From: Cinnamomum chago
Lineage: Eukaryota; Streptophyta; Magnoliopsida; Laurales; Lauraceae
DNA length: 64,000 nt
NCBI GenBank assembly: GCA_038049695.1
Contig: CP142460.1
Span: 26,134,001-26,198,000, forward strand
Reading direction: 5' to 3'
Each line of letters opens with the position of its first letter. The first letter of the stretch is position 1. Shown here piece after piece: positions 1 to 64,000 of this stretch. Below the pieces are notes generated by a model. It had not been told where the DNA came from and searched no databases. It saw only the letters and a list, made by a program, of their open reading frames with translations. A program made the translations under genes and the position numbers.

Positions 1-12
1 TCTGAGGGAGTA

Positions 13-340
13 TTGGAAATTATAGACCTTTTGCCCTAGGCACCTTTTTTTTTTAATCGACACAATTTTGCTTTTCCTTATGTTTTATTGAAGAATTTAA
101 TCTTCTCTTTGATTGGTTGTTGTAGAATTTATTAGTTATTATAAATATTATCTAGATCTTTAAGGGAATGTATTCTCCCTTCAAATGATATCAAATGAGA
201 AATAATGTTGATTACATCAACATTATTTAATTTGTGATTTATTAAATAAATGACATCTCTACATATAGCTACAATTGATATAAATCGATGAGAAAATGTC
301 AATGGCTCTGCACGAGTTATGAAAGAGTCTTTCTTTCTTT
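13..340 (+). repeat. copia-type LTR-like fragment
   Basis: The window opens with a purine-rich stretch (GAGGGAGTA) followed by TTGGAAATTATAGACC. This resembles the polypurine tract and LTR start of many plant Ty1/copia elements, so the segment may be a decayed 3' LTR. Inside it is a perfect 12-bp inverted repeat (arms 201-212 and 216-227, 3-base loop). The right boundary is not defined and no target duplication can be tested because the left part is outside the window. Confidence 0.35.
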
Positions 341-350
341 TGTGAAAAAA

Positions 351-1812
351 AAATTAATCAAGTGGTTGGATCACAAGCAACCGGGTCACTGGTTGCTATA
401 ACTGACCATAACGATACACCAAATTGCATCGTGAAACTGGGTCACTTTTGACCCAGGGTAAATGATAAGTGTTTGGTTGGAGAAAAATGAGGATGGCCTA
501 ACTGATTTACCCTGGCCAATAAAAAACACGGAGATAGTAGGAAACAATGATTAGTCACAATCCTATTCGGGTCAATCAGTTGATAATAGGGATCATCCTA
601 AGTTATTAGGATGAGGGTAATATTCGATTGATCATCCTTTATTATATGACCGTCAGGGTCATATATTAACTGATGATTCATCCTTGATGGGGTCAATCAT
701 CTTAAGGAGGGATATTATTCCCCCCCTGACTGACTGAATCAACTAATTACAACTAATTAAGATGATTAGTTAGAAATGATTTACGAACTTGATAAATGAT
801 CATCTTATTTTGTAGGAAAATAAATGGATGAACTGTTACGACGTCAAATCATTTTGTTGAACGATCATTTTGGGATAAATGTCATTCTGGAAACCCATAC
901 AGACAAAAAAAAAAAGTCAAATAATCAATATGAAAAGAAATAATCCAATTATTTCTATAATCATTTACGATCATTTTGCTCGTCATAATTAATAATTTAC
1001 AGAATGATCATTTTATAAATGATCATATATGATTATATTGGAAATTATCATTGACCAAATAATGGTTGAATAATAAAAAAACATGGAGATAGCGAGAGTC
1101 GGTGATTAGTCACAATCCTATTCGGGTCAATCAGTTGATAATAGGGATCATCCTAAGCTATTAGGATGAGGGCAATATTCGACTGATCATCCTATATTAT
1201 ATGACGATCAGGGTCATATATTAATTGATGATTCATCCTTGATGGGGTCAATCATCTTAAGGGGGGATATTATTTCCCCCTTGATTGACTAAATCAACTA
1301 ATTAAGATGATTAGTTAGAAATGATTTACGGGCTTGATAAATGATCATCTTATTTTGTAGCAAAATAAATGGATGAATTGTTACGATGTCAAATCATTTT
1401 GTTGAACGATCATTTTGGGATAAATGTCATTATGGAAACCCAAATAGACAAAAAAAGTCAAATAATCACTATGAAAAGAAATAAGCCAATTATTTCTATA
1501 ATCATTTACGATCATTTTTCCCATCATAATTAATAATCGTAATTAATAATTTACAGAATGATCATTTTATAAATTATCATATATCATTATATTGGTAATT
1601 TTCATTGACCAAATAATGGTTGAATAATCATAATAACCATTATTTGTGGACCGATAACAAATTGGTAATAAGCATATATACATAGTAAAAAAACTAGCTT
1701 ATAATGATAAATTAATCAAGTAGTTGGATCACAAGCAACAGGGTCACTGGTTGCTATAACTGTCCATAACGATACACCAAATTAGACCGTGAAACTGGGT
1801 CACTTTTGATCC
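351..1812. repeat. direct-repeat pair bounding a block
   Basis: A ~104-base sequence at 351-454 recurs at 1709-1812 in the same orientation with few differences; both copies begin AAATTAATCA. The 1.25 kb between them is mostly the tandem duplication listed separately. The arrangement could come from a segmental duplication or from an eroded insertion with direct terminal repeats. No coding potential is recognised. Confidence 0.6.
526..1627. repeat. 555-bp tandem duplication
   Basis: Copy 1 (526-1080) and copy 2 (1081-1627) share almost all their sequence, from ACNCGGAGATAG-like starts to GGTTGAATAAT-like ends. The unit is AT-rich, dense in short ATGATCAT-type palindromes, and has no open frame I can relate to a protein. 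The two copies differ at scattered bases, so the duplication is not very recent. Confidence 0.8.
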
Positions 1813-3455
1813 AATTGGTGAAGACAGGGGCTTGATTTCCAAGGAACATACTGACGATAGGGGATTGTGGGACCCCATGGCCCACTAGATGAAGCATCAG
1901 GACCACAAACCCCAAGGAGGATTCTTGGTCGAACATGGAGAACCTGGACCCAAGTGAGGTGGGGCCTGTTTGGGCCATTATCCACTGGATTTTCATGTTT
2001 CTGGCGTGAATTTAATGAAAACGGGTTGAATGTCCACAACTGTTGTGGGACCCACTACCTAAGTCAATCAAAGTTTTGAACCCCACATCTTGAAGAGGGC
2101 CCAAGGACGACCTGAATGGTGGTGGTCGCATGTGGCTTGGGCCTCATCTGCCCAGATATCCAGAAGCTTCAATTTTGTAAACCATAAGCTTTAAATTCTT
2201 TTAGTATTGTTGAGACTGTGGGGCCAATAAAGATGTTTGATGGTGAATCCAATCCATTGAGAGTAAAGCCTATTCCCGGGCGACATTAGACATTAGGTCT
2301 GATCATGGTTTGCTCTAGTGGGACCCACTGGATTTTACATAAATAGGTCCAGACATAAACTGTTTGTTTATTTTATGTTTATTTTATGTTCAGTAGTTTA
2401 AGATTAGTTCTGAAAGGGTTTCATAATTGAGAAAGACCTGGATTTTGGTGTAAAAATATTAAATAAATTCTTACTTTGATGAAGTGATGTTTTGAGAATT
2501 ATGGTTAACTATGATTAGTTATGATTAACTGTGATTAATTATGATTAACTGCGATTAATCCTTTAAACTGTGAGCAATTAACTTTATGTTTATAATAAAT
2601 TGTGGGCCACCCATATATCACTCAATATTATTACGATAAGAAAGAGAGAAAGAGAGAGAAAGAAAGACCCCGGAAATAAGTAAAATATACCTCCCCCTAG
2701 CAGTACAATAGATTAAGGGGAAAAAAAGAAAGAAAGGTATGAAACGCAACCCCTATGATAGAATCATGAGTGCCAAGAAAATCATAATGGAAGGTGTCTC
2801 CTCTCATTGAAACAACCTCACATTTCCACGGGTGGATTGTCTATTAAGGAATCATTTGTTTGTGTGACAATTGATTCCTCAACTATGGATTGTGGGTGGC
2901 TTTTAGGTTTTATATATATATATATATAATTTCATATGTGTGATAGTTTTTTTTCTCTGCGATTCCTCACCTGAGACCTACAATTGATTCCTTAATACTC
3001 TAATCTCATGATATCCTATTGGAAGCAAAAGTGGGCCACATGCATAGTGAGATACACTAAAATTTATCATTTTTAGAATTAAATGTATCATTTTTAAACA
3101 ATTACTGTATCACCTATTGAGATGGTTTGGCTTTGACGAACGGTGAGATGGTGTTGCCACACTAAAAAAACACCACCTCAACTTTCTTCCTTCCTACTTT
3201 CCATTTAAATTGATTTGCAACCCTAAAATCTCTCTTCTATAATTATCTTCTCCAAAAACATTAAACTTTGAGGGATAGATAACGGGATGAGATAATCTAA
3301 TGGAGTTAAGAAGAAGAAAAAAAAAAAAGAAGCCTGGACACACTTGCTCCCATCCTATCCTAAATTTTAGGATTAGTGACAATCCAAGCTTAATGACAAA
3401 TTATCTCGATGCCGTTTCATCTTTTCCGTTTCTAGCATACTGATCAAATCCTCAT
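1813..3455. other. unassigned intergenic stretch with simple repeats
   Basis: I see no gene here. It contains a degenerate ATGATTAACTGTGATTA minisatellite (about 2500-2562), a GA-rich microsatellite (about 2638-2668), a TA microsatellite (about 2912-2928) and an A-rich tract near 3318. Short open frames around 1754-2079 lie over GGGACCCAC-rich repeat sequence and have no recognisable domain. Confidence 0.5.
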
Positions 3456-3502
3456 CTAAGATCTAATCTCTCCATCCTAAATCTCTCCATTGTGGTTTCC
3501 AT

Positions 3503-3550
3503 AAACCTACATAGAAATGTGTGCGCCCCCACACATTTCTATTATGGAAA
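3503..3550. repeat. short hairpin (inverted repeat)
   Basis: AGAAATGTGTG and its complement CACACATTTCT flank a short C-rich loop around 3511-3541. The arms extend a few bases further on both sides. It lies just upstream of the minisatellite array and could be part of the same element. Confidence 0.6.
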
Positions 3551-3926
3551 AATGGAAGCTTAGATTTTATGTGGCTGTTGTAAATGTTTTCTATAAATTT
3601 TATTGGATTGGATTGTGCGAGGTCTACCTCGCACGGGTCCACCACCTACTTGGTCGCCCATGGGTCCTCCTTCAGATCTACGGATCAGATGGGTCATCGG
3701 GTGGCCCACCTGGGTCCTGGTATCAACGCAAGACACTAAATGGCCTAAATAATGACTAAAACTTAAAAAAAACAAAAATAAATTCCCAATTCTTAACTAT
3801 TTCCTAAAACACATTCTCTCATTCTCTCTGATCAGACGCTGGATGGCCCACCTAGCACGGGTCCAGAACCTAATGGGTCGCCGGTGGGTTCTCTTTTAGA
3901 TCCACGGATCGGATGGGTCATCGGGT

Positions 3927-5667
3927 TGAAAGTCCTGGGATCCGAACCCTAGAGGGGGGGTGAATAGGGTGTGCTACAAATATGACCAATTTAGACTAAT
4001 TTTAACTTCTTAACAAAAACTAGTCACAAGTGATGATTAATCAAACAATATGCGGAAGCTAAAATAAACAATCACCACAAAAGCAAGCACCACAACACCA
4101 AGGTTTATAGTGGTTCGGCCTCAATGCCTACGTCCACTATTGGCTTGTGATCTAATCACCCCACCAGATTCCCACTATCTATGCTTTTCAATAGGCTAAG
4201 CAATAACCTTTACAATGTTGTTTTTCTAGGCTAAACAACAACCTCTCAATGTGCTTTTCTAGGCTAAGCAATAACCTTTACAAGATGCTTTTCTTAGGCT
4301 AAGCAATAACCTTTACACAATGCTTTTCTTAGGCTAAGCTATAACCTTTACAAATAAAGATTTCTCTAAGAAGGTGTCTTCACAAAAGATCACTCTAACA
4401 GATACAATTAAAGCTCAAAAGAATTGCCTCTTATTTAGGCTAATATGAAAGTTTAATTCAACTTACAAACATACACTAAAACAAGCTAAAGTGTGTGCAC
4501 AAGTGTATGAATGCTTTACTTCAATCTATTTCAACAATGAAGCTCTTAAATGAATGCATGATGCATTTTTAAAATCAAAGCTTAATAAAATGATGATTGA
4601 AGGTAAATGCTAATCACATGAAAGATTCACACAACTTAAAGAACTAAAACATGTTGTATGAATATTAAAGTCTAAGAACACATGTGAATTAGTCAAGAGA
4701 GTTTGCAAACCATTCTTAATATTCCAAAGATGGTAATGAGTTTGCACAACAACTCTTTAAAAACTAGAAATCATGCATAAAAGAAAATACAAAGATTTAA
4801 CCATGCATAGATTCTAATTTTAATGGAAATCAAAATGATAAGTAAGATGTACCTTTTTAAAACTCAAGCAATTGATTTCCAAATAGCCCTCTAGCCTTTC
4901 CAACTTCTTCCCCTTTCTTTGGCTCCAAAATGGTCTCAAAAGTTTATGGTTCAAGCCTCTTGAAAGTTGGAAAATGAATGGACTTTATACAAGAAAACAG
5001 TCCAACGGCTAGTCCTCGGTCGACCTGGAAACATGTCTCGGTCGACCGGGATCACACAACGGTCAGAAATATGACCGTTGGGGCTCCAGGGGCCTAGTTG
5101 GCCTGCAGTGTTCCCGGTCGACCGGGACCTCTGGGCCGGTCGACCGGCGACACTGCCGGACCACCCCCTGGGACAAAAATTCCCATAAATAGCAAATTTG
5201 AGGGTGTTTCTTTGAGGGGATTTTTGGGCCACTAAATCAAGCTTTGTAACATGTTTTAAATCAATCTAAGATGTTTAAAAACATGAAACACAAAAAACCT
5301 AAAATGATTCGAAACTTTAAAACTAAAGGCTAGCTTGATTTCAAACAAAAACTCTTTTCACAAATAAATGCATACAAAAGTGATTCTGAAAATGATGAAT
5401 ATATACAAGGCACAAACCTAAATTCTCAATATGATTTCTCAAAAGTAATGCACAAAGAATTAGGATTTCAAAAGAGTTTGAATTCTAAAATCAATGCATC
5501 CAAGTATAAAAATAAAACATGCATAAAACAATACTTTTTCAAATCTTAAAAGCAATGCATGTATAAAACCAGATTTCAAGGTTTTCTAAAACAATGCAAG
5601 TGTGAAAATTCAAATGATGCTAAAGTGAAAACGCATCTATCAAATTGCAAATACAAAATTCCTAACA
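3927..5667 (-). mobile_element. solo LTR of the TGAAAGTCC family
   Basis: This 1,741-bp solo LTR is bounded by TG...CA on the plus strand and flanked by a perfect 5-bp target duplication CGGGT (3922-3926 and 5668-5672). It lies inside the minisatellite array. It has the family's hairpin tandem repeat (about 4186-4345) and the GGTCGACC palindrome cluster (about 5015-5160). Minus orientation is inferred from complete relatives whose primer site lies at the right end of the internal region. No internal region remains. Confidence 0.9.
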
Positions 5668-6651
5668 CGGGTGGCCCACCTGGGTCCCGATATCAATGCA
5701 AGAAACTGAATGACCCAAACAATGACTGAAACTTAAAAAAACATATCCCGCTTCTTAACTGCTTCCTAAAATACATCCTCCATCTCTCTGATTAGATGTT
5801 GTTTGGCCCACCTCGCACGGGTCCACCACCTAATGGGTCGCCGGTGCGTCCTCCTTTGGATCCACGGATTGGATGGGTCATCCGGTGGCCCACCTAGGTC
5901 CCGGTATCAAAGCAAGAAACTAAATGGCCCAAACAATGATTGAAACTTAAACAAAAAAAAAAACAATTCCGCTTCTTAATTGCTTCCTAAAATACGTACT
6001 CTCCCTCTATCTGATTAGACATTGGATGGTGGGCCAAACAGGGCCCACCTCGCAGGGGTCCACTATCTAATGGGTCGCGGTGGGTCCTCCTTCGGATCCA
6101 TGGATCGGATGGGTCATCCGGTGGCCCACCTGGGTCCTGGTATCAACGCAAGAAAATCAAGAGGAACAACTGTATGGCTCAAACAATGACTGAAACTTTA
6201 AAAAAAGATCCCACTTTTCAATTGCTTCCCAAAATAAGTCCTCTCCCTCTCTTTGATCAGACGTTGGATTGTGGGCCAAACAGGGCCCAACTCGCACATG
6301 TTTATCACATAATGGGTCTCCAGTGGGTCCTCATTCGGATCTACGGATCGGATGGGTCATCCGGTGGCCCACCTGGGTCACTGTATCAACGCAAGAAATT
6401 GAATAGCCCAAACATTGACTGAAACTTCAAAAAAATAAAAAATAAAAAATCCATGCATCTTAACTGCTTCCTAAAACATGTACTCTCCCTCTCTCTGATT
6501 AGACGTTGGATGGTGGGCCAAATAGGGTCCACCTTGCACGGGTCCACCACCTACTGGGTCGCCCATAGATCCTCCTTCAGATCCACGAATCAGATGGGTC
6601 ATCGGGTGGCCCACATGGGTCCTGGTATCAACACAAAAAAATCAAGGTGGA

Positions 6652-6678
6652 CCGTGCATAGCACGGGGTGTTGCTAGT
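6652..6678 (+). mobile_element. Helitron-like 3' terminus
   Basis: A perfect 6-bp hairpin (CCGTGC, loop ATA, GCACGG; 6652-6666) is followed seven bases later by CTAGT (6674-6678) and then T. A GC hairpin just upstream of CTRR is the known 3' end of plant Helitrons. The 5' TC end was not identified, so the element's extent is unknown; it probably includes the minisatellite array immediately upstream. Confidence 0.45.
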
Positions 6679-6680
6679 TG

Positions 6681-7304
6681 ATCGGCGATAAGAATGGAGG
6701 AAGAAAAATGCAGAGTCTCATGCTTTACAGTCAAGTAGTCGAGCCTGAAACAGAACTCAAGTTGGGTCGAGCGAGCCCAAGTCTGGGTCTAGCGAGCTCT
6801 ATTACTGTCTCAGAGTTTCGAGAAAGATTTTATGTTTAGTCGACCTAACCCAAGTCTGGGCCAAGCGAACTTTGAACACATTGCCCATACGGTTTGGAAA
6901 CCTCACTTATTTTCTCTACCCTACTTATCCGAGTTTTACTCTGATTAGAAACCCTCTTGCACGAACAAAGCCTATTTAAACAACTCTTTTGCTACCCTAG
7001 AACTCACTTCTCTCTTGTCCTAAACCTAGAGAATTCATTGGAGATCTTTAGAGTTCTACTGTAAGAGTTTTGTACTGATTGTTCAAGAAGTTCTCTTCTA
7101 CTCTTGGCTTGTTGATTGAAGCACCTTGAGAGGCTTCAAGGTGAGTTGCCAATTCAAGCACGGGCGAATAATGATCGACAAGTCATCGGGAAGAAGAACT
7201 ACAGTCCTTTGGGTTGAGTCCAACTGGAGATAGGTTTGTGAGTACATCTTGTAACTGTTCAATCATCATTAGTGCTTGGTTTGCCTTGGATCGAATATAG
7301 GTCT
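6681..7304 (+). repeat. copia-like LTR, left part
   Basis: This segment and 12432-12568 read as one LTR split by the insertion at 7310-12426. It has a TATA-like TATTTAAA at 6973-6980 followed by transcript-leader-like sequence, as in plant copia LTRs. The continuation ends near ...TTTCA (12568) and is followed by a primer-site-like TGGTATGAAGCT (12579-12590). Its left boundary is uncertain because it abuts the Helitron-like end. Confidence 0.5.
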
Positions 7305-7309
7305 CACGG

Positions 7310-8423
7310 TGATAAGAGCCTAAAATGCACTAGTTAGGCCCCTTAACTTAGACTTTGATTTACGCTTTGTTGAGTCTAATTAGTCTTATTATAGTATTTT
7401 CATGTTTATAGGTATTTGAAGTGCATTGGAAAGGAATTGGGAAAAGATAGGAAAATTGGTGAAAAAATAGAAGAACCGGTGCTTACTGGCACCAGGCGTC
7501 TGGAAGCCAGACACCGGGCGTCCGGACGCTCGGTCCTAGAAACGTCCAGGAGACAAATTTATCCTGGCGTCCAGACGCCCGGACCGTCTGAGAGTCCGTC
7601 TTGGGTGCGTTTCTACGAAGTTTTTCACCCCAAAACTTATAAACAAGAGCCCAAACTCGTTTTTGGGGAGATGCACATCTTGGGAGAAAGTCTGGAGGAA
7701 GGTTTTGGAGCTTTTGGAAGAGCGTCAATGGGGATTTCGTCAGAGATTCATCGTCAACCTCTTTCCATGCGTAACTAAATCCTTATCTTTGGGTTGCGAT
7801 GAAGCTCTAATCTTTTGTTTATGGTGATGTATAGGCTTAGGGTTTTATTTTAAACGCTTTTGGTTATATGACAAGATGTTAATCCATTGATTGGATTTTA
7901 TTAATGCAATTTCTCTTTCTTTGGTATTTTAATCTTGTAGAGTTGAATACTAAGTCATATAATGATGCTTGAATGAATGTATTTGTTAGATCTAGGATAA
8001 TCTATGCCATAGAGATAGGTTATGCCCCGATTTACATCCACATCCTTTATTTGTTGACTCTGAAGGTTTGTAACCAAGATGAGTCTCAATAGCGTTGATA
8101 GTGAAACCCTAAGGCCTATACTTGCCATTTTGCGAGGTTAGAGTGGATTCGTACCCTTAGATCTTTTCTCTGATTGAATCAACCCTGTCTTTTAATTTGT
8201 TAATTTAGAAATCAAAACCCATCAACCCAACACTTTGTTTTCTAGTAGGATTAGTTTAATAATCAGAACTTTGTTTTCCAATAGGATTACTTTAGGAATT
8301 TAGGAAACAACACAACTTAGCCTTTTTGTCCTAGTGGATACGATACTCGGTTAACATCTCTGCTTTTTCAAGGGGAGATAATAGCGGAGAATAAATTATA
8401 TTTGAAACCCTGTTTTAGGACTA
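7310..8423 (+). repeat. left LTR of gag-only element
   Basis: Begins TGATAAGAGCC and matches 11331-12426 almost throughout. It has a GC palindrome block of GGGCGTCCGGACGC-type motifs (about 7490-7585), longer here than in the right LTR (about 11510-11590). The right edge is set by where the two LTRs stop matching. A primer-binding site after it could not be assigned confidently. Confidence 0.85.
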
Positions 8424-8700
8424 CCGGCGCTTGCGGCTCTCCAACAAGTGAGCACACTTGGGTTCTCTTCCCCACGAGCTCTTCTACGCGCCGGCGGTCC
8501 CCACTTCTCTCGGGCGAACTTTTCCGGTCATCTTCTCTGGCGACTTCACCGGAGCTCCGGTGAGCAAATTGTGGGTAAAATTCTTTTTACTTGTTTTTCC
8601 TTACTGTTCTTTTTCTTTTCTTTTCTTTGCAATTGTGTTAGGTTGTTTTAGATTTGTTTGTTTTTCCTTCTTCTTTCTCGCTTGTGTAAAAAAAAAAAAA

Positions 8701-9928
8701 ATGTTTCGAAGAGGGAGAAGCAAGTCCAAAGCCCCTGCAGATGAGGTCTCTTCCAATCCACAACCCCACAAACGGAGTGCACCCACTCCGACTCTTGAAC
8801 AACCATCTGTAGAATGGGCTAATCGACCCTTAGACAAGCAGACCACATTTGACTTAATTTTTTTTTAAGCCGACCAATCCACAAGTTGGGCGGTTCAGCA
8901 ATTACGTCTGCGACAATGAACAACTCTTTCTGGACCTTTTCCCCCGGCGTACCCCCCTTTGGTACGTCTCTTCTACCAACATTTGGAAATCACGGGGCAG
9001 AATGACGATGTCTGGTCCTCCACCATTGATGGACATGACATTACTGTAACCGAGGGGGACATTGCCCATGCCCTCGGTTGTCACCCCAATGTAGCTGACT
9101 TTCCATTTTTTCCAGCCACCCCCACTGTGACCAGTATCACCAATGAGATGTGTGGGGGTCGGTTTAGTAAGGCAAACTACACGAGCACTCGTCGTAGTTA
9201 CCTACCGCAACAGATGTGGTTGATTGATCAAGTGCTGCGTGTGAATGCATTCCCCACGCATCACAAGGATGAGAGGAGGGGGGACTTCCTCGTGACTTTG
9301 TACGTTGTTCATGCTGGATACGCGGTATCTCTACTGAGTATGATTTTTCGAGAAATGTGCAAAGTCTGTAGGCTCTTTACAGAGTCTAAAAAGGATCCGG
9401 AGAAGAAGAGACCTTTTACCTTTTCCTCACTTCATCACCATGTTACTTCTCTCTCATTCGGGTCCATTGGTCTCTACGGTCCCCTTCCCCATTTCACGTA
9501 CTGAGGAGTCTCTCCCATGCTCTGATCTCTACGGTGAGGTGCGATGGACACAGAGTGTCCAGACCATAATGCATAATATGCAGCACGCTCACCTTGCCAT
9601 GATGCCGGGAGTAGACGCACCCGTGGTTAAGCCACCAGTGCCACCTCAAGCCCCTCCTGTTGTACACCCTCCTGCGGGGCAGGCTGACCCGTTTTACATG
9701 ACCTATGCCCAGTACGAGGCTATTCTCCAAGGTCAGCAGGCCCTCCAATCCCGTCAGATGGCCTTTGAGTCCCGCTTTGAGGACTTTGCCACTCGCACTA
9801 CAAACTCTCTGTTCGAAATGCGCTCTTTAATGAGAGGTCTGCGTGGCATTTCCCCTCCCCACAGAGATGATCACATGCATGATGATGGTGGAGGGGATGG
9901 CCATGACGGGGATGGGGAGGATGATTGA
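8701..9928 (+). pseudogene. gag-like plant transposon domain remnant
   Basis: The ATG at 8701 starts a basic N-terminus (MFRRGRSKSK). The frame at 8959-9504 contains VRLFYQHLEI, VTEGDIAHALG and a LPQQMWLIDQVL-like region, typical of the plant-specific gag-like domain of Tat/Athila-related and gag-only elements. 9440-9928 adds a Pro-rich stretch, a Gln-rich helix-like segment and a His/Asp/Gly-rich acidic tail. The family's product is presumed to act as a structural (gag) protein. It is a broken fossil; no pol domain follows. Confidence 0.7.
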
Positions 9929-11318
9929 GGCTGTTTCTTTTTCTTTTTCGGTAGTTTTTTGTTCTTTTGAGTTTCTCTATTTGTGTTTCTAGATTAGTGC
10001 TAACATTTTGTAGGTTTTTTAGTGCAAGTTGGGGGGTCTTCCCGACTTTTCATTACTGTGCATCATTTTGTTCAGCACTACCCAGGTGATATCCCTCCTT
10101 TTCCTTTACTTTTATTGTCCTTTATCTTTTATTTTATGTTTAACATTGTGGACACTGTTACATTCAGTTGGGGGGGGGGGGGGGGGGGGGGTATTCACCG
10201 TTGGAGTAGTCTTGCAGTAGTTTTTAGCAGCTTTTAGTTCTTTTTACTTCTTGTCTTTTTCCTTTAGTTAAAAAAAAAGTTTTTGCTGGTTTTGATGGTC
10301 TTTCGGGAGATTTCTAACCGGGTTTTTATGAAACGAAGATACCTTGATTTTTGGAATTTTTTGTGAGTAAAAAGAGGGAAACGGTTCACTATCTTGTCTT
10401 AGGAAAGAGTTTTTGAGAAATTGTTGAATTATTGATCTTTCACTTGACACGTATTATATAGAAAATTTGAAATGTGAAACTATGATTTCCATACCAGTGA
10501 AAACTTCAGAACAATTATGATGGAAAGCTGACCCTCGGTCATACTGAAGTCGGGCATATGGAAAGGGCTACCTATTGTTAGGGACCGTTTAAAAAAAAAA
10601 AAATTATGACTAGTTTGGGTTCGTAGCCTTTTTAACTCGAGCCAGTAAGCCCATAGGGGTATTGCCATGCCTAGTGCCCTAAAGACATCTGTCTTGGGAG
10701 TCATTGGCTGAATGCTCGTTACATGGGTTAATTAGAAAGCTTAAGAGACCTAGGCATTGCACAGTCATTTCTTATTCTTAAAAAAAAAAAAAAAATAGTG
10801 TTGTCATGTCCTTTGAAAAACAATAGTGTGAAAGCCACCACAAATGCCTTGAGAGGAATCATGTTAACTTGAACTGAGGTTCGGTGGCCCAGCATTTCGA
10901 AAGAACAAGATGTGTTTTCACGAAAATTGTTAGCAGATCGTTTAATGCTTTCATGCCTCTATATGTACACAATTTTCACCACACACGATCAACTTTTCCA
11001 GCATGATTTTGAGGATTTCTGACCAAAAGATAGAATTTGTGAACCACATTTGAGTGTGTATTGAAAACTCCATAATCAGGAATATCCGGTGTTCGTAGAT
11101 ACTTTGGTGAAAAATACTCTCTGTTTTTCTTTTATGTGTCAGGAATTTTGTGGGTAGATTCACTACAAACCCTCACGAGACTATAACTCGTCCTCTAGGG
11201 GGAACTTAGAGGTTTAAAGGCTTCCTGCACATGCTAAGTGCAGCCGTACTCCCTACGAAAGTGGCCTTAGTTAGTTTTCTTTTTGGTTTTAGCTTTGCTC
11301 GAGGTCTAGCAAAGTATA
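9929..11318 (+). other. non-coding 3' internal part of gag-only element
   Basis: T-rich sequence with an uninterrupted run of about 22 G (10170-10191), several A runs and no recognisable protein. It ends with a segment GCTCGAGGTCTAGCAAAG (about 11297-11314), a kind of sequence often found just before the polypurine tract of Tat-type elements. Confidence 0.6.
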
Positions 11319-11330
11319 AGTTGGGGGGTG
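11319..11330 (+). promoter_or_regulatory. polypurine tract of gag-only element
   Basis: A purine-rich AAGTTGGGGGG-like stretch directly precedes the right LTR start TGATAAGAG at 11331. This is the expected position of the second-strand primer. Confidence 0.75.
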
Positions 11331-12426
11331 TGATAAGAGCCTAAAATGCACTAGTTAGGCCCCTTAACTTAGACTTTGATTTACGCTTTGTTGAGTCTAA
11401 TTAGTCTTATTATAGTATTTTCATGTTTACAGGTATTTGAAGTGCATTGGAAAGAAATTGGGAAAAGATAGGAAAATTGGCGAAAAAATAGAAGAACCGG
11501 TGCTTACTGGCACCGGGCGTCCAGACGCCCGGTCCCAGAAACGTCCAGGAGACAAATTTATCCTGGCGTCCGGACGCCCGGACCGTTTGAGAGTCCGTCT
11601 TGGGTGCGTTTCTACGAAGTTTTTCACCCCAAAACTTATAAACAAGAGCCCAAACTCGTTTTTAGGGAGATACACATCTTGGAAGAAGGTCTGGAGGAAG
11701 GTTTTAGAGCTTTTGGAAGAGCGTCAATGGGGATTTCGTCAGAGATTCATCGTCAACCTCTTTCCATGCGTAACTAAATCCTTATCTTTGGGTTGCGATG
11801 AAGCTCTAATCTTTTGTTTATGGTGATGTATAGGCTTAGGGTTTTATTTTAAACGCTTTTGGTTATATGACAAGATGTTAATCCATTGATTGGATTTTAT
11901 TAATGCAATTTCTCTTTCTTTGGTATTTTAATCTTGTAGAGTTGAATACTAAGTCATATAATGATGCTTGAATGAATGTATTTGTTAGATCTAGGATAAT
12001 CTATGCCATAGAGATAGGTTATGCCCCGATTTACATCCACATCCTTTATTTGTTGACTCTGAAGGTTTGTAACCAAGATGAGTCTCAATAGCGTTGATAG
12101 TGAAACCCTAAGGCCTATACTTGCCATTGTGCGAGGTTAGAGTGGATTCGTACCCTTAGATCTTTTCTCTGATTGAATCAACCCTGTCTTTTAATTTGTT
12201 AATTTAGAAATCAAAACCCATCAACCCAACACTTCGTTTTCTAGTAGGATTAGTTTAATAATCAGAACTTTGTTTTCCAATAGGATTAGTTTAGGAATTT
12301 AGGAAACAACACAACTTAGCCTTTTTGTCCTAGTGGATACGATACTCGATTAACATCTCTGTTTTTTCAAGCGGAGATAATAGCGGAGAATAAATTATAT
12401 TTGAAACCCTGTTTTAGGACTGGTCA
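11331..12426 (+). repeat. right LTR of gag-only element
   Basis: 1,096 bp, TG...CA, adjacent to the target duplication CACGG at 12427-12431. It is nearly identical to the left LTR across the TATA-poor leader-like part and the TTTTAGGAC end region. Confidence 0.9.
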
Positions 12427-12431
12427 CACGG

Positions 12432-12592
12432 TTTTTTTGGTTTGGGTTTTCCACGTTGAAAGATCTTGTGTCTTTTATGTGGTTGATTGTTTGGTTGGGT
12501 TCATCTATTATCTATTTTGAATTCTAAATTAGAAATTGGGTTGGGACCTTGACCCCTGTGGTCTTTCAAATAACGACATGGTATGAAGCTCT
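12432..12592 (+). repeat. copia-like LTR end and primer-site-like motif
   Basis: Continues the LTR interrupted at 7304, including a GGTTTTCCACGTTGAAAGAT segment seen near the 3' end of many plant copia LTRs. It ends near 12568. TGGTATGAAGCT at 12579-12590 resembles the initiator tRNA-Met primer site with differences. Internal copia sequence does not follow; an L1 fragment begins at about 12596. Confidence 0.5.
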
Positions 12593-12595
12593 TCA

Positions 12596-13020
12596 ACCTC
12601 TAACAACAGCGCCCTGATTTTCAGAAATTATTTTAGGAAGAGTTTTTTGTAAATGAAAAGTTATGATTTTTGTAATGATTTTGTACACAACATTACATAG
12701 ACCAGTTAGGAGAAATTGAGTAATACTTTTGGCCTGAGGAGATTTGGAGATGAGGATTATGGTCGTCATTTGGATATCTTTAGGAAAACTATTATTAAGG
12801 AAAAAGTGGTTGACTCACTCAATTAATTCGTGCTTGATGAGGTGACAAAAATATTGAAATAATCTGGCTATATACCCATCTAGTTTAGGAGCTTTGTTAG
12901 GATTGATGGAAAAACTGCTTGCTTAGTCTATTCTTCAGATGGTAATTGATTGAGGTGATCATTATCAACTGAAGAGATGATGGGCTGAACAAAAGATGGA
13001 AGGAACAAGGGACAATCAAT
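12596..13020 (-). pseudogene. L1-type LINE reverse transcriptase fragment
   Basis: Reading the minus strand gives landmarks of the plant L1 reverse transcriptase in order: LPSEE (about 12940), NPNKAPKLDG (about 12900), a weak FQYFCHLIK region, LCNVVYKIITKI (about 12690), and LPKIISENQGAVVRG (about 12600-12640). These correspond to the NPNKAPGPDG, RPISLCN and ENQGAFV blocks of the family. The frame has a TGA at 12815-12817 and a shift near 12905 between LPSEE and NPNK. The catalytic (FADD) part is absent, so it is an internal fragment. The 5' limit above 13020 is unclear. Confidence 0.75.
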
Positions 13021-13760
13021 ATTAGAAGGGTTTGACACAATAGGATTTTGGTGTTATGATTTTCAATTGAGTCCGACATGGCTGCCATGCATGATTTTCA
13101 CCCCCTTCCTTTAATTCAGGGGTTCTCACTTTGTGGATGATAGGGATTGAGAATCTGCACCATCTATGTGTAGGTCTCTTGCATCTAAAAGAAATGCATG
13201 TAAGATCGATAATACTTGTACAGAGGCTATTGAATGGGCGTGCGGCTTTTGAATGGGTGTGCATCTTATGCAATCACCACATTTTGTGGGGGAGTCTAAA
13301 TCTTGGCCTAGTGGGTCTTTTTTATGGAAATATATACTTAAATTATTTTTAAAAAAGTTATTTATTTTTCCTTCAAACTAAGATTATTTCCTCATAAAAA
13401 CACATTTTCCCTTTTTATGCATAATTTTTCTTTGTATTATTGCATTTTACATTGTGGGTTTTAAGGCATGTGGTCCACTAATTTGGGTGCGCATTAAATC
13501 CCTTATATAATAAGTTTCAAGCTTGGAAAAATAGTGCGAGTATTCCTTTGATTTTATAAAACCCTTCATTTAGAAAAGTGTGATAGATTTAATTGACAGC
13601 GTAAAAAAGTTGTCATATCCTGGGGACAGAGGCTTCTTTTTGAGGAGCAAAACTCATCCTAACATGACTCAGCCACAATTAATGTTTAACCTTGCACACT
13701 TCATCGACAACTCATTCTCGAGCACCTTTGAGTTTCATTCTTTTTTGAGTCATGCTACTC
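13021..13760. other. unassigned stretch after LINE fragment
   Basis: The first ~100 bases may still be LINE, but I cannot show it. The rest is AT-rich with A/T runs around 13345-13440 and no domain I recognise in any frame. Confidence 0.35.
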
Positions 13761-13882
13761 GGCCCGATTTTGGGGATCGAGTGTTGGCCCGGTCCCCAAG
13801 GGGGCCGTTGGATCCCAGGACAGCCTGGGATCCAACGGCCCCCTTGGGGACCGGGCCAGTACTCGGTCCCCAAAATCGGGCC
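13761..13882. repeat. 59-bp-arm fold-back element
   Basis: Left arm 13761-13819 and right arm 13824-13882 are reverse complements with three mismatches around a 4-base spacer (ACAG). The arms start GGCCCGATTTTGGGGA and are GC-rich in an AT-rich neighbourhood. It would form a very stable hairpin and is most simply a fold-back MITE-like element. No clear target duplication was found. Open frames crossing it on both strands are products of the inverted repeat. Confidence 0.9.
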
Positions 13883-14883
13883 ATTTAGACTTTTTGTTCT
13901 TTTTCGCCTAAATTTTCTCTTTGCGATTACAAATTTTGAACGAATTCCGATGCTTTTTATAGGCATGGTGCAGCTGGGAACTCTTAATTTTTCCATAGAA
14001 CCTTGTTGATCTTTTCATCGGACGTCACAAGAAAATTTGCTATCATGCTTCATCAACTATCAAACCAGCTTCTCAGAGGAAGAAGGATTTCTTATCTCCC
14101 TCAAATTGTTGTGCCAAACCAGAGAGTACCCAAGTTGCTAATTTTGTTTAAACAAAATAAAACTACAGAGTGTGCTAGAAAGATGGACAAGTGCAGTACA
14201 CTGTAGCAAAAGAGATACAATAGGCGAATATGGGCTAGGCATAAGAGGCATGAGTACAGAGTCGGCCAAGGCACAAGTGTGGATCCTAGTTATTCCTTGT
14301 ACGAGAGAGAATTACTCGACTAAAGCTAGAAAAATAAATAAACTAGTAAACCTTCAAGCCTTCTTCAAGGAATTCGAAAACCTCGTAAAAGCCCTTTACT
14401 TCGACTTGAATTTAACCCATTCCTTCATGAATGCACCAAATCGCTTGTACCATTGTCCATATCTTTTCTTTCACCCGTATAATGATTTCTTTAAATTGCA
14501 TACATGATCAAGAACCTTAAACTACACTCTACTTGCACTGGAAGCTCCTTCCTGTTCCTCGTAGAACCGCTTGCATCCGATGGTCTGATTTTCCTCTTCA
14601 AGAGACTCCATCTCTCCAGTCATAGTTGCTTCATGTTGACTACTTTTCTGTCATTCTATTAATTCAAGAGACTTAGTCATAAATGCATATGCAACCATAT
14701 CATCATGGCCACTGTCTTATATCGACGCGTACGTCGTCATATCCTTAAATCCGTATCTAACCGGCGGTTTCCTTTCTCTTTGTGGTTTACCCGTCGGGGC
14801 ATCTGCAGCTCTATCCGTTGTACCTGCTGCATAGTCTGACTATCCTCTGTATCCCGGGAGGAGCCGAATGCACTTATTTGTGA
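13883..14883. other. unassigned stretch
   Basis: I see no protein domain, RNA gene or clear repeat. Short frames (14003-14206, 14172-14507) have no recognisable similarity or coding bias that I can argue for. Confidence 0.4.
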
Positions 14884-15191
14884 TGTTGTATGGCTCAATA
14901 AAAGTAATAAATTTGGTAAACCGGGCCCCTAAATTGTCCATGTTTTATAGTGATTAGAAGTAAGTCTATTATTGTAGGTCTACTGTGATTAGAAATAGTG
15001 TTTGGGTGTAACAGGGTTTTGGGGCTGATATTATAAATAGAGACTAAGAGTCTCTGTGATGTACACCTCTTCTGATTGCATAGTGAATTCTCCCGTCTTC
15101 CCCGTGGACGTAGGCCAAAAGCCGAACCACATTAATCTCTGTGTTCTCTTGTGCATGTTTGATCTCTTCTTGTAGGCTCTAGATCACAACA
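14884..15191 (+). repeat. copia-like solo LTR or LTR fragment
   Basis: Ends are complementary (TGTTGT at 14884, ACAACA at 15186-15191). The 3' part contains CCCCGTGGACGTAGGC and GCCGAACCAC, a signature common near the 3' end of plant copia LTRs. No 5-bp target duplication is visible, so one end may be misplaced or the copy may be a truncated fragment. Confidence 0.5.
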
Positions 15192-15227
15192 AACTGGGGA
15201 ATGAGGCCCGCACAAGCGCAAGTGGAA

Positions 15228-15312
15228 AGAGGTTACGTATCTAGGGTTCGAACCCCAAGCAGCTAAGTAAGAACTGATGCTCCTTACCACTTGTGTAAGG
15301 AGCCGTTCTTAG
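15228..15312 (+). repeat. short dispersed repeat, copy 1 (SINE- or MITE-like)
   Basis: Contains GGTTCGAACCCC, resembling a tRNA B box, followed by a hairpin built from CTCCTTAC and GTAAGGAG and the motif AAGGAGCCGTTCT. A related copy lies at 16200-16300. No A box or poly-A tail could be defined, so the class is uncertain. Confidence 0.4.
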
Positions 15313-15893
15313 CTCATTCACTTAAATTAGGTGGTATGATTAGCTTTTGTTGCATTTTAAATTAAGACATGTGGCTAAGTTTGTAGGGCTCACTGTCTTA
15401 AACATCAAACATCAATCATCTAAAATAAATTCTACTGTATTTTGTCTATTGTTCAATCTAAGGTCATAAGGTAGACTATCACCACACTTCTTATTTGGTA
15501 AATCCATTTTATAGCTTTAAATCTAAATGATTTGTATATTTTTATTTTTTTCATACACTTGTGTAGAAGTTTCCCTCGCTATATATAAATTAGAGTATAG
15601 GACAATGTTTGTGGGGCGCTCTTAGATGCCACTCTATCAATGAAATGTGAGGGCAGAACGAAAGCTTTATGGACAAGGGGAAGTAAAAAAATCAGCCCCA
15701 ATAAATAGATTGTCCTTAATTTAAGAGTCTTAAAGTTTATTATTATTATTATTATTTTTAGATTCAATGCAATGGTGAGTGAAGGCTCAATAAGTGTAAA
15801 ATTGGTCTTGATGCCGGATCATACGATGATAAGAGGATTAAAAGAGCTGCACTGCTCAAAAGTGGGCCTAGGAGGATACAACATACTCCCATG

Positions 15894-15926
<33 letters not shown>

Positions 15927-16199
15927 TAATTTACATGATTTTAATTTAAATTTCAAGAGAAATGCTTCATCAGAGGAGAGGAGTCGGCTATGAAATTTTG
16001 TTCAAATTTTAAATGAATTTCTTGGTTGGAAGAGAGATCGAGTTATGAATTGTATTTGGGTTTATAAAAGAAAAAGAGAGGAGGGTGGGGATGTTTGTGA
16101 AGTCAGATGAGCCATGCACAGACCTGGGAGTTTTGTGTGGAGATGGATTACCTTCCATTTGTGATTTAGTAACAAAATCAATTGGCCTTTTTTATTTGT
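15313..16199. other. unassigned stretch with microsatellites
   Basis: No gene recognised. It holds a TTA repeat (about 15737-15757) and a CT-then-TA compound microsatellite (about 15894-15926). Confidence 0.4.
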
Positions 16200-16300
16200 A
16201 CCCCAGCCAAACACAACATGAAGTGGCGTATCCATGGTTTGAACCATGAATGATCAGGTGAGAACTGCCACTCTTTACCACGCAGATAAGGAGCCGTTCT
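16200..16300 (+). repeat. short dispersed repeat, copy 2
   Basis: Shares the order CGTATC, a GTTTGAACCAT B-box-like site, GAGAACTG, CTTTACCAC and AAGGAGCCGTTCT with 15228-15312. The last part again folds as a hairpin with TGAGAAC and GTTCTCA outer arms. Confidence 0.4.
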
Positions 16301-17147
16301 CAAAATACAAAATACGAAAACAAAAAAATCCATCAGCAGCTGGCAACACCCAAGCTTAACTTTTTATTAAGAAATTGGCTAACTCTCAAAATCCCATTAT
16401 TATTATTAAAAATTGGCTCATTCTCAAAGGTCCATTATTATTATTATTTTTTATCGTGGTAAAAAAAAGGGTTTACCTTATTTGTGGCTGGCCATTGGGC
16501 TCCACAAAAGTGCACAAAAAATGTACAATTGTAGAAACTAAATGAGACCTAAATCCCGGGTCTTTTTCTGGTCCCCAATGTAGAACCTTCCAATTTAGGC
16601 TTATTAGGTGCCACTCTAAAAGGGCATCTGCTGCTTTTACAAGGGCCAGAAAAAGAAAACCCTAGTGCCCTCAACCCAATGACAGCGGCCGCTTAACCTT
16701 TCAAGCTTGGCGTGGAAGACCTCCAATCCAACATGGATGATGCCGACTCACCACCTTGTCCGGCGTGGCCAGCTGCAGCCCACATGGGGCCCACACCATT
16801 ATCCATCCCAAGACCCTCTCCACACAGATGTCCACGTGGAGGGATGCCCAAAAGGATAGAGACAAGAAAATAGAACCCATCTCGATCTTCATTTTCTTCT
16901 CATCCATCGGATTTTGCATTGGACCTTTCTTTATAAGAATCTCTTTTAAATGTTCCAACTCATACTATTTTACTTACCTGATAGACTAGTGGTGTTGGGA
17001 CTTGTGTCGACTTATGTGCTCCTTCATCCCGTATATAAAAATTATAAACTTGAGATGGGTTTTGCATTGGACCTTTCTTTGTAAGATTCTCCCGCTCTCT
17101 GGCTCTCTTTGTTATTTAACATTTGGAACGTGAATTTCACATATACA
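16301..17147. other. unassigned stretch
   Basis: No gene recognised. A ~35-base segment TTTTGCATTGGACCTTTCTT occurs twice (about 16911 and 17060), and TTA-rich runs lie near 16396 and 16435. Confidence 0.4.
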
Positions 17148-17313
17148 ATAGTGCTATTTGGACAAATTTTTTGGCCAGAATTTTGGACAACCCTTATGAT
17201 ATCCCGATAGTGCTATTTGGACAAATTTTTTTGCCAGAATTTTGGACAATCCCTATGATATAGGGATATCATAAGGGTTGTCTAAAATTCTGGCAAAAAA
17301 ATTTGTCCAGATA
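17148..17313. repeat. direct-direct-inverted repeat (fold-back)
   Basis: A ~56-58-base unit starting ATAGTGCTATTTGGACAAAT occurs at 17148-17206 and again at 17207-17262. It then occurs in reverse complement at 17263-17313. The middle and last copies form a near-perfect hairpin around a short palindromic centre. It looks like a fold-back MITE with one arm duplicated. Confidence 0.85.
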
Positions 17314-18194
17314 GACTTTTTGTCACATATATATTCACACTATTCCATATCTAACCCTAGTTGAAGTTGGCTCCACCTTATCTAAGGATGCAAATAGATT
17401 GGATTTGGGGTGCACCATGGATTTCGAACCTAGATCCATTTTTATAGATCTAGTTTCAAGTTGGGATTCGCCACAAAATCTTTATATTGTGTTTGGATCC
17501 AAATTTGAAATAAGATGTAGAGTGAGTGCATTAGTATAATTAGATAAAAGAGATTGCAAAAAAAAATTTAAATATGTAATTCAAGCTAATGCTAAATAGA
17601 CTCTTAAATAAGAATGTAATTCAAGCTATTTTAGTCCCTTGAAACCTGTTTATTTAATATGTGAATGCAATCATTCTGAATCAGAATCCTGAGGTTGGAA
17701 CTTGGAAGGAATCAATTATGGGTCCAAATGTTTCAGTCCTAAATGCATGGATCCAAATATGAATTATCTTGATCTAAAAGTACTCACTTTATTTGGAATC
17801 AAAGACTTAGGATACTTAGATAGTCGGATACCCGCTTGCAATTCTAACCTTAAGAGTAGTCATCCACACGACATGGAATTTGTGAGATCCCAGCTGCCTG
17901 GGCTTGCTCGTCTCGCCTTCTAGTTAACTTGTCTCATAGGGTAGTTTGAACTACACTAAGTCTCACATCGGGAATATCCAAGTCCTAACCATAGGCTTAG
18001 AAGTTAAGTCTCATCTTAACTCAACATGTCGCGCTTTCAAGCTGTGTAGCCTCGAATCCCATAAGAACTCAAAAGTTAATCCTACTCGGGTTGGAGAAGT
18101 ACCATGCTCAGTTGTTGCAATGACTTTGTTGAGTTGGACGGGACTTTGACAAAATTTTTCCCTATAGTTAATATAAAGAATGAGTAGTTATTTT
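17314..18194. other. unassigned flank left of the copia element
   Basis: No domain recognised. A GTCTCACATCGGGAAT motif occurs near 17962, which resembles the plant snRNA upstream element core, but no snRNA follows. This is the left flank of the nested copia element. Confidence 0.35.
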
Positions 18195-18552
18195 TGTTAG
18201 ACTAGTGGATTGGGGCCCATTTGCCATGGCAGCAAACATGGCCCCAACCACTAAAATAATTAAAATAAATATGCCCATCACTTATGCTCTGTATGTTTCC
18301 TCATGAGAAATTATTATATGCCTTGGAAAAGAGTTCTAAGAAACCATTGAAGAAACTGATGGATTTAGATGCGGAGACTCCGACATGCGGCCAAAGATCT
18401 ATGTGCGTTTCGGCGATTGGGAAGCTCCGCGGATCTCTTCGCCTCTTGTCTTTCCTATGTGATGGAATGAATGCCAACCCTAAGGCTCCCTTATCTCATA
18501 TAGACAAGTCTCAAAGAGTTACACTTACTAGAGACTTCTTCACCAAGAAACC

Positions 18553-20387
18553 TGAAAGTCCGGGGATCCGAACCCTAGAGGGGGGGTGAATAGGGTGAGC
18601 TTCAATTATGACCAATTTTAACCAATTTTAACTTCTTTAAATCCAACTAGTCACAAGTGGTGATTAAGTAAATAAATGCGGAAGCTTACAAAGACAATCA
18701 CCACAAAGCATACACCATCACACAATGATTTATAGTGGTTCGGCCTCAATGCCTACATCCACTACCGGTTTGTGATCCAACACCCCAACGGATTTCCAAT
18801 ATTTATGCTTTTCAATAGGCTAAGCAATAACCTCTACAATGATGTTTTTCAAGGCTCAACATCAACCTATTACACTATGCTTTTCTTAGGCCAAGCAATA
18901 ACCTCTTCAACCAAAAGGTTGATTATCTCTCTAAATAGTGTCTATAATACACTTGATAGAGATACAATTAAGCTCAATACAATGCCTCTTAAATAGGCGG
19001 ATATGAAAGTGAAAAACTACTACACACACACACACTATGAATGCAAAGATGAATGCTCAATGGTATGCATGATGTCCTCAATCATTTTTAAAATGAAAGC
19101 TCATAAATGTATGCCTAAGGCTTTTGAAAGTTTTAGCTCATAAAAACATTTTATGATTGAGGAAAGAATGCAATTCACATGTTAAAAATAACTTGTAAAA
19201 GATATACATTTGTATCCTAAACAAGTTGTGAAATTCTAAGCACAAAACATGTGATGCATAGGGATGTCAATCAAATCAACAATATAGCTCATAAAACATA
19301 AAAATAGATTTGATTGAAATTAGGGGACAAATCATATGTAATTTTAAATGCAACTTGAAAATGATATACTTATCAAAGCAAAGCAAGTTGTGAAACTTTA
19401 AAACAAAGTTACATAGATTTGTAAAGATGTTGAATCCAAAACATAAGTTATATTTGAAAGTGATTTTTGTATGATGAAAAACAACAACCAAAGATTCAAC
19501 CAAGTATAGGAATCATGTTACATATAATTTCAAAGATGTTTTCATTAACATGATCTACTTAGATATACCAATTTAAGTACTACTTGAATTGAATCATGGT
19601 GATGCATCCAAAACAATAAATCAATTCAAAACATAAAACATGTTAAGGACACAACAAATCATAGTTTATCATGCTAGAAAAGGTTTACCAATAATTAAGC
19701 AAAGCATGAAAACATATGATTAAGGAAAGTAAAGCTTACTTGATGATTTAACTTCATTAATCCAAGCTTTAGCTTTCCTAATGAGCCCTTTCATCCCTTA
19801 GCTCATTCCCCTTTTATTGGCCTCAAAACATCTCAAGGAGGGCCTTAAAATTGCTAACTTTTGACAAAGGAATGAACTAGTATTTATAGCCAAAAAGTGC
19901 CCAACGGCTCTTCCCCGGTCGACCTGGCCTTCACAACGGTAAAAAAATAGACCGTTTGAAAAAGGGCCAACGACACTTTACCCGGTCGACCGCGCAGTGT
20001 GGCCGGTCGACCCCCTGGGACCAAAATTCCCTAAAAATGGTATTTTTCAAAGTATTTTTCTTGGGAACTTTTGGGCCATTGAATCAAGCTTGAAAACATG
20101 TTTTAAATCATTCTAAAGGTTTTAAAACATGAAACATAAAAAGCCTAAAAGGATTTAAAAGATTTAAACCATAGGCTTGCTTGATTTCTAAAACTTATTT
20201 TTTAAAACAAATGCATCCAAGTTAAAAATCAAAACATGCATAAATCAACATTTTTACAAGTCTTAAAAACAATGCATGTTTGCAATCAAGATTTCAAGTT
20301 TTTCTAAAACAATGCATATGTGTGTAAATCAAATGATGCTAGAATGACAATGCATCCATCAAATTGCAATCTACAAAATCCCTAACA
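18553..20387 (-). repeat. LTR (left) of 18553 element
   Basis: 1,835 bp, TGAAAGTCCGGGG...CTAACA on the plus strand. It contains the hairpin tandem repeat (about 18800-18920), a short CA run near 19022 and GGTCGACC palindromes (about 19915-20025). It is close to identical to the right LTR except in the palindrome block and the CA run. Confidence 0.9.
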
Positions 20388-20399
20388 ATCTCCCCCTTT
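20388..20399 (-). promoter_or_regulatory. polypurine tract (minus strand) of 18553 element
   Basis: On the minus strand AAGGGGGAGAT directly precedes the LTR start TGTTAG. It sits in the loop of the inverted repeat CCATCAAATTGCAA / TTGCAATTTGATGG that spans the LTR junction. Confidence 0.8.
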
Positions 20400-21190
20400 G
20401 CAATTTGATGGCAACTCACTCACCACTGAATTTACACTCTAAGTTTTCAGCCCCCCCTAAGCTGGACAAGTCTTGAAATCTCTTGGATGCTTCTCCTCTT
20501 AGCTTGGGCTCTTGTTCTTTTCTTCATTCTTCTTGATGCTTGGAGCTTGATCATTCTTCAAGCTTTCTTTTCATCTTTCTCTTTATAGCCAAGCATCTTC
20601 TTTAGCTCCCAAGCTTTCTCTTCTTTCACTTCTCCCCCTTTGACCATGCCTCTCTCTCCCTTTGGTAAGGTATGCATTCTCTCCCCCTGTAGAAGATCAT
20701 ACAAAATCTCTCCTTAGGAAGCTTGGACATTCTCTTCCCCTTTAGAGAACTTGAATGCTCTCTCCCCCTTTGACATTAAATTGCAAAGGTACCTACACAC
20801 ATGAAATAAGGAAAATACCTTTTAGAAGCACCTGTTAACAAAAGAAATCGAAAATGAAATATATAACAGGTTATCATGTATGGATAGAAGTCTCTAAGGG
20901 TTCAAAGCCAATCCAACGGTGAATTTGATTAAAACTAATACTTCCTATGAAGATTTACACTCCCCCTCAATCCATTCTCTCCTTTTGTCAAACCTTTGAC
21001 AAAGATATAACTATTTGGTTCAAGAAGAAGATGGTTTTACCAATTGAGGGTCAACTTCAAGAGAAGGGTTAGATTCGTTTAACTATAGAGCACAATATGA
21101 TCAAATTACCAAAAGAAAGCAAGGTCAAGGAGAAAAGCGATCATGGATGCCAATTGGAAAAACAAAGAATACTAATTGAGATTCAAAGAT
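20400..21190 (-). other. pyrimidine-rich part of internal domain
   Basis: On the plus strand this is CT-rich with recurring CTCCCCCTTTG and AGCTTG words (20395-20780), then AT-rich. Equivalent to 45180-45960 and 50395-51175. Frames here (such as 45184-45630 in the relative) are low-complexity and have no domain. Confidence 0.6.
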
Positions 21191-23390
21191 AAGACTATAA
21201 AATCAATCACTCTAAAATGGATTTAAAAATATAACTATTAGGAAAAATCCAAATTAGAGCTATCCATGATATAATGGGGTTTACTAAACATAGCATCAAA
21301 TAATTTAACTAAGAAAATCGTATGCTATGAAAGCTTTGAAATCATTTCATTCAATCAATAAATATGACTATTAATGTGCAAAATGAGTGAAATGAAATTC
21401 AAACATGAAGCCAACCTCAACTAATAACCAACCAAGATTATGAATACATAAACATGGTGGTCATGAGATTTACCTATATGAGCAAGAGAGGTGGCAAACA
21501 TGAAAATTATGATGCTAATGGAGTGTGACATGGAACAAATATATTACTATCAAGTTCAATCCAATGTACACAAGGTCTATCACATTCACAAGAAATCAAA
21601 CCAATCGAAAATTGTACCAATTGAATTTGACAACATGATAAAGAGCAAGAATGTGACAAACACAAAATTCCATCAAGCATCATAAATGGATATTCATCAC
21701 TTTTAAAGATATAACTAATGAGCATAGTGATGAACAAGGTAAATTGTAATGCAAAAGGATATAGCTTTGTAATGCATGCAATTATGAAAGTGACTAAATC
21801 ATATGAATTCAACATCTAAGATATCCATCAAACATATAGATATACGAGTAATGGATTTCAAGGAGTTTCATATGATCAAGATCACTACTATGAAGTTGAA
21901 ACATGTATAAGGATGAAATCACTTAGAGAATATACATGAATCAACATCATAACCATCCAAAAAGAAATGACTAGAATGCATAGAGGATGGATTTGAGTTC
22001 TAGTATGGTTTCTACAAATATAACTAAGATCACAACCATACATAGAACGATTTGACATTTGCATAGAGAGGATCAATCAACACTCAAGATCTAACTCATA
22101 CCATATCATCAATAAAGAATATAACTAAGCAAGCACAAGAAGGTATGGAGTTAGTGGGACATCATGGATCGCATAAAGATGAAGATGGATCACATATATG
22201 GATATACCTATTAAGAACAATGGATAATTCCAATTCATCTAAAATGATTTATTAACCTATCATGCAACATCTCCACTCTTAGCAAATGTACTAAACTTAC
22301 AATGCAATAGAAAAAGGATATGAGGTTCATACCAAATGAACTTAGCACATTAAATCACAAATGTACTTAATAAGCTCAAATAATAATAAAACAAAAGATT
22401 TTACTATGAAGCACATAAACAATCATCAATTTGCATTAATGAAAAAAATATATACCAAGTTAGGCACAAACATGCAAATCAATGAAACCATATCCAACCA
22501 TGCAATGTAAGACATCAAAATCAATTTGCATAAAAAGAATGTAACTAAATGAGCAAAGATGCAAATTGTTTGTAAAAATTATTTCCTTCCAAAAGATATA
22601 ATCATAATTAAGCACAATGAAATAAATTCAAGGAAAATGCATCTATAAATACAACCAATAAAGCTTAGAACATTTTCCAAAGTTTTTCAAATCACTTCAA
22701 TATTTGAAATTCCAACAAAGAATCATTTATAGAATTATGAGCAAGTGAATTTGAAAAACAAGAAGTGTACTATTATAAAATTTCAATTTGTATTCTAAAA
22801 ATGACAATAGACACTCATACAAATTGAACACATATTTTCCATACCAAGAGATATAACTTGAAAAAATCAATGGAAAACTTAAATTGCTTCAAATCATTTG
22901 ATTTACAAAAAAGATCTAACTATGACATTCATCAAATGATTTTCCAACATCAATTGATCATGAAAAATTTAGCTATGAAAGCTTTTATAATCACAATCAA
23001 TTGATCATGAATAGATATGCACTACAAGAGATATAACTATATGAACAAAATGCACATCCATCATGAAAATATTGCAATCAAAGGATTTTGAAAACCATGA
23101 GATATAACTTAAAAGTTCATGAAGACAAAATCAAATGATCACAAAGAAACATTGCATTTTAAGAGATGTGACTATAAAGAAACAAAATGCAAATGTAACA
23201 TGACCAACAAAAAGATTTAACTAAAAAGAATAGGTTGGTCTAGAGAGGTTCAAGAGGCCGTAAGGTTAGTCTAATAGTCTACCTTTGAAGATTCACCTAA
23301 GGTCTTGAAAAGGATGTCCTTGACAGTTCACTTGAGGACTCACCAACTCTTGAAGATATAACTTGAAAAAGTCTTAGAGTGGTGCAATGA
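21190..23390 (-). repeat. array of short stem-loops with shared loop motif
   Basis: At least two dozen inverted repeats lie end to end, most with a GATATAACTA variant in a 20-30 nt loop. Examples (arms): 21210-21224/21245-21259, 21289-21296/21322-21329, 21693-21701/21726-21734, 21997-22010/22034-22048, 22091-22102/22142-22154, 22522-22531/22559-22568, 22632-22639/22671-22678, 22683-22697/22743-22758, 22784-22793/22817-22826, 22835-22842/22870-22877, 22891-22902/22931-22942, 23202-23208/23234-23240. The arms differ from one loop to the next. The same array occurs in both internal copies at 45174-48172 and 50389-53387. Confidence 0.85.
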
Positions 23391-23520
23391 TACTATGGGG
23401 AAAATTCATTTTCGATCATAGTGGAAATCTTTAAAAAGATATGCAATAAAACACAATACTAGGGTTCTAATCTAGAAAGGATCAACTTCGGGTTGTTAAG
23501 CCCTAAAATGGAGTAACCTC

Positions 23521-23532
23521 TCTCTGATACTA
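23521..23532 (-). promoter_or_regulatory. primer-binding site of 18553 element
   Basis: The minus strand reads TAGTATCAGAGA just inside the LTR, a slightly altered form of TGGTATCAGAGC, which pairs with initiator tRNA-Met. The relatives at 48159-48170 and 53374-53385 have the exact motif. Confidence 0.8.
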
Positions 23533-23534
23533 AT

Positions 23535-23992
23535 TGAAAGTCCGGGGATCCGAACCCTAGAGGGGGGGTGAATAGGGTGAGCTTCAATTATGACCAATTT
23601 TAACTTTTTTAAATCCAACTAGTCACAAGTGGTGATTAAGTAAATAAATGCGGAAGCTTACAAAGACAATCACCACAAAGCATACACCATCACACAAAGA
23701 TTTATAGTGGTTCGGCCTCAATGCCTACATCCATTACCGGCTTGTGATCCAACACCACACCGGATTTTCACTATTTATGCTTTTCAATAGGCTAAGCAAT
23801 AACCTCTACAATGATGTTTTTCAATGCTCAACATCAACCTATTACACTATGCTTTTCTTAGGCTAAGCAATAACCTCTTCAACCAAAAGGTTGGTTATCT
23901 CTCTAAATAGTGTCTATAATACAGTTGATGGAGATACAATTAAGCTCAATACAATGCCTCTTAAATAGGCAGATATGAAAGTGAAAAACTAC

Positions 23993-24027
<35 letters not shown>

Positions 24028-27000
24028 TGAATGCAAAGATGAATGCTCAATGTGTATGCATGATGTCCTCAATCATTTTTAAAATGAAAGCTCATAAATG
24101 TATGCCTAAGGCTTTTGAAAGTTTTAGCTCATAAAAACATTTATTGTAAGACCCCGACTCGAGTGAACCCGATTAGTGCTAATTTAGTTGCGTGTTAGTG
24201 CTAAACTTGATTAGTGATTTTGGCTAAGTTGAGTTTGGAATAGCTTTTGATTTAGTTTTGGGGATTTTGATTTGCTTTGTGTTAGTGGGGCCCTTTGGGG
24301 GTTCCTTTTCTTGACATTGCATATGTTTGAGGATTTATCGGAGGTTTTTACATTCATGGTTTTAATCTCGTTTTATTGGAATTGTTATTTCATTCAACTT
24401 TCATGTTGATCCCGTGTCCATTTGAGATCCCGAAACCCGATTTCATAGCCTTGAGGGCAAAACAGTCATTGCACACAAAATCTGTACCCAAAACTTGACA
24501 TTCCCAAAACCCGCGAAACATATACTTTTTGGAACTAGAAATTTCGACGATCATTTCTTCCTTCTTCGTCGAATCCATCCGAGGTACCGAAATAGATGAT
24601 ATCAGCCAAACAAGCTCTTTTAGTTGTGGGACCCAACCCCTCATTTGTTAACAAAGGGAAGCCCATTCTCATTCCCACTCACTCTCCATGTTCCAGCACA
24701 AACCAACTGAACTTAGGTTTTCTTGCTTTTCTCTTCTTCTTCTTGCTCTCTCCACCTCTAATCCACCCCCAAGCTTGCACCAATAGGAGAGTTGAGGTCA
24801 TTTTCTTCTTCACCTCCTTGAGAGCTTCCTCTTGATAATGTTGTGGAGAAAACCCTCCATTCCAAGACCTTCTTTGAGCTTGCCATTGCCATTAGAGGAC
24901 CTTGCAAGTAAGTATTCCCCTTCATCTTCTAGATTTGTGTTCCTCTAGCCCTAGGGAAGCTTCATCTTCATTATTGCAAAGTTTCCCTTTCTATTTCATT
25001 GTTTGACTCTTTTAGGGTTTGTTTTTGGGGATTTTTGCTCATAGTTTGGATTCCTTGCTTGGAAGAGTATTAGAGCTTGATCTCATTGTTAGAAGACCCA
25101 AGGCAAGTGGATGTTATGATTTTTATAAGCTTTCAATGATTTTGGTATTTTCCACTCATGCCTATTTATTACATTGGTTTGAAATAAATGCCCACGATAG
25201 AGCTTTGGTAGTGCATTTATGGTAGTGCATTTATGTCTTCTAAGTGTATTGGTGAATGTCATTTAATTTCTTCTTGCTTATATCAAATGTACCCTATTGT
25301 GAAATGGTTTCCTTCTTTCTTTAATTACATTGGATTTGATGTTGATGGATGAGGTGATGGAATGAACCCATTAAGGAGTTGTGGAGAAGTGTAGATAGTT
25401 GCATTGGAGGAACTTTTAGCTCAGTTTTGTGGCAGGGATTAAGTGGATGTGAGGAGAGTGGTTTTGAGGAGGAAAATGACTCAAATCTAAACACAGTGGG
25501 TGTTTCCCGCACCTGGCGGCTAGCCGTCTGGTGACTGGCGGTTAACCGCCAGGTAACCGAACAATCGCGGTTACTTTTCCAGAGAGCAACATTTTCCACC
25601 TGAAAACTCGGTCAGCTCCACGGTTAGCCAGCGGCTAACCGCCGAACCCATCGGCGGCTAACCGCCAGCTAACCGCACCTTGGCGGTTAGCTTTCCAGTA
25701 AGCTGCATTTTGGCAGCCCGCCGTGGTCAGCTGCGTGGTCAACCAGCGGCTAGCCGCCCATCCCAGCGGCGGCTAACCGCCAGGTGACCAAAATTTCCCA
25801 GGTTTCGGAGAGCTCCTCGCTCGAGCGAACTCTCCGGTTCGCTCGAGCGCTGAGCTTTGTCGATCAAAGGAGATTCACTAGGCATTGTATGAGGCCATCC
25901 GAGAAAGAAACCATCTCACGAAGATGTCATTCGAAGTTTTGAAAATTCAAAGTGTATAAGGAGCCCGGAATGTCTCCAAACTCAAGAGTACCAAATTATT
26001 ATTAGATTGACATGCGGGATCCCTATTAACTTCAAATAAATCATGAACCGATGCTTCACTCGAAATTCCGATTGTTTATGGTACTTTGTTGACCCCGAGA
26101 TTTATACTACATGCCTTGTTTTCCCGAAAGTATTGATGTACACTTGAAATGGTTACTTGACCCGAAGTGCATTGCACCACTTGATATGATAGTGTGCCCT
26201 TGAGCAGCCCCGTCTTGCCCGTTTGTTTATATACTTGTACTTGATTTAATTGCATATGTCTCGATTGTATTTGACCTATGAGTCGGCACCACTAAGCTTG
26301 GATAACCCTGTTGGTCTGATCCACCGACTTGGAGATCCCCCTCTTGTCCCGCCAGCTGCAGTTTGGATCCCGCTACCCGGTTATTACCGTGGTCTTGTCC
26401 AGATGCTGCAGATTGCTACTGTGGTCCCCGATGCCCGGCTCGCTACCGTGGTCATGTATAGTATTGTATATGTATATGTATTATATGAGATCCACTGTTT
26501 CTCCTCACCTCGAGTGACTGAGATCAGTACCTAGTTATTGCTCTATTACTTTAGTGATAGAGGACTTAGCTTCGTGTGGTTGCCATCTTGCTTGTTTCCC
26601 ATTTCCTTGGTCACCTTACATGTTTTACATTTGCATCCTTGTAATTGAATAAATGTTTTATCTCTTTCATAGAAATGGTTATTTAAACAGTTTTACATGT
26701 TTTGAAGATAATTTCATTTATTATCATTCTATCGTGTATTTGCCTCCATTTGCCAAACCGTCGTGTTTGACCCACTCTTTGGTACTCAGGTCCCGTTGTC
26801 GGTTATCTCGAGGAGGAGCTCGAGGAGGCGGTCGTAGAACCACAACAGTTAGTTGAGTGGCGTGCTGACGACGTCATGTAGACGTTCGGTCGCTTCGAGA
26901 GACTTCATATTTTTTTTGGGGAACTGTTTAACCATTCTTTTGATTGGTCTTTTGGGTTATATTGGCCTTTGTTGGCCCCTAATTTTTGGGAATGTAATTA

Positions 27001-28574
27001 AATGATATTTGTATAAACTTTAACTTACTTTGGGGTAACATGCTATAGATCATTGCTCTTTCTGATACAGTATCTTTATACTTGTGATATTGTTTATGAC
27101 CAAGGATGGTTTGACTATTTGATTTGCTACACGCTTCCGCACTTAAAAAGAAATGTTCATTGATGGTTGTGATATCCTCACCGCGGACACCTGTGGGAAA
27201 TTAAATAAGTTGTATATTGTCGATGTAGAATCCTTCAATCATCATTCACTAATGTCCCGATCCCGGATTAGGATTCCCGGTCCGGGGTCGCGACATTTAT
27301 GATTGAGGAAGGAATGCAATTCACATGTTAAAAATAACTTGTAAAAGATATACATTTGTATCCTAAACAAGTTGTGAAATTCTAAGCACAAAACATGTGA
27401 TGCATAGGGATGTCAATCAAATCAACAATATAGCTCATAAAACATAAAAATAGATTTGATTGAAATTAGGGGACAAATCATATGTAATTATAAATGCAAC
27501 TTGAAAATGATATACTTATCAAAGCAAAGCAAGTTGTGAAACTTTAAAACAAAGTTACATAGATTTGTAGAGATGTTGAATCCAAAACATAAGTTATATT
27601 TGAAAGTGATTTTCTTATGATGAAAAACAACAACCAAAGATTCAACCAAGTATAGGAATCATGTTACATATAATTTCAAAGATGTTTTCATTAACATGAT
27701 CTACTTAGATATACCAATTTAAGTACTACTTGAATTGAATCATGGTGATGCATCCAAAACAATAAATCAATTCAAAACATAAAACATGTTAAGGACACAA
27801 CAAATCATAGTTTATCATGCTAGAAAAGGTTTACCAATAATTAAGCAAAGCATGAAAACATATGATTAAGGAAAGTAAAGCTTACTTGGTGATTTAACTT
27901 CATTAATCCAAGCTTTAGCTTTCCTAATGACCCCTTTCATCCCTTAGCTCATTCCCCTTTTATTGGCCTCAAAACATCTCAAGGAGGGCCTTAAAATTGC
28001 TAACTTTTGACAAAGGAATGAACTAGTATTTATAGCCAAAAAGTGCCCAACTGCTCTTCCCCGGTCGACCTGGCCTTCACAACGGTAAAAAAATAGACCG
28101 TTTGAAAAAGGGCCAACGGCACTTTACCCGGTCGACCGCGCAGTGTGGCCGGTCGACCGTGCCCCTGGGCCGGTCGATCGGCAACACTGCCGGTCAACCC
28201 CCTGGGACCAAAATTCCCTAAAAATTGTATTTTTCAAAGTATTTTTCTTGGGAACTTTTGGGCCATTGAATCAAGCTTGAAAACATGTTTTAAATCATTC
28301 TAAAGGTTTTAAAACATGAAACATAAAAAGCCTAAAAGGATTTGAAAGATTTAAACCATAGGCTTGCTTGATTTCTAAAACTTATTTTTTAAAACAAATG
28401 CATCCAAGTTAAAAATCAAAACATGCATAAATCAACATTTTTACAAGTCTTAAAAACAATGCATGTTTGCAATCAAGATTTCAAGTTTTTCTAAAATAAT
28501 GCATATGTGTGTAAATCAAATGATGCTAGAATGATAATGCATCCATCAAATTGCAATCTACAAAATCCCTAACA
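23535..28574 (-). repeat. LTR (right) of 18553 element, split by solo LTR
   Basis: About 1.88 kb of LTR when the nested solo LTR (24145-27295) and its duplicated target are removed. A CA microsatellite at about 23995-24027 is much longer than its counterpart near 19022. The GGTCGACC block (about 28060-28205) is also longer than in the left LTR. Confidence 0.85.
24145..27295 (+). mobile_element. solo LTR, Tekay-like large-LTR family
   Basis: 3,151 bp, TGTAAGACCCCGAC...GGTCGCGACA, with perfect 5-bp target duplication TTTAT (24140-24144 and 27296-27300). It shares many modules with the chromovirus LTR in the same order: a GGCTAGCC/GGTTAACC palindrome block (about 25500-25800), CACTAAGCTTGGA and TGATCCAC (about 26290), a GACCGTCGTGTTTGACC-like segment then TACTCAG (about 26759-26789), a short DDV-ending frame (26813-26881), ATTGGCCTTTGTTGGCC (about 26961), and GCTACACGCTTCCG with CCTCACCGCGG (about 27126-27187). 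Confidence 0.9.
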
Positions 28575-28720
28575 AAACCCCCATCCACTAATCCTATTGG
28601 AAATCTTATTAGTGGGACCAGATCAAGTCTTACATTAACTGGGATTGTATTCTCTATTGGCATCTGCCTTGCTTGATCTGACGTGGGACCCGTGGCATGC
28701 ATGTCACACGATTTCCTACA

Positions 28721-28734
28721 ATCTCCCACTTGGC
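28721..28734 (-). promoter_or_regulatory. polypurine tract (minus strand) of copia element
   Basis: The minus strand reads GCCAAGTGGGAGAT immediately before the LTR, the usual form for plant copia elements. Confidence 0.8.
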
Positions 28735-28749
28735 ACGAATGCGATGTAC

Positions 28750-29260
28750 ATCAAATATATCTCATTCCCATACGCATCACATGCCTTCCAAAAGCCTCTG
28801 CAGGCAAAGCCTTGGTGAGAGCATCAACCATTAATCCCTCTGAAGGCATATAAAATATTTCTATATCATTCTTTTCAGCCTTCTATCTAATAAAGTGATA
28901 CTTTATCTCAACATGTTTTGATCGGCTGTTGAACATTTGCTCATCCACCATGGATACTACAGATGTGCTATCTACATTCAGTGGGACGGGCTCTTTTTCT
29001 CCAATTATTTTCAAATCAGTTAGGAGATATTTTATCCAAAGAGGCTCCTGGACTGTTGTACTGCAAGCTATATACTCTGCTTCGGTCGTTGATAAAGCCG
29101 TAGAGGTTTGTTTCTTGCTACTCCAAGAAATTGCACCTCCTCCGAGGGTAAACACATAGCCGGTTGTTGACTTTCTCTGGTCTAAATCACCGGCCCAATA
29201 TGCATCTGAGTAGCCACGCAGTTCCAGGACTTCACCTTGATAACAAAGGCGAAGATTCAC
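28750..29260 (-). pseudogene. copia RNase H and pol C-terminus
   Basis: Contains LRGYSDAYWAGDLDQRKSTT, GYVFTLGGGAISWSSKKQ, STTEAEYIA and SRSKHVEIKYHFIR, the standard copia RNase H order, followed toward 28750 by a VDALTKALP-like tail. In the family this domain removes the RNA strand during reverse transcription. It is part of the broken pol of the copia fossil. Confidence 0.95.
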
Positions 29261-30063
29261 TGTGCCTTTGATGTACCGCAGAATCCTCTTAACTGCATAT
29301 CAATGCTGTAATCCTGGGTTACTTTGGAATCTGCTTACGAGACCCACGACGAATGCAAGGTCTGGTCTCGTACATAACATCGCATACATGATGCTGCCCA
29401 CAATTTGAGCATAAGGTTTTATTCTCATTACTTCCTTATCCTACTCATTTATGGGTCCCTAATCACTAGACAATTTTATTCTCTTGCAGATGGGAGTGTC
29501 AATTGGTTTACACATAGCCATATCAAACCGTTTCAACACAGTTTCCAAATAGGATCTCTGTGATAAAGTCAATAGCCTATTCGGACGATCACGGGTTATT
29601 TCAATGTCAAGGACATACTCTGCCTCACCTATGTCTTTCATCTCGAATCTTGACTTTAACCATTGTTTGATTTCGTTTATGGCTTCCAATTGATCACCAG
29701 CGATCGAAATGTCATCCACATATAATGACGAATATAAGTAACTACTCCCACTGCGTTTAATATAGAAACATGTGTCTGCATTATTGGGGACACATCCTAT
29801 TTCACCTATGGCCTGGTGAAATTTTCCATACCATTGTCTCGAGACCTGTTTTAATCCATACAATGCCTTAATCAGTTTGTACACTTTGTCCTTGTGACCT
29901 TGTGACCTTGCACTACAAACCCCTCGGGCTGTTTCATATAAATTTCTTCTTCTAATTCGCCATTCAAGAATGCGGTTTTCACATCCATCTGGTGCAATTC
30001 AAGGTCACGACATGCTACCAATGCCGCTAAGGTTCGTATGGATTGGAATTTTACAACTGGAGA
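29261..30063 (-). pseudogene. copia reverse transcriptase, 3' portion
   Basis: 29459-29884 shows KALYGLKQ, a YVDDISIAG catalytic motif, EMKDIGEA and TLSQRSYLETVLKRF, typical of copia reverse transcriptase. The segment nearer 30063 contains the [13 protein letters not shown]-type block on the minus strand. The chromovirus begins at 30069; the rest of the reverse transcriptase lies at 62376-62732. Broken fossil. Confidence 0.95.
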
Positions 30064-30439
30064 AAATGTGTTAGACCCAGACCCAGACCAATTCGATTAG
30101 TATGAGATTAGTGTGTGTTTAGTCCTAAGGGGGGGTTTAGTCATCGTTGGGTTAGAAGATAATTAGTTTTAGTCTTGGACACAACTTTAGGAATTTTGAG
30201 AACGTTTAGTATTAGTCAGACACACTCAGGAAGGCTTGAGTGCACGTGTAAGCTGCGGAGGATTGTATCGGTTACCGTTTTAATTGTGATTTTGATTTCA
30301 TTTGAATGATTTTACTATGTTTTACAACTTTCATTTTCGGCCCGTTCATGTTTGAAGCCCAAAAGCCCAAGTTCTGGCCCAAAAAGGGTAAAGTTGTCTG
30401 TTATATACAAGTCTGGACACAAATTTCGAGATCTCAAAA

Positions 30440-33400
30440 TGTGAGAACCCGACCCCTAATCTCTTGGATTAGTGTTGTTTTATTTGTGGATTAGTTTCTT
30501 TTAGTGGGATTAGTATTTGTTGGGTTGAGTTTGTGAGCTAGAATGGTTTTTCTTCTAGTTTTGGGCTTTTGAGTGCTTTGGTAGCTTGTGGGGCCCTTTG
30601 GGGGTTCCCTTTTCGGCTTTGCATTTACTAGTGAGATTTTTCCGATTTGTTTCGTATTGTGTTTTTGGCCCGTTGCATTCATCTTGAGGAATCCTACAAC
30701 TTTCATGTTGATCCCGTATCCATTTGAGAACCCGAAACCCGATTTCTTGGCCTTGAGGGCAAAACAGTCTTTTCACACCAAATCTGTACCCAAAACTCGA
30801 TATTCCCGAAATCCACGAAACATATACTTTTTGGAAACTAGAAATTTCGACGATCATTTCATCCTTCTTCGTCGAATTCATCCGAGGTCCCGAAAGAGAT
30901 GATTTCAGCCACCCAAGTTCTTTAAGTTGTGGGACCCAAACCTCACTTGCTTATAAGAGGAACCCATCTCCCTTTCATTCCATTCTTCATTTTCCAGCAC
31001 AAACCAGCAACCCAGGGTTTCTCTTGTGTTTCTCTTCTTCTTCTTGCTTCTTCATCTCCAAGCCACACCAAGAGTTCATCAATCAAGAAATGGAGATCAC
31101 CAACCTCTTCCTCATCTTGCAAGCTTTCCATTGATACCATTTGTGAAGAGAACCCTCCATCACAAGACTTCATTTGAGCTTACCTTGTCCATTAGAGGAC
31201 CTTGCAAGTAAGTGTTCTTCTTCATCCTCTAGATTTGTAATCTTCTAGCCTTAGAGAAGCTCCACCTTGATTATTGAAAGGTTTCCTTGTCATTTCATGG
31301 TTTAACCCATTTTAGGGTTTGTTTTGGGGGTTTTTGTAGAGATTGTGGATCTTGAGCTTGAGAGGTGATTAGGAGCTTGATTTGCTTGATTAGAGTCAAA
31401 GGCAAGTGGATGATTGGATCGTTTTGATTATTAACATGTTTTGTGAGAAAAATCTTGTTTCATTAAGGGTTTTGGTGATTTTAGTAGTTGTCTTTACTAT
31501 GATTAATATTGATTTCGAAATGTGCTTATTGATGAGTTTATTTCCCTCTTGTTCATGCTTGGAAAATGTATGCATCATATTGTCAAGGTTTCAAATGATT
31601 TCACATGAATGAGTTTTCTCCACCTTGAGATTTGTTGTGAATGGAAAGAATGGAAAGGGAGGAACTTGAAATGAGGAGCTCTTTAGCTCATATTATTGTC
31701 TTGGAAACATGGATTTTAGTCTTCTTGTTTATAGTTCTATGTGATTGTTTAAGTGTTGGAAAGGAAAGGAAAAAGGGGAGGAAAAATCAAGAGCCCCGGA
31801 TCTGCTACACGCCCAGGTTCGATCGATCGGACCTACAGGCCGATCGATCGGTCTGTCTTTAACTGTAAGGCTTTTTGAGCCGATCGATCGGCTGATCGAT
31901 CGGACTCTGTGCATAACTGGGACAGAAATCTCGGCCAATTGATCGGACCGAGTGAAATTTGATATTGTTTTTTTTTGGAAACCTTTGGGCTTTCTATGAG
32001 TCCTAGGGGTTTATACCTTAGTGTTAAGACCAATTATGCCCTAATCTAAGGTCTTTAAGACTAGGGAACTAAAAGAAAAGAATAGTGATGATCTAGGCAC
32101 TAATTCTTGGTTTTAGGTGGGACCCTGGCTACCCTTTTTGGACTGTGTGGACCATGTGTGAGGATGTCTTGAGCCGACACGCCTCACGGTTGGTTCGGTG
32201 GCATCGAAGTTCAATCCATTTCAATCTTGAACGGGATGGAATGACGCGATATCTTCTTTATACCTAAACACAAGTCTTTCCCTTGGTTATCGCGAATTCT
32301 ACTCCTTTCAGTGACTGAATAGGTTGCTCGATGTTTCCGGATTAATGTCATGCCTAGGATGGACCGTTTATAATCTTGGTTCTTTTCTATTGTAACATCT
32401 AGTACTACCCATAAGCTCATTTTAAGTTATGAAAATAGTAAAAGTGCATAAGGAGCCCGAAATGTCTTCAAACTCAAGGAGTACCAAGTAATTATTATAA
32501 CCGACATACGGAACCCCTATTCACTTAAATAAATCTTGAAACCGATATTTTTACCCGAAATTGTAATAGTTCATTGCTTCACCTCATTTCCAAGATTTGC
32601 TTCACATGACTTGTTTCCCGAAAGCATTGAAGTTACACTAGTAACAGTTATTTGTCCCGAAATGTATTGCCCGATATGAAGTGACAGTGTGCCCTTGAGC
32701 ACCCCCGTTTTACCCGTTCATTTACTGTACTTGATTTACTTGCATATGTCTCGATTGGTTTTGACCTATGAGTCGGCATCACTAAGCTTGGATAACCTTG
32801 TCAGTCTGATCCACTGACTTGGAGATCCCCCTCCCGTCCCGCCAGCTGCTGTTTGGATCCCGATACCCGGTTATTGCCGTGGTCCCGTCCCGATACCCGG
32901 TTCGCTACCGTGGTCCCGTTCCCGTATATTTATATTGTATATATGATTTACGTTGAGTCTCCTCACCTTGTGTGACTGAGACCAACGTCCCGTTATACTC
33001 TTGTCACTTCGGTGATAGAGGACTTAGCTTCTTGTGATTGCCATCTTGCCAGTTCCCGATTCCTTGGATACCCGACACGTTTTATATTGCTTACTTGCTT
33101 TCCGGTAAATGATTCATTTCCTTTATGAAAGTTGTTATTTAAACAAGTGTTCATATTCTCCAATGTAAATTCAGTTATTATTATATTGTTTCTGTTCTTT
33201 GTACACGCACATGTTTTAAATGAATGCCGGTTGGGTGGATGCCCATGCTTTTACATATGTTTCAAACAATCCATGATTTTGCTAGATTTACATGATTACA
33301 CATGTTTTAAAGGAATACCCGAATTGTTAAATATCCGTGCTTGGTTTTAAATGACATTTGGTTTGTCAGATCCCTAGGTTTACCCACGTTTTAAATGAAT

Positions 33401-34484
33401 ACCCGAATTGTGAAATATCCATGCTTTGAAATATGTTTAAATGAACGTTTGTTTTGCCAGATTCCTATGTTTATACATGTTCTAACTGAATACCCGAATT
33501 GTTGGATATCCGTGCTTTTAAATATGTTTTAAATGATATTTGTTTTGTCAGATCCCTAAGTTTACACATGGTTTAAATGAATGCCCGATTTGTTAAATAT
33601 CCGTACTTTCACATATGTTTCAAATGGACTTTGGTTTTGCCAGACTGCTATGAATACCCGGTTTGTTAAATACTTATGTTTTTACCTAAGTCTCAAATGA
33701 ACGTTTGTTTTGCCCGACCACTATATTTATAAATGTTTTAGACGAACACCCGATTGATAAATATCTATGCTTTTACGGATGATGTAAATGAATATATGTT
33801 TTATTAGATCTTCATGTTTTACCCATGCTTGAAACGAATACATGTTTTGTCAGAGATCCACGATTTTACAACTGTTTAATTATATGCAGCATTTGATCGA
33901 GTATCATGATTTATCTTATGTTTTATTCTTCAGTATATTTGTTATCTTTTCATCCACCTGCGAGACCGTCGTGTCTGACCCACTACTTTTGGTACTCAGG
34001 TTCAGATTTCTTCGTCCCGAGATGAGTGCTTTTGTTGGCTGTGGAGCCATGTTTTGCAGGTTGTTTTTGTCGGCTATGTCATGTAGACATTGAGCTTGAC
34101 ATCGAAGTTACGTCATATTTGGGGTAGTGATTATAGCTTATTGTTGTATGGCTTTTATTAGCCTTTTTCTTGGGATTCTTAATTAATGTACATTGATAAT
34201 TGTAACTTGAACATATATGGGAATGTAATATCCTGTTATTGTCAGCTCTGTATTTTGTTGTGATGGTTTACTCCAGTCTGATATGACTCTTGATATGATA
34301 GCTATATGCTAAAGGTTGAGTGCGATGCGGAATCCGATGGCCACGGACTCCGGGTCGCAACGCCACAAAAGCTTCCGCAAAATATTTAGAATGTGTTGTC
34401 TTCACACACGCGGATCTTGGGAGAAAAATATATTTATGCTAAATCCCATTCCCGCCCCCGAGGTCCCGAATCGGGGGCATGACA
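30440..34484 (+). mobile_element. solo LTR, Tekay-like, with minisatellite
   Basis: 4,045 bp, TGTGAGAACCCGAC...GGCATGACA, with perfect 5-bp target duplication CAAAA (30435-30439 and 34485-34489), inside the chromovirus 5' LTR. It shares the CACTAAGCTTGGA / TGATCCACTGACTTGG and TACTCAG modules with the solo LTR at 24145. Its palindrome block uses CGATCGATCG (about 31815-31950), and a ~90-bp minisatellite adds length. Confidence 0.9.
33207..33880 (+). repeat. ~90-bp minisatellite inside solo LTR
   Basis: About seven or eight degenerate copies. The landmark GAATACCCGAATTGTTAAAT recurs near 33313, 33398, 33488, 33580, 33651 and 33744, separated by about 71-93 bases. Each unit also has an ATGTTTTAAATGAA and a TTTTGTCAGATCC-like word. 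Confidence 0.8.
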
Positions 34485-35702
34485 CAAAACCATGTCAAAA
34501 ATATACTTTTCGGAAACTAGATATTTTGAGGATCGTTTTATCCTTTTTCGTCGAATTCATCCGAGGCCCGCATGAACATGTTTTCATTGATACAAGATTT
34601 GGCCATTTGGGCCCCACTTGCAAGTGCTTTAAGTCAACTCTCTTCTCTTTCCCTCCTTTCACTCTCAACCCAAACCCTAGAGCAACCAAGAGGAGAAACC
34701 TTTTCCCTCCATTTTATTTCTCTTGAATGATCAAGCTAGAAGCCTCCAAATGGAATTCTAAGGCCATCATCTCCTTCCTCTCATCTCAAGCTTTCTATTG
34801 ATGTCCTTTTCTTGGAAGTTAGAAGTGAACAAGCTCTCCATTGTCTTCATTTCTCTTGTTTGACCTTTTCTAAGTAAGAACTCCAACCCATCTCCTTAAT
34901 GAAGTCTTTTTAGTCCCTTAAAATCTTGTTTTTCATGTTTACAAACCCTTTTGGTAAAATGGGTTTCTTGTTTTCAAGATTGAGTGAGTTTTTGTGTGGT
35001 TTTCATGGGTTTTGTAGTTATTGGGATTAGCTTGAGTGGAAGTGCTTGAAGAGGTTTGTGGCATCTTTGACTAAGGCAAGTAACCAATCTAGGATGGATG
35101 TGTTAGCATGTGTGCATTTCATTTGTTTTCCTTGCACTCTTCTCATTCATTGAAGAATTTGGGGGATTTTTTTATTATTGGAGAATGGGAATAGAATGTC
35201 TCAATTTGTGTTTTGAAATGTGTGTTTCACCCTTGGAGAGCATGGAGGCTCAGGGAGTGCAGGTGGAATGAGAAATAAGAAGAAAGGAAGAAGAAAATGT
35301 GAAAAAAAATCTGAACTCAGCTGCATTTCCCGTACAGTAGCGGTCAGCCACTGGTCAGCTGGCGGCTAGCCGAAATCCCCATTTCGGTTAACCGTGAGCT
35401 GACCGAGCTCAGCGGTTCCCTTTCCAGAAGTTGGTTTTTCGACAGTGGGTTTCGGTCAGCTTGACGGTTAGCTAGCGGCTAGCCGCCATACCCCATTTCG
35501 GCTAACCGCTGGCCAACCGAACGTTTTCGGCTCCTTTTCCAGAGAGCTAAGTTTCAGACCTGGATTTCCAGCGGTCCGCCTGTCTGTCAGCTAGCGGCTA
35601 GCCACCAGATCCTAGTTCGGCTAGCTGGCACCTGACAGCGAGGTGACCGAAATTGACAAATTACCTGTTTTGAAGAGTATTTGCAAGAATGAAAACTAGA
35701 AC

Positions 35703-37460
35703 TGAAAGTCCTTGGGATCCTAACCCTAGAGGGGGGGGGGGGTGAATAGGGTGAGCTACAATTGTGACCAATTTAAACCAATTTTAACTTCTTAACAAAA
35801 ACTAGTCACATGTGATGATTAACCATACAATATGCGGAAGCTAATATAAGCAATCACCACAAAAGCAAGCACCACAACACCAAGGTTTATAGTGGTTCGG
35901 CCTCAATGCCTACATCCACTACCGGCTTGTGATCTAATCACCCCACCGGATTTCCACTATTTATGCTTTTTACTAGGCTAAGCAATAACCCTTACAATGT
36001 TGTTTTTCTAGGCTAAACAACAACCTCTCAATGTGCTTTTATAGGCTAAGCAATAACCTTTACAAAATGCTTTTCTTAGGCTAAGCAATAACCTTTACAC
36101 AATGCTTTTCTTAGGCTAAGCAATAACCTTTACAAATTAAGATTTCTCTAAGAAAGTGTCTTCACAAAAGATCACTCTAAGAGATACAATTTAAAGATCA
36201 ATGAATTTGCCTCTAAGATAGGCGGATATTAAAATGAAAATCTAACTCACACAAACACTCAAAGAAATGCAAAGATGTATGCTTATGAAGTGTGTATGTG
36301 AAAACTTCAATCAAGTTTAAAAGTAAGCTCAATCAATTTATGCTTAATGCAATTCGAAAGTTTAAGGCACAAAAAGATATGATTGAAGTTCTATGCAAAT
36401 CACTTGAACAATTACACACTTGTGAATGATATGAAAATCTAAAGATCACAAGATGTATGAAAGTGTTTAAGCCTAATCAAGTGATGCATGTGCAATGTTG
36501 TTTTCAAAAACTAATTTGACTAAAGATTAAATGAATGAAAACAACAAGGGAAGTTTCAACCAAGTGAAATAATCATGCAATAAAAGAAATCAAAGATTTA
36601 GGCTAAGCATGATTAAGAAAGTGTAAAACAAAACTTAGGTTGAAATCAAAGTGATGAATCCAATCTTGAATATCAAAGATGAAGGGAAGAATGGATTCAA
36701 CATATCATTGTTATCATGCTTGAAATCATTTTCCAAAGTTTCAAATAAAGCACATAACAAATGATTAATTAAAAGTAAAACTTACTTGGAGATTTAACTT
36801 AGTGGATCCAAGCTTAAGCTTCACTTAATGACCCCTTTGGTCTCTCTTAGTTCATCCCCTTTGTCTTGTCTCAAAGCTCCTCAAAGAAGGCTTAAAAATC
36901 TTCAACTTTGGACAAAGGAAAGAACTCATTTTTATAGCCAAAAGTTGCCAACGGCTAGTCCCCGGTCGACCTAGACAAAGGTCTCGGTCGACCCAGAACA
37001 CACAACGGTAAAAAAAGTGACCGTTTGAAAAACTGCTTTTAGCGGCGGACACAGAAACCGTCGGTAAAAGTGGTTTTTCCGCCGCTAAAGGTCCTGTTTT
37101 CCCAAAAATGTATTTTTTAAAGTAATTTTGGTTGGGAATTTTTTGGGCCATTAAATCAAGCTTGAAAACATGTTTTAAATCATTCTAAGGGTTTTTAAAA
37201 CATGAACCACACAAAGCCTAAAAAGATTTGAAAACTTTAGAAACAAAGGCTAGCTTGATTTCTTAAAATTCTTTTCTAAAAACCAATGCATCCAAGATTG
37301 AAAACAAAACATGCATAAATCAAAACTTTTACAACTCTTAAAAACCATGCATGTATAAAACAAGATTTCAAGATTTCTTTAAATCAAAGCAAGTGAGTAA
37401 ATCAAATGATGCTTAAATGATTATGCATCCATCAAATTGCAATCTACAAAATTCCTAACA
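35703..37460 (-). mobile_element. solo LTR of the TGAAAGTCC family in chromovirus LTR
   Basis: 1,758 bp, TG...CA on the plus strand, with perfect 5-bp target duplication AGAAC (35698-35702 and 37461-37465). It has the hairpin tandem repeat (about 35960-36140). Its palindrome block is unusual: two GGTCGACC-type sites (about 36963 and 36986) are followed by a hairpin with arms TTTAGCGGCGGA and TCCGCCGCTAAA (about 37037-37090) where relatives have further GGTCGACC sites. Confidence 0.9.
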
Positions 37461-38327
37461 AGAACATGTTAAGTGACCTTTAGCCTGATATTGTGCACTC
37501 GAAACCCGAGATGTCTTTGAACTTCCGGGGCACCAATTCTATTTTAAATTCCAACATCTGGGCTTCGGTTACACAAAGACCATTCAAAGGTTCTTACATG
37601 CGCTTGTTAGGCTTTGTATTCGTACTTTAACTTTGATACAATGAATATCATTGTGTACTTGTTTTGAACGTTTATGTACAAGCTCATTTTGAAGAATTGT
37701 TTTAAGAAAAAGGGGTCACTTCCTAAGCGTGTTATGCATATTAATTATGCCTTTTTGCTAGTCGTGTTCATCGTGTTTTGATAAGTGACTTTCCCCTTTT
37801 ATCTCGACATGTTTAAACAATGTTTCACATGTTTTGTGCATTCATGAATTTAAGTGAACACCACTGAGCTTGGACTGCCCTTTCAGTTTGATCCACTGTC
37901 TGGGGGTCCTTAAACATGTGGACTATCTGCAGACTAGTCATGTATTTATTACACATCGTGCGTGTCCGGTTCCGCGGCCGTAATCCCCGTATATGTGGGA
38001 ATCGTGTCGTGATTATATTATGTATATCGTGCTTGTCGTGCGTGCTTGCTCTTTTCATTATAAATGATAGAGAAAGGATGGGCTCTTTGTGGATTGTAAC
38101 TATTCATGATATTATATGTATCCATGCTACTTTGTTTTAGTATCTAAGCTTTGTTATATATTCTCGAAAATGTACCTCAGTCAATTGAGTATTTCAAATC
38201 AGTGATTCGTGTTTATGATTTTCTTAAAATGTTTAGGGTTCCATGCTTGTACCTAAATTGATTACCTGCCAAACCGTTGTGTTTGACCCTTGTATGTTGG
38301 TTCTCAGGTGCATGAGACGTTGCCTTT

Positions 38328-38399
38328 GAGGAGGAGCGTCCGGAGGAGGCTCTTGAGCCACCCTCAGTCCGAGAGTGCCAACCCGACGATGTCATCTAG
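38328..38399 (+). other. short conserved acidic frame in chromovirus 5' LTR
   Basis: Reads EEERPEEALEPP then ends ECQPDDVI before TAG. The matching frame in the 3' LTR ends REWQPNDVI (stop 61988-61990). The solo LTR at 24145 ends VEWRADDVM (stop 26879-26881) and the solo LTR at 56383 ends REWSADDVE (stop 59107-59109). Each lies just after a CTCAG or TAG acceptor-like site. Function unknown. Confidence 0.5.
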
Positions 38400-38784
38400 A
38401 TGTCGGGCGGTGTCTTGAGTTTCGCTACATTTTGTCCTTGGGTTCTTTTATCTTTTTTAGAATTGTATTGGCCTCTGTTGGCCTCTTATGGGATGTAACT
38501 AAACTTAACTTACTTTAGTATTTTCTCATAACTTGAATCATGATGGGAATGCCTTCTTAACTCCTTTCTTTTGATACTATGTCTTGATATTATTTGTCAT
38601 AGCACTTAAAAATTTATTAGTGCTCGTCTTGATGTGATTTGCTACACGCTTCCGTAAACTTGTTCATGTGAGTTAGATTCCGCGCGTCTCGAGAATCCTC
38701 ACCGCGGGAACCTGTTGGAAAACATAACAATCATTTATTCAACTCGTCGCGAGCCCGGGGTCCGTTCCGAGGTCGCGACAGGAC

Positions 38785-38796
38785 TGGTATCAAAGC
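38785..38796 (+). promoter_or_regulatory. primer-binding site of chromovirus
   Basis: TGGTATCAAAGC, four bases after the LTR end, is one base off the plant initiator tRNA-Met complement TGGTATCAGAGC. Confidence 0.9.
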
Positions 38797-38941
38797 GGGA
38801 CATGTTTCAGGCACTTAAAAGAAACTAGAAAGGTCTTAGGAACGTGGCGAGGATTCTTTAGTTCGATAGATTTGTTGGTATAGGACCTTAGAAACCCTTA
38901 TACCATGGTCATTGTGTACTAACTCCTTGTTTTACAGCACT

Positions 38942-39960
38942 ATGCCTCCAAGAAAAGTTCCAAACCATAATGCTTCGGGCAGTAATCAGAATGAGTTAGA
39001 CACTTCTAATACACCCACAGCTACACAATTCCAAGAACTTATGCAAGCTATGATAGCACAACAAAGGCAGGCTAATGAGAACCAAGCAAGATTTCAAGAA
39101 CAGTTAAGAAAGAAAGATGAAGAAATGGCTCAAGTCCAGAGGCAACTCTTGGAAGTTTTTCAGAATAGGAATCTAGCTCCACCAGTTCAGCCTTTGGGGT
39201 CCTCAGATTGTTATCCATAATAGGGATCATGACCCTAATGCGCTATTTGAGAAGTTCAGGAAGAGAGCATCGAAAGAATTTTCGGGCAATGAGGACCTGT
39301 TAGTCGCAGACGACTGGCTAGCTAATACCGAGAAAATCTTCGATGTCTTTACGTGCACGGGTAGATAGAAGGTCAACCTCACAGCTTCACTATTCTACGG
39401 GCTTGCAGATCAGTGGTGGCAAACAGTTAAGGACCCATGCACGGTAATGGATAACGAAGAGGCGTGGGCAGCGTTCAAGACGCAGTTTCAGGATAAGTAC
39501 ATTCCCTCCCATGTTAAGAGGCAGAAGGCTATTGAATTTCAGCAGCTCAAGTAAGGCAGCATGACGGTGCTAGACTATGTCACCAAGTTCGGAAGATTCG
39601 CTAGATATGCTACTGAGTTGATTGACACTGAGCAGAAGAAGATAACGAAGTTCTTGGAAGGGTTGAATCCGATTATTATGAGAGATGTTATAGGAGTAGT
39701 TCCACCAGCTACATATGATGAAGCAGTCAAACGGGCATATAAGTTTGAGGATATTAACAACCTAATCGTTCAAGACAGGAAGCAGCACTACCAGCAGCAT
39801 AAATAGAAGCAACAGCAGAACAAGAAACCAAGACAAGAACAAAGTCAAGTGAGGTTAGGTTATGGACATTGTGGCAAGAACCATTAAACTCATGAATGTC
39901 GTAAGGCCATGGGTGCCTGTTTCAAATGTGGAGCTATGAACCATGCAATCAAGGATTGCC
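38942..39960 (+). pseudogene. chromovirus gag remnant
   Basis: Starts MPPRKVP, then a Gln-rich coiled-coil-like stretch (to about 39180), a capsid-like region with FRKRASKEFSGNED-type and KFGRFARYATELI motifs, and a zinc knuckle CFKCGAMNHAIKDC (39918-39959). In the family this forms the virus-like particle and binds the genomic RNA. Broken fossil with a few breaks. Confidence 0.9.
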
Positions 39961-40149
39961 CACAACTTCAGAACCAAGGGAATAGAAACCAACAGCAGAG
40001 ACAAGCAGCTCCTCAGAATCAAGCACCGATTCAAGTTAGACCACCTCAGCAACAGCAGCAGGCTAGGCCACCAGCACAGAATCAGAATGCTCGTCCTCCA
40101 CAACAGAACAGACATGGCCAAGGAAGGCAAAATCAAGCACCGAATAGAC

Positions 40150-40650
40150 TACACATGCATGGCCGTTTATATTATCTCAACCGTGCGGATGCTGAAGCCC
40201 AGATTTTGTTTGACCCTGGATCCACGCATTCCTTTTTATCTCCTAGTTTTGCTAAGATGATTGATGCACCACACAATGAATTGGATTACATTCTAGTAGT
40301 AACCACACCAGTCGGGAAACAAGTCGTGTGTAGGACCTATTACCCTAGCTGTACAGTTTTGTTAGGAGATGTTAATTTACCGGCCAACCTCATTGTTTTA
40401 GACATGCATGATTTTGATGTCATTTTGGGCATAGATTGGTTAGAAGCATATCATGCCACCATGGATTGTTTTAGTAAAACCATAACATTCAGATTCCAAG
40501 GACCACAGGCAGAATTGATATTTCAGGGGAACAAGAGGAAAACTCAGGCAGGGTTTATTTCAGTGTTGAAGGCAAGTAGATTAGTTCAGAGTGGGTGTCA
40601 GGCATTTATTGCGTTTATCACAGAGGATAAACAGTTCCAAGGGGGTGGAG
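40150..40650 (+). pseudogene. chromovirus aspartic protease region
   Basis: ILFDPGSTHSFLSPSF (about 40203-40250) is a retropepsin active-site block, followed by the DFDVILGIDWL motif common to chromovirus proteases. It would mature the polyprotein. Confidence 0.9.
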
Positions 40651-40659
40651 GATATCCCC

Positions 40660-41400
40660 ATTGTGTGTGAATTTACGGATGTTTTTCCAGAAGAAATCCC
40701 GGGATTACCACCAATCAGAGAAGTTGAGTTCACAATTGAGCTCCTACCAGGGACGGCTCCAATCTCCATTGCGCCATACAGAATGGCTCCAGCAGAAATG
40801 GGTGAACTAAAACTCCAGTTCCAGGATTTGTTGAGCAAAGGCTTTATTAGGCCAAGTGTTACACCTTGGGGAGCGCCGGTGTTGTTTGTGAAAAAGAAGG
40901 ATGGAAGTTTGAGAATGTGCATTGACTACAGGAAGTTGAACCATGTGACCGTGAAGAACAAGTATCCATTGCCAATGATAGACGAATTATTTGATAAATT
41001 GCAAGGAGCAGCCTATTTTTCCAAGATAGACTTGAGATCAGGGTACCATCAGTTGAGATTTAGAGACTCGGATGTTCAGAAAACAGCCTTTAGAACAAGA
41101 TATGGGCACTACGAGTTCTTAGTGATGCCCTTTGGTTTGACAAACGCACCCGCAATCTTTATGGCTCTTATGAACAAAGTCTTTGCATCCTATCTGGATC
41201 ACTCTACGATAGTATTCATTGATGATGTCCTTGTGTATTCCAAGAGTAAGAAGGAGCATGAAGAACATTTGAGGACAGCGTTGCAGCTTTTGAGGGACAA
41301 CCAGCTTTATGCAAAACTTAGTAAGTGATAATTCTGGTTAGAGCAAGTTGCTTTTCTAGGCCACATCATCTCCAGAGAAGGTTTAGCAGTTGATCCAGCT
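40660..41400 (+). pseudogene. chromovirus reverse transcriptase
   Basis: Shows [46 protein letters not shown] and the catalytic FIDDVLVYS (about 41215-41240), in the usual Ty3/gypsy order. Sequence style matches Tekay/Del chromoviruses. Part of a broken pol. Confidence 0.95.
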
Positions 41401-42200
41401 AAGATAGAGGCAGTTGTTAGTTGGGGGAGGCCAGACAGTGTGACAAAAATCAGAAGCTTTTTGGGGTTAGCAAGCTATTACAGAAGATTTGTCCAAGGTT
41501 TTTCGTCCATTGCAATACTGTTGACAAAATTGACTAGGAAGAATGTCCCATTTGTTTGGACCAAACAGTGTGAAACAAGTTTTCAAGAGTTGAAAGGAAG
41601 GTTAACCACAACCCCAATCCTTACATTACCATCGGGCAGCGGTGGATTTATTGTTTACACAGATGCTTCGAATGTGGGACTGGGTTGTGTATTGATGCAA
41701 GATGGCAAGGTGATTGCTTATGGCTCGAGACAGTTGAAGGACCATGAGAAGAACTATGCAACTCATGACTTAGAATTGGCGGCAGTTGTCTTTGCATTGA
41801 AGATGTGGAGACACTATCTCTATGGAGAGAAATTTGAGGTCCATTCAGATCACCGGAGTCTACAATATTTGTTTTCGCAGAAGGATTTAAATATGAGACA
41901 GAGATGGTGGATGGAGTATATCAAAGACTATGACTTCCCAATCAAGTATCATCCAGGTAAAGTGAATGTTGTAGCTGATGCATCGAGCAGAAAATTAGTG
42001 GTCATGGCCAGTTTGAGAGGGATTGGTGTCTTACAGCAATTTGAAGAGTTGGGTGTAGAAGCGCAAACCCTGAAATTGGGTGCGATGTTAGCAAATATGA
42101 CAGTATCAGAACCTACCTTCATCTAGAAGATCAAGGAAAGTCAGTTGTAAGACCCGGACTTAGCTAAGATAGTAGAGGTTATTACAGAACGTCCAGATTT
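41401..42200 (+). pseudogene. chromovirus RNase H and linker
   Basis: [16 protein letters not shown] marks the end of the RT thumb/connection. [20 protein letters not shown], the [16 protein letters not shown] helix and [11 protein letters not shown] follow, which is the Ty3/gypsy RNase H pattern. Confidence 0.95.
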
Positions 42201-42204
42201 CAAG

Positions 42205-42957
42205 ATGGTGATTGGGATACTATACTTTCGTAACCGGTTATGTGTGCCAAATGTGGATGATTTGAAGAGTGAAATAATGAATGAAGCTCACAGCACGAAA
42301 TATTCCATGCATCCGGGTAGCACGAAGATGTACCACAATTTGAAGAATAGATTTTGGTGGAACAACATGAAGAGAGAAATAACAGCTTTTGTGTCTCGTT
42401 GTCTAACTTGTCAGTTGATTAAGGCAGAGCATCAGAAGCCCCCATGTTTGTTTCAACCGTTGGAGATTCCGGAGTGGAAATGGGAACACATCACCATGGA
42501 TTTTATTTTCGGTTTGCCGAATACCAGGAAGGGAAATAATGCGATTTGGATTATTGTAGATCGTTTGACAAAGTCTTCTCATTTCATTCCGATGAAGACA
42601 GGGAACATGAGGCATATGGCACCACTTGCAAAGTTATTTGTGGATGAAATTGTTAGTAAACATTGTCAGCCCGTCTCCATTACTTCAGACAGAGACAACA
42701 GGTTCATTTCAAAGTTTTGGAAGACTCTTCATGAGTCTATGGGTACCAAACTCCAGTTCAGCACGGCATATCACCCATAGATGAATGGTCAGTCAGAAAG
42801 GACGATACAGACTCTTGAAGACATGTTGCGTGCATGCGTATTGGATTTCAAGGTTCAGTGGGATGAGTGCTTACCACTTTGCAAATTTGCTTATAACAAT
42901 AGTTACCACTCTAGCATCGGTATGACACCTTTCGAAGCACTCTATGGTAGAGGATAC
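42205..42957 (+). pseudogene. chromovirus integrase, N-terminal zinc and core (first part)
   Basis: HSTKYSMHPGSTKMYHNLKN and CLTCQLIKAEHQ form the HHCC zinc-binding domain; MDFIFGLPNT and the following region belong to the catalytic core. The coding sequence is interrupted at 42957 by the tandem array, with target duplication GATAC, and resumes at 55609. Confidence 0.95.
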
Positions 42958-45173
42958 TGAAAGTCCGCGGGATCCGAACCCTAGAGGGGGGGTGAATAGG
43001 GTGAGCTCCAATTATGACCAATTTTAATCAATTTTAACTTCTTTAAAACAAACTAGTCACAAGTGATGATTAATCATACAAGATGCGGAAGCTAACAAAA
43101 GAATCACCACAAAGCAATCACCATCACACAAGGATTTATAGTGGTTCGGCCTCAATGCCTACATCCACTACCGGCTTGTGAACCAACACCCCACCGGATT
43201 TCCACTATTTATGCTTTTCAATAGGCTAAGCAATAACCTTTACAATATGCTTTTCAAGGCTTAGCAATAACCTTTACAATGATGTTTTTCAAGGCTCAAC
43301 ATCAACCTATACACTATGCTTTTATAGGCTAAGCAATAACCTCTTCAACCACAAGGTTGGTTATCTCACTAAGTTAGTGTCTATAATACACTTGATGGAG
43401 ATTCAATTAAGCTCATTACAATGCCTCTTAATTAGGCGGATATGGAAGTGAAAAACTAACTCACACAAACACTTAATGAATGCAAAGATGTATGCTCATG
43501 ATGTGTGTGTGTGATGTCCTCAATCATTTTGAAAATGAAAGCTCATAAAGTATGCCTAAGGCTTTTGAAAGTTTTAGCTCATGAAAACATTTATGATTGA
43601 GGAAGGAATGCAAGTCACATGTTAAAAGTAAAAACTTGTTAATGATGTCAAAGATACACAAGTTGTATGAAATGAATTAGCTCTAAACATGTGATGCATA
43701 GGGATGTCAATCAAATCAACAATGAAGCTCATAAATCATAAAAATAGATTTGATTGAAATTAGGGGACGAATCATATGTAATTATAAATACAACTTGAAA
43801 AAGATATACCTATCAAAGTAAGGCAAGTTGTGAAACTTTAAAACAATAATACACATATGATTTGTAAAGATGTTGAATCCACAACATAAGATATATTTTG
43901 AAAGAGATTTTCTTATGATGAAAGACAACACCCAAAGATTCAACCAAGTATATGAATCATGTTACATATAATTTCAAAGATTATTTCATTAACATGATCT
44001 ACTTAGATTTCCCAAATAAAGTACTACTTGGATTGAATCAATGGTGATGCATCCAAAACAATAGATCAATTCAAAATATAAAACATGCTAGGGATACAAC
44101 ACATCATAGGTTAACATGCTACAAAAGATTTATCAAAGATAAAACAAAACATGAAAACATATGATTTGTAAAGAAGTTGAATCCAAAACATAAGATAGTT
44201 TTGAAAGTGATTTTCTTATGTTGGAAAACAACAACCAAAGATTCAACCAAGTATATGAATCATGTTACATCTAATTTCAAAGATGTTTCCATTAACATGA
44301 TCTACCTAGATTTACCAAAGATTAAGTACTATTTGTATTGAATCAATGGTGATGTATCCAAAACAATAAATCAATTCAAAACATAAAACATGTTAAGGAC
44401 ACAACACAAACATAGTTTATCATGCTACAAATGATTTACCAAAAATAAAACAAAGCATGAAAACATATGATTAAGGAAAGTAGAGCCTACTTGGTGATTT
44501 AACTTCATTAATCCAAGCTTTAGCTTTTCTAATGATCCCCTTCATCCCTTAGTTCATTTCCCTTCTATTTGCCTCAAAACCCCTCAAGGAGGGCCTTAAA
44601 ATTCCCAACTTTTGGCAAAGGAAAGAACTCATATTTATAGCAAAAAGTGCCCAACGGCTAGTCCTCGGTCGACCTGCAAACAGGTCTCGGTCGACCGGGA
44701 TCACACAACGGTCAGAAATATGACCGTTGGTGCGCCAGGCCACTTTCTGCCTGCAGTGTTCCCGGTCGACCGGGACCCCTGGGCCGGTCGACCGGCCACA
44801 CTGCAGGGACCAAAATTCCCACTTTTGCATGTTTAAAAGATTTTCTTTGTGGAACATTTTGGGCCATAAAATCAAGCTAGAATACATGTTCCAAATCATT
44901 CTAAGGGGTTTAAAAACATGAAACACACAAAGCCTAAAATGATTCAAAACTTTAAAACCAAAGGCTAGCTCGATTTCTAAAACTCTTTTCAAAATCAAAT
45001 GCATCCAAGTTTTAAAAGCAAATCATGCATAAATTGAAACTTTTACAAATCTTAAAAGCAATGCATGAATAAAACAAGATTTCAAGTTTATCTAAATCAA
45101 TGCAAGTGTGTAAATCAAATGATGCTAGAATGATTATGCATCCATCAAATTGCAATCTACAAAATCTCTAACA
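42958..45173 (-). repeat. LTR 1 of tandem array
   Basis: 2,216 bp. Hairpin tandem repeat at about 43210-43360; GGTCGACC palindrome block at about 44665-44795. Long minus-strand frames such as 44549-45004 recur in every LTR copy and have no recognisable domain. Confidence 0.95.
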
Positions 45174-45198
45174 ATCTCCCCCTTTGCAATTTGATGGA
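45141..45198 (-). repeat. hairpin enclosing LTR/PPT junction
   Basis: Arms TCCATCAAATTGCAA (45141-45155) and TTGCAATTTGATGGA (45184-45198) are perfect complements. The 28-base loop contains the LTR end (45173) and the polypurine tract (45174-45183). The same structure is at 50356-50413 and, with 14-base arms, at the 20387 junction of the other complete element. Confidence 0.9.
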
Positions 45199-48172
45199 AA
45201 CTTACTTATCATTGAATTAACACAACAAGTCTTCAGCTCCCCCTCAGCTGGACAAGTCTTGAAATCTCCTTCTTGGATGCTTCTCTTAGCTTGGGCTCTT
45301 TTCTTCATTCTTCATGATGCTTGGTGCTTGATCATTCTTCAATCTTTCTTTCTTTATGGCCAAGCATCTTCTTTAGCTCCAAGCTTTCTTTCTTCTATTT
45401 GCTCTCCCCCTTTGACCATGCCTCTCTCTCCCTTTGGCAAGATATGCATTCTCTCCCCTTGTAGAAGATCATACACAACTCTCCCCTTAGGAAGCTTGGA
45501 CATTCTCTTCACCCTTTTGAGAACTTGCATACTTTCTCCCCCTTTGCCATTAAATTGCAAAGGTACCTACACACATGAAACAAGGAAAATACCTTTAGTA
45601 GCACCTGTTAACAAAAGAAATCGAAAGTGAATTACATAACAGGCTATCATGTGTGGAATTAATCTCTAAGGGCTCAAAGGCAATCCTAGGGTCAATTTGA
45701 TCAAAACTAATACTTCCTATGAAGGTTTACACTCCCCCTCAATCCATTCTCTTCTTTTGTCAAACTTTTGACAAGATATAACTATTTGGTTCAAGAAGTA
45801 GATGGTTTAACCAAATGAGGGTCAACTTCAAGGAAATGATTAGATCCATTTAACTATAAGGCTCATATGATCAAATTGCCAAAAGAAAGCAAGGTCTAAA
45901 GGGAAAAGCAATCATGGATATCAATTGGAAAAACAAAGACTACCAATTGAGATTTAAAGATAAGTCTATTAAACACCATCACTCTAAAATGGATTTAAAG
46001 ATATAACTATTTGGAAAAATCCAAATTAGAGCTATCCATGATATGGGGTTTGCTCAACATAGCATCAAATAATTTAACTATGAAAATCATATGCTATGTA
46101 AGTTTTGAAATCATTTCATTCAAACAATAAATATGACTATTAATGTGCAAGAATGAGTGAAATGAAATTCAAGCATGAAGCCTACCTCAACTATTAACCA
46201 ACCAATATTATGAACACATAAACATGGTGGTAATGAGATATACCTATATGAGCAAGAGAGGTGGCAATCATGAACATTATGATGCTAATGGAGTGTGACA
46301 TAGAACAAATATATTACTATCAAGTTCAATCCAATATACACATGGTTTATCACATTCACAAGAAATCAAATCAATCGAAAATTATACAAATTGAAACCAA
46401 TTGAATTTGACAACTTGATAAAGAGCAAGAATGTGGCAAACACAAAGTTCCAACAAGCATCATAAATAGATATTCATCACTTTTAAAGATATGACTATTG
46501 AGCATAGTGATGAACAAGAGAAATTGCAATGCAAAAAGATATGACTTGGTAAAGCATGCAATTTTCAAAGTGTCAAAATCATATGAATTCAACACCTAAG
46601 ATATCCATCAAATATATAGAAATACAATGAATGGATTTCAAGGAGTTTCATATGATCAAGACCACTACTATGAAGTTGAAACATGTATAAGAATGACATC
46701 AATTAAAGAATACACATGAATCAACATCATAACCATCCAAATAGAAATGACTATAAGACATAGAGGATGGATTTGAGTTCTAGTATGGTTTCTACAAAAT
46801 ATAATAAATATCACACCCATACATAGAACAAATTGACATTTGCATTGAGAGGATCAATCAACACTCAAGATCTAACTCATACCATATCATCAATAAAAAC
46901 ATAACTTTGTAATCACAAGAAGGTATGAAGTTAAAGGTAGCAATCTATCATGCAACATCTCCACTCTTAGCAAAAGTACTAAGCTTACAATGCAATGGAA
47001 AAGGATATGAGGTTTAAACCAAATGAACTTAGCACATAAAATCACATATGTACTTAAAAAGCTCAAAAACAAGATTTTACTCTAAAGCACATAAACAATC
47101 ATCAAAATGCATTAATGAGAATATACCAAGTTAGGCACAAACATGCAAATCAATGAAACCATATCCAACCAAGCAATGTAAGATATCAAAATCAATTTGC
47201 ATAAAGAATGTAACTAAATGAGCAAAGATGCAAATTGTTTGTAAAAATTATTTCCTTTCAAATGATATAATCATAATTAGGCACAAGGAAATAAATTCAA
47301 GGAAAATGCTTCTAGAAATACAACCAACAAAGCTTAGAACATTTTCCAAAGTTTCTCAAATCACTTCAATATTTGAAATTCCAATAAAGAATCATTTAGA
47401 ATTAAGAGCAAGTGATTTTGAAAAACAAGAAGTGTACTATTGTAAAATTTTCAATTTGTAAAACAATAGACACTCACAAATTTTCCATACCAAGAGATAT
47501 AACTTGAAAAACAATGGAAAACTTAAATAGATTCAAATCATTTGATTTAAAAAAAGGATCTAACTATGACAAACATCAAATGATTTTCCAATATCAATTG
47601 ATCATGAAAAAACTAGCTATGAAAGCATTTGTAATCATAATCAATTGATCATGAATAGACAAGCACTACAAGAGATATAACTATATGAACAAAATGCAAA
47701 TCCATCATGAAAGTATTGCAATCAAATGATTTTGAAAACCAAGAGATATAACTTAAAAGTTCATGAAGACAAAATCAAATGATCACAAAGAAACATTGCA
47801 TTTTAAAAGATGTGACTTTAAAGAAACACAATGCAAATGTAACATTACCAACAAATAGATATAACTAAAAAGAATAGGTTGGTCTAGGGAATCAAGATCT
47901 TAAGGTTAGTCTAAATGTGTACCAATGAAGATGCACCTAAGGTCTTGAAAAGGATGCCTTGAGAGATCACTTAGAGGACTCACCAACTCTTGGAGATATG
48001 ACTTAAAAAGGTCTTAGAGTGGTGCAATGAGGCTAGGGGAAATTTCATTTTCAAACATAGTGGAAATCTTTAAAAAGATATGCAATAAATCACAACACTA
48101 GGGTTCTAATCTAGCAAGGATCAACTTCGGGTTGTTAAGCCCTAAAATGGAGTGACCCGCTCTGATACCAAT
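45174..48172 (-). repeat. internal domain 1: stem-loop array
   Basis: 2,999 bp without a recognisable protein. The right two-thirds (about 45,970-48,060) has the same run of stem-loops with GATATAACTA-type loops as 21190-23390, including the CATAGCAT/ATGCTATG, TTCATCACT/AGTGATGAA, CAATTTGCAT/ATGCAAATTG and AAATCATTTGAT/ATCAAATGATTT pairs. A primer site lies at 48159-48170. Confidence 0.9.
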
Positions 48173-50388
48173 TGAAAGTCCGCGGGATCCGAACCCTAGA
48201 GGGGGGGTGAATAGGGTGAGCTCCAATTATGACCAATTTTAATCAATTTTAACTTCTTTAAAACAAACTAGTCACAAGTGATGATTAATCATACAAGATG
48301 CGGAAGCTAACAAAAGAATCACCACAAAGCAATCACCATCACACAAGGATTTATAGTGGTTCGGCCTCAATGCCTACATCCACTACCGGCTTGTGAACCA
48401 ACACCCCACCGGATTTCCACTATCTATGCTTTTCAATAGGCTAAGCAATAACCTTTACAATATGCTTTTCAAGGCTTAGCAATAACCTTTACAATGATGT
48501 TTTTCAAGGCTCAACATCAACCTATACACTATGCTTTTATAGGCTAAGCAATAACCTCTTCAACCACAAGGTTGGTTATCTCACTAAGTTAGTGTCTATA
48601 ATACACTTGATGGAGATTCAATTAAGCTCATTACAATGCCTCTTAATTAGGCGGATATGGAAGTGAAAAACTAACTCACACAAACACTTAATGAATGCAA
48701 AGATGTATGCTCATGATGTGTGTGTGTGATGTCCTCAATCATTTTGAAAATGAAAGCTCATAAAGTATGCCTAAGGCTTTTGAAAGTTTTAGCTCATGAA
48801 AACATTTATGATTGAGGAAGGAATGCAAGTCACATGTTAAAAGTAAAAACTTGTTAATGATGTCAAAGATACACAAGTTGTATGAAATGAATTAGCTCTA
48901 AACATGTGATGCATAGGGATGTCAATCAAATCAACAATGAAGCTCATAAATCATAAAAATAGATTTGATTGAAATTAGGGGACGAATCATATGTAATTAT
49001 AAATACAACTTGAAAAAGATATACCTATCAAAGTAAGGCAAGTTGTGAAACTTTAAAACAATAATACACATATGATTTGTAAAGATGTTGAATCCACAAC
49101 ATAAGATATATTTTGAAAGAGATTTTCTTATGATGAAAGACAACACCCAAAGATTCAACCAAGTATATGAATCATGTTACATATAATTTCAAAGATTATT
49201 TCATTAACATGATCTACTTAGATTTCCCAAATAAAGTACTACTTGGATTGAATCAATGGTGATGCATCCAAAACAATAGATCAATTCAAAATATAAAACA
49301 TGCTAGGGATACAACACATCATAGGTTAACATGCTACAAAAGATTTATCAAAGATAAAACAAAACATGAAAACATATGATTTGTAAAGAAGTTGAATCCA
49401 AAACATAAGATAGTTTTGAAAGTGATTTTCTTATGTTGGAAAACAACAACCAAAGATTCAACCAAGTATATGAATCATGTTACATCTAATTTCAAAGATG
49501 TTTCCATTAACATGATCTACCTAGATTTACCAAAGATTAAGTACTATTTGTATTGAATCAATGGTGATGTATCCAAAACAATAAATCAATTCAAAACATA
49601 AAACATGTTAAGGACACAACACAAACATAGTTTATCATGCTACAAATGATTTACCAAAAATAAAACAAAGCATGAAAACATATGATTAAGGAAAGTAGAG
49701 CCTACTTGGTGATTTAACTTCATTAATCCAAGCTTTAGCTTTTCTAATGATCCCCTTCATCCCTTAGTTCATTTCCCTTCTATTTGCCTCAAAACCCCTC
49801 AAGGAGGGCCTTAAAATTCCCAACTTTTGGCAAAGGAAAGAACTCATATTTATAGCAAAAAGTGCCCAACGGCTAGTCCTCGGTCGACCTGCAAACAGGT
49901 CTCGGTCGACCGGGATCACACAACGGTCAGAAATATGACCGTTGGTGCGCCAGGCCACTTTCTGCCTGCAGTGTTCCCGGTCGACCGGGACCCCTGGGCC
50001 GGTCGACCGGCCACACTGCAGGGACCAAAATTCCCACTTTTGCATGTTTAAAAGATTTTCTTTGTGGAACATTTTGGGCCATAAAATCAAGCTAGAATAC
50101 ATGTTCCAAATCATTCTAAGGGGTTTAAAAACATGAAACACACAAAGCCTAAAATGATTCAAAACTTTAAAACCAAAGGCTAGCTCGATTTCTAAAACTC
50201 TTTTCAAAATCAAATGCATCCAAGTTTTAAAAGCAAATCATGCATAAATTGAAACTTTTACAAATCTTAAAAGCAATGCATGAATAAAACAAGATTTCAA
50301 GTTTATCTAAATCAATGCAAGTGTGTAAATCAAATGATGCTAGAATGATTATGCATCCATCAAATTGCAATCTACAAAATCTCTAACA
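48173..50388 (-). repeat. LTR 2 of tandem array (recombinant pattern)
   Basis: 2,216 bp. At 48424 it has the base of LTR 3, whereas at 50217, 50282 and 50312 it has the bases of LTR 1. This pattern is expected if this LTR was formed by a crossover between the two outer LTRs. Confidence 0.9.
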
Positions 50389-53387
50389 ATCTCCCCCTTT
50401 GCAATTTGATGGAAACTTACTTATCATTGAATTAACACAACAAGTCTTCAGCTCCCCCTCAGCTGGACAAGTCTTGAAATCTCCTTCTTGGATGCTTCTC
50501 TTAGCTTGGGCTCTTTTCTTCATTCTTCATGATGCTTGGTGCTTGATCATTCTTCAATCTTTCTTTCTTTATGGCCAAGCATCTTCTTTAGCTCCAAGCT
50601 TTCTTTCTTCTATTTGCTCTCCCCCTTTGACCATGCCTCTCTCTCCCTTTGGCAAGATATGCATTCTCTCCCCTTGTAGAAGATCATACACAACTCTCCC
50701 CTTAGGAAGCTTGGACATTCTCTTCACCCTTTTGAGAACTTGCATACTTTCTCCCCCTTTGCCATTAAATTGCAAAGGTACCTACACACATGAAACAAGG
50801 AAAATACCTTTAGTAGCACCTGTTAACAAAAGAAATCGAAAGTGAATTACATAACAGGCTATCATGTGTGGAATTAATCTCTAAGGGCTCAAAGGCAATC
50901 CTAGGGTCAATTTGATCAAAACTAATACTTCCTATGAAGGTTTACACTCCCCCTCAATCCATTCTCTTCTTTTGTCAAACTTTTGACAAGATATAACTAT
51001 TTGGTTCAAGAAGTAGATGGTTTAACCAAATGAGGGTCAACTTCAAGGAAATGATTAGATCCATTTAACTATAAGGCTCATATGATCAAATTGCCAAAAG
51101 AAAGCAAGGTCTAAAGGGAAAAGCAATCATGGATATCAATTGGAAAAACAAAGACTACCAATTGAGATTTAAAGATAAGTCTATTAAACACCATCACTCT
51201 AAAATGGATTTAAAGATATAACTATTTGGAAAAATCCAAATTAGAGCTATCCATGATATGGGGTTTGCTCAACATAGCATCAAATAATTTAACTATGAAA
51301 ATCATATGCTATGTAAGTTTTGAAATCATTTCATTCAAACAATAAATATGACTATTAATGTGCAAGAATGAGTGAAATGAAATTCAAGCATGAAGCCTAC
51401 CTCAACTATTAACCAACCAATATTATGAACACATAAACATGGTGGTAATGAGATATACCTATATGAGCAAGAGAGGTGGCAATCATGAACATTATGATGC
51501 TAATGGAGTGTGACATAGAACAAATATATTACTATCAAGTTCAATCCAATATACACATGGTTTATCACATTCACAAGAAATCAAATCAATCGAAAATTAT
51601 ACAAATTGAAACCAATTGAATTTGACAACTTGATAAAGAGCAAGAATGTGGCAAACACAAAGTTCCAACAAGCATCATAAATAGATATTCATCACTTTTA
51701 AAGATATGACTATTGAGCATAGTGATGAACAAGAGAAATTGCAATGCAAAAAGATATGACTTGGTAAAGCATGCAATTTTCAAAGTGTCAAAATCATATG
51801 AATTCAACACCTAAGATATCCATCAAATATATAGAAATACAATGAATGGATTTCAAGGAGTTTCATATGATCAAGACCACTACTATGAAGTTGAAACATG
51901 TATAAGAATGACATCAATTAAAGAATACACATGAATCAACATCATAACCATCCAAATAGAAATGACTATAAGACATAGAGGATGGATTTGAGTTCTAGTA
52001 TGGTTTCTACAAAATATAATAAATATCACACCCATACATAGAACAAATTGACATTTGCATTGAGAGGATCAATCAACACTCAAGATCTAACTCATACCAT
52101 ATCATCAATAAAAACATAACTTTGTAATCACAAGAAGGTATGAAGTTAAAGGTAGCAATCTATCATGCAACATCTCCACTCTTAGCAAAAGTACTAAGCT
52201 TACAATGCAATGGAAAAGGATATGAGGTTTAAACCAAATGAACTTAGCACATAAAATCACATATGTACTTAAAAAGCTCAAAAACAAGATTTTACTCTAA
52301 AGCACATAAACAATCATCAAAATGCATTAATGAGAATATACCAAGTTAGGCACAAACATGCAAATCAATGAAACCATATCCAACCAAGCAATGTAAGATA
52401 TCAAAATCAATTTGCATAAAGAATGTAACTAAATGAGCAAAGATGCAAATTGTTTGTAAAAATTATTTCCTTTCAAATGATATAATCATAATTAGGCACA
52501 AGGAAATAAATTCAAGGAAAATGCTTCTAGAAATACAACCAACAAAGCTTAGAACATTTTCCAAAGTTTCTCAAATCACTTCAATATTTGAAATTCCAAT
52601 AAAGAATCATTTAGAATTAAGAGCAAGTGATTTTGAAAAACAAGAAGTGTACTATTGTAAAATTTTCAATTTGTAAAACAATAGACACTCACAAATTTTC
52701 CATACCAAGAGATATAACTTGAAAAACAATGGAAAACTTAAATAGATTCAAATCATTTGATTTAAAAAAAGGATCTAACTATGACAAACATCAAATGATT
52801 TTCCAATATCAATTGATCATGAAAAAACTAGCTATGAAAGCATTTGTAATCATAATCAATTGATCATGAATAGACAAGCACTACAAGAGATATAACTATA
52901 TGAACAAAATGCAAATCCATCATGAAAGTATTGCAATCAAATGATTTTGAAAACCAAGAGATATAACTTAAAAGTTCATGAAGACAAAATCAAATGATCA
53001 CAAAGAAACATTGCATTTTAAAAGATGTGACTTTAAAGAAACACAATGCAAATGTAACATTACCAACAAATAGATATAACTAAAAAGAATAGGTTGGTCT
53101 AGGGAATCAAGATCTTAAGGTTAGTCTAAATGTGTACCAATGAAGATGCACCTAAGGTCTTGAAAAGGATGCCTTGAGAGATCACTTAGAGGACTCACCA
53201 ACTCTTGGAGATATGACTTAAAAAGGTCTTAGAGTGGTGCAATGAGGCTAGGGGAAATTTCATTTTCAAACATAGTGGAAATCTTTAAAAAGATATGCAA
53301 TAAATCACAACACTAGGGTTCTAATCTAGCAAGGATCAACTTCGGGTTGTTAAGCCCTAAAATGGAGTGACCCGCTCTGATACCAAT
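50389..53387 (-). repeat. internal domain 2: stem-loop array
   Basis: A second copy of 45174-48172, offset by 5,215 bases, with no difference noticed by eye. Primer site at 53374-53385. Confidence 0.95.
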
Positions 53388-55603
53388 TGAAAGTCCGCGG
53401 GATCCGAACCCTAGAGGGGGGGTGAATAGGGTGAGCTCCAATTATGACCAATTTTAATCAATTTTAACTTCTTTAAAACAAACTAGTCACAAGTGATGAT
53501 TAATCATACAAGATGCGGAAGCTAACAAAAGAATCACCACAAAGCAATCACCATCACACAAGGATTTATAGTGGTTCGGCCTCAATGCCTACATCCACTA
53601 CCGGCTTGTGAACCAACACCCCACCGGATTTCCACTATCTATGCTTTTCAATAGGCTAAGCAATAACCTTTACAATATGCTTTTCAAGGCTTAGCAATAA
53701 CCTTTACAATGATGTTTTTCAAGGCTCAACATCAACCTATACACTATGCTTTTATAGGCTAAGCAATAACCTCTTCAACCACAAGGTTGGTTATCTCACT
53801 AAGTTAGTGTCTATAATACACTTGATGGAGATTCAATTAAGCTCATTACAATGCCTCTTAATTAGGCGGATATGGAAGTGAAAAACTAACTCACACAAAC
53901 ACTTAATGAATGCAAAGATGTATGCTCATGATGTGTGTGTGTGATGTCCTCAATCATTTTGAAAATGAAAGCTCATAAAGTATGCCTAAGGCTTTTGAAA
54001 GTTTTAGCTCATGAAAACATTTATGATTGAGGAAGGAATGCAAGTCACATGTTAAAAGTAAAAACTTGTTAATGATGTCAAAGATACACAAGTTGTATGA
54101 AATGAATTAGCTCTAAACATGTGATGCATAGGGATGTCAATCAAATCAACAATGAAGCTCATAAATCATAAAAATAGATTTGATTGAAATTAGGGGACGA
54201 ATCATATGTAATTATAAATACAACTTGAAAAAGATATACCTATCAAAGTAAGGCAAGTTGTGAAACTTTAAAACAATAATACACATATGATTTGTAAAGA
54301 TGTTGAATCCACAACATAAGATATATTTTGAAAGAGATTTTCTTATGATGAAAGACAACACCCAAAGATTCAACCAAGTATATGAATCATGTTACATATA
54401 ATTTCAAAGATTATTTCATTAACATGATCTACTTAGATTTCCCAAATAAAGTACTACTTGGATTGAATCAATGGTGATGCATCCAAAACAATAGATCAAT
54501 TCAAAATATAAAACATGCTAGGGATACAACACATCATAGGTTAACATGCTACAAAAGATTTATCAAAGATAAAACAAAACATGAAAACATATGATTTGTA
54601 AAGAAGTTGAATCCAAAACATAAGATAGTTTTGAAAGTGATTTTCTTATGTTGGAAAACAACAACCAAAGATTCAACCAAGTATATGAATCATGTTACAT
54701 CTAATTTCAAAGATGTTTCCATTAACATGATCTACCTAGATTTACCAAAGATTAAGTACTATTTGTATTGAATCAATGGTGATGTATCCAAAACAATAAA
54801 TCAATTCAAAACATAAAACATGTTAAGGACACAACACAAACATAGTTTATCATGCTACAAATGATTTACCAAAAATAAAACAAAGCATGAAAACATATGA
54901 TTAAGGAAAGTAGAGCCTACTTGGTGATTTAACTTCATTAATCCAAGCTTTAGCTTTTCTAATGATCCCCTTCATCCCTTAGTTCATTTCCCTTCTATTT
55001 GCCTCAAAACCCCTCAAGGAGGGCCTTAAAATTCCCAACTTTTGGCAAAGGAAAGAACTCATATTTATAGCAAAAAGTGCCCAACGGCTAGTCCTCGGTC
55101 GACCTGCAAACAGGTCTCGGTCGACCGGGATCACACAACGGTCAGAAATATGACCGTTGGTGCGCCAGGCCACTTTCTGCCTGCAGTGTTCCCGGTCGAC
55201 CGGGACCCCTGGGCCGGTCGACCGGCCACACTGCAGGGACCAAAATTCCCACTTTTGCATGTTTAAAAGATTTTCTTTGTGGAACATTTTGGGCCATAAA
55301 ATCAAGCTAGAATACATGTTCCAAATCATTCTAAGGGGTTTAAAAACATGAAACACACAAAGCCTAAAATGATTCAAAACTTTAAAACCAAAGGCTAGCT
55401 CGATTTCTAAAACTCTTTTCAAAATCAAATGTATCCAAGTTTTAAAAGCAAATCATGCATAAATTGAAACTTTTACAAATCTTAAAAGCAATGCATTAAT
55501 AAAACAAGATTTCAAGTTTATCTAAAACAATGCAAGTGTGTAAATCAAATGATGCTAGAATGATTATGCATCCATCAAATTGCAATCTACAAAATCTCTA
55601 ACA
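53388..55603 (-). repeat. LTR 3 of tandem array
   Basis: 2,216 bp. It differs from LTRs 1 and 2 at 55432, 55497 and 55527 and shares the base at 53639 with LTR 2. Confidence 0.95.
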
Positions 55604-55608
55604 GATAC

Positions 55609-56227
55609 AGAACTCCGGTTTGCTGGGAGGAAGTCGGTGAGCGTAGTTTTCATGGACCGACGATAGTTGGAGAGACAAGTGACAAGGTCAAGCTGATTCA
55701 GGAACGTTTGAAGATCGCTCGAAGTAGGCAGAAGAGTTATGCAGATACTCGCCGAAGAGAATTGCAGTTTCAGGTGGGTGACAAAGTGTTTTTGAAGATC
55801 TCACCAGTTAGAGAAACTTTGAGATTCAGACAGAAGGGCAAATTGTCTAGAAGGTTTATTGGTCCGTATGAAATTTTGAGCAAGATTGGAGATGTCGCTT
55901 ATAGACTTGCGTTACCGCCGGAACTCTCCGGGGTGCACAATGTATTTCATGTTTCTATGCTCAAGAAATATGTCTCTAGTCCTTCACACATTCTACAGCA
56001 CGAACCTTTGGAGATTCGGGAAGATGCCTCTTATGTGGAAAAGCCGATCAGGATCATTGACACCAAAGAGCAAGAATTGAGAAATCGGACTATTCATTGG
56101 GTCAAGGTACTTTGGGAAAATCACGAGTCAGAGGAAGCCACGTGGGAATTGAGAGAGCAAGTGCAGAGGAAGTATCCACAGCTTTTACCAGAGGTAAATG
56201 TTTGTTTTATTTGGTGGACCAAATATC
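55609..56227 (+). pseudogene. chromovirus integrase C-terminus and chromodomain
   Basis: Continues the element after the array: KIARSRQKSYADTRRR, FLKISPVRETLRF, KLSRRFIGPYEIL and LPPELSGVHNVFHVSMLKKY are the GPF/GPY-type integrase tail. NRTIHWVKVLWENH and EATWELREQ form a chromodomain-like ending, placing the element among the chromoviruses. Part of a broken pol. Confidence 0.95.
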
Positions 56228-56229
56228 CT

Positions 56230-56242
56230 AAGGGGTGGAGGA
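56230..56242 (+). promoter_or_regulatory. polypurine tract of chromovirus
   Basis: AAGGGGTGGAGGA directly precedes the 3' LTR start TGTTAGACC at 56243. Confidence 0.85.
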
Positions 56243-56382
56243 TGTTAGACCCCGACCCAGACCAATTCGATTAGTATGAGATTAGTGTGTGTTTAGTCCT
56301 AAGGGGATTTTAGTCATCGTTGGGATAGAAGATAATTAGTTTTAGTCTTGGACATAGCTTTGGGAATTTTGAGAACATTTAG

Positions 56383-59300
56383 TGTAAGGTCTGTGACCTT
56401 ACTGGGTCAGTTGGGCCCAATTACCGGCCCGTTGACCCATTTATTTTGATATTATTATAATTATTGTTTTATTAGATATTTAAGTGGGTTTAGACGGTCA
56501 GCGAGTTTCTTTTAGTGTTAGAATAGTGTTTGCGGAGTTTCGTGCGATTCTGAGTTCGTTTGGACCCTAGTAGGGGGGTAGTTTGCAAATTAGGAAAAAT
56601 TGAGTGTTTTTCCGAAAAATTTCTATCGCCGTGATTTTGGATTCGTTGGAAAGGTCTCGTCGCGTTGATCAATTTTGTCTTCTGGCTCGTTGCGATCCGA
56701 CGATCAGAAACCCTTCTAATAATTAATTCTTTCTCCGGACCCACTTAAAGGGTAACTTAGTCTTTTCCCCCTCCCTTTCTTCTTAAACAAGAGATTAACC
56801 CTAATCTTTTTTCTTTCTCTGCAACGAACGATAACCTACCGCAGCTTCTTCTTCTTCCTCATTTTTTCCAAGGCTCAAGAACTCCTTCCCTGAAGGATCA
56901 CTTCCACGATCCGAGCCGCTCACCTTCTTCCTCGCAATCTCCTCTTTCCATGGACGTCAGTTTGGTAAGATTTCCCTCTCTTTCATCTTTTTAATCAATT
57001 CTCTTTGGTTTAGATTTAGGTTAGATCTTAATCTTTTCCTCTCTTTTCTTCTCCTTTGTGTGATAGATTGCGTTTGATCGGGTAGATTGAGGTTTCTGCA
57101 GTAGTAGGGCTTCTCCTCAGATTTCCCCAATTCCAATCTTCTTCTTGGTTGAGGCAAGTAGATCTGCATTTTATAATTAAGCATGTGTGTATGTCTTCTA
57201 TTGATTGGATGTATTTTCTTGTTAGTTTTCCCTAATTCCAAGCCTGTTTAGTTATTAATTTGTGTTTATTTAATTAATTGTTAATTTGATGTAAGTAGAA
57301 ATGATGTTGGATGGAATGGATTATTGGGGAAGCACGGTGGCTCAGTTTTGTGCAGGTGAATTTTTGGAATGAATTGGATGAAAGACTAGAAAAAATGGGG
57401 TTCTGTATTTGACAGAAAGAAAAGAAAAAAAAAAGAAATCTAACTGAACGTTCTGAACGTCAGTCAGCAAAATAAAATAAAATAATAATAATTGAATGAT
57501 GGCTGGACTGCCTGGACAGAACGTCCAAGGTTCTTAACGTCCAATGTTCTGTCCTGACCTGAGCATATGAATGAATGAATAGATAGAAAGAAAGAAAAAA
57601 AATAAAAAACAAAAACGTTGAATGGCCATTGTTGACTGAATGATGGTACTGTTGTTGAATGGCCTGACACGGATGATGCAAGTGTTTGTTTATCCATCCG
57701 ATGAATCGGACACGTGTTGGTACGTCGCGCTTTTATATATATATATATAAAGGGTTAAACTTCTATGGGCCATAACTTCTGAACCATACGTCGGAATTTC
57801 GTGAGCCATATACCGTTGGAAAGCTCTTTGAGCATAGAATCCAATGATACATGTCTCGTGATGATTGGGGATCAGGTAGGGAGGTAGTTAAGGAGATTAA
57901 TTATTAGACCACTTTCTTGTTAATAACGAGATTGTTAGCCTAGGTTTGGGTCTTAGACATTGGAAACCATGAAACTACTCTCACGTGACCATTAATGGGG
58001 TTTTGAAACTGTAGCACGTGGCTTGGTGTGCTTCGATGGGCTGTCTAGGTATTCATGTATTGTTTATGGTTTAACCGAATGCATATGGAATTGAATCAAT
58101 CGATGCTCAACATGATTGTACACCAAGGAAATTCTTTATAAGCATTGATGATTCAGATTCCCCACGCACTCCATTACACCACCTATGGTACATGGATGAC
58201 AACACTTGCCTAAGATTGGATTGTAATCTCTCCTTGATTTGTTAATCGTATCTGTTGATTTTGTATCCTTGTACACTCTCTTGGCATAAAATACCTAATT
58301 AATTATGAAACATAAACTCTTGTAGAATTAGAACAAGAACCTGATTTAGAGTATACCTTAGGAACCGTGTATCGTGTATTGATGAAAATGACTGCTAGAA
58401 TGTAAGGGATTATCGTGTAGATGGTCTATCTTGTATTGTTTGAATGAGATAATCCCTAAGAAAACGCTTTGTGTGCTGAGTTAGCCAGACTTGCTTGTCT
58501 TGGTTTTTCCCGCGTGTCAACACCACTTTATTATTATTATTATTATTTGCATATCATGGCCAGCTGCAGTTTGGGGTTTATTGATGGGCCGGTTACTCGG
58601 ACATCGGGGTGGGCAGTCGGCTTTGGACTACGTCCATGGCGTTGAATAGTTGGGAGCGGGCTTGGACCGTGCTACTATTCCCAGGACCGGGAGCTTGGAT
58701 CCCCCTGGAGCCGGACTTTGGTATCAGTAGTCCGGATAGGATTGTTACTGGTACCCCGTGGGGTGGCGTGGACATCCACGGAGTCTCCCTCTTGTGCATT
58801 GCATTACATTACATTGGTAGTGGTGATTGTTAGTATTGCTAGGATTTCTATTTATGATTCTGATGGTTACTCATGCTACATGCCTAGTATTGTTCCTTGT
58901 ATTCCTACAATCTTGTACTTGTCATTACTCTTATATTTGATGCATGTTATGTTTAATTATATCTTGCTTATCTATTGCTCAACATGTCGTTGACTCGGTT
59001 CCTTGGTGTACAGACTCCTCAGGTGAGTACCACTACGGGGAGCAGGCCGGTGAGGAGATCCCAACCAGTAGAGGAGGCACGGGAGTGGAGTGCCGATGAC
59101 GTAGAGTAGCGTCATCATTACCAGGCACATGAGAGACTCAATTTGGGACAAATATTAGATTTTATTTAATTCATTTTTATTCTTCGTTGAGCTTTTCTTT
59201 CATTGACATAATGTTCTTTTAAAAGGCCTTAGATATTGGGATGGCCTTTGTTAATACTTTAATTCCTTGATTAGTTTATCATTTCCTTGTGCAACTTTAA

Positions 59301-59511
59301 TTATTAAGGAGATTGTTATTCATTGCTTCGAAATCTAATATGCCTCAAATCATATGAATTCTGCAGTTTTATATTACTTGAGGTTTGAAATGCAATATCC
59401 TCATAGCGGACTTACGATCCTTGGGCCAAAAGGGGCAAAATTTTTTAATTGGCCCAAAATTTCACTCCCCGGATCCGGTTTATTTTCTAATCGGGTTCGG
59501 GGGACGTGACA
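56383..59511 (+). mobile_element. solo LTR, Tekay-like, in chromovirus 3' LTR
   Basis: 3,129 bp, TGTAAGGTCTGTGACC...GGGACGTGACA, with perfect 5-bp target duplication TTTAG (56378-56382 and 59512-59516). The palindrome-block position carries GAACGTC/GAACGTTC motifs (about 57446-57556). It has the CCAGCTGCAGTTTGG module (about 58559-58574), a REWSADDVE-ending frame (stop 59107-59109) and an AT microsatellite near 57735. Confidence 0.9.
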
Positions 59512-61692
59512 TTTAGTATTAGTCAGACACACTCAGGAAGGCCTGAGTGCACGTGTAAGCTGGGGAGGATCGTATCGGTTTCCGTTTTAATTGTGATTTA
59601 GAGTTCATTAGAATGATTTTACTATGTGTTACAACTTTTGTTTTCAGCCCATTCATGTTTGAAGCCCAAAAGCCTAAGTTCTGGCCCAAAAAGGGTAAAG
59701 TTGTCTGTTATATACAAGTCTGGACACAAATTTTGAGATTTCAAAACCATGTCAAAAATATACTTTTCGGAAACAAGATATTTCAAGGATCGTTTTATCC
59801 TTCTTCGTCGAATTCATCCGAGGCCCGCATGAACATGTTTTCATTGATACAAGATTTGGCCATTTGGGCCCCACTTGCAAGTGCTTTAAGTCATCTCTCT
59901 TCTCTTTCCCTCCTTTCACTCTCAACCCAAACCTTAGAGCAACCAAGAGGAGAAACCTTTTCCCTCCATTTTATTTCTCTTGAATGATCAAGCTAGAAGC
60001 CTCCAAATGGAATTCTAAGGCCATCATCCCCTTCCTCTCATCTCAAGCTTTCTATTGATGTCCTTTTCTTGGAAGTTAGAAGTGAACAAGCTCTCCATTG
60101 TCTTCATTTCTCTTGTTTGACCTTTTCTAAGTGAGAACTCCAACCCATCTCTTTAATGAAGTCTTTTTAGTCCCTTAAAATCTTGTTTTTCATGTTTACA
60201 AACCCTTTTGGTAAAATGGGTTTCTTGTTTTCAAGATTGAGTGAGTTTTTGTGTGGTTTTCATGGGTTTTGTAGTTATTGGGATTAGCTTGAGTGGAAGT
60301 GCTTGAAGATGTTTGTGGCATCTTTGACTAAGGCAAGTAACCAATCTAGGATGGATGTGTTAGCATGTGTGCATTTCATTTGTTTTCCTTACACTCTTCT
60401 CATTCATTGAAAAATTTGGGGGATTTTGTTTTGATTGGAGAATGGGAATAGAATGTCTAAATTTGTGTTTTGAAATGTGTGTTTTACCTTTGGAGAGCAT
60501 GGAGGCCCAGGGAGTACAGGTGGAATGAGAAACAAGAAGAAGGGAAGAAGAAAATGTGAAAAAAATCTGAACTCAGCTGCATTTCCCGTGCAGTAGCGGT
60601 CAGCCGCTGGTTAGCTGGCGGCTAGCCGAAATCCCCATTTCGGTTAACCGTGAGCTGACCGAGCTCGGCGGTTCCCTTTCCAGAAGCTGGCTTTTCGACA
60701 GTGGGTTTCGGTCAGCTTGACGGTTAGCTAGCGGCTAGCCGCCATACCCCATTTCAGCTAACCGCTGGCCAACCGAACGTTTTCGGCTCCTTTTCCAGAG
60801 AGCTAAGTTTCAGACCTGGATTTCTAGCAGTCAGCCTGTAGGTTAGTTGGCGGCTAGCCGCCAGATCCTAGTTCGGCTAGCCGACACCTGACCGCGAGCT
60901 GACCGAAATTGACAAATTGCCTATTTTGAAGAGTATTTGCAAGAATGAAAACTAGAACATGTTAAGTGACCTTTAGCCTGATATTGTGCACTCGAAACCT
61001 GAGATGTCTTTGAACTTCCGGGGCACCAATTCTATTTTAAATTCCAACATCTGGGCTTCGGTTACACAAAGACCATTCAAAGGTCCTTATATGTGCTTGT
61101 TAGGCTTTGTATTTGTACTTTGACTTTGATACAATGAATATCATTGTGTACTTGTTTTGAATGTTTATGTACAAGCTCGTTTTGAAGAATTGTTTTAAGA
61201 AAAATGGGTCACTTCCTAAGCGTGTTATGCATATTAATTATGCCTTTTTGCTAGTCGTGTTCGTCGTGTTTTGATAAGTGACTTTCCCCTTTTATCTCGA
61301 TATGTTTAAACATTGTTTCGCATGTTTTGTGCATTCATGAATTTAAGTGAACACCACTGAGCTTGGACTGCCCTTTCAGTTTGATCCACTGTCTGGGGGT
61401 CCTTAAACATGTGGACTGTCTGCAGACTAGTCATGTATTTATTACACATCGTGCGTGTCCGGTTCCGCGGCCGTAATCCCCGTATATGTGGGAATTGTGT
61501 CGTGATTATATTATGTATATCGTGCTTGTCGTGCGTGCTTGCTCTTTTCATTATAAATGATAGAGAAAGGATGGGCTCTTTATGGATTGTAAGTATTCAT
61601 GATATTATATGTATCCATGCTACTTTGTTTTAGTATCTCAGCTTTGTTATATATTCTCGAAAATGTACCTCAGTCAATTGAGTATTTCAAAT

Positions 61693-61888
61693 CAGTGATT
61701 CGTGTTTATGATTTTCTTAAAATGTTTAGGGTTCCATGCTTGTACCTAAATTGATTACCTACTAAACCGTTGTGTTTGACCCTTGTATGTCAGTGATTCG
61801 TGTTTATGATTTTCTTAAAATGTTTAGGGTTCCATGCTTGTACCTAAATTGATTACCTGCTAAACCGTTGTGTTTGACCCTTGTATGT
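61693..61888 (+). repeat. 98-bp tandem duplication in chromovirus 3' LTR
   Basis: Copies 61693-61790 and 61791-61888 are nearly identical, starting CAGTGATTCGTGTTTATG and ending CCCTTGTATGT. The 5' LTR has a single copy, so the duplication arose after insertion. Confidence 0.9.
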
Positions 61889-62375
61889 TGGTGCCTAGGT
61901 ACAGGAGACGTTGCCTTTGAGGAGGAGCGTCCGGAGGAGGCTCTTGAGCCACCCCCAGTCCGAGAGTGGCAACCCAACGATGTCATCTAGATGTCGGGCG
62001 GTGTCTTGAGTTTCGCTACATTTTATCCTTGGGTTCTTTTATCATTTTGAGAATTGTATTGGCCTCTGTTGGCCTCTTATGGGATGTAACTAAACTTAAC
62101 TTACTTTAGTAATTTCTCATAACTTGAATCATGATGGGAATGCCTTGTTAACTCCTTTCTTTTGATACTATGTCTTGATATTATTTGTCATAGCACTTAA
62201 AAATTCATTAGTGCTCGTCTTGATGTGATGTGCTACATGCTTCTGTAAACTTGTTCATGTGAGTCAGATTCCGCGCGTCTCGGGAATCCTCACCGCGGGA
62301 ACCTGTGGGAAACATAGTAATCATCAATTCAACTCGTCGCGGGCCCGGGGTCCGTTCCGGGGTCGCGACAAAACA

Positions 62376-62732
62376 TCTCCTCGTAATCTATTCCTTCCAC
62401 TTGAGTGAATCCCTTAGCTACTAGCCGTGCTTTATATTTATCTAAGGATCCATCCGACTTTAGTTTCTTTTAAGAACCCATTTACATCCAATGGTTTTTT
62501 GATCTTGTGGAAGATCAACCAATTGCCATACTTGGTTCTTTTCAATTGATTCTATCTCCTCTCTCATAGCCTCTAACCAATACTGTGCATCCTGTGCTTT
62601 GATCGCTTGAGAGTAGGAATTTGGATCCAAATCTTGCACGGTTTCCAATAAACTGCAGTAATCATCTAGATATGCCGGTTGTTTCCTCGCCCGAATCGGC
62701 CTGCCAGTCGGCTCATCGGGTTGTTCAATCAC
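62376..62732 (-). pseudogene. copia reverse transcriptase, 5' portion
   Basis: The minus strand shows RPIRARKQPAYLDDY, WLEAMREEIESIEKNQVWQL, VDLPQDQKTIGCKWV and, nearest the insertion, a [10 protein letters not shown]-like stretch, the beginning of copia reverse transcriptase. It is the partner of 29261-30063 on the other side of the chromovirus. Confidence 0.95.
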
Positions 62733-63549
62733 CTCAAGTGGGCCTGACTAGGAATTCTATGTCCAACGTCCTCTTCGTCAGAACCCCCACTTGCTTGAAC
62801 CCCTTTGCCCTTAGAAATTTCATATAATTCCACACACTGTGGTTCTACTCTAGGACTGACTGTCGGATCCTCAAGGAAAAACACATCTCGGCATTCCATG
62901 ATTATCCTGTTATCGTGATCATACACACGATATCCTTTGGAATGTAATGGGCAACCAACGAAAGAAAAAATTTTCTTCGTTTTTGCTTGTAGTTTATATC
63001 TTTCCTGTGGTGGTAGCAGGACATGTACATGCCAGCCCCCCCAAACTCTCACATTTTCTAATTTTGGTTTGACACCAGTCCATAATTCATACGGGGTCTT
63101 GGGCACACTTTTGGAGGGTACTCTGTTCAGGATATATTGTGTCGTGTTTAATGCCTATCCCCACAAATACAGCGGAAGTCTCGCGTGGCTGATCATTGAC
63201 ATTACCATATCCATTAAGGTTGTATTCCTCCTCTCAGCCACGCCATTTTGTTGTAGGGTGTATGGAATCGAATATTCATGAATGATTCCCTCACATGCAC
63301 ATTATTTTTTAAACAGTTCCGAGGTATATTCACCCCCCTATCGGATCTAAGTCGTTTAATTTTCTTGCCCTTTTGATTTTGGACCTCGGCAACATATATT
63401 TGAAACATTTCTAAGGCCTCATGTTTGTGTTTAAGCAGATACATATAACCATATCTACTGTAGTCATCAATAAATGTGATAAAATAGTCCTCCCTCGTTT
63501 TATTTTGGACATTCAATGGTCCACAAATATCAGAATGAATTATGGTCAA
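62733..63549 (-). pseudogene. copia integrase remnant
   Basis: Core motifs HSDICGPLNV, YFITFIDDYSRYGYMYLLKH and KIKRLRSDRG (63214-63549), then TPYELWTGVKPKLENVRVWG, FVGCPLHSKGYRVYD and CRDVFFLED (62800-63106). In the family this enzyme joins the cDNA to the chromosome. Broken fossil with a few breaks. Confidence 0.95.
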
Positions 63550-63552
63550 TGT

Positions 63553-63807
63553 TTATGAACTTCTAGTTCCTTTTGGAAATGGTTTCTTGACCATTTTCCC
63601 ACTCAGACATGGTTCACATATTGGGTACTCCACTTTACCTAAATCTGGTAAGAGTCCATCCCTAATCATTCTACTTATTCTGTTTTTGTTAATGTGCCCT
63701 AATCTCATATGCCATAACATTGCCAAACCATACATGCACACATTCACACACACATAATAATGAGAACTAGATTTTATTTTATCATTAAGAGTGTCCAGCA
63801 AATACAA
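63553..63807 (-). pseudogene. copia pre-integrase zinc domain
   Basis: LWHMRLGHINKNRISRMIRD and CEPCLSGKMVKKPF form the HHCC zinc domain that precedes copia integrase. MYLLDTLN just upstream is the usual linker. Confidence 0.95.
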
Positions 63808-64000
63808 CTTATCATAAAAAAAACTATTGACTAAAACTTAACCTCGCATGCCAATTGTAACCTCTTTATCTTTAAATCTGATTTCGAATCCATTCATAAC
63901 CAACTGACTCTAGTGGGTGAAGTCCGTTCTCTTTCTTTTCCCGGAAACAAACAACTATGGAAACAGTGAAGTGAAGTCCTGCAATAGATGAAGTCTTACC
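63808..64000 (-). pseudogene. copia protease/integrase linker region (partial)
   Basis: The window ends inside the element. This stretch continues the polyprotein upstream of the zinc domain; no protease motif can be assigned with confidence before the edge. Confidence 0.5.

Follow-up and report, generated by a model that had tools for sequence, protein, structure and literature searches.

A retrotransposon internal domain arrayed with hairpins that differ in their stems and share a loop motif

An LTR retrotransposon of Cinnamomum chago, hereafter element A, carries in its non-coding internal domain an array of hairpins whose stems are specific to each unit and whose loops share one short motif. 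This shared-loop pattern is confirmed in element A and repeated in a second copy, B, within the same window (the whole 64,000-nt stretch of contig CP142460.1 that we analysed). We regard the array as real and unusual, within a type of element that is already known, and we propose a mechanism for it. Our best overall explanation, a tentative one drawn from sequence, is that hairpins of the sense RNA would present the motif to a trans-acting protein, most plausibly the Gag of a helper element.

Results

Element A is flanked on both sides by the 5-bp target duplication AAACC. Read on the minus strand, the first feature of its internal domain is a PBS for initiator tRNA-Met and the last is AGGGGGAG-AT adjoining the LTR, and we therefore take minus as its sense strand (Table 1). 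In copies B and C the PBS junction is exactly ATTGG + TATCAGAGC, from which element A differs at two positions. All three internal domains end in ...AGGGGGAGAT, after which the LTR begins TGTTAG, and each holds five AGGGGGAG copies within 580 nt. Palindromic GGTCGACC boxes number three per LTR in A, four in B, four in D and two in E, the latter two being solo LTRs of related families; the core of these boxes is that of the Vitis row in Table 3 of PMC2829016, as far as that paper was available. The LTR of element A also has a run of at least seven C about 27 nt from its end, likened to the poly-C-rich integrase signal of Sireviruses by description, not by consensus letters.

Sireviruses (Ty1/copia: SIRE1, OPIE, PREM-2, Maximus) are defined through non-coding motifs of this sort (Bousios 2010, PMC2829016, in its available parts). 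Shared with them are the PBS junction ATTGGTATCAGAGC, which is exact in B, the AGGGGGAG tract followed by AT/TG, the five PPT copies, the inverted repeat flanking the PPT and the GGTCGACC palindromes of the LTR. The elements here differ in having no gag-pol-env, and in bearing 2–4 palindrome boxes per LTR where the available parts of PMC2829016 give at least eight CGG-CCG boxes per Sirevirus element.

Nothing recognisable is encoded in the internal domain of element A. Eight of its 11 ORFs of at least 50 aa were scanned against Pfam; none gave a match above the cut-off, and the sole match was sub-threshold (E 0.5). With a longest ORF of 102 aa, a protein-coding internal domain was rejected, and a gag-pol region is absent by the same ORF measures. 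We therefore class the element as a non-autonomous derivative of Sirevirus type and do not count it among the Sireviruses proper. No tRNA genes were found, and a known RNA family was likewise rejected, with 0 of 4227 Rfam families reaching the gathering score in the window. The earlier note's picture of a non-autonomous LTR element is upheld by the LTRs, PBS, PPT and target duplications, and its picture of an internal region lacking recognisable protein by the ORF scan.

LTRs of 1835 nt (A) and 2216 nt (B), non-coding internal domains of 3147 and 2999 nt, a PBS, a PPT and 5-bp target duplications are the attributes of LARDs (large retrotransposon derivatives). Anatomy and descent very probably make element A, like the B/C tandem, a LARD-type non-autonomous LTR retrotransposon on a Sirevirus (Ty1/copia) chassis. 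Since replication and integration sites are kept and nothing recognisable is encoded, such an element must be mobilised in trans. That PBS, PPT, TG...CA ends and 5-bp target duplications are intact, and that the LTRs of B/C are near-identical, shows that mobilisation in trans was recent. C is so close to B that we excluded it from the count of independent copies; comparisons of the array between copies rest on two, A and B, whose internal domains are 91.2% identical over aligned columns (about 9% diverged).

The window as a whole is plant-like DNA, dense in retrotransposons. The B/C tandem sits between Ty3-type polyprotein ORFs, one at 39888-42780 (protease, RT, RNase H, integrase) and one at 55564-56274 (integrase C-terminal and chromo domains). 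Segments 34485-38780 and 59742-62370 are paralogous and about 95–97% identical; the first contains solo LTR E and the second shows the empty site. An ORF at 8920-9504 matches Transposase_32, a putative plant transposon protein, at 40.5 bits, below the cut-off of 45. GC-rich palindromic repeats of the CGGCTAACCGCC type occupy 25510-25795 and have related counterparts around 35341-35654 and 60575-60893; in a ranking by inverted repeats, 25001-27000 comes high as well. Exact LTR and PPT patterns found no match in viral-contig or genome-contig collections that include no plant genome. Two motif patterns matched 3 and 18 viral contigs; these 21 were rejected as relatives and ascribed to chance, having at most 2–5 motif hits per 2 kb, where the internal domain has 6–9 in each kb.

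Table 1. Coordinates of element A, its hairpin array, and related copies in the window
Feature	Position	Strand	Remarks
Element A, LTR retrotransposon	18553-28574	-	Sense strand is minus
Element A 3' LTR (in sense)	18553..20387	-	1835 nt; TG...CA ends
Three GGTCGACC palindrome boxes (Sirevirus RM type) in element A LTR	19917..20012	-	Table 3 of PMC2829016 (available part)
Inverted repeat bordering PPT/LTR junction	20356..20411	-	Perfect 14-bp arms 20356-20369 / 20398-20411; feature described in PMC2829016 (available part)
Internal domain, element A	20388..23534	-	3147 nt; longest stop-to-stop ORF 102 aa
Terminal polypurine tract AGGGGGAG, then AT/TG at LTR	20390..20397	-	Consensus in PMC2829016 (available part)
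Four additional AGGGGGAG tracts upstream of terminal PPT, element A	20632..20967	-	Total five
Whole motif/hairpin array	21003..23364	-	29 plus-strand motif sites at score at least 5.5, 24 at score at least 7
Motif hairpin	21218..21251	-	7-bp stem
Motif hairpin	21289..21329	-	8-bp stem
Motif hairpin	21342..21395	-	8-bp stem
Motif hairpin	21693..21734	-	9-bp stem
Motif hairpin	21953..21990	-	6-bp stem
Motif hairpin	22003..22041	-	8-bp stem
Motif hairpin	22097..22147	-	6-bp stem
Segment of about 93 nt with one motif (22200)	22158..22253	-	Stem score 7; in A, missing from B
Motif hairpin	22522..22568	-	10-bp stem
Motif hairpin	22579..22625	-	7-bp stem
Motif hairpin	22632..22678	-	8-bp stem
Hairpin with degenerate loop motif	22782..22828	-	Perfect 12-bp stem in A; mostly deleted in B
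Motif hairpin	22835..22877	-	8-bp stem
Motif hairpin	22891..22942	-	12-bp stem
Motif hairpin	22949..23005	-	10-bp stem
Motif hairpin	23084..23132	-	7-bp stem
Motif hairpin	23152..23192	-	9-bp stem
Motif hairpin	23202..23240	-	7-bp stem
PBS junction, element A	23521..23534	-	ATTAG + TATCAGAGA; Sirevirus consensus from PMC2829016 (available part)
Element A 5' LTR (in sense)	23535..28574	-	Split by another repeat, about 24145-27292
Second insertion B/C, LTR-internal-LTR-internal-LTR	42958..55603	-	Units 99.9% identical; target duplication GATAC
Tandem duplication of about 303 nt within B LTR	43839-44483
Internal domains of B/C, bearing the same array	45174-48172 and 50389-53387	-	2999 nt
Solo LTR D, related family	~3926-5667
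Solo LTR E, related family	~35703-37461

Inverted repeats are abundant in the internal domain. Between 21190 and 23390, counting loops of 15–40 nt, arms of at least 8 nt form 14 inverted repeats, about eight times the 1.7 ± 1.2 expected from 60 dinucleotide shuffles (maximum 6). At arms of at least 7 the count is 20 against 6.2 (maximum 11), and at arms of at least 6 it is 36 against 22.7; shuffles there reach 39, so many of the six-base stems are chance. The excess fades as loops lengthen: for arms of at least 8, loops of 41–66, 67–92 and 93–118 nt give 5, 3 and 1 repeats against 2.1, 1.5 and 1.6 expected. The five hairpins named earlier are all present where they were placed, including GACCAAC/GTTGGTC (23202, 23234), and the observation is confirmed. 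An excess of inverted repeats by itself is found also in the LTRs and in the unrelated stretch 1-2000 (the latter 21 against 7.0 at arms of at least 7); what is specific to the array is the motif common to its loops.

This motif reads GATATAACT on the plus strand and AGUUAUAUC in the sense RNA. Its plus-strand consensus is A-G-A-T-A-T-A-A-C-T-A, strongest at A2, T3, T5, C8 and T9, with information focused on positions 0–10 and little beyond. Matches to GATATAACTA with at most one mismatch number 36 in the window against 4.84 expected (100 shuffles, maximum 10). A weight matrix built from 13 loops of element A finds, at scores of at least 7, 24 sites on the plus strand of A and 19 on that of B, with none on the minus strand of either; as the matrix favours the copy on which it was trained, the counts in B and those by one or two mismatches are the fairer checks. 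From the 29 sites in A scoring at least 5.5, 27 were used for stem scores, 26 for information content, motif-window folding, unpaired probability, wobble scores and loop geometry, and 25 for divergence between A and B. Those left out were set aside by hand as overlapping, weakest or, for the divergence, absent from B. The shared-motif hairpins claimed for 21190-23390 hold up, though that span does not, the first motif lying outside it at 21003.

Motif and hairpin coincide in both copies. We chose 25 non-overlapping hairpins (arms of at least 6) blind to the motif in A and again in B. The motif fell in the loop of 15 in A, where 4.5 were expected and none of 341 shifts reached that number, and of 13 in B, where 3.5 were expected and none of 322 did; this is about three-fold the frequency given by shifted motif positions. 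A simple match to GATATAACT with at most two mismatches places it in 15 of 25 loops in either copy. In A, 16 motif hairpins are clear; their loops span 20–39 nt, and the motif sits off-centre in them, at medians of 5.5 nt from the preceding arm and 10.5 nt from the following one (plus strand). These loops, and perfect arms of 6–12 nt, correct the sizes first reported.

The stems belong to their own units. Around 27 motif sites of A the mean stem score is 7.44, against 5.66 ± 0.21 for shuffled flanks (60 shuffles, maximum 6.11), 5.43 when partners are swapped between sites (702 combinations) and 5.43 at 150 non-motif positions. Own flanks pair better than all of these, so stems are unit-specific and loops shared, which bears out the earlier observation that stems differ from hairpin to hairpin around one motif. 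Scores reach at least 7 at 17 of the 27 sites and are weak at the remaining ten, and ten of the 25 blind hairpins of A hold no motif match. The continuous run of inverted repeats described earlier is therefore an array of lesser regularity.

The swapped-partner control also speaks to an origin by tandem duplication, in which the units would be decaying duplicates of one ancestral hairpin and their stems non-functional remnants. Adjacent units do sometimes share stem words (those at 22429 and 22522 both have ATTTGCAT/ATGCAAAT), and the segment at 22158..22253, present in A only, is a whole-unit gain or loss, one unit having come or gone as a module. Decaying duplicates, however, lose pairing first, and here stems have diverged between units while remaining paired within them; they have also changed less than the loops. 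We hold this origin to be quite improbable. By eye, the counterpart in B (47450-47490) of the hairpin at 22782..22828 has a shorter stem, AATTTGT/ACAAATT, and its downstream partner differs from that of A by one base.

Stems changed about half as much as their surroundings between A and B. Taking stem positions from stems of either copy (a symmetric union, arms of at least 6), 23 of 493 stem positions differ, against 71 of 802 in loops and 96 of 964 in the rest (p 0.0056 against loops, p 0.00045 against loops plus rest). Arms of at least 7 and at least 8 give equal rates with weaker p values (0.011 and 0.031). This two-fold effect replaces a withdrawn three-fold one (12 of 412 against 181 of 1885, p 1e-6), which was computed on stems perfect in A, a choice that masks whatever changed along the lineage of A itself. 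Among chance repeats whose loops measure 60–214 nt and whose arms are at least 6, 6–12% of positions differ; one class of them changed less than the stems (3 of 140 at arms of at least 7, 1 of 60 at arms of at least 8), which makes this control noisy. The motif itself, at 20 of 274 positions changed against about 8–11% nearby, is barely more conserved than its surroundings.

Covariation, the check proposed in the earlier note, did not turn out in its favour. Among 247 comparable pairs there is no compensatory double change between A and B, and all stem changes are single, mostly breaking or weakening pairs. Conservation of pairing itself is thus not proven, and we read the lower rate of change as moderate evidence that the array stems are constrained between A and B.

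Hairpins occur in the LTRs as well, and they behave differently. Several LTR stretches are hairpin-rich (in E, 36490-37461 has 10 at arms of at least 8 against 1.4), and LTR hairpins of A, D and E have loops of about 24–30 nt that are in part GATATAC-like. In six LTR comparisons their stems change at the rate of the rest, giving no sign of stem constraint. Double changes in LTR stems keep Watson-Crick pairing in 43 of 75 cases, a raw count from comparisons that overlap. One hairpin in the duplication within the B LTR, ATCATGTTA/TAACATGAT, has the same stems and differing loops across the two copies; there, 2 of 43 stem, 9 of 62 loop and 22 of 195 other positions changed, which is not significant (p 0.19).

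Such LTR hairpins, abundant and with unconstrained stems, are what one might expect if template switching, in reverse transcription or in replication, kept producing reverse-complement copies, so that perfect unit-specific stems would form and be repaired with no selection on RNA. The mechanism has been published for RNA genes (PMC8794818, in its available parts), the array stems are perfect Watson-Crick with few wobble pairs, and the tandem duplication of 303 nt in an LTR, together with the gain or loss of whole units, marks the sequence as restless. Left unexplained by it are the presence of one motif, on one strand, in loops and at similar distances from the arms; nor does any multi-base paired change separate A from B in the 247 pairs. 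We consider a purely mutational origin unlikely.

Predicted folding places the motif in the open. By partition function its unpaired probability is 0.56 in the sense strand, where base composition predicts 0.38, and 0.64 in the antisense, where it predicts 0.46; the arms flanking it have 0.22 and 0.27 (sense). Whichever strand is read, the alignment folds at lower energy than its column-shuffled versions, with mean z over 12 windows of -3.4 for sense and -3.2 for antisense, and the sense strand folds lower in 13 of 26 motif windows. Wobble counts give A.C a small excess over G.T (4:1 and 4:2), and allowing G-U on either strand brings no gain in the excess of own over swapped stems. The folding and G-U tests are indecisive, and sense RNA is not favoured over antisense. 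We prefer the sense transcript solely as the replicating RNA.

That antisense folds as well as sense also suits a different partner, namely a host protein for which the array would serve as a platform, in RNA or as DNA, with a part in export, stability or a block on translation, or as the site of a transcription factor that binds the motif in double-stranded DNA. A short, strand-exclusive motif resembles host binding sites, and a cis-regulatory role is ascribed to the palindromic boxes of Sireviruses (PMC2829016, PMC10760457). A double-stranded DNA site, though, would need no unit-specific complementary arms on either side, and the array lies downstream of the PBS, not in the LTR promoter. A host platform in place of Gag strikes us as somewhat unlikely.

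Dicer-like enzymes use duplexes of roughly 20 bp, and neither stems of about 20 bp or more nor a known family, as miRNA precursors have, were found here. With perfect arms of just 6–12 bp and no Rfam match at gathering score, it is highly improbable that the hairpins give rise to small RNAs in the manner of miRNA precursors, or are targeted for silencing. Such a role has been proposed for structured Sirevirus LTRs, and excess small RNAs are reported on those rich in palindromes (PMC10760457, citing Bousios 2016, available parts).

Discussion

Among the readings offered earlier, an RNA scaffold or an array that binds protein agrees best with the data, as the motif is predicted to be unpaired between paired flanks and stems change less than loops; covariation and the LTR hairpins without stem constraint do not back it. 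For an element mobilised in trans, the task of its own is to have its RNA chosen by helper proteins. Packaging signals are usually located downstream of the PBS. Free stems around a fixed loop, arrayed at that place, are the arrangement to expect where one RNA-binding protein has many sites. We propose that the array acts as RNA in the sense transcript, 3' of the PBS, where each hairpin would display the unpaired motif to a trans-acting RNA-binding protein, most plausibly helper Gag/nucleocapsid. Many weak sites may sum to efficient packaging, perhaps also dimerisation; stem sequence would be free so long as pairing holds, and the loop motif would be kept. From its sequence, the array is probably a functional RNA array. 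Gag packaging specifically, suggested by analogy, is possible and short of probable. More doubtful still is the fullest form of the proposal, in which the whole internal domain of a parasite would have become a concatemer of at least two dozen hairpins that recruit protein, their stems individual and their loop code common to all, and would out-compete the autonomous Sirevirus helper for Gag.

Dispersed packaging signals of STNV and HBV offer the closest likeness in form, with many stem-loops, varied stems and a common recognition motif in the loop; those of HBV share the loop motif RGAG (PMC7612645, available parts). They differ in binding a known coat or core protein and in being spread over coding genomes, whereas the array here lies in non-coding RNA and its protein partner is putative.

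Among retrotransposons, LARDs such as Sukkula of grasses likewise have long LTRs and a long internal domain without protein, with mobility in trans assumed, and are described as having "well-conserved RNA secondary structures" (PMC7215508). The element here differs by its Sirevirus-type termini, and the available passages of that paper do not mention hairpins with individual stems arrayed about a common loop motif. Nor do the available parts of PMC2829016 describe, inside Sireviruses, arrayed hairpins whose loops share an AT-rich motif. miRNA-like structure is concentrated in Copia LTRs, with palindromic Sirevirus LTRs cited as a case (PMC10760457, available parts). The LTR palindromes of maize Sireviruses (Bousios 2016, via PMC10760457) are likewise clustered and predicted to form RNA structure; they are identical, GC-rich repeats in the LTR, unlike the unique-stem, internal array.

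That no described retrotransposon has such a domain, as first claimed, was accordingly too strong, with conserved LARD folds and palindrome-rich Sirevirus LTRs in print (PMC7215508, PMC10760457, PMC2829016, available parts). These and the LARD kind of element are known. Apparently new is the unique-stem, shared-loop array, an internal arrangement for which we found no description in the open-licence literature, some of our searches being narrow.

How non-autonomous LTR elements capture proteins is little understood. If the full proposal is true, a multivalent packaging domain would be of a kind undescribed for retrotransposons. If the stems instead arise via template switching, the array would be a natural record of hairpin birth. 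Should the hairpins bind helper Gag, they would tie retrotransposons to the dispersed packaging signals known from RNA viruses, and their free stems and fixed loop would make a natural variant set for reading the recognition code of plant retrotransposon Gag.
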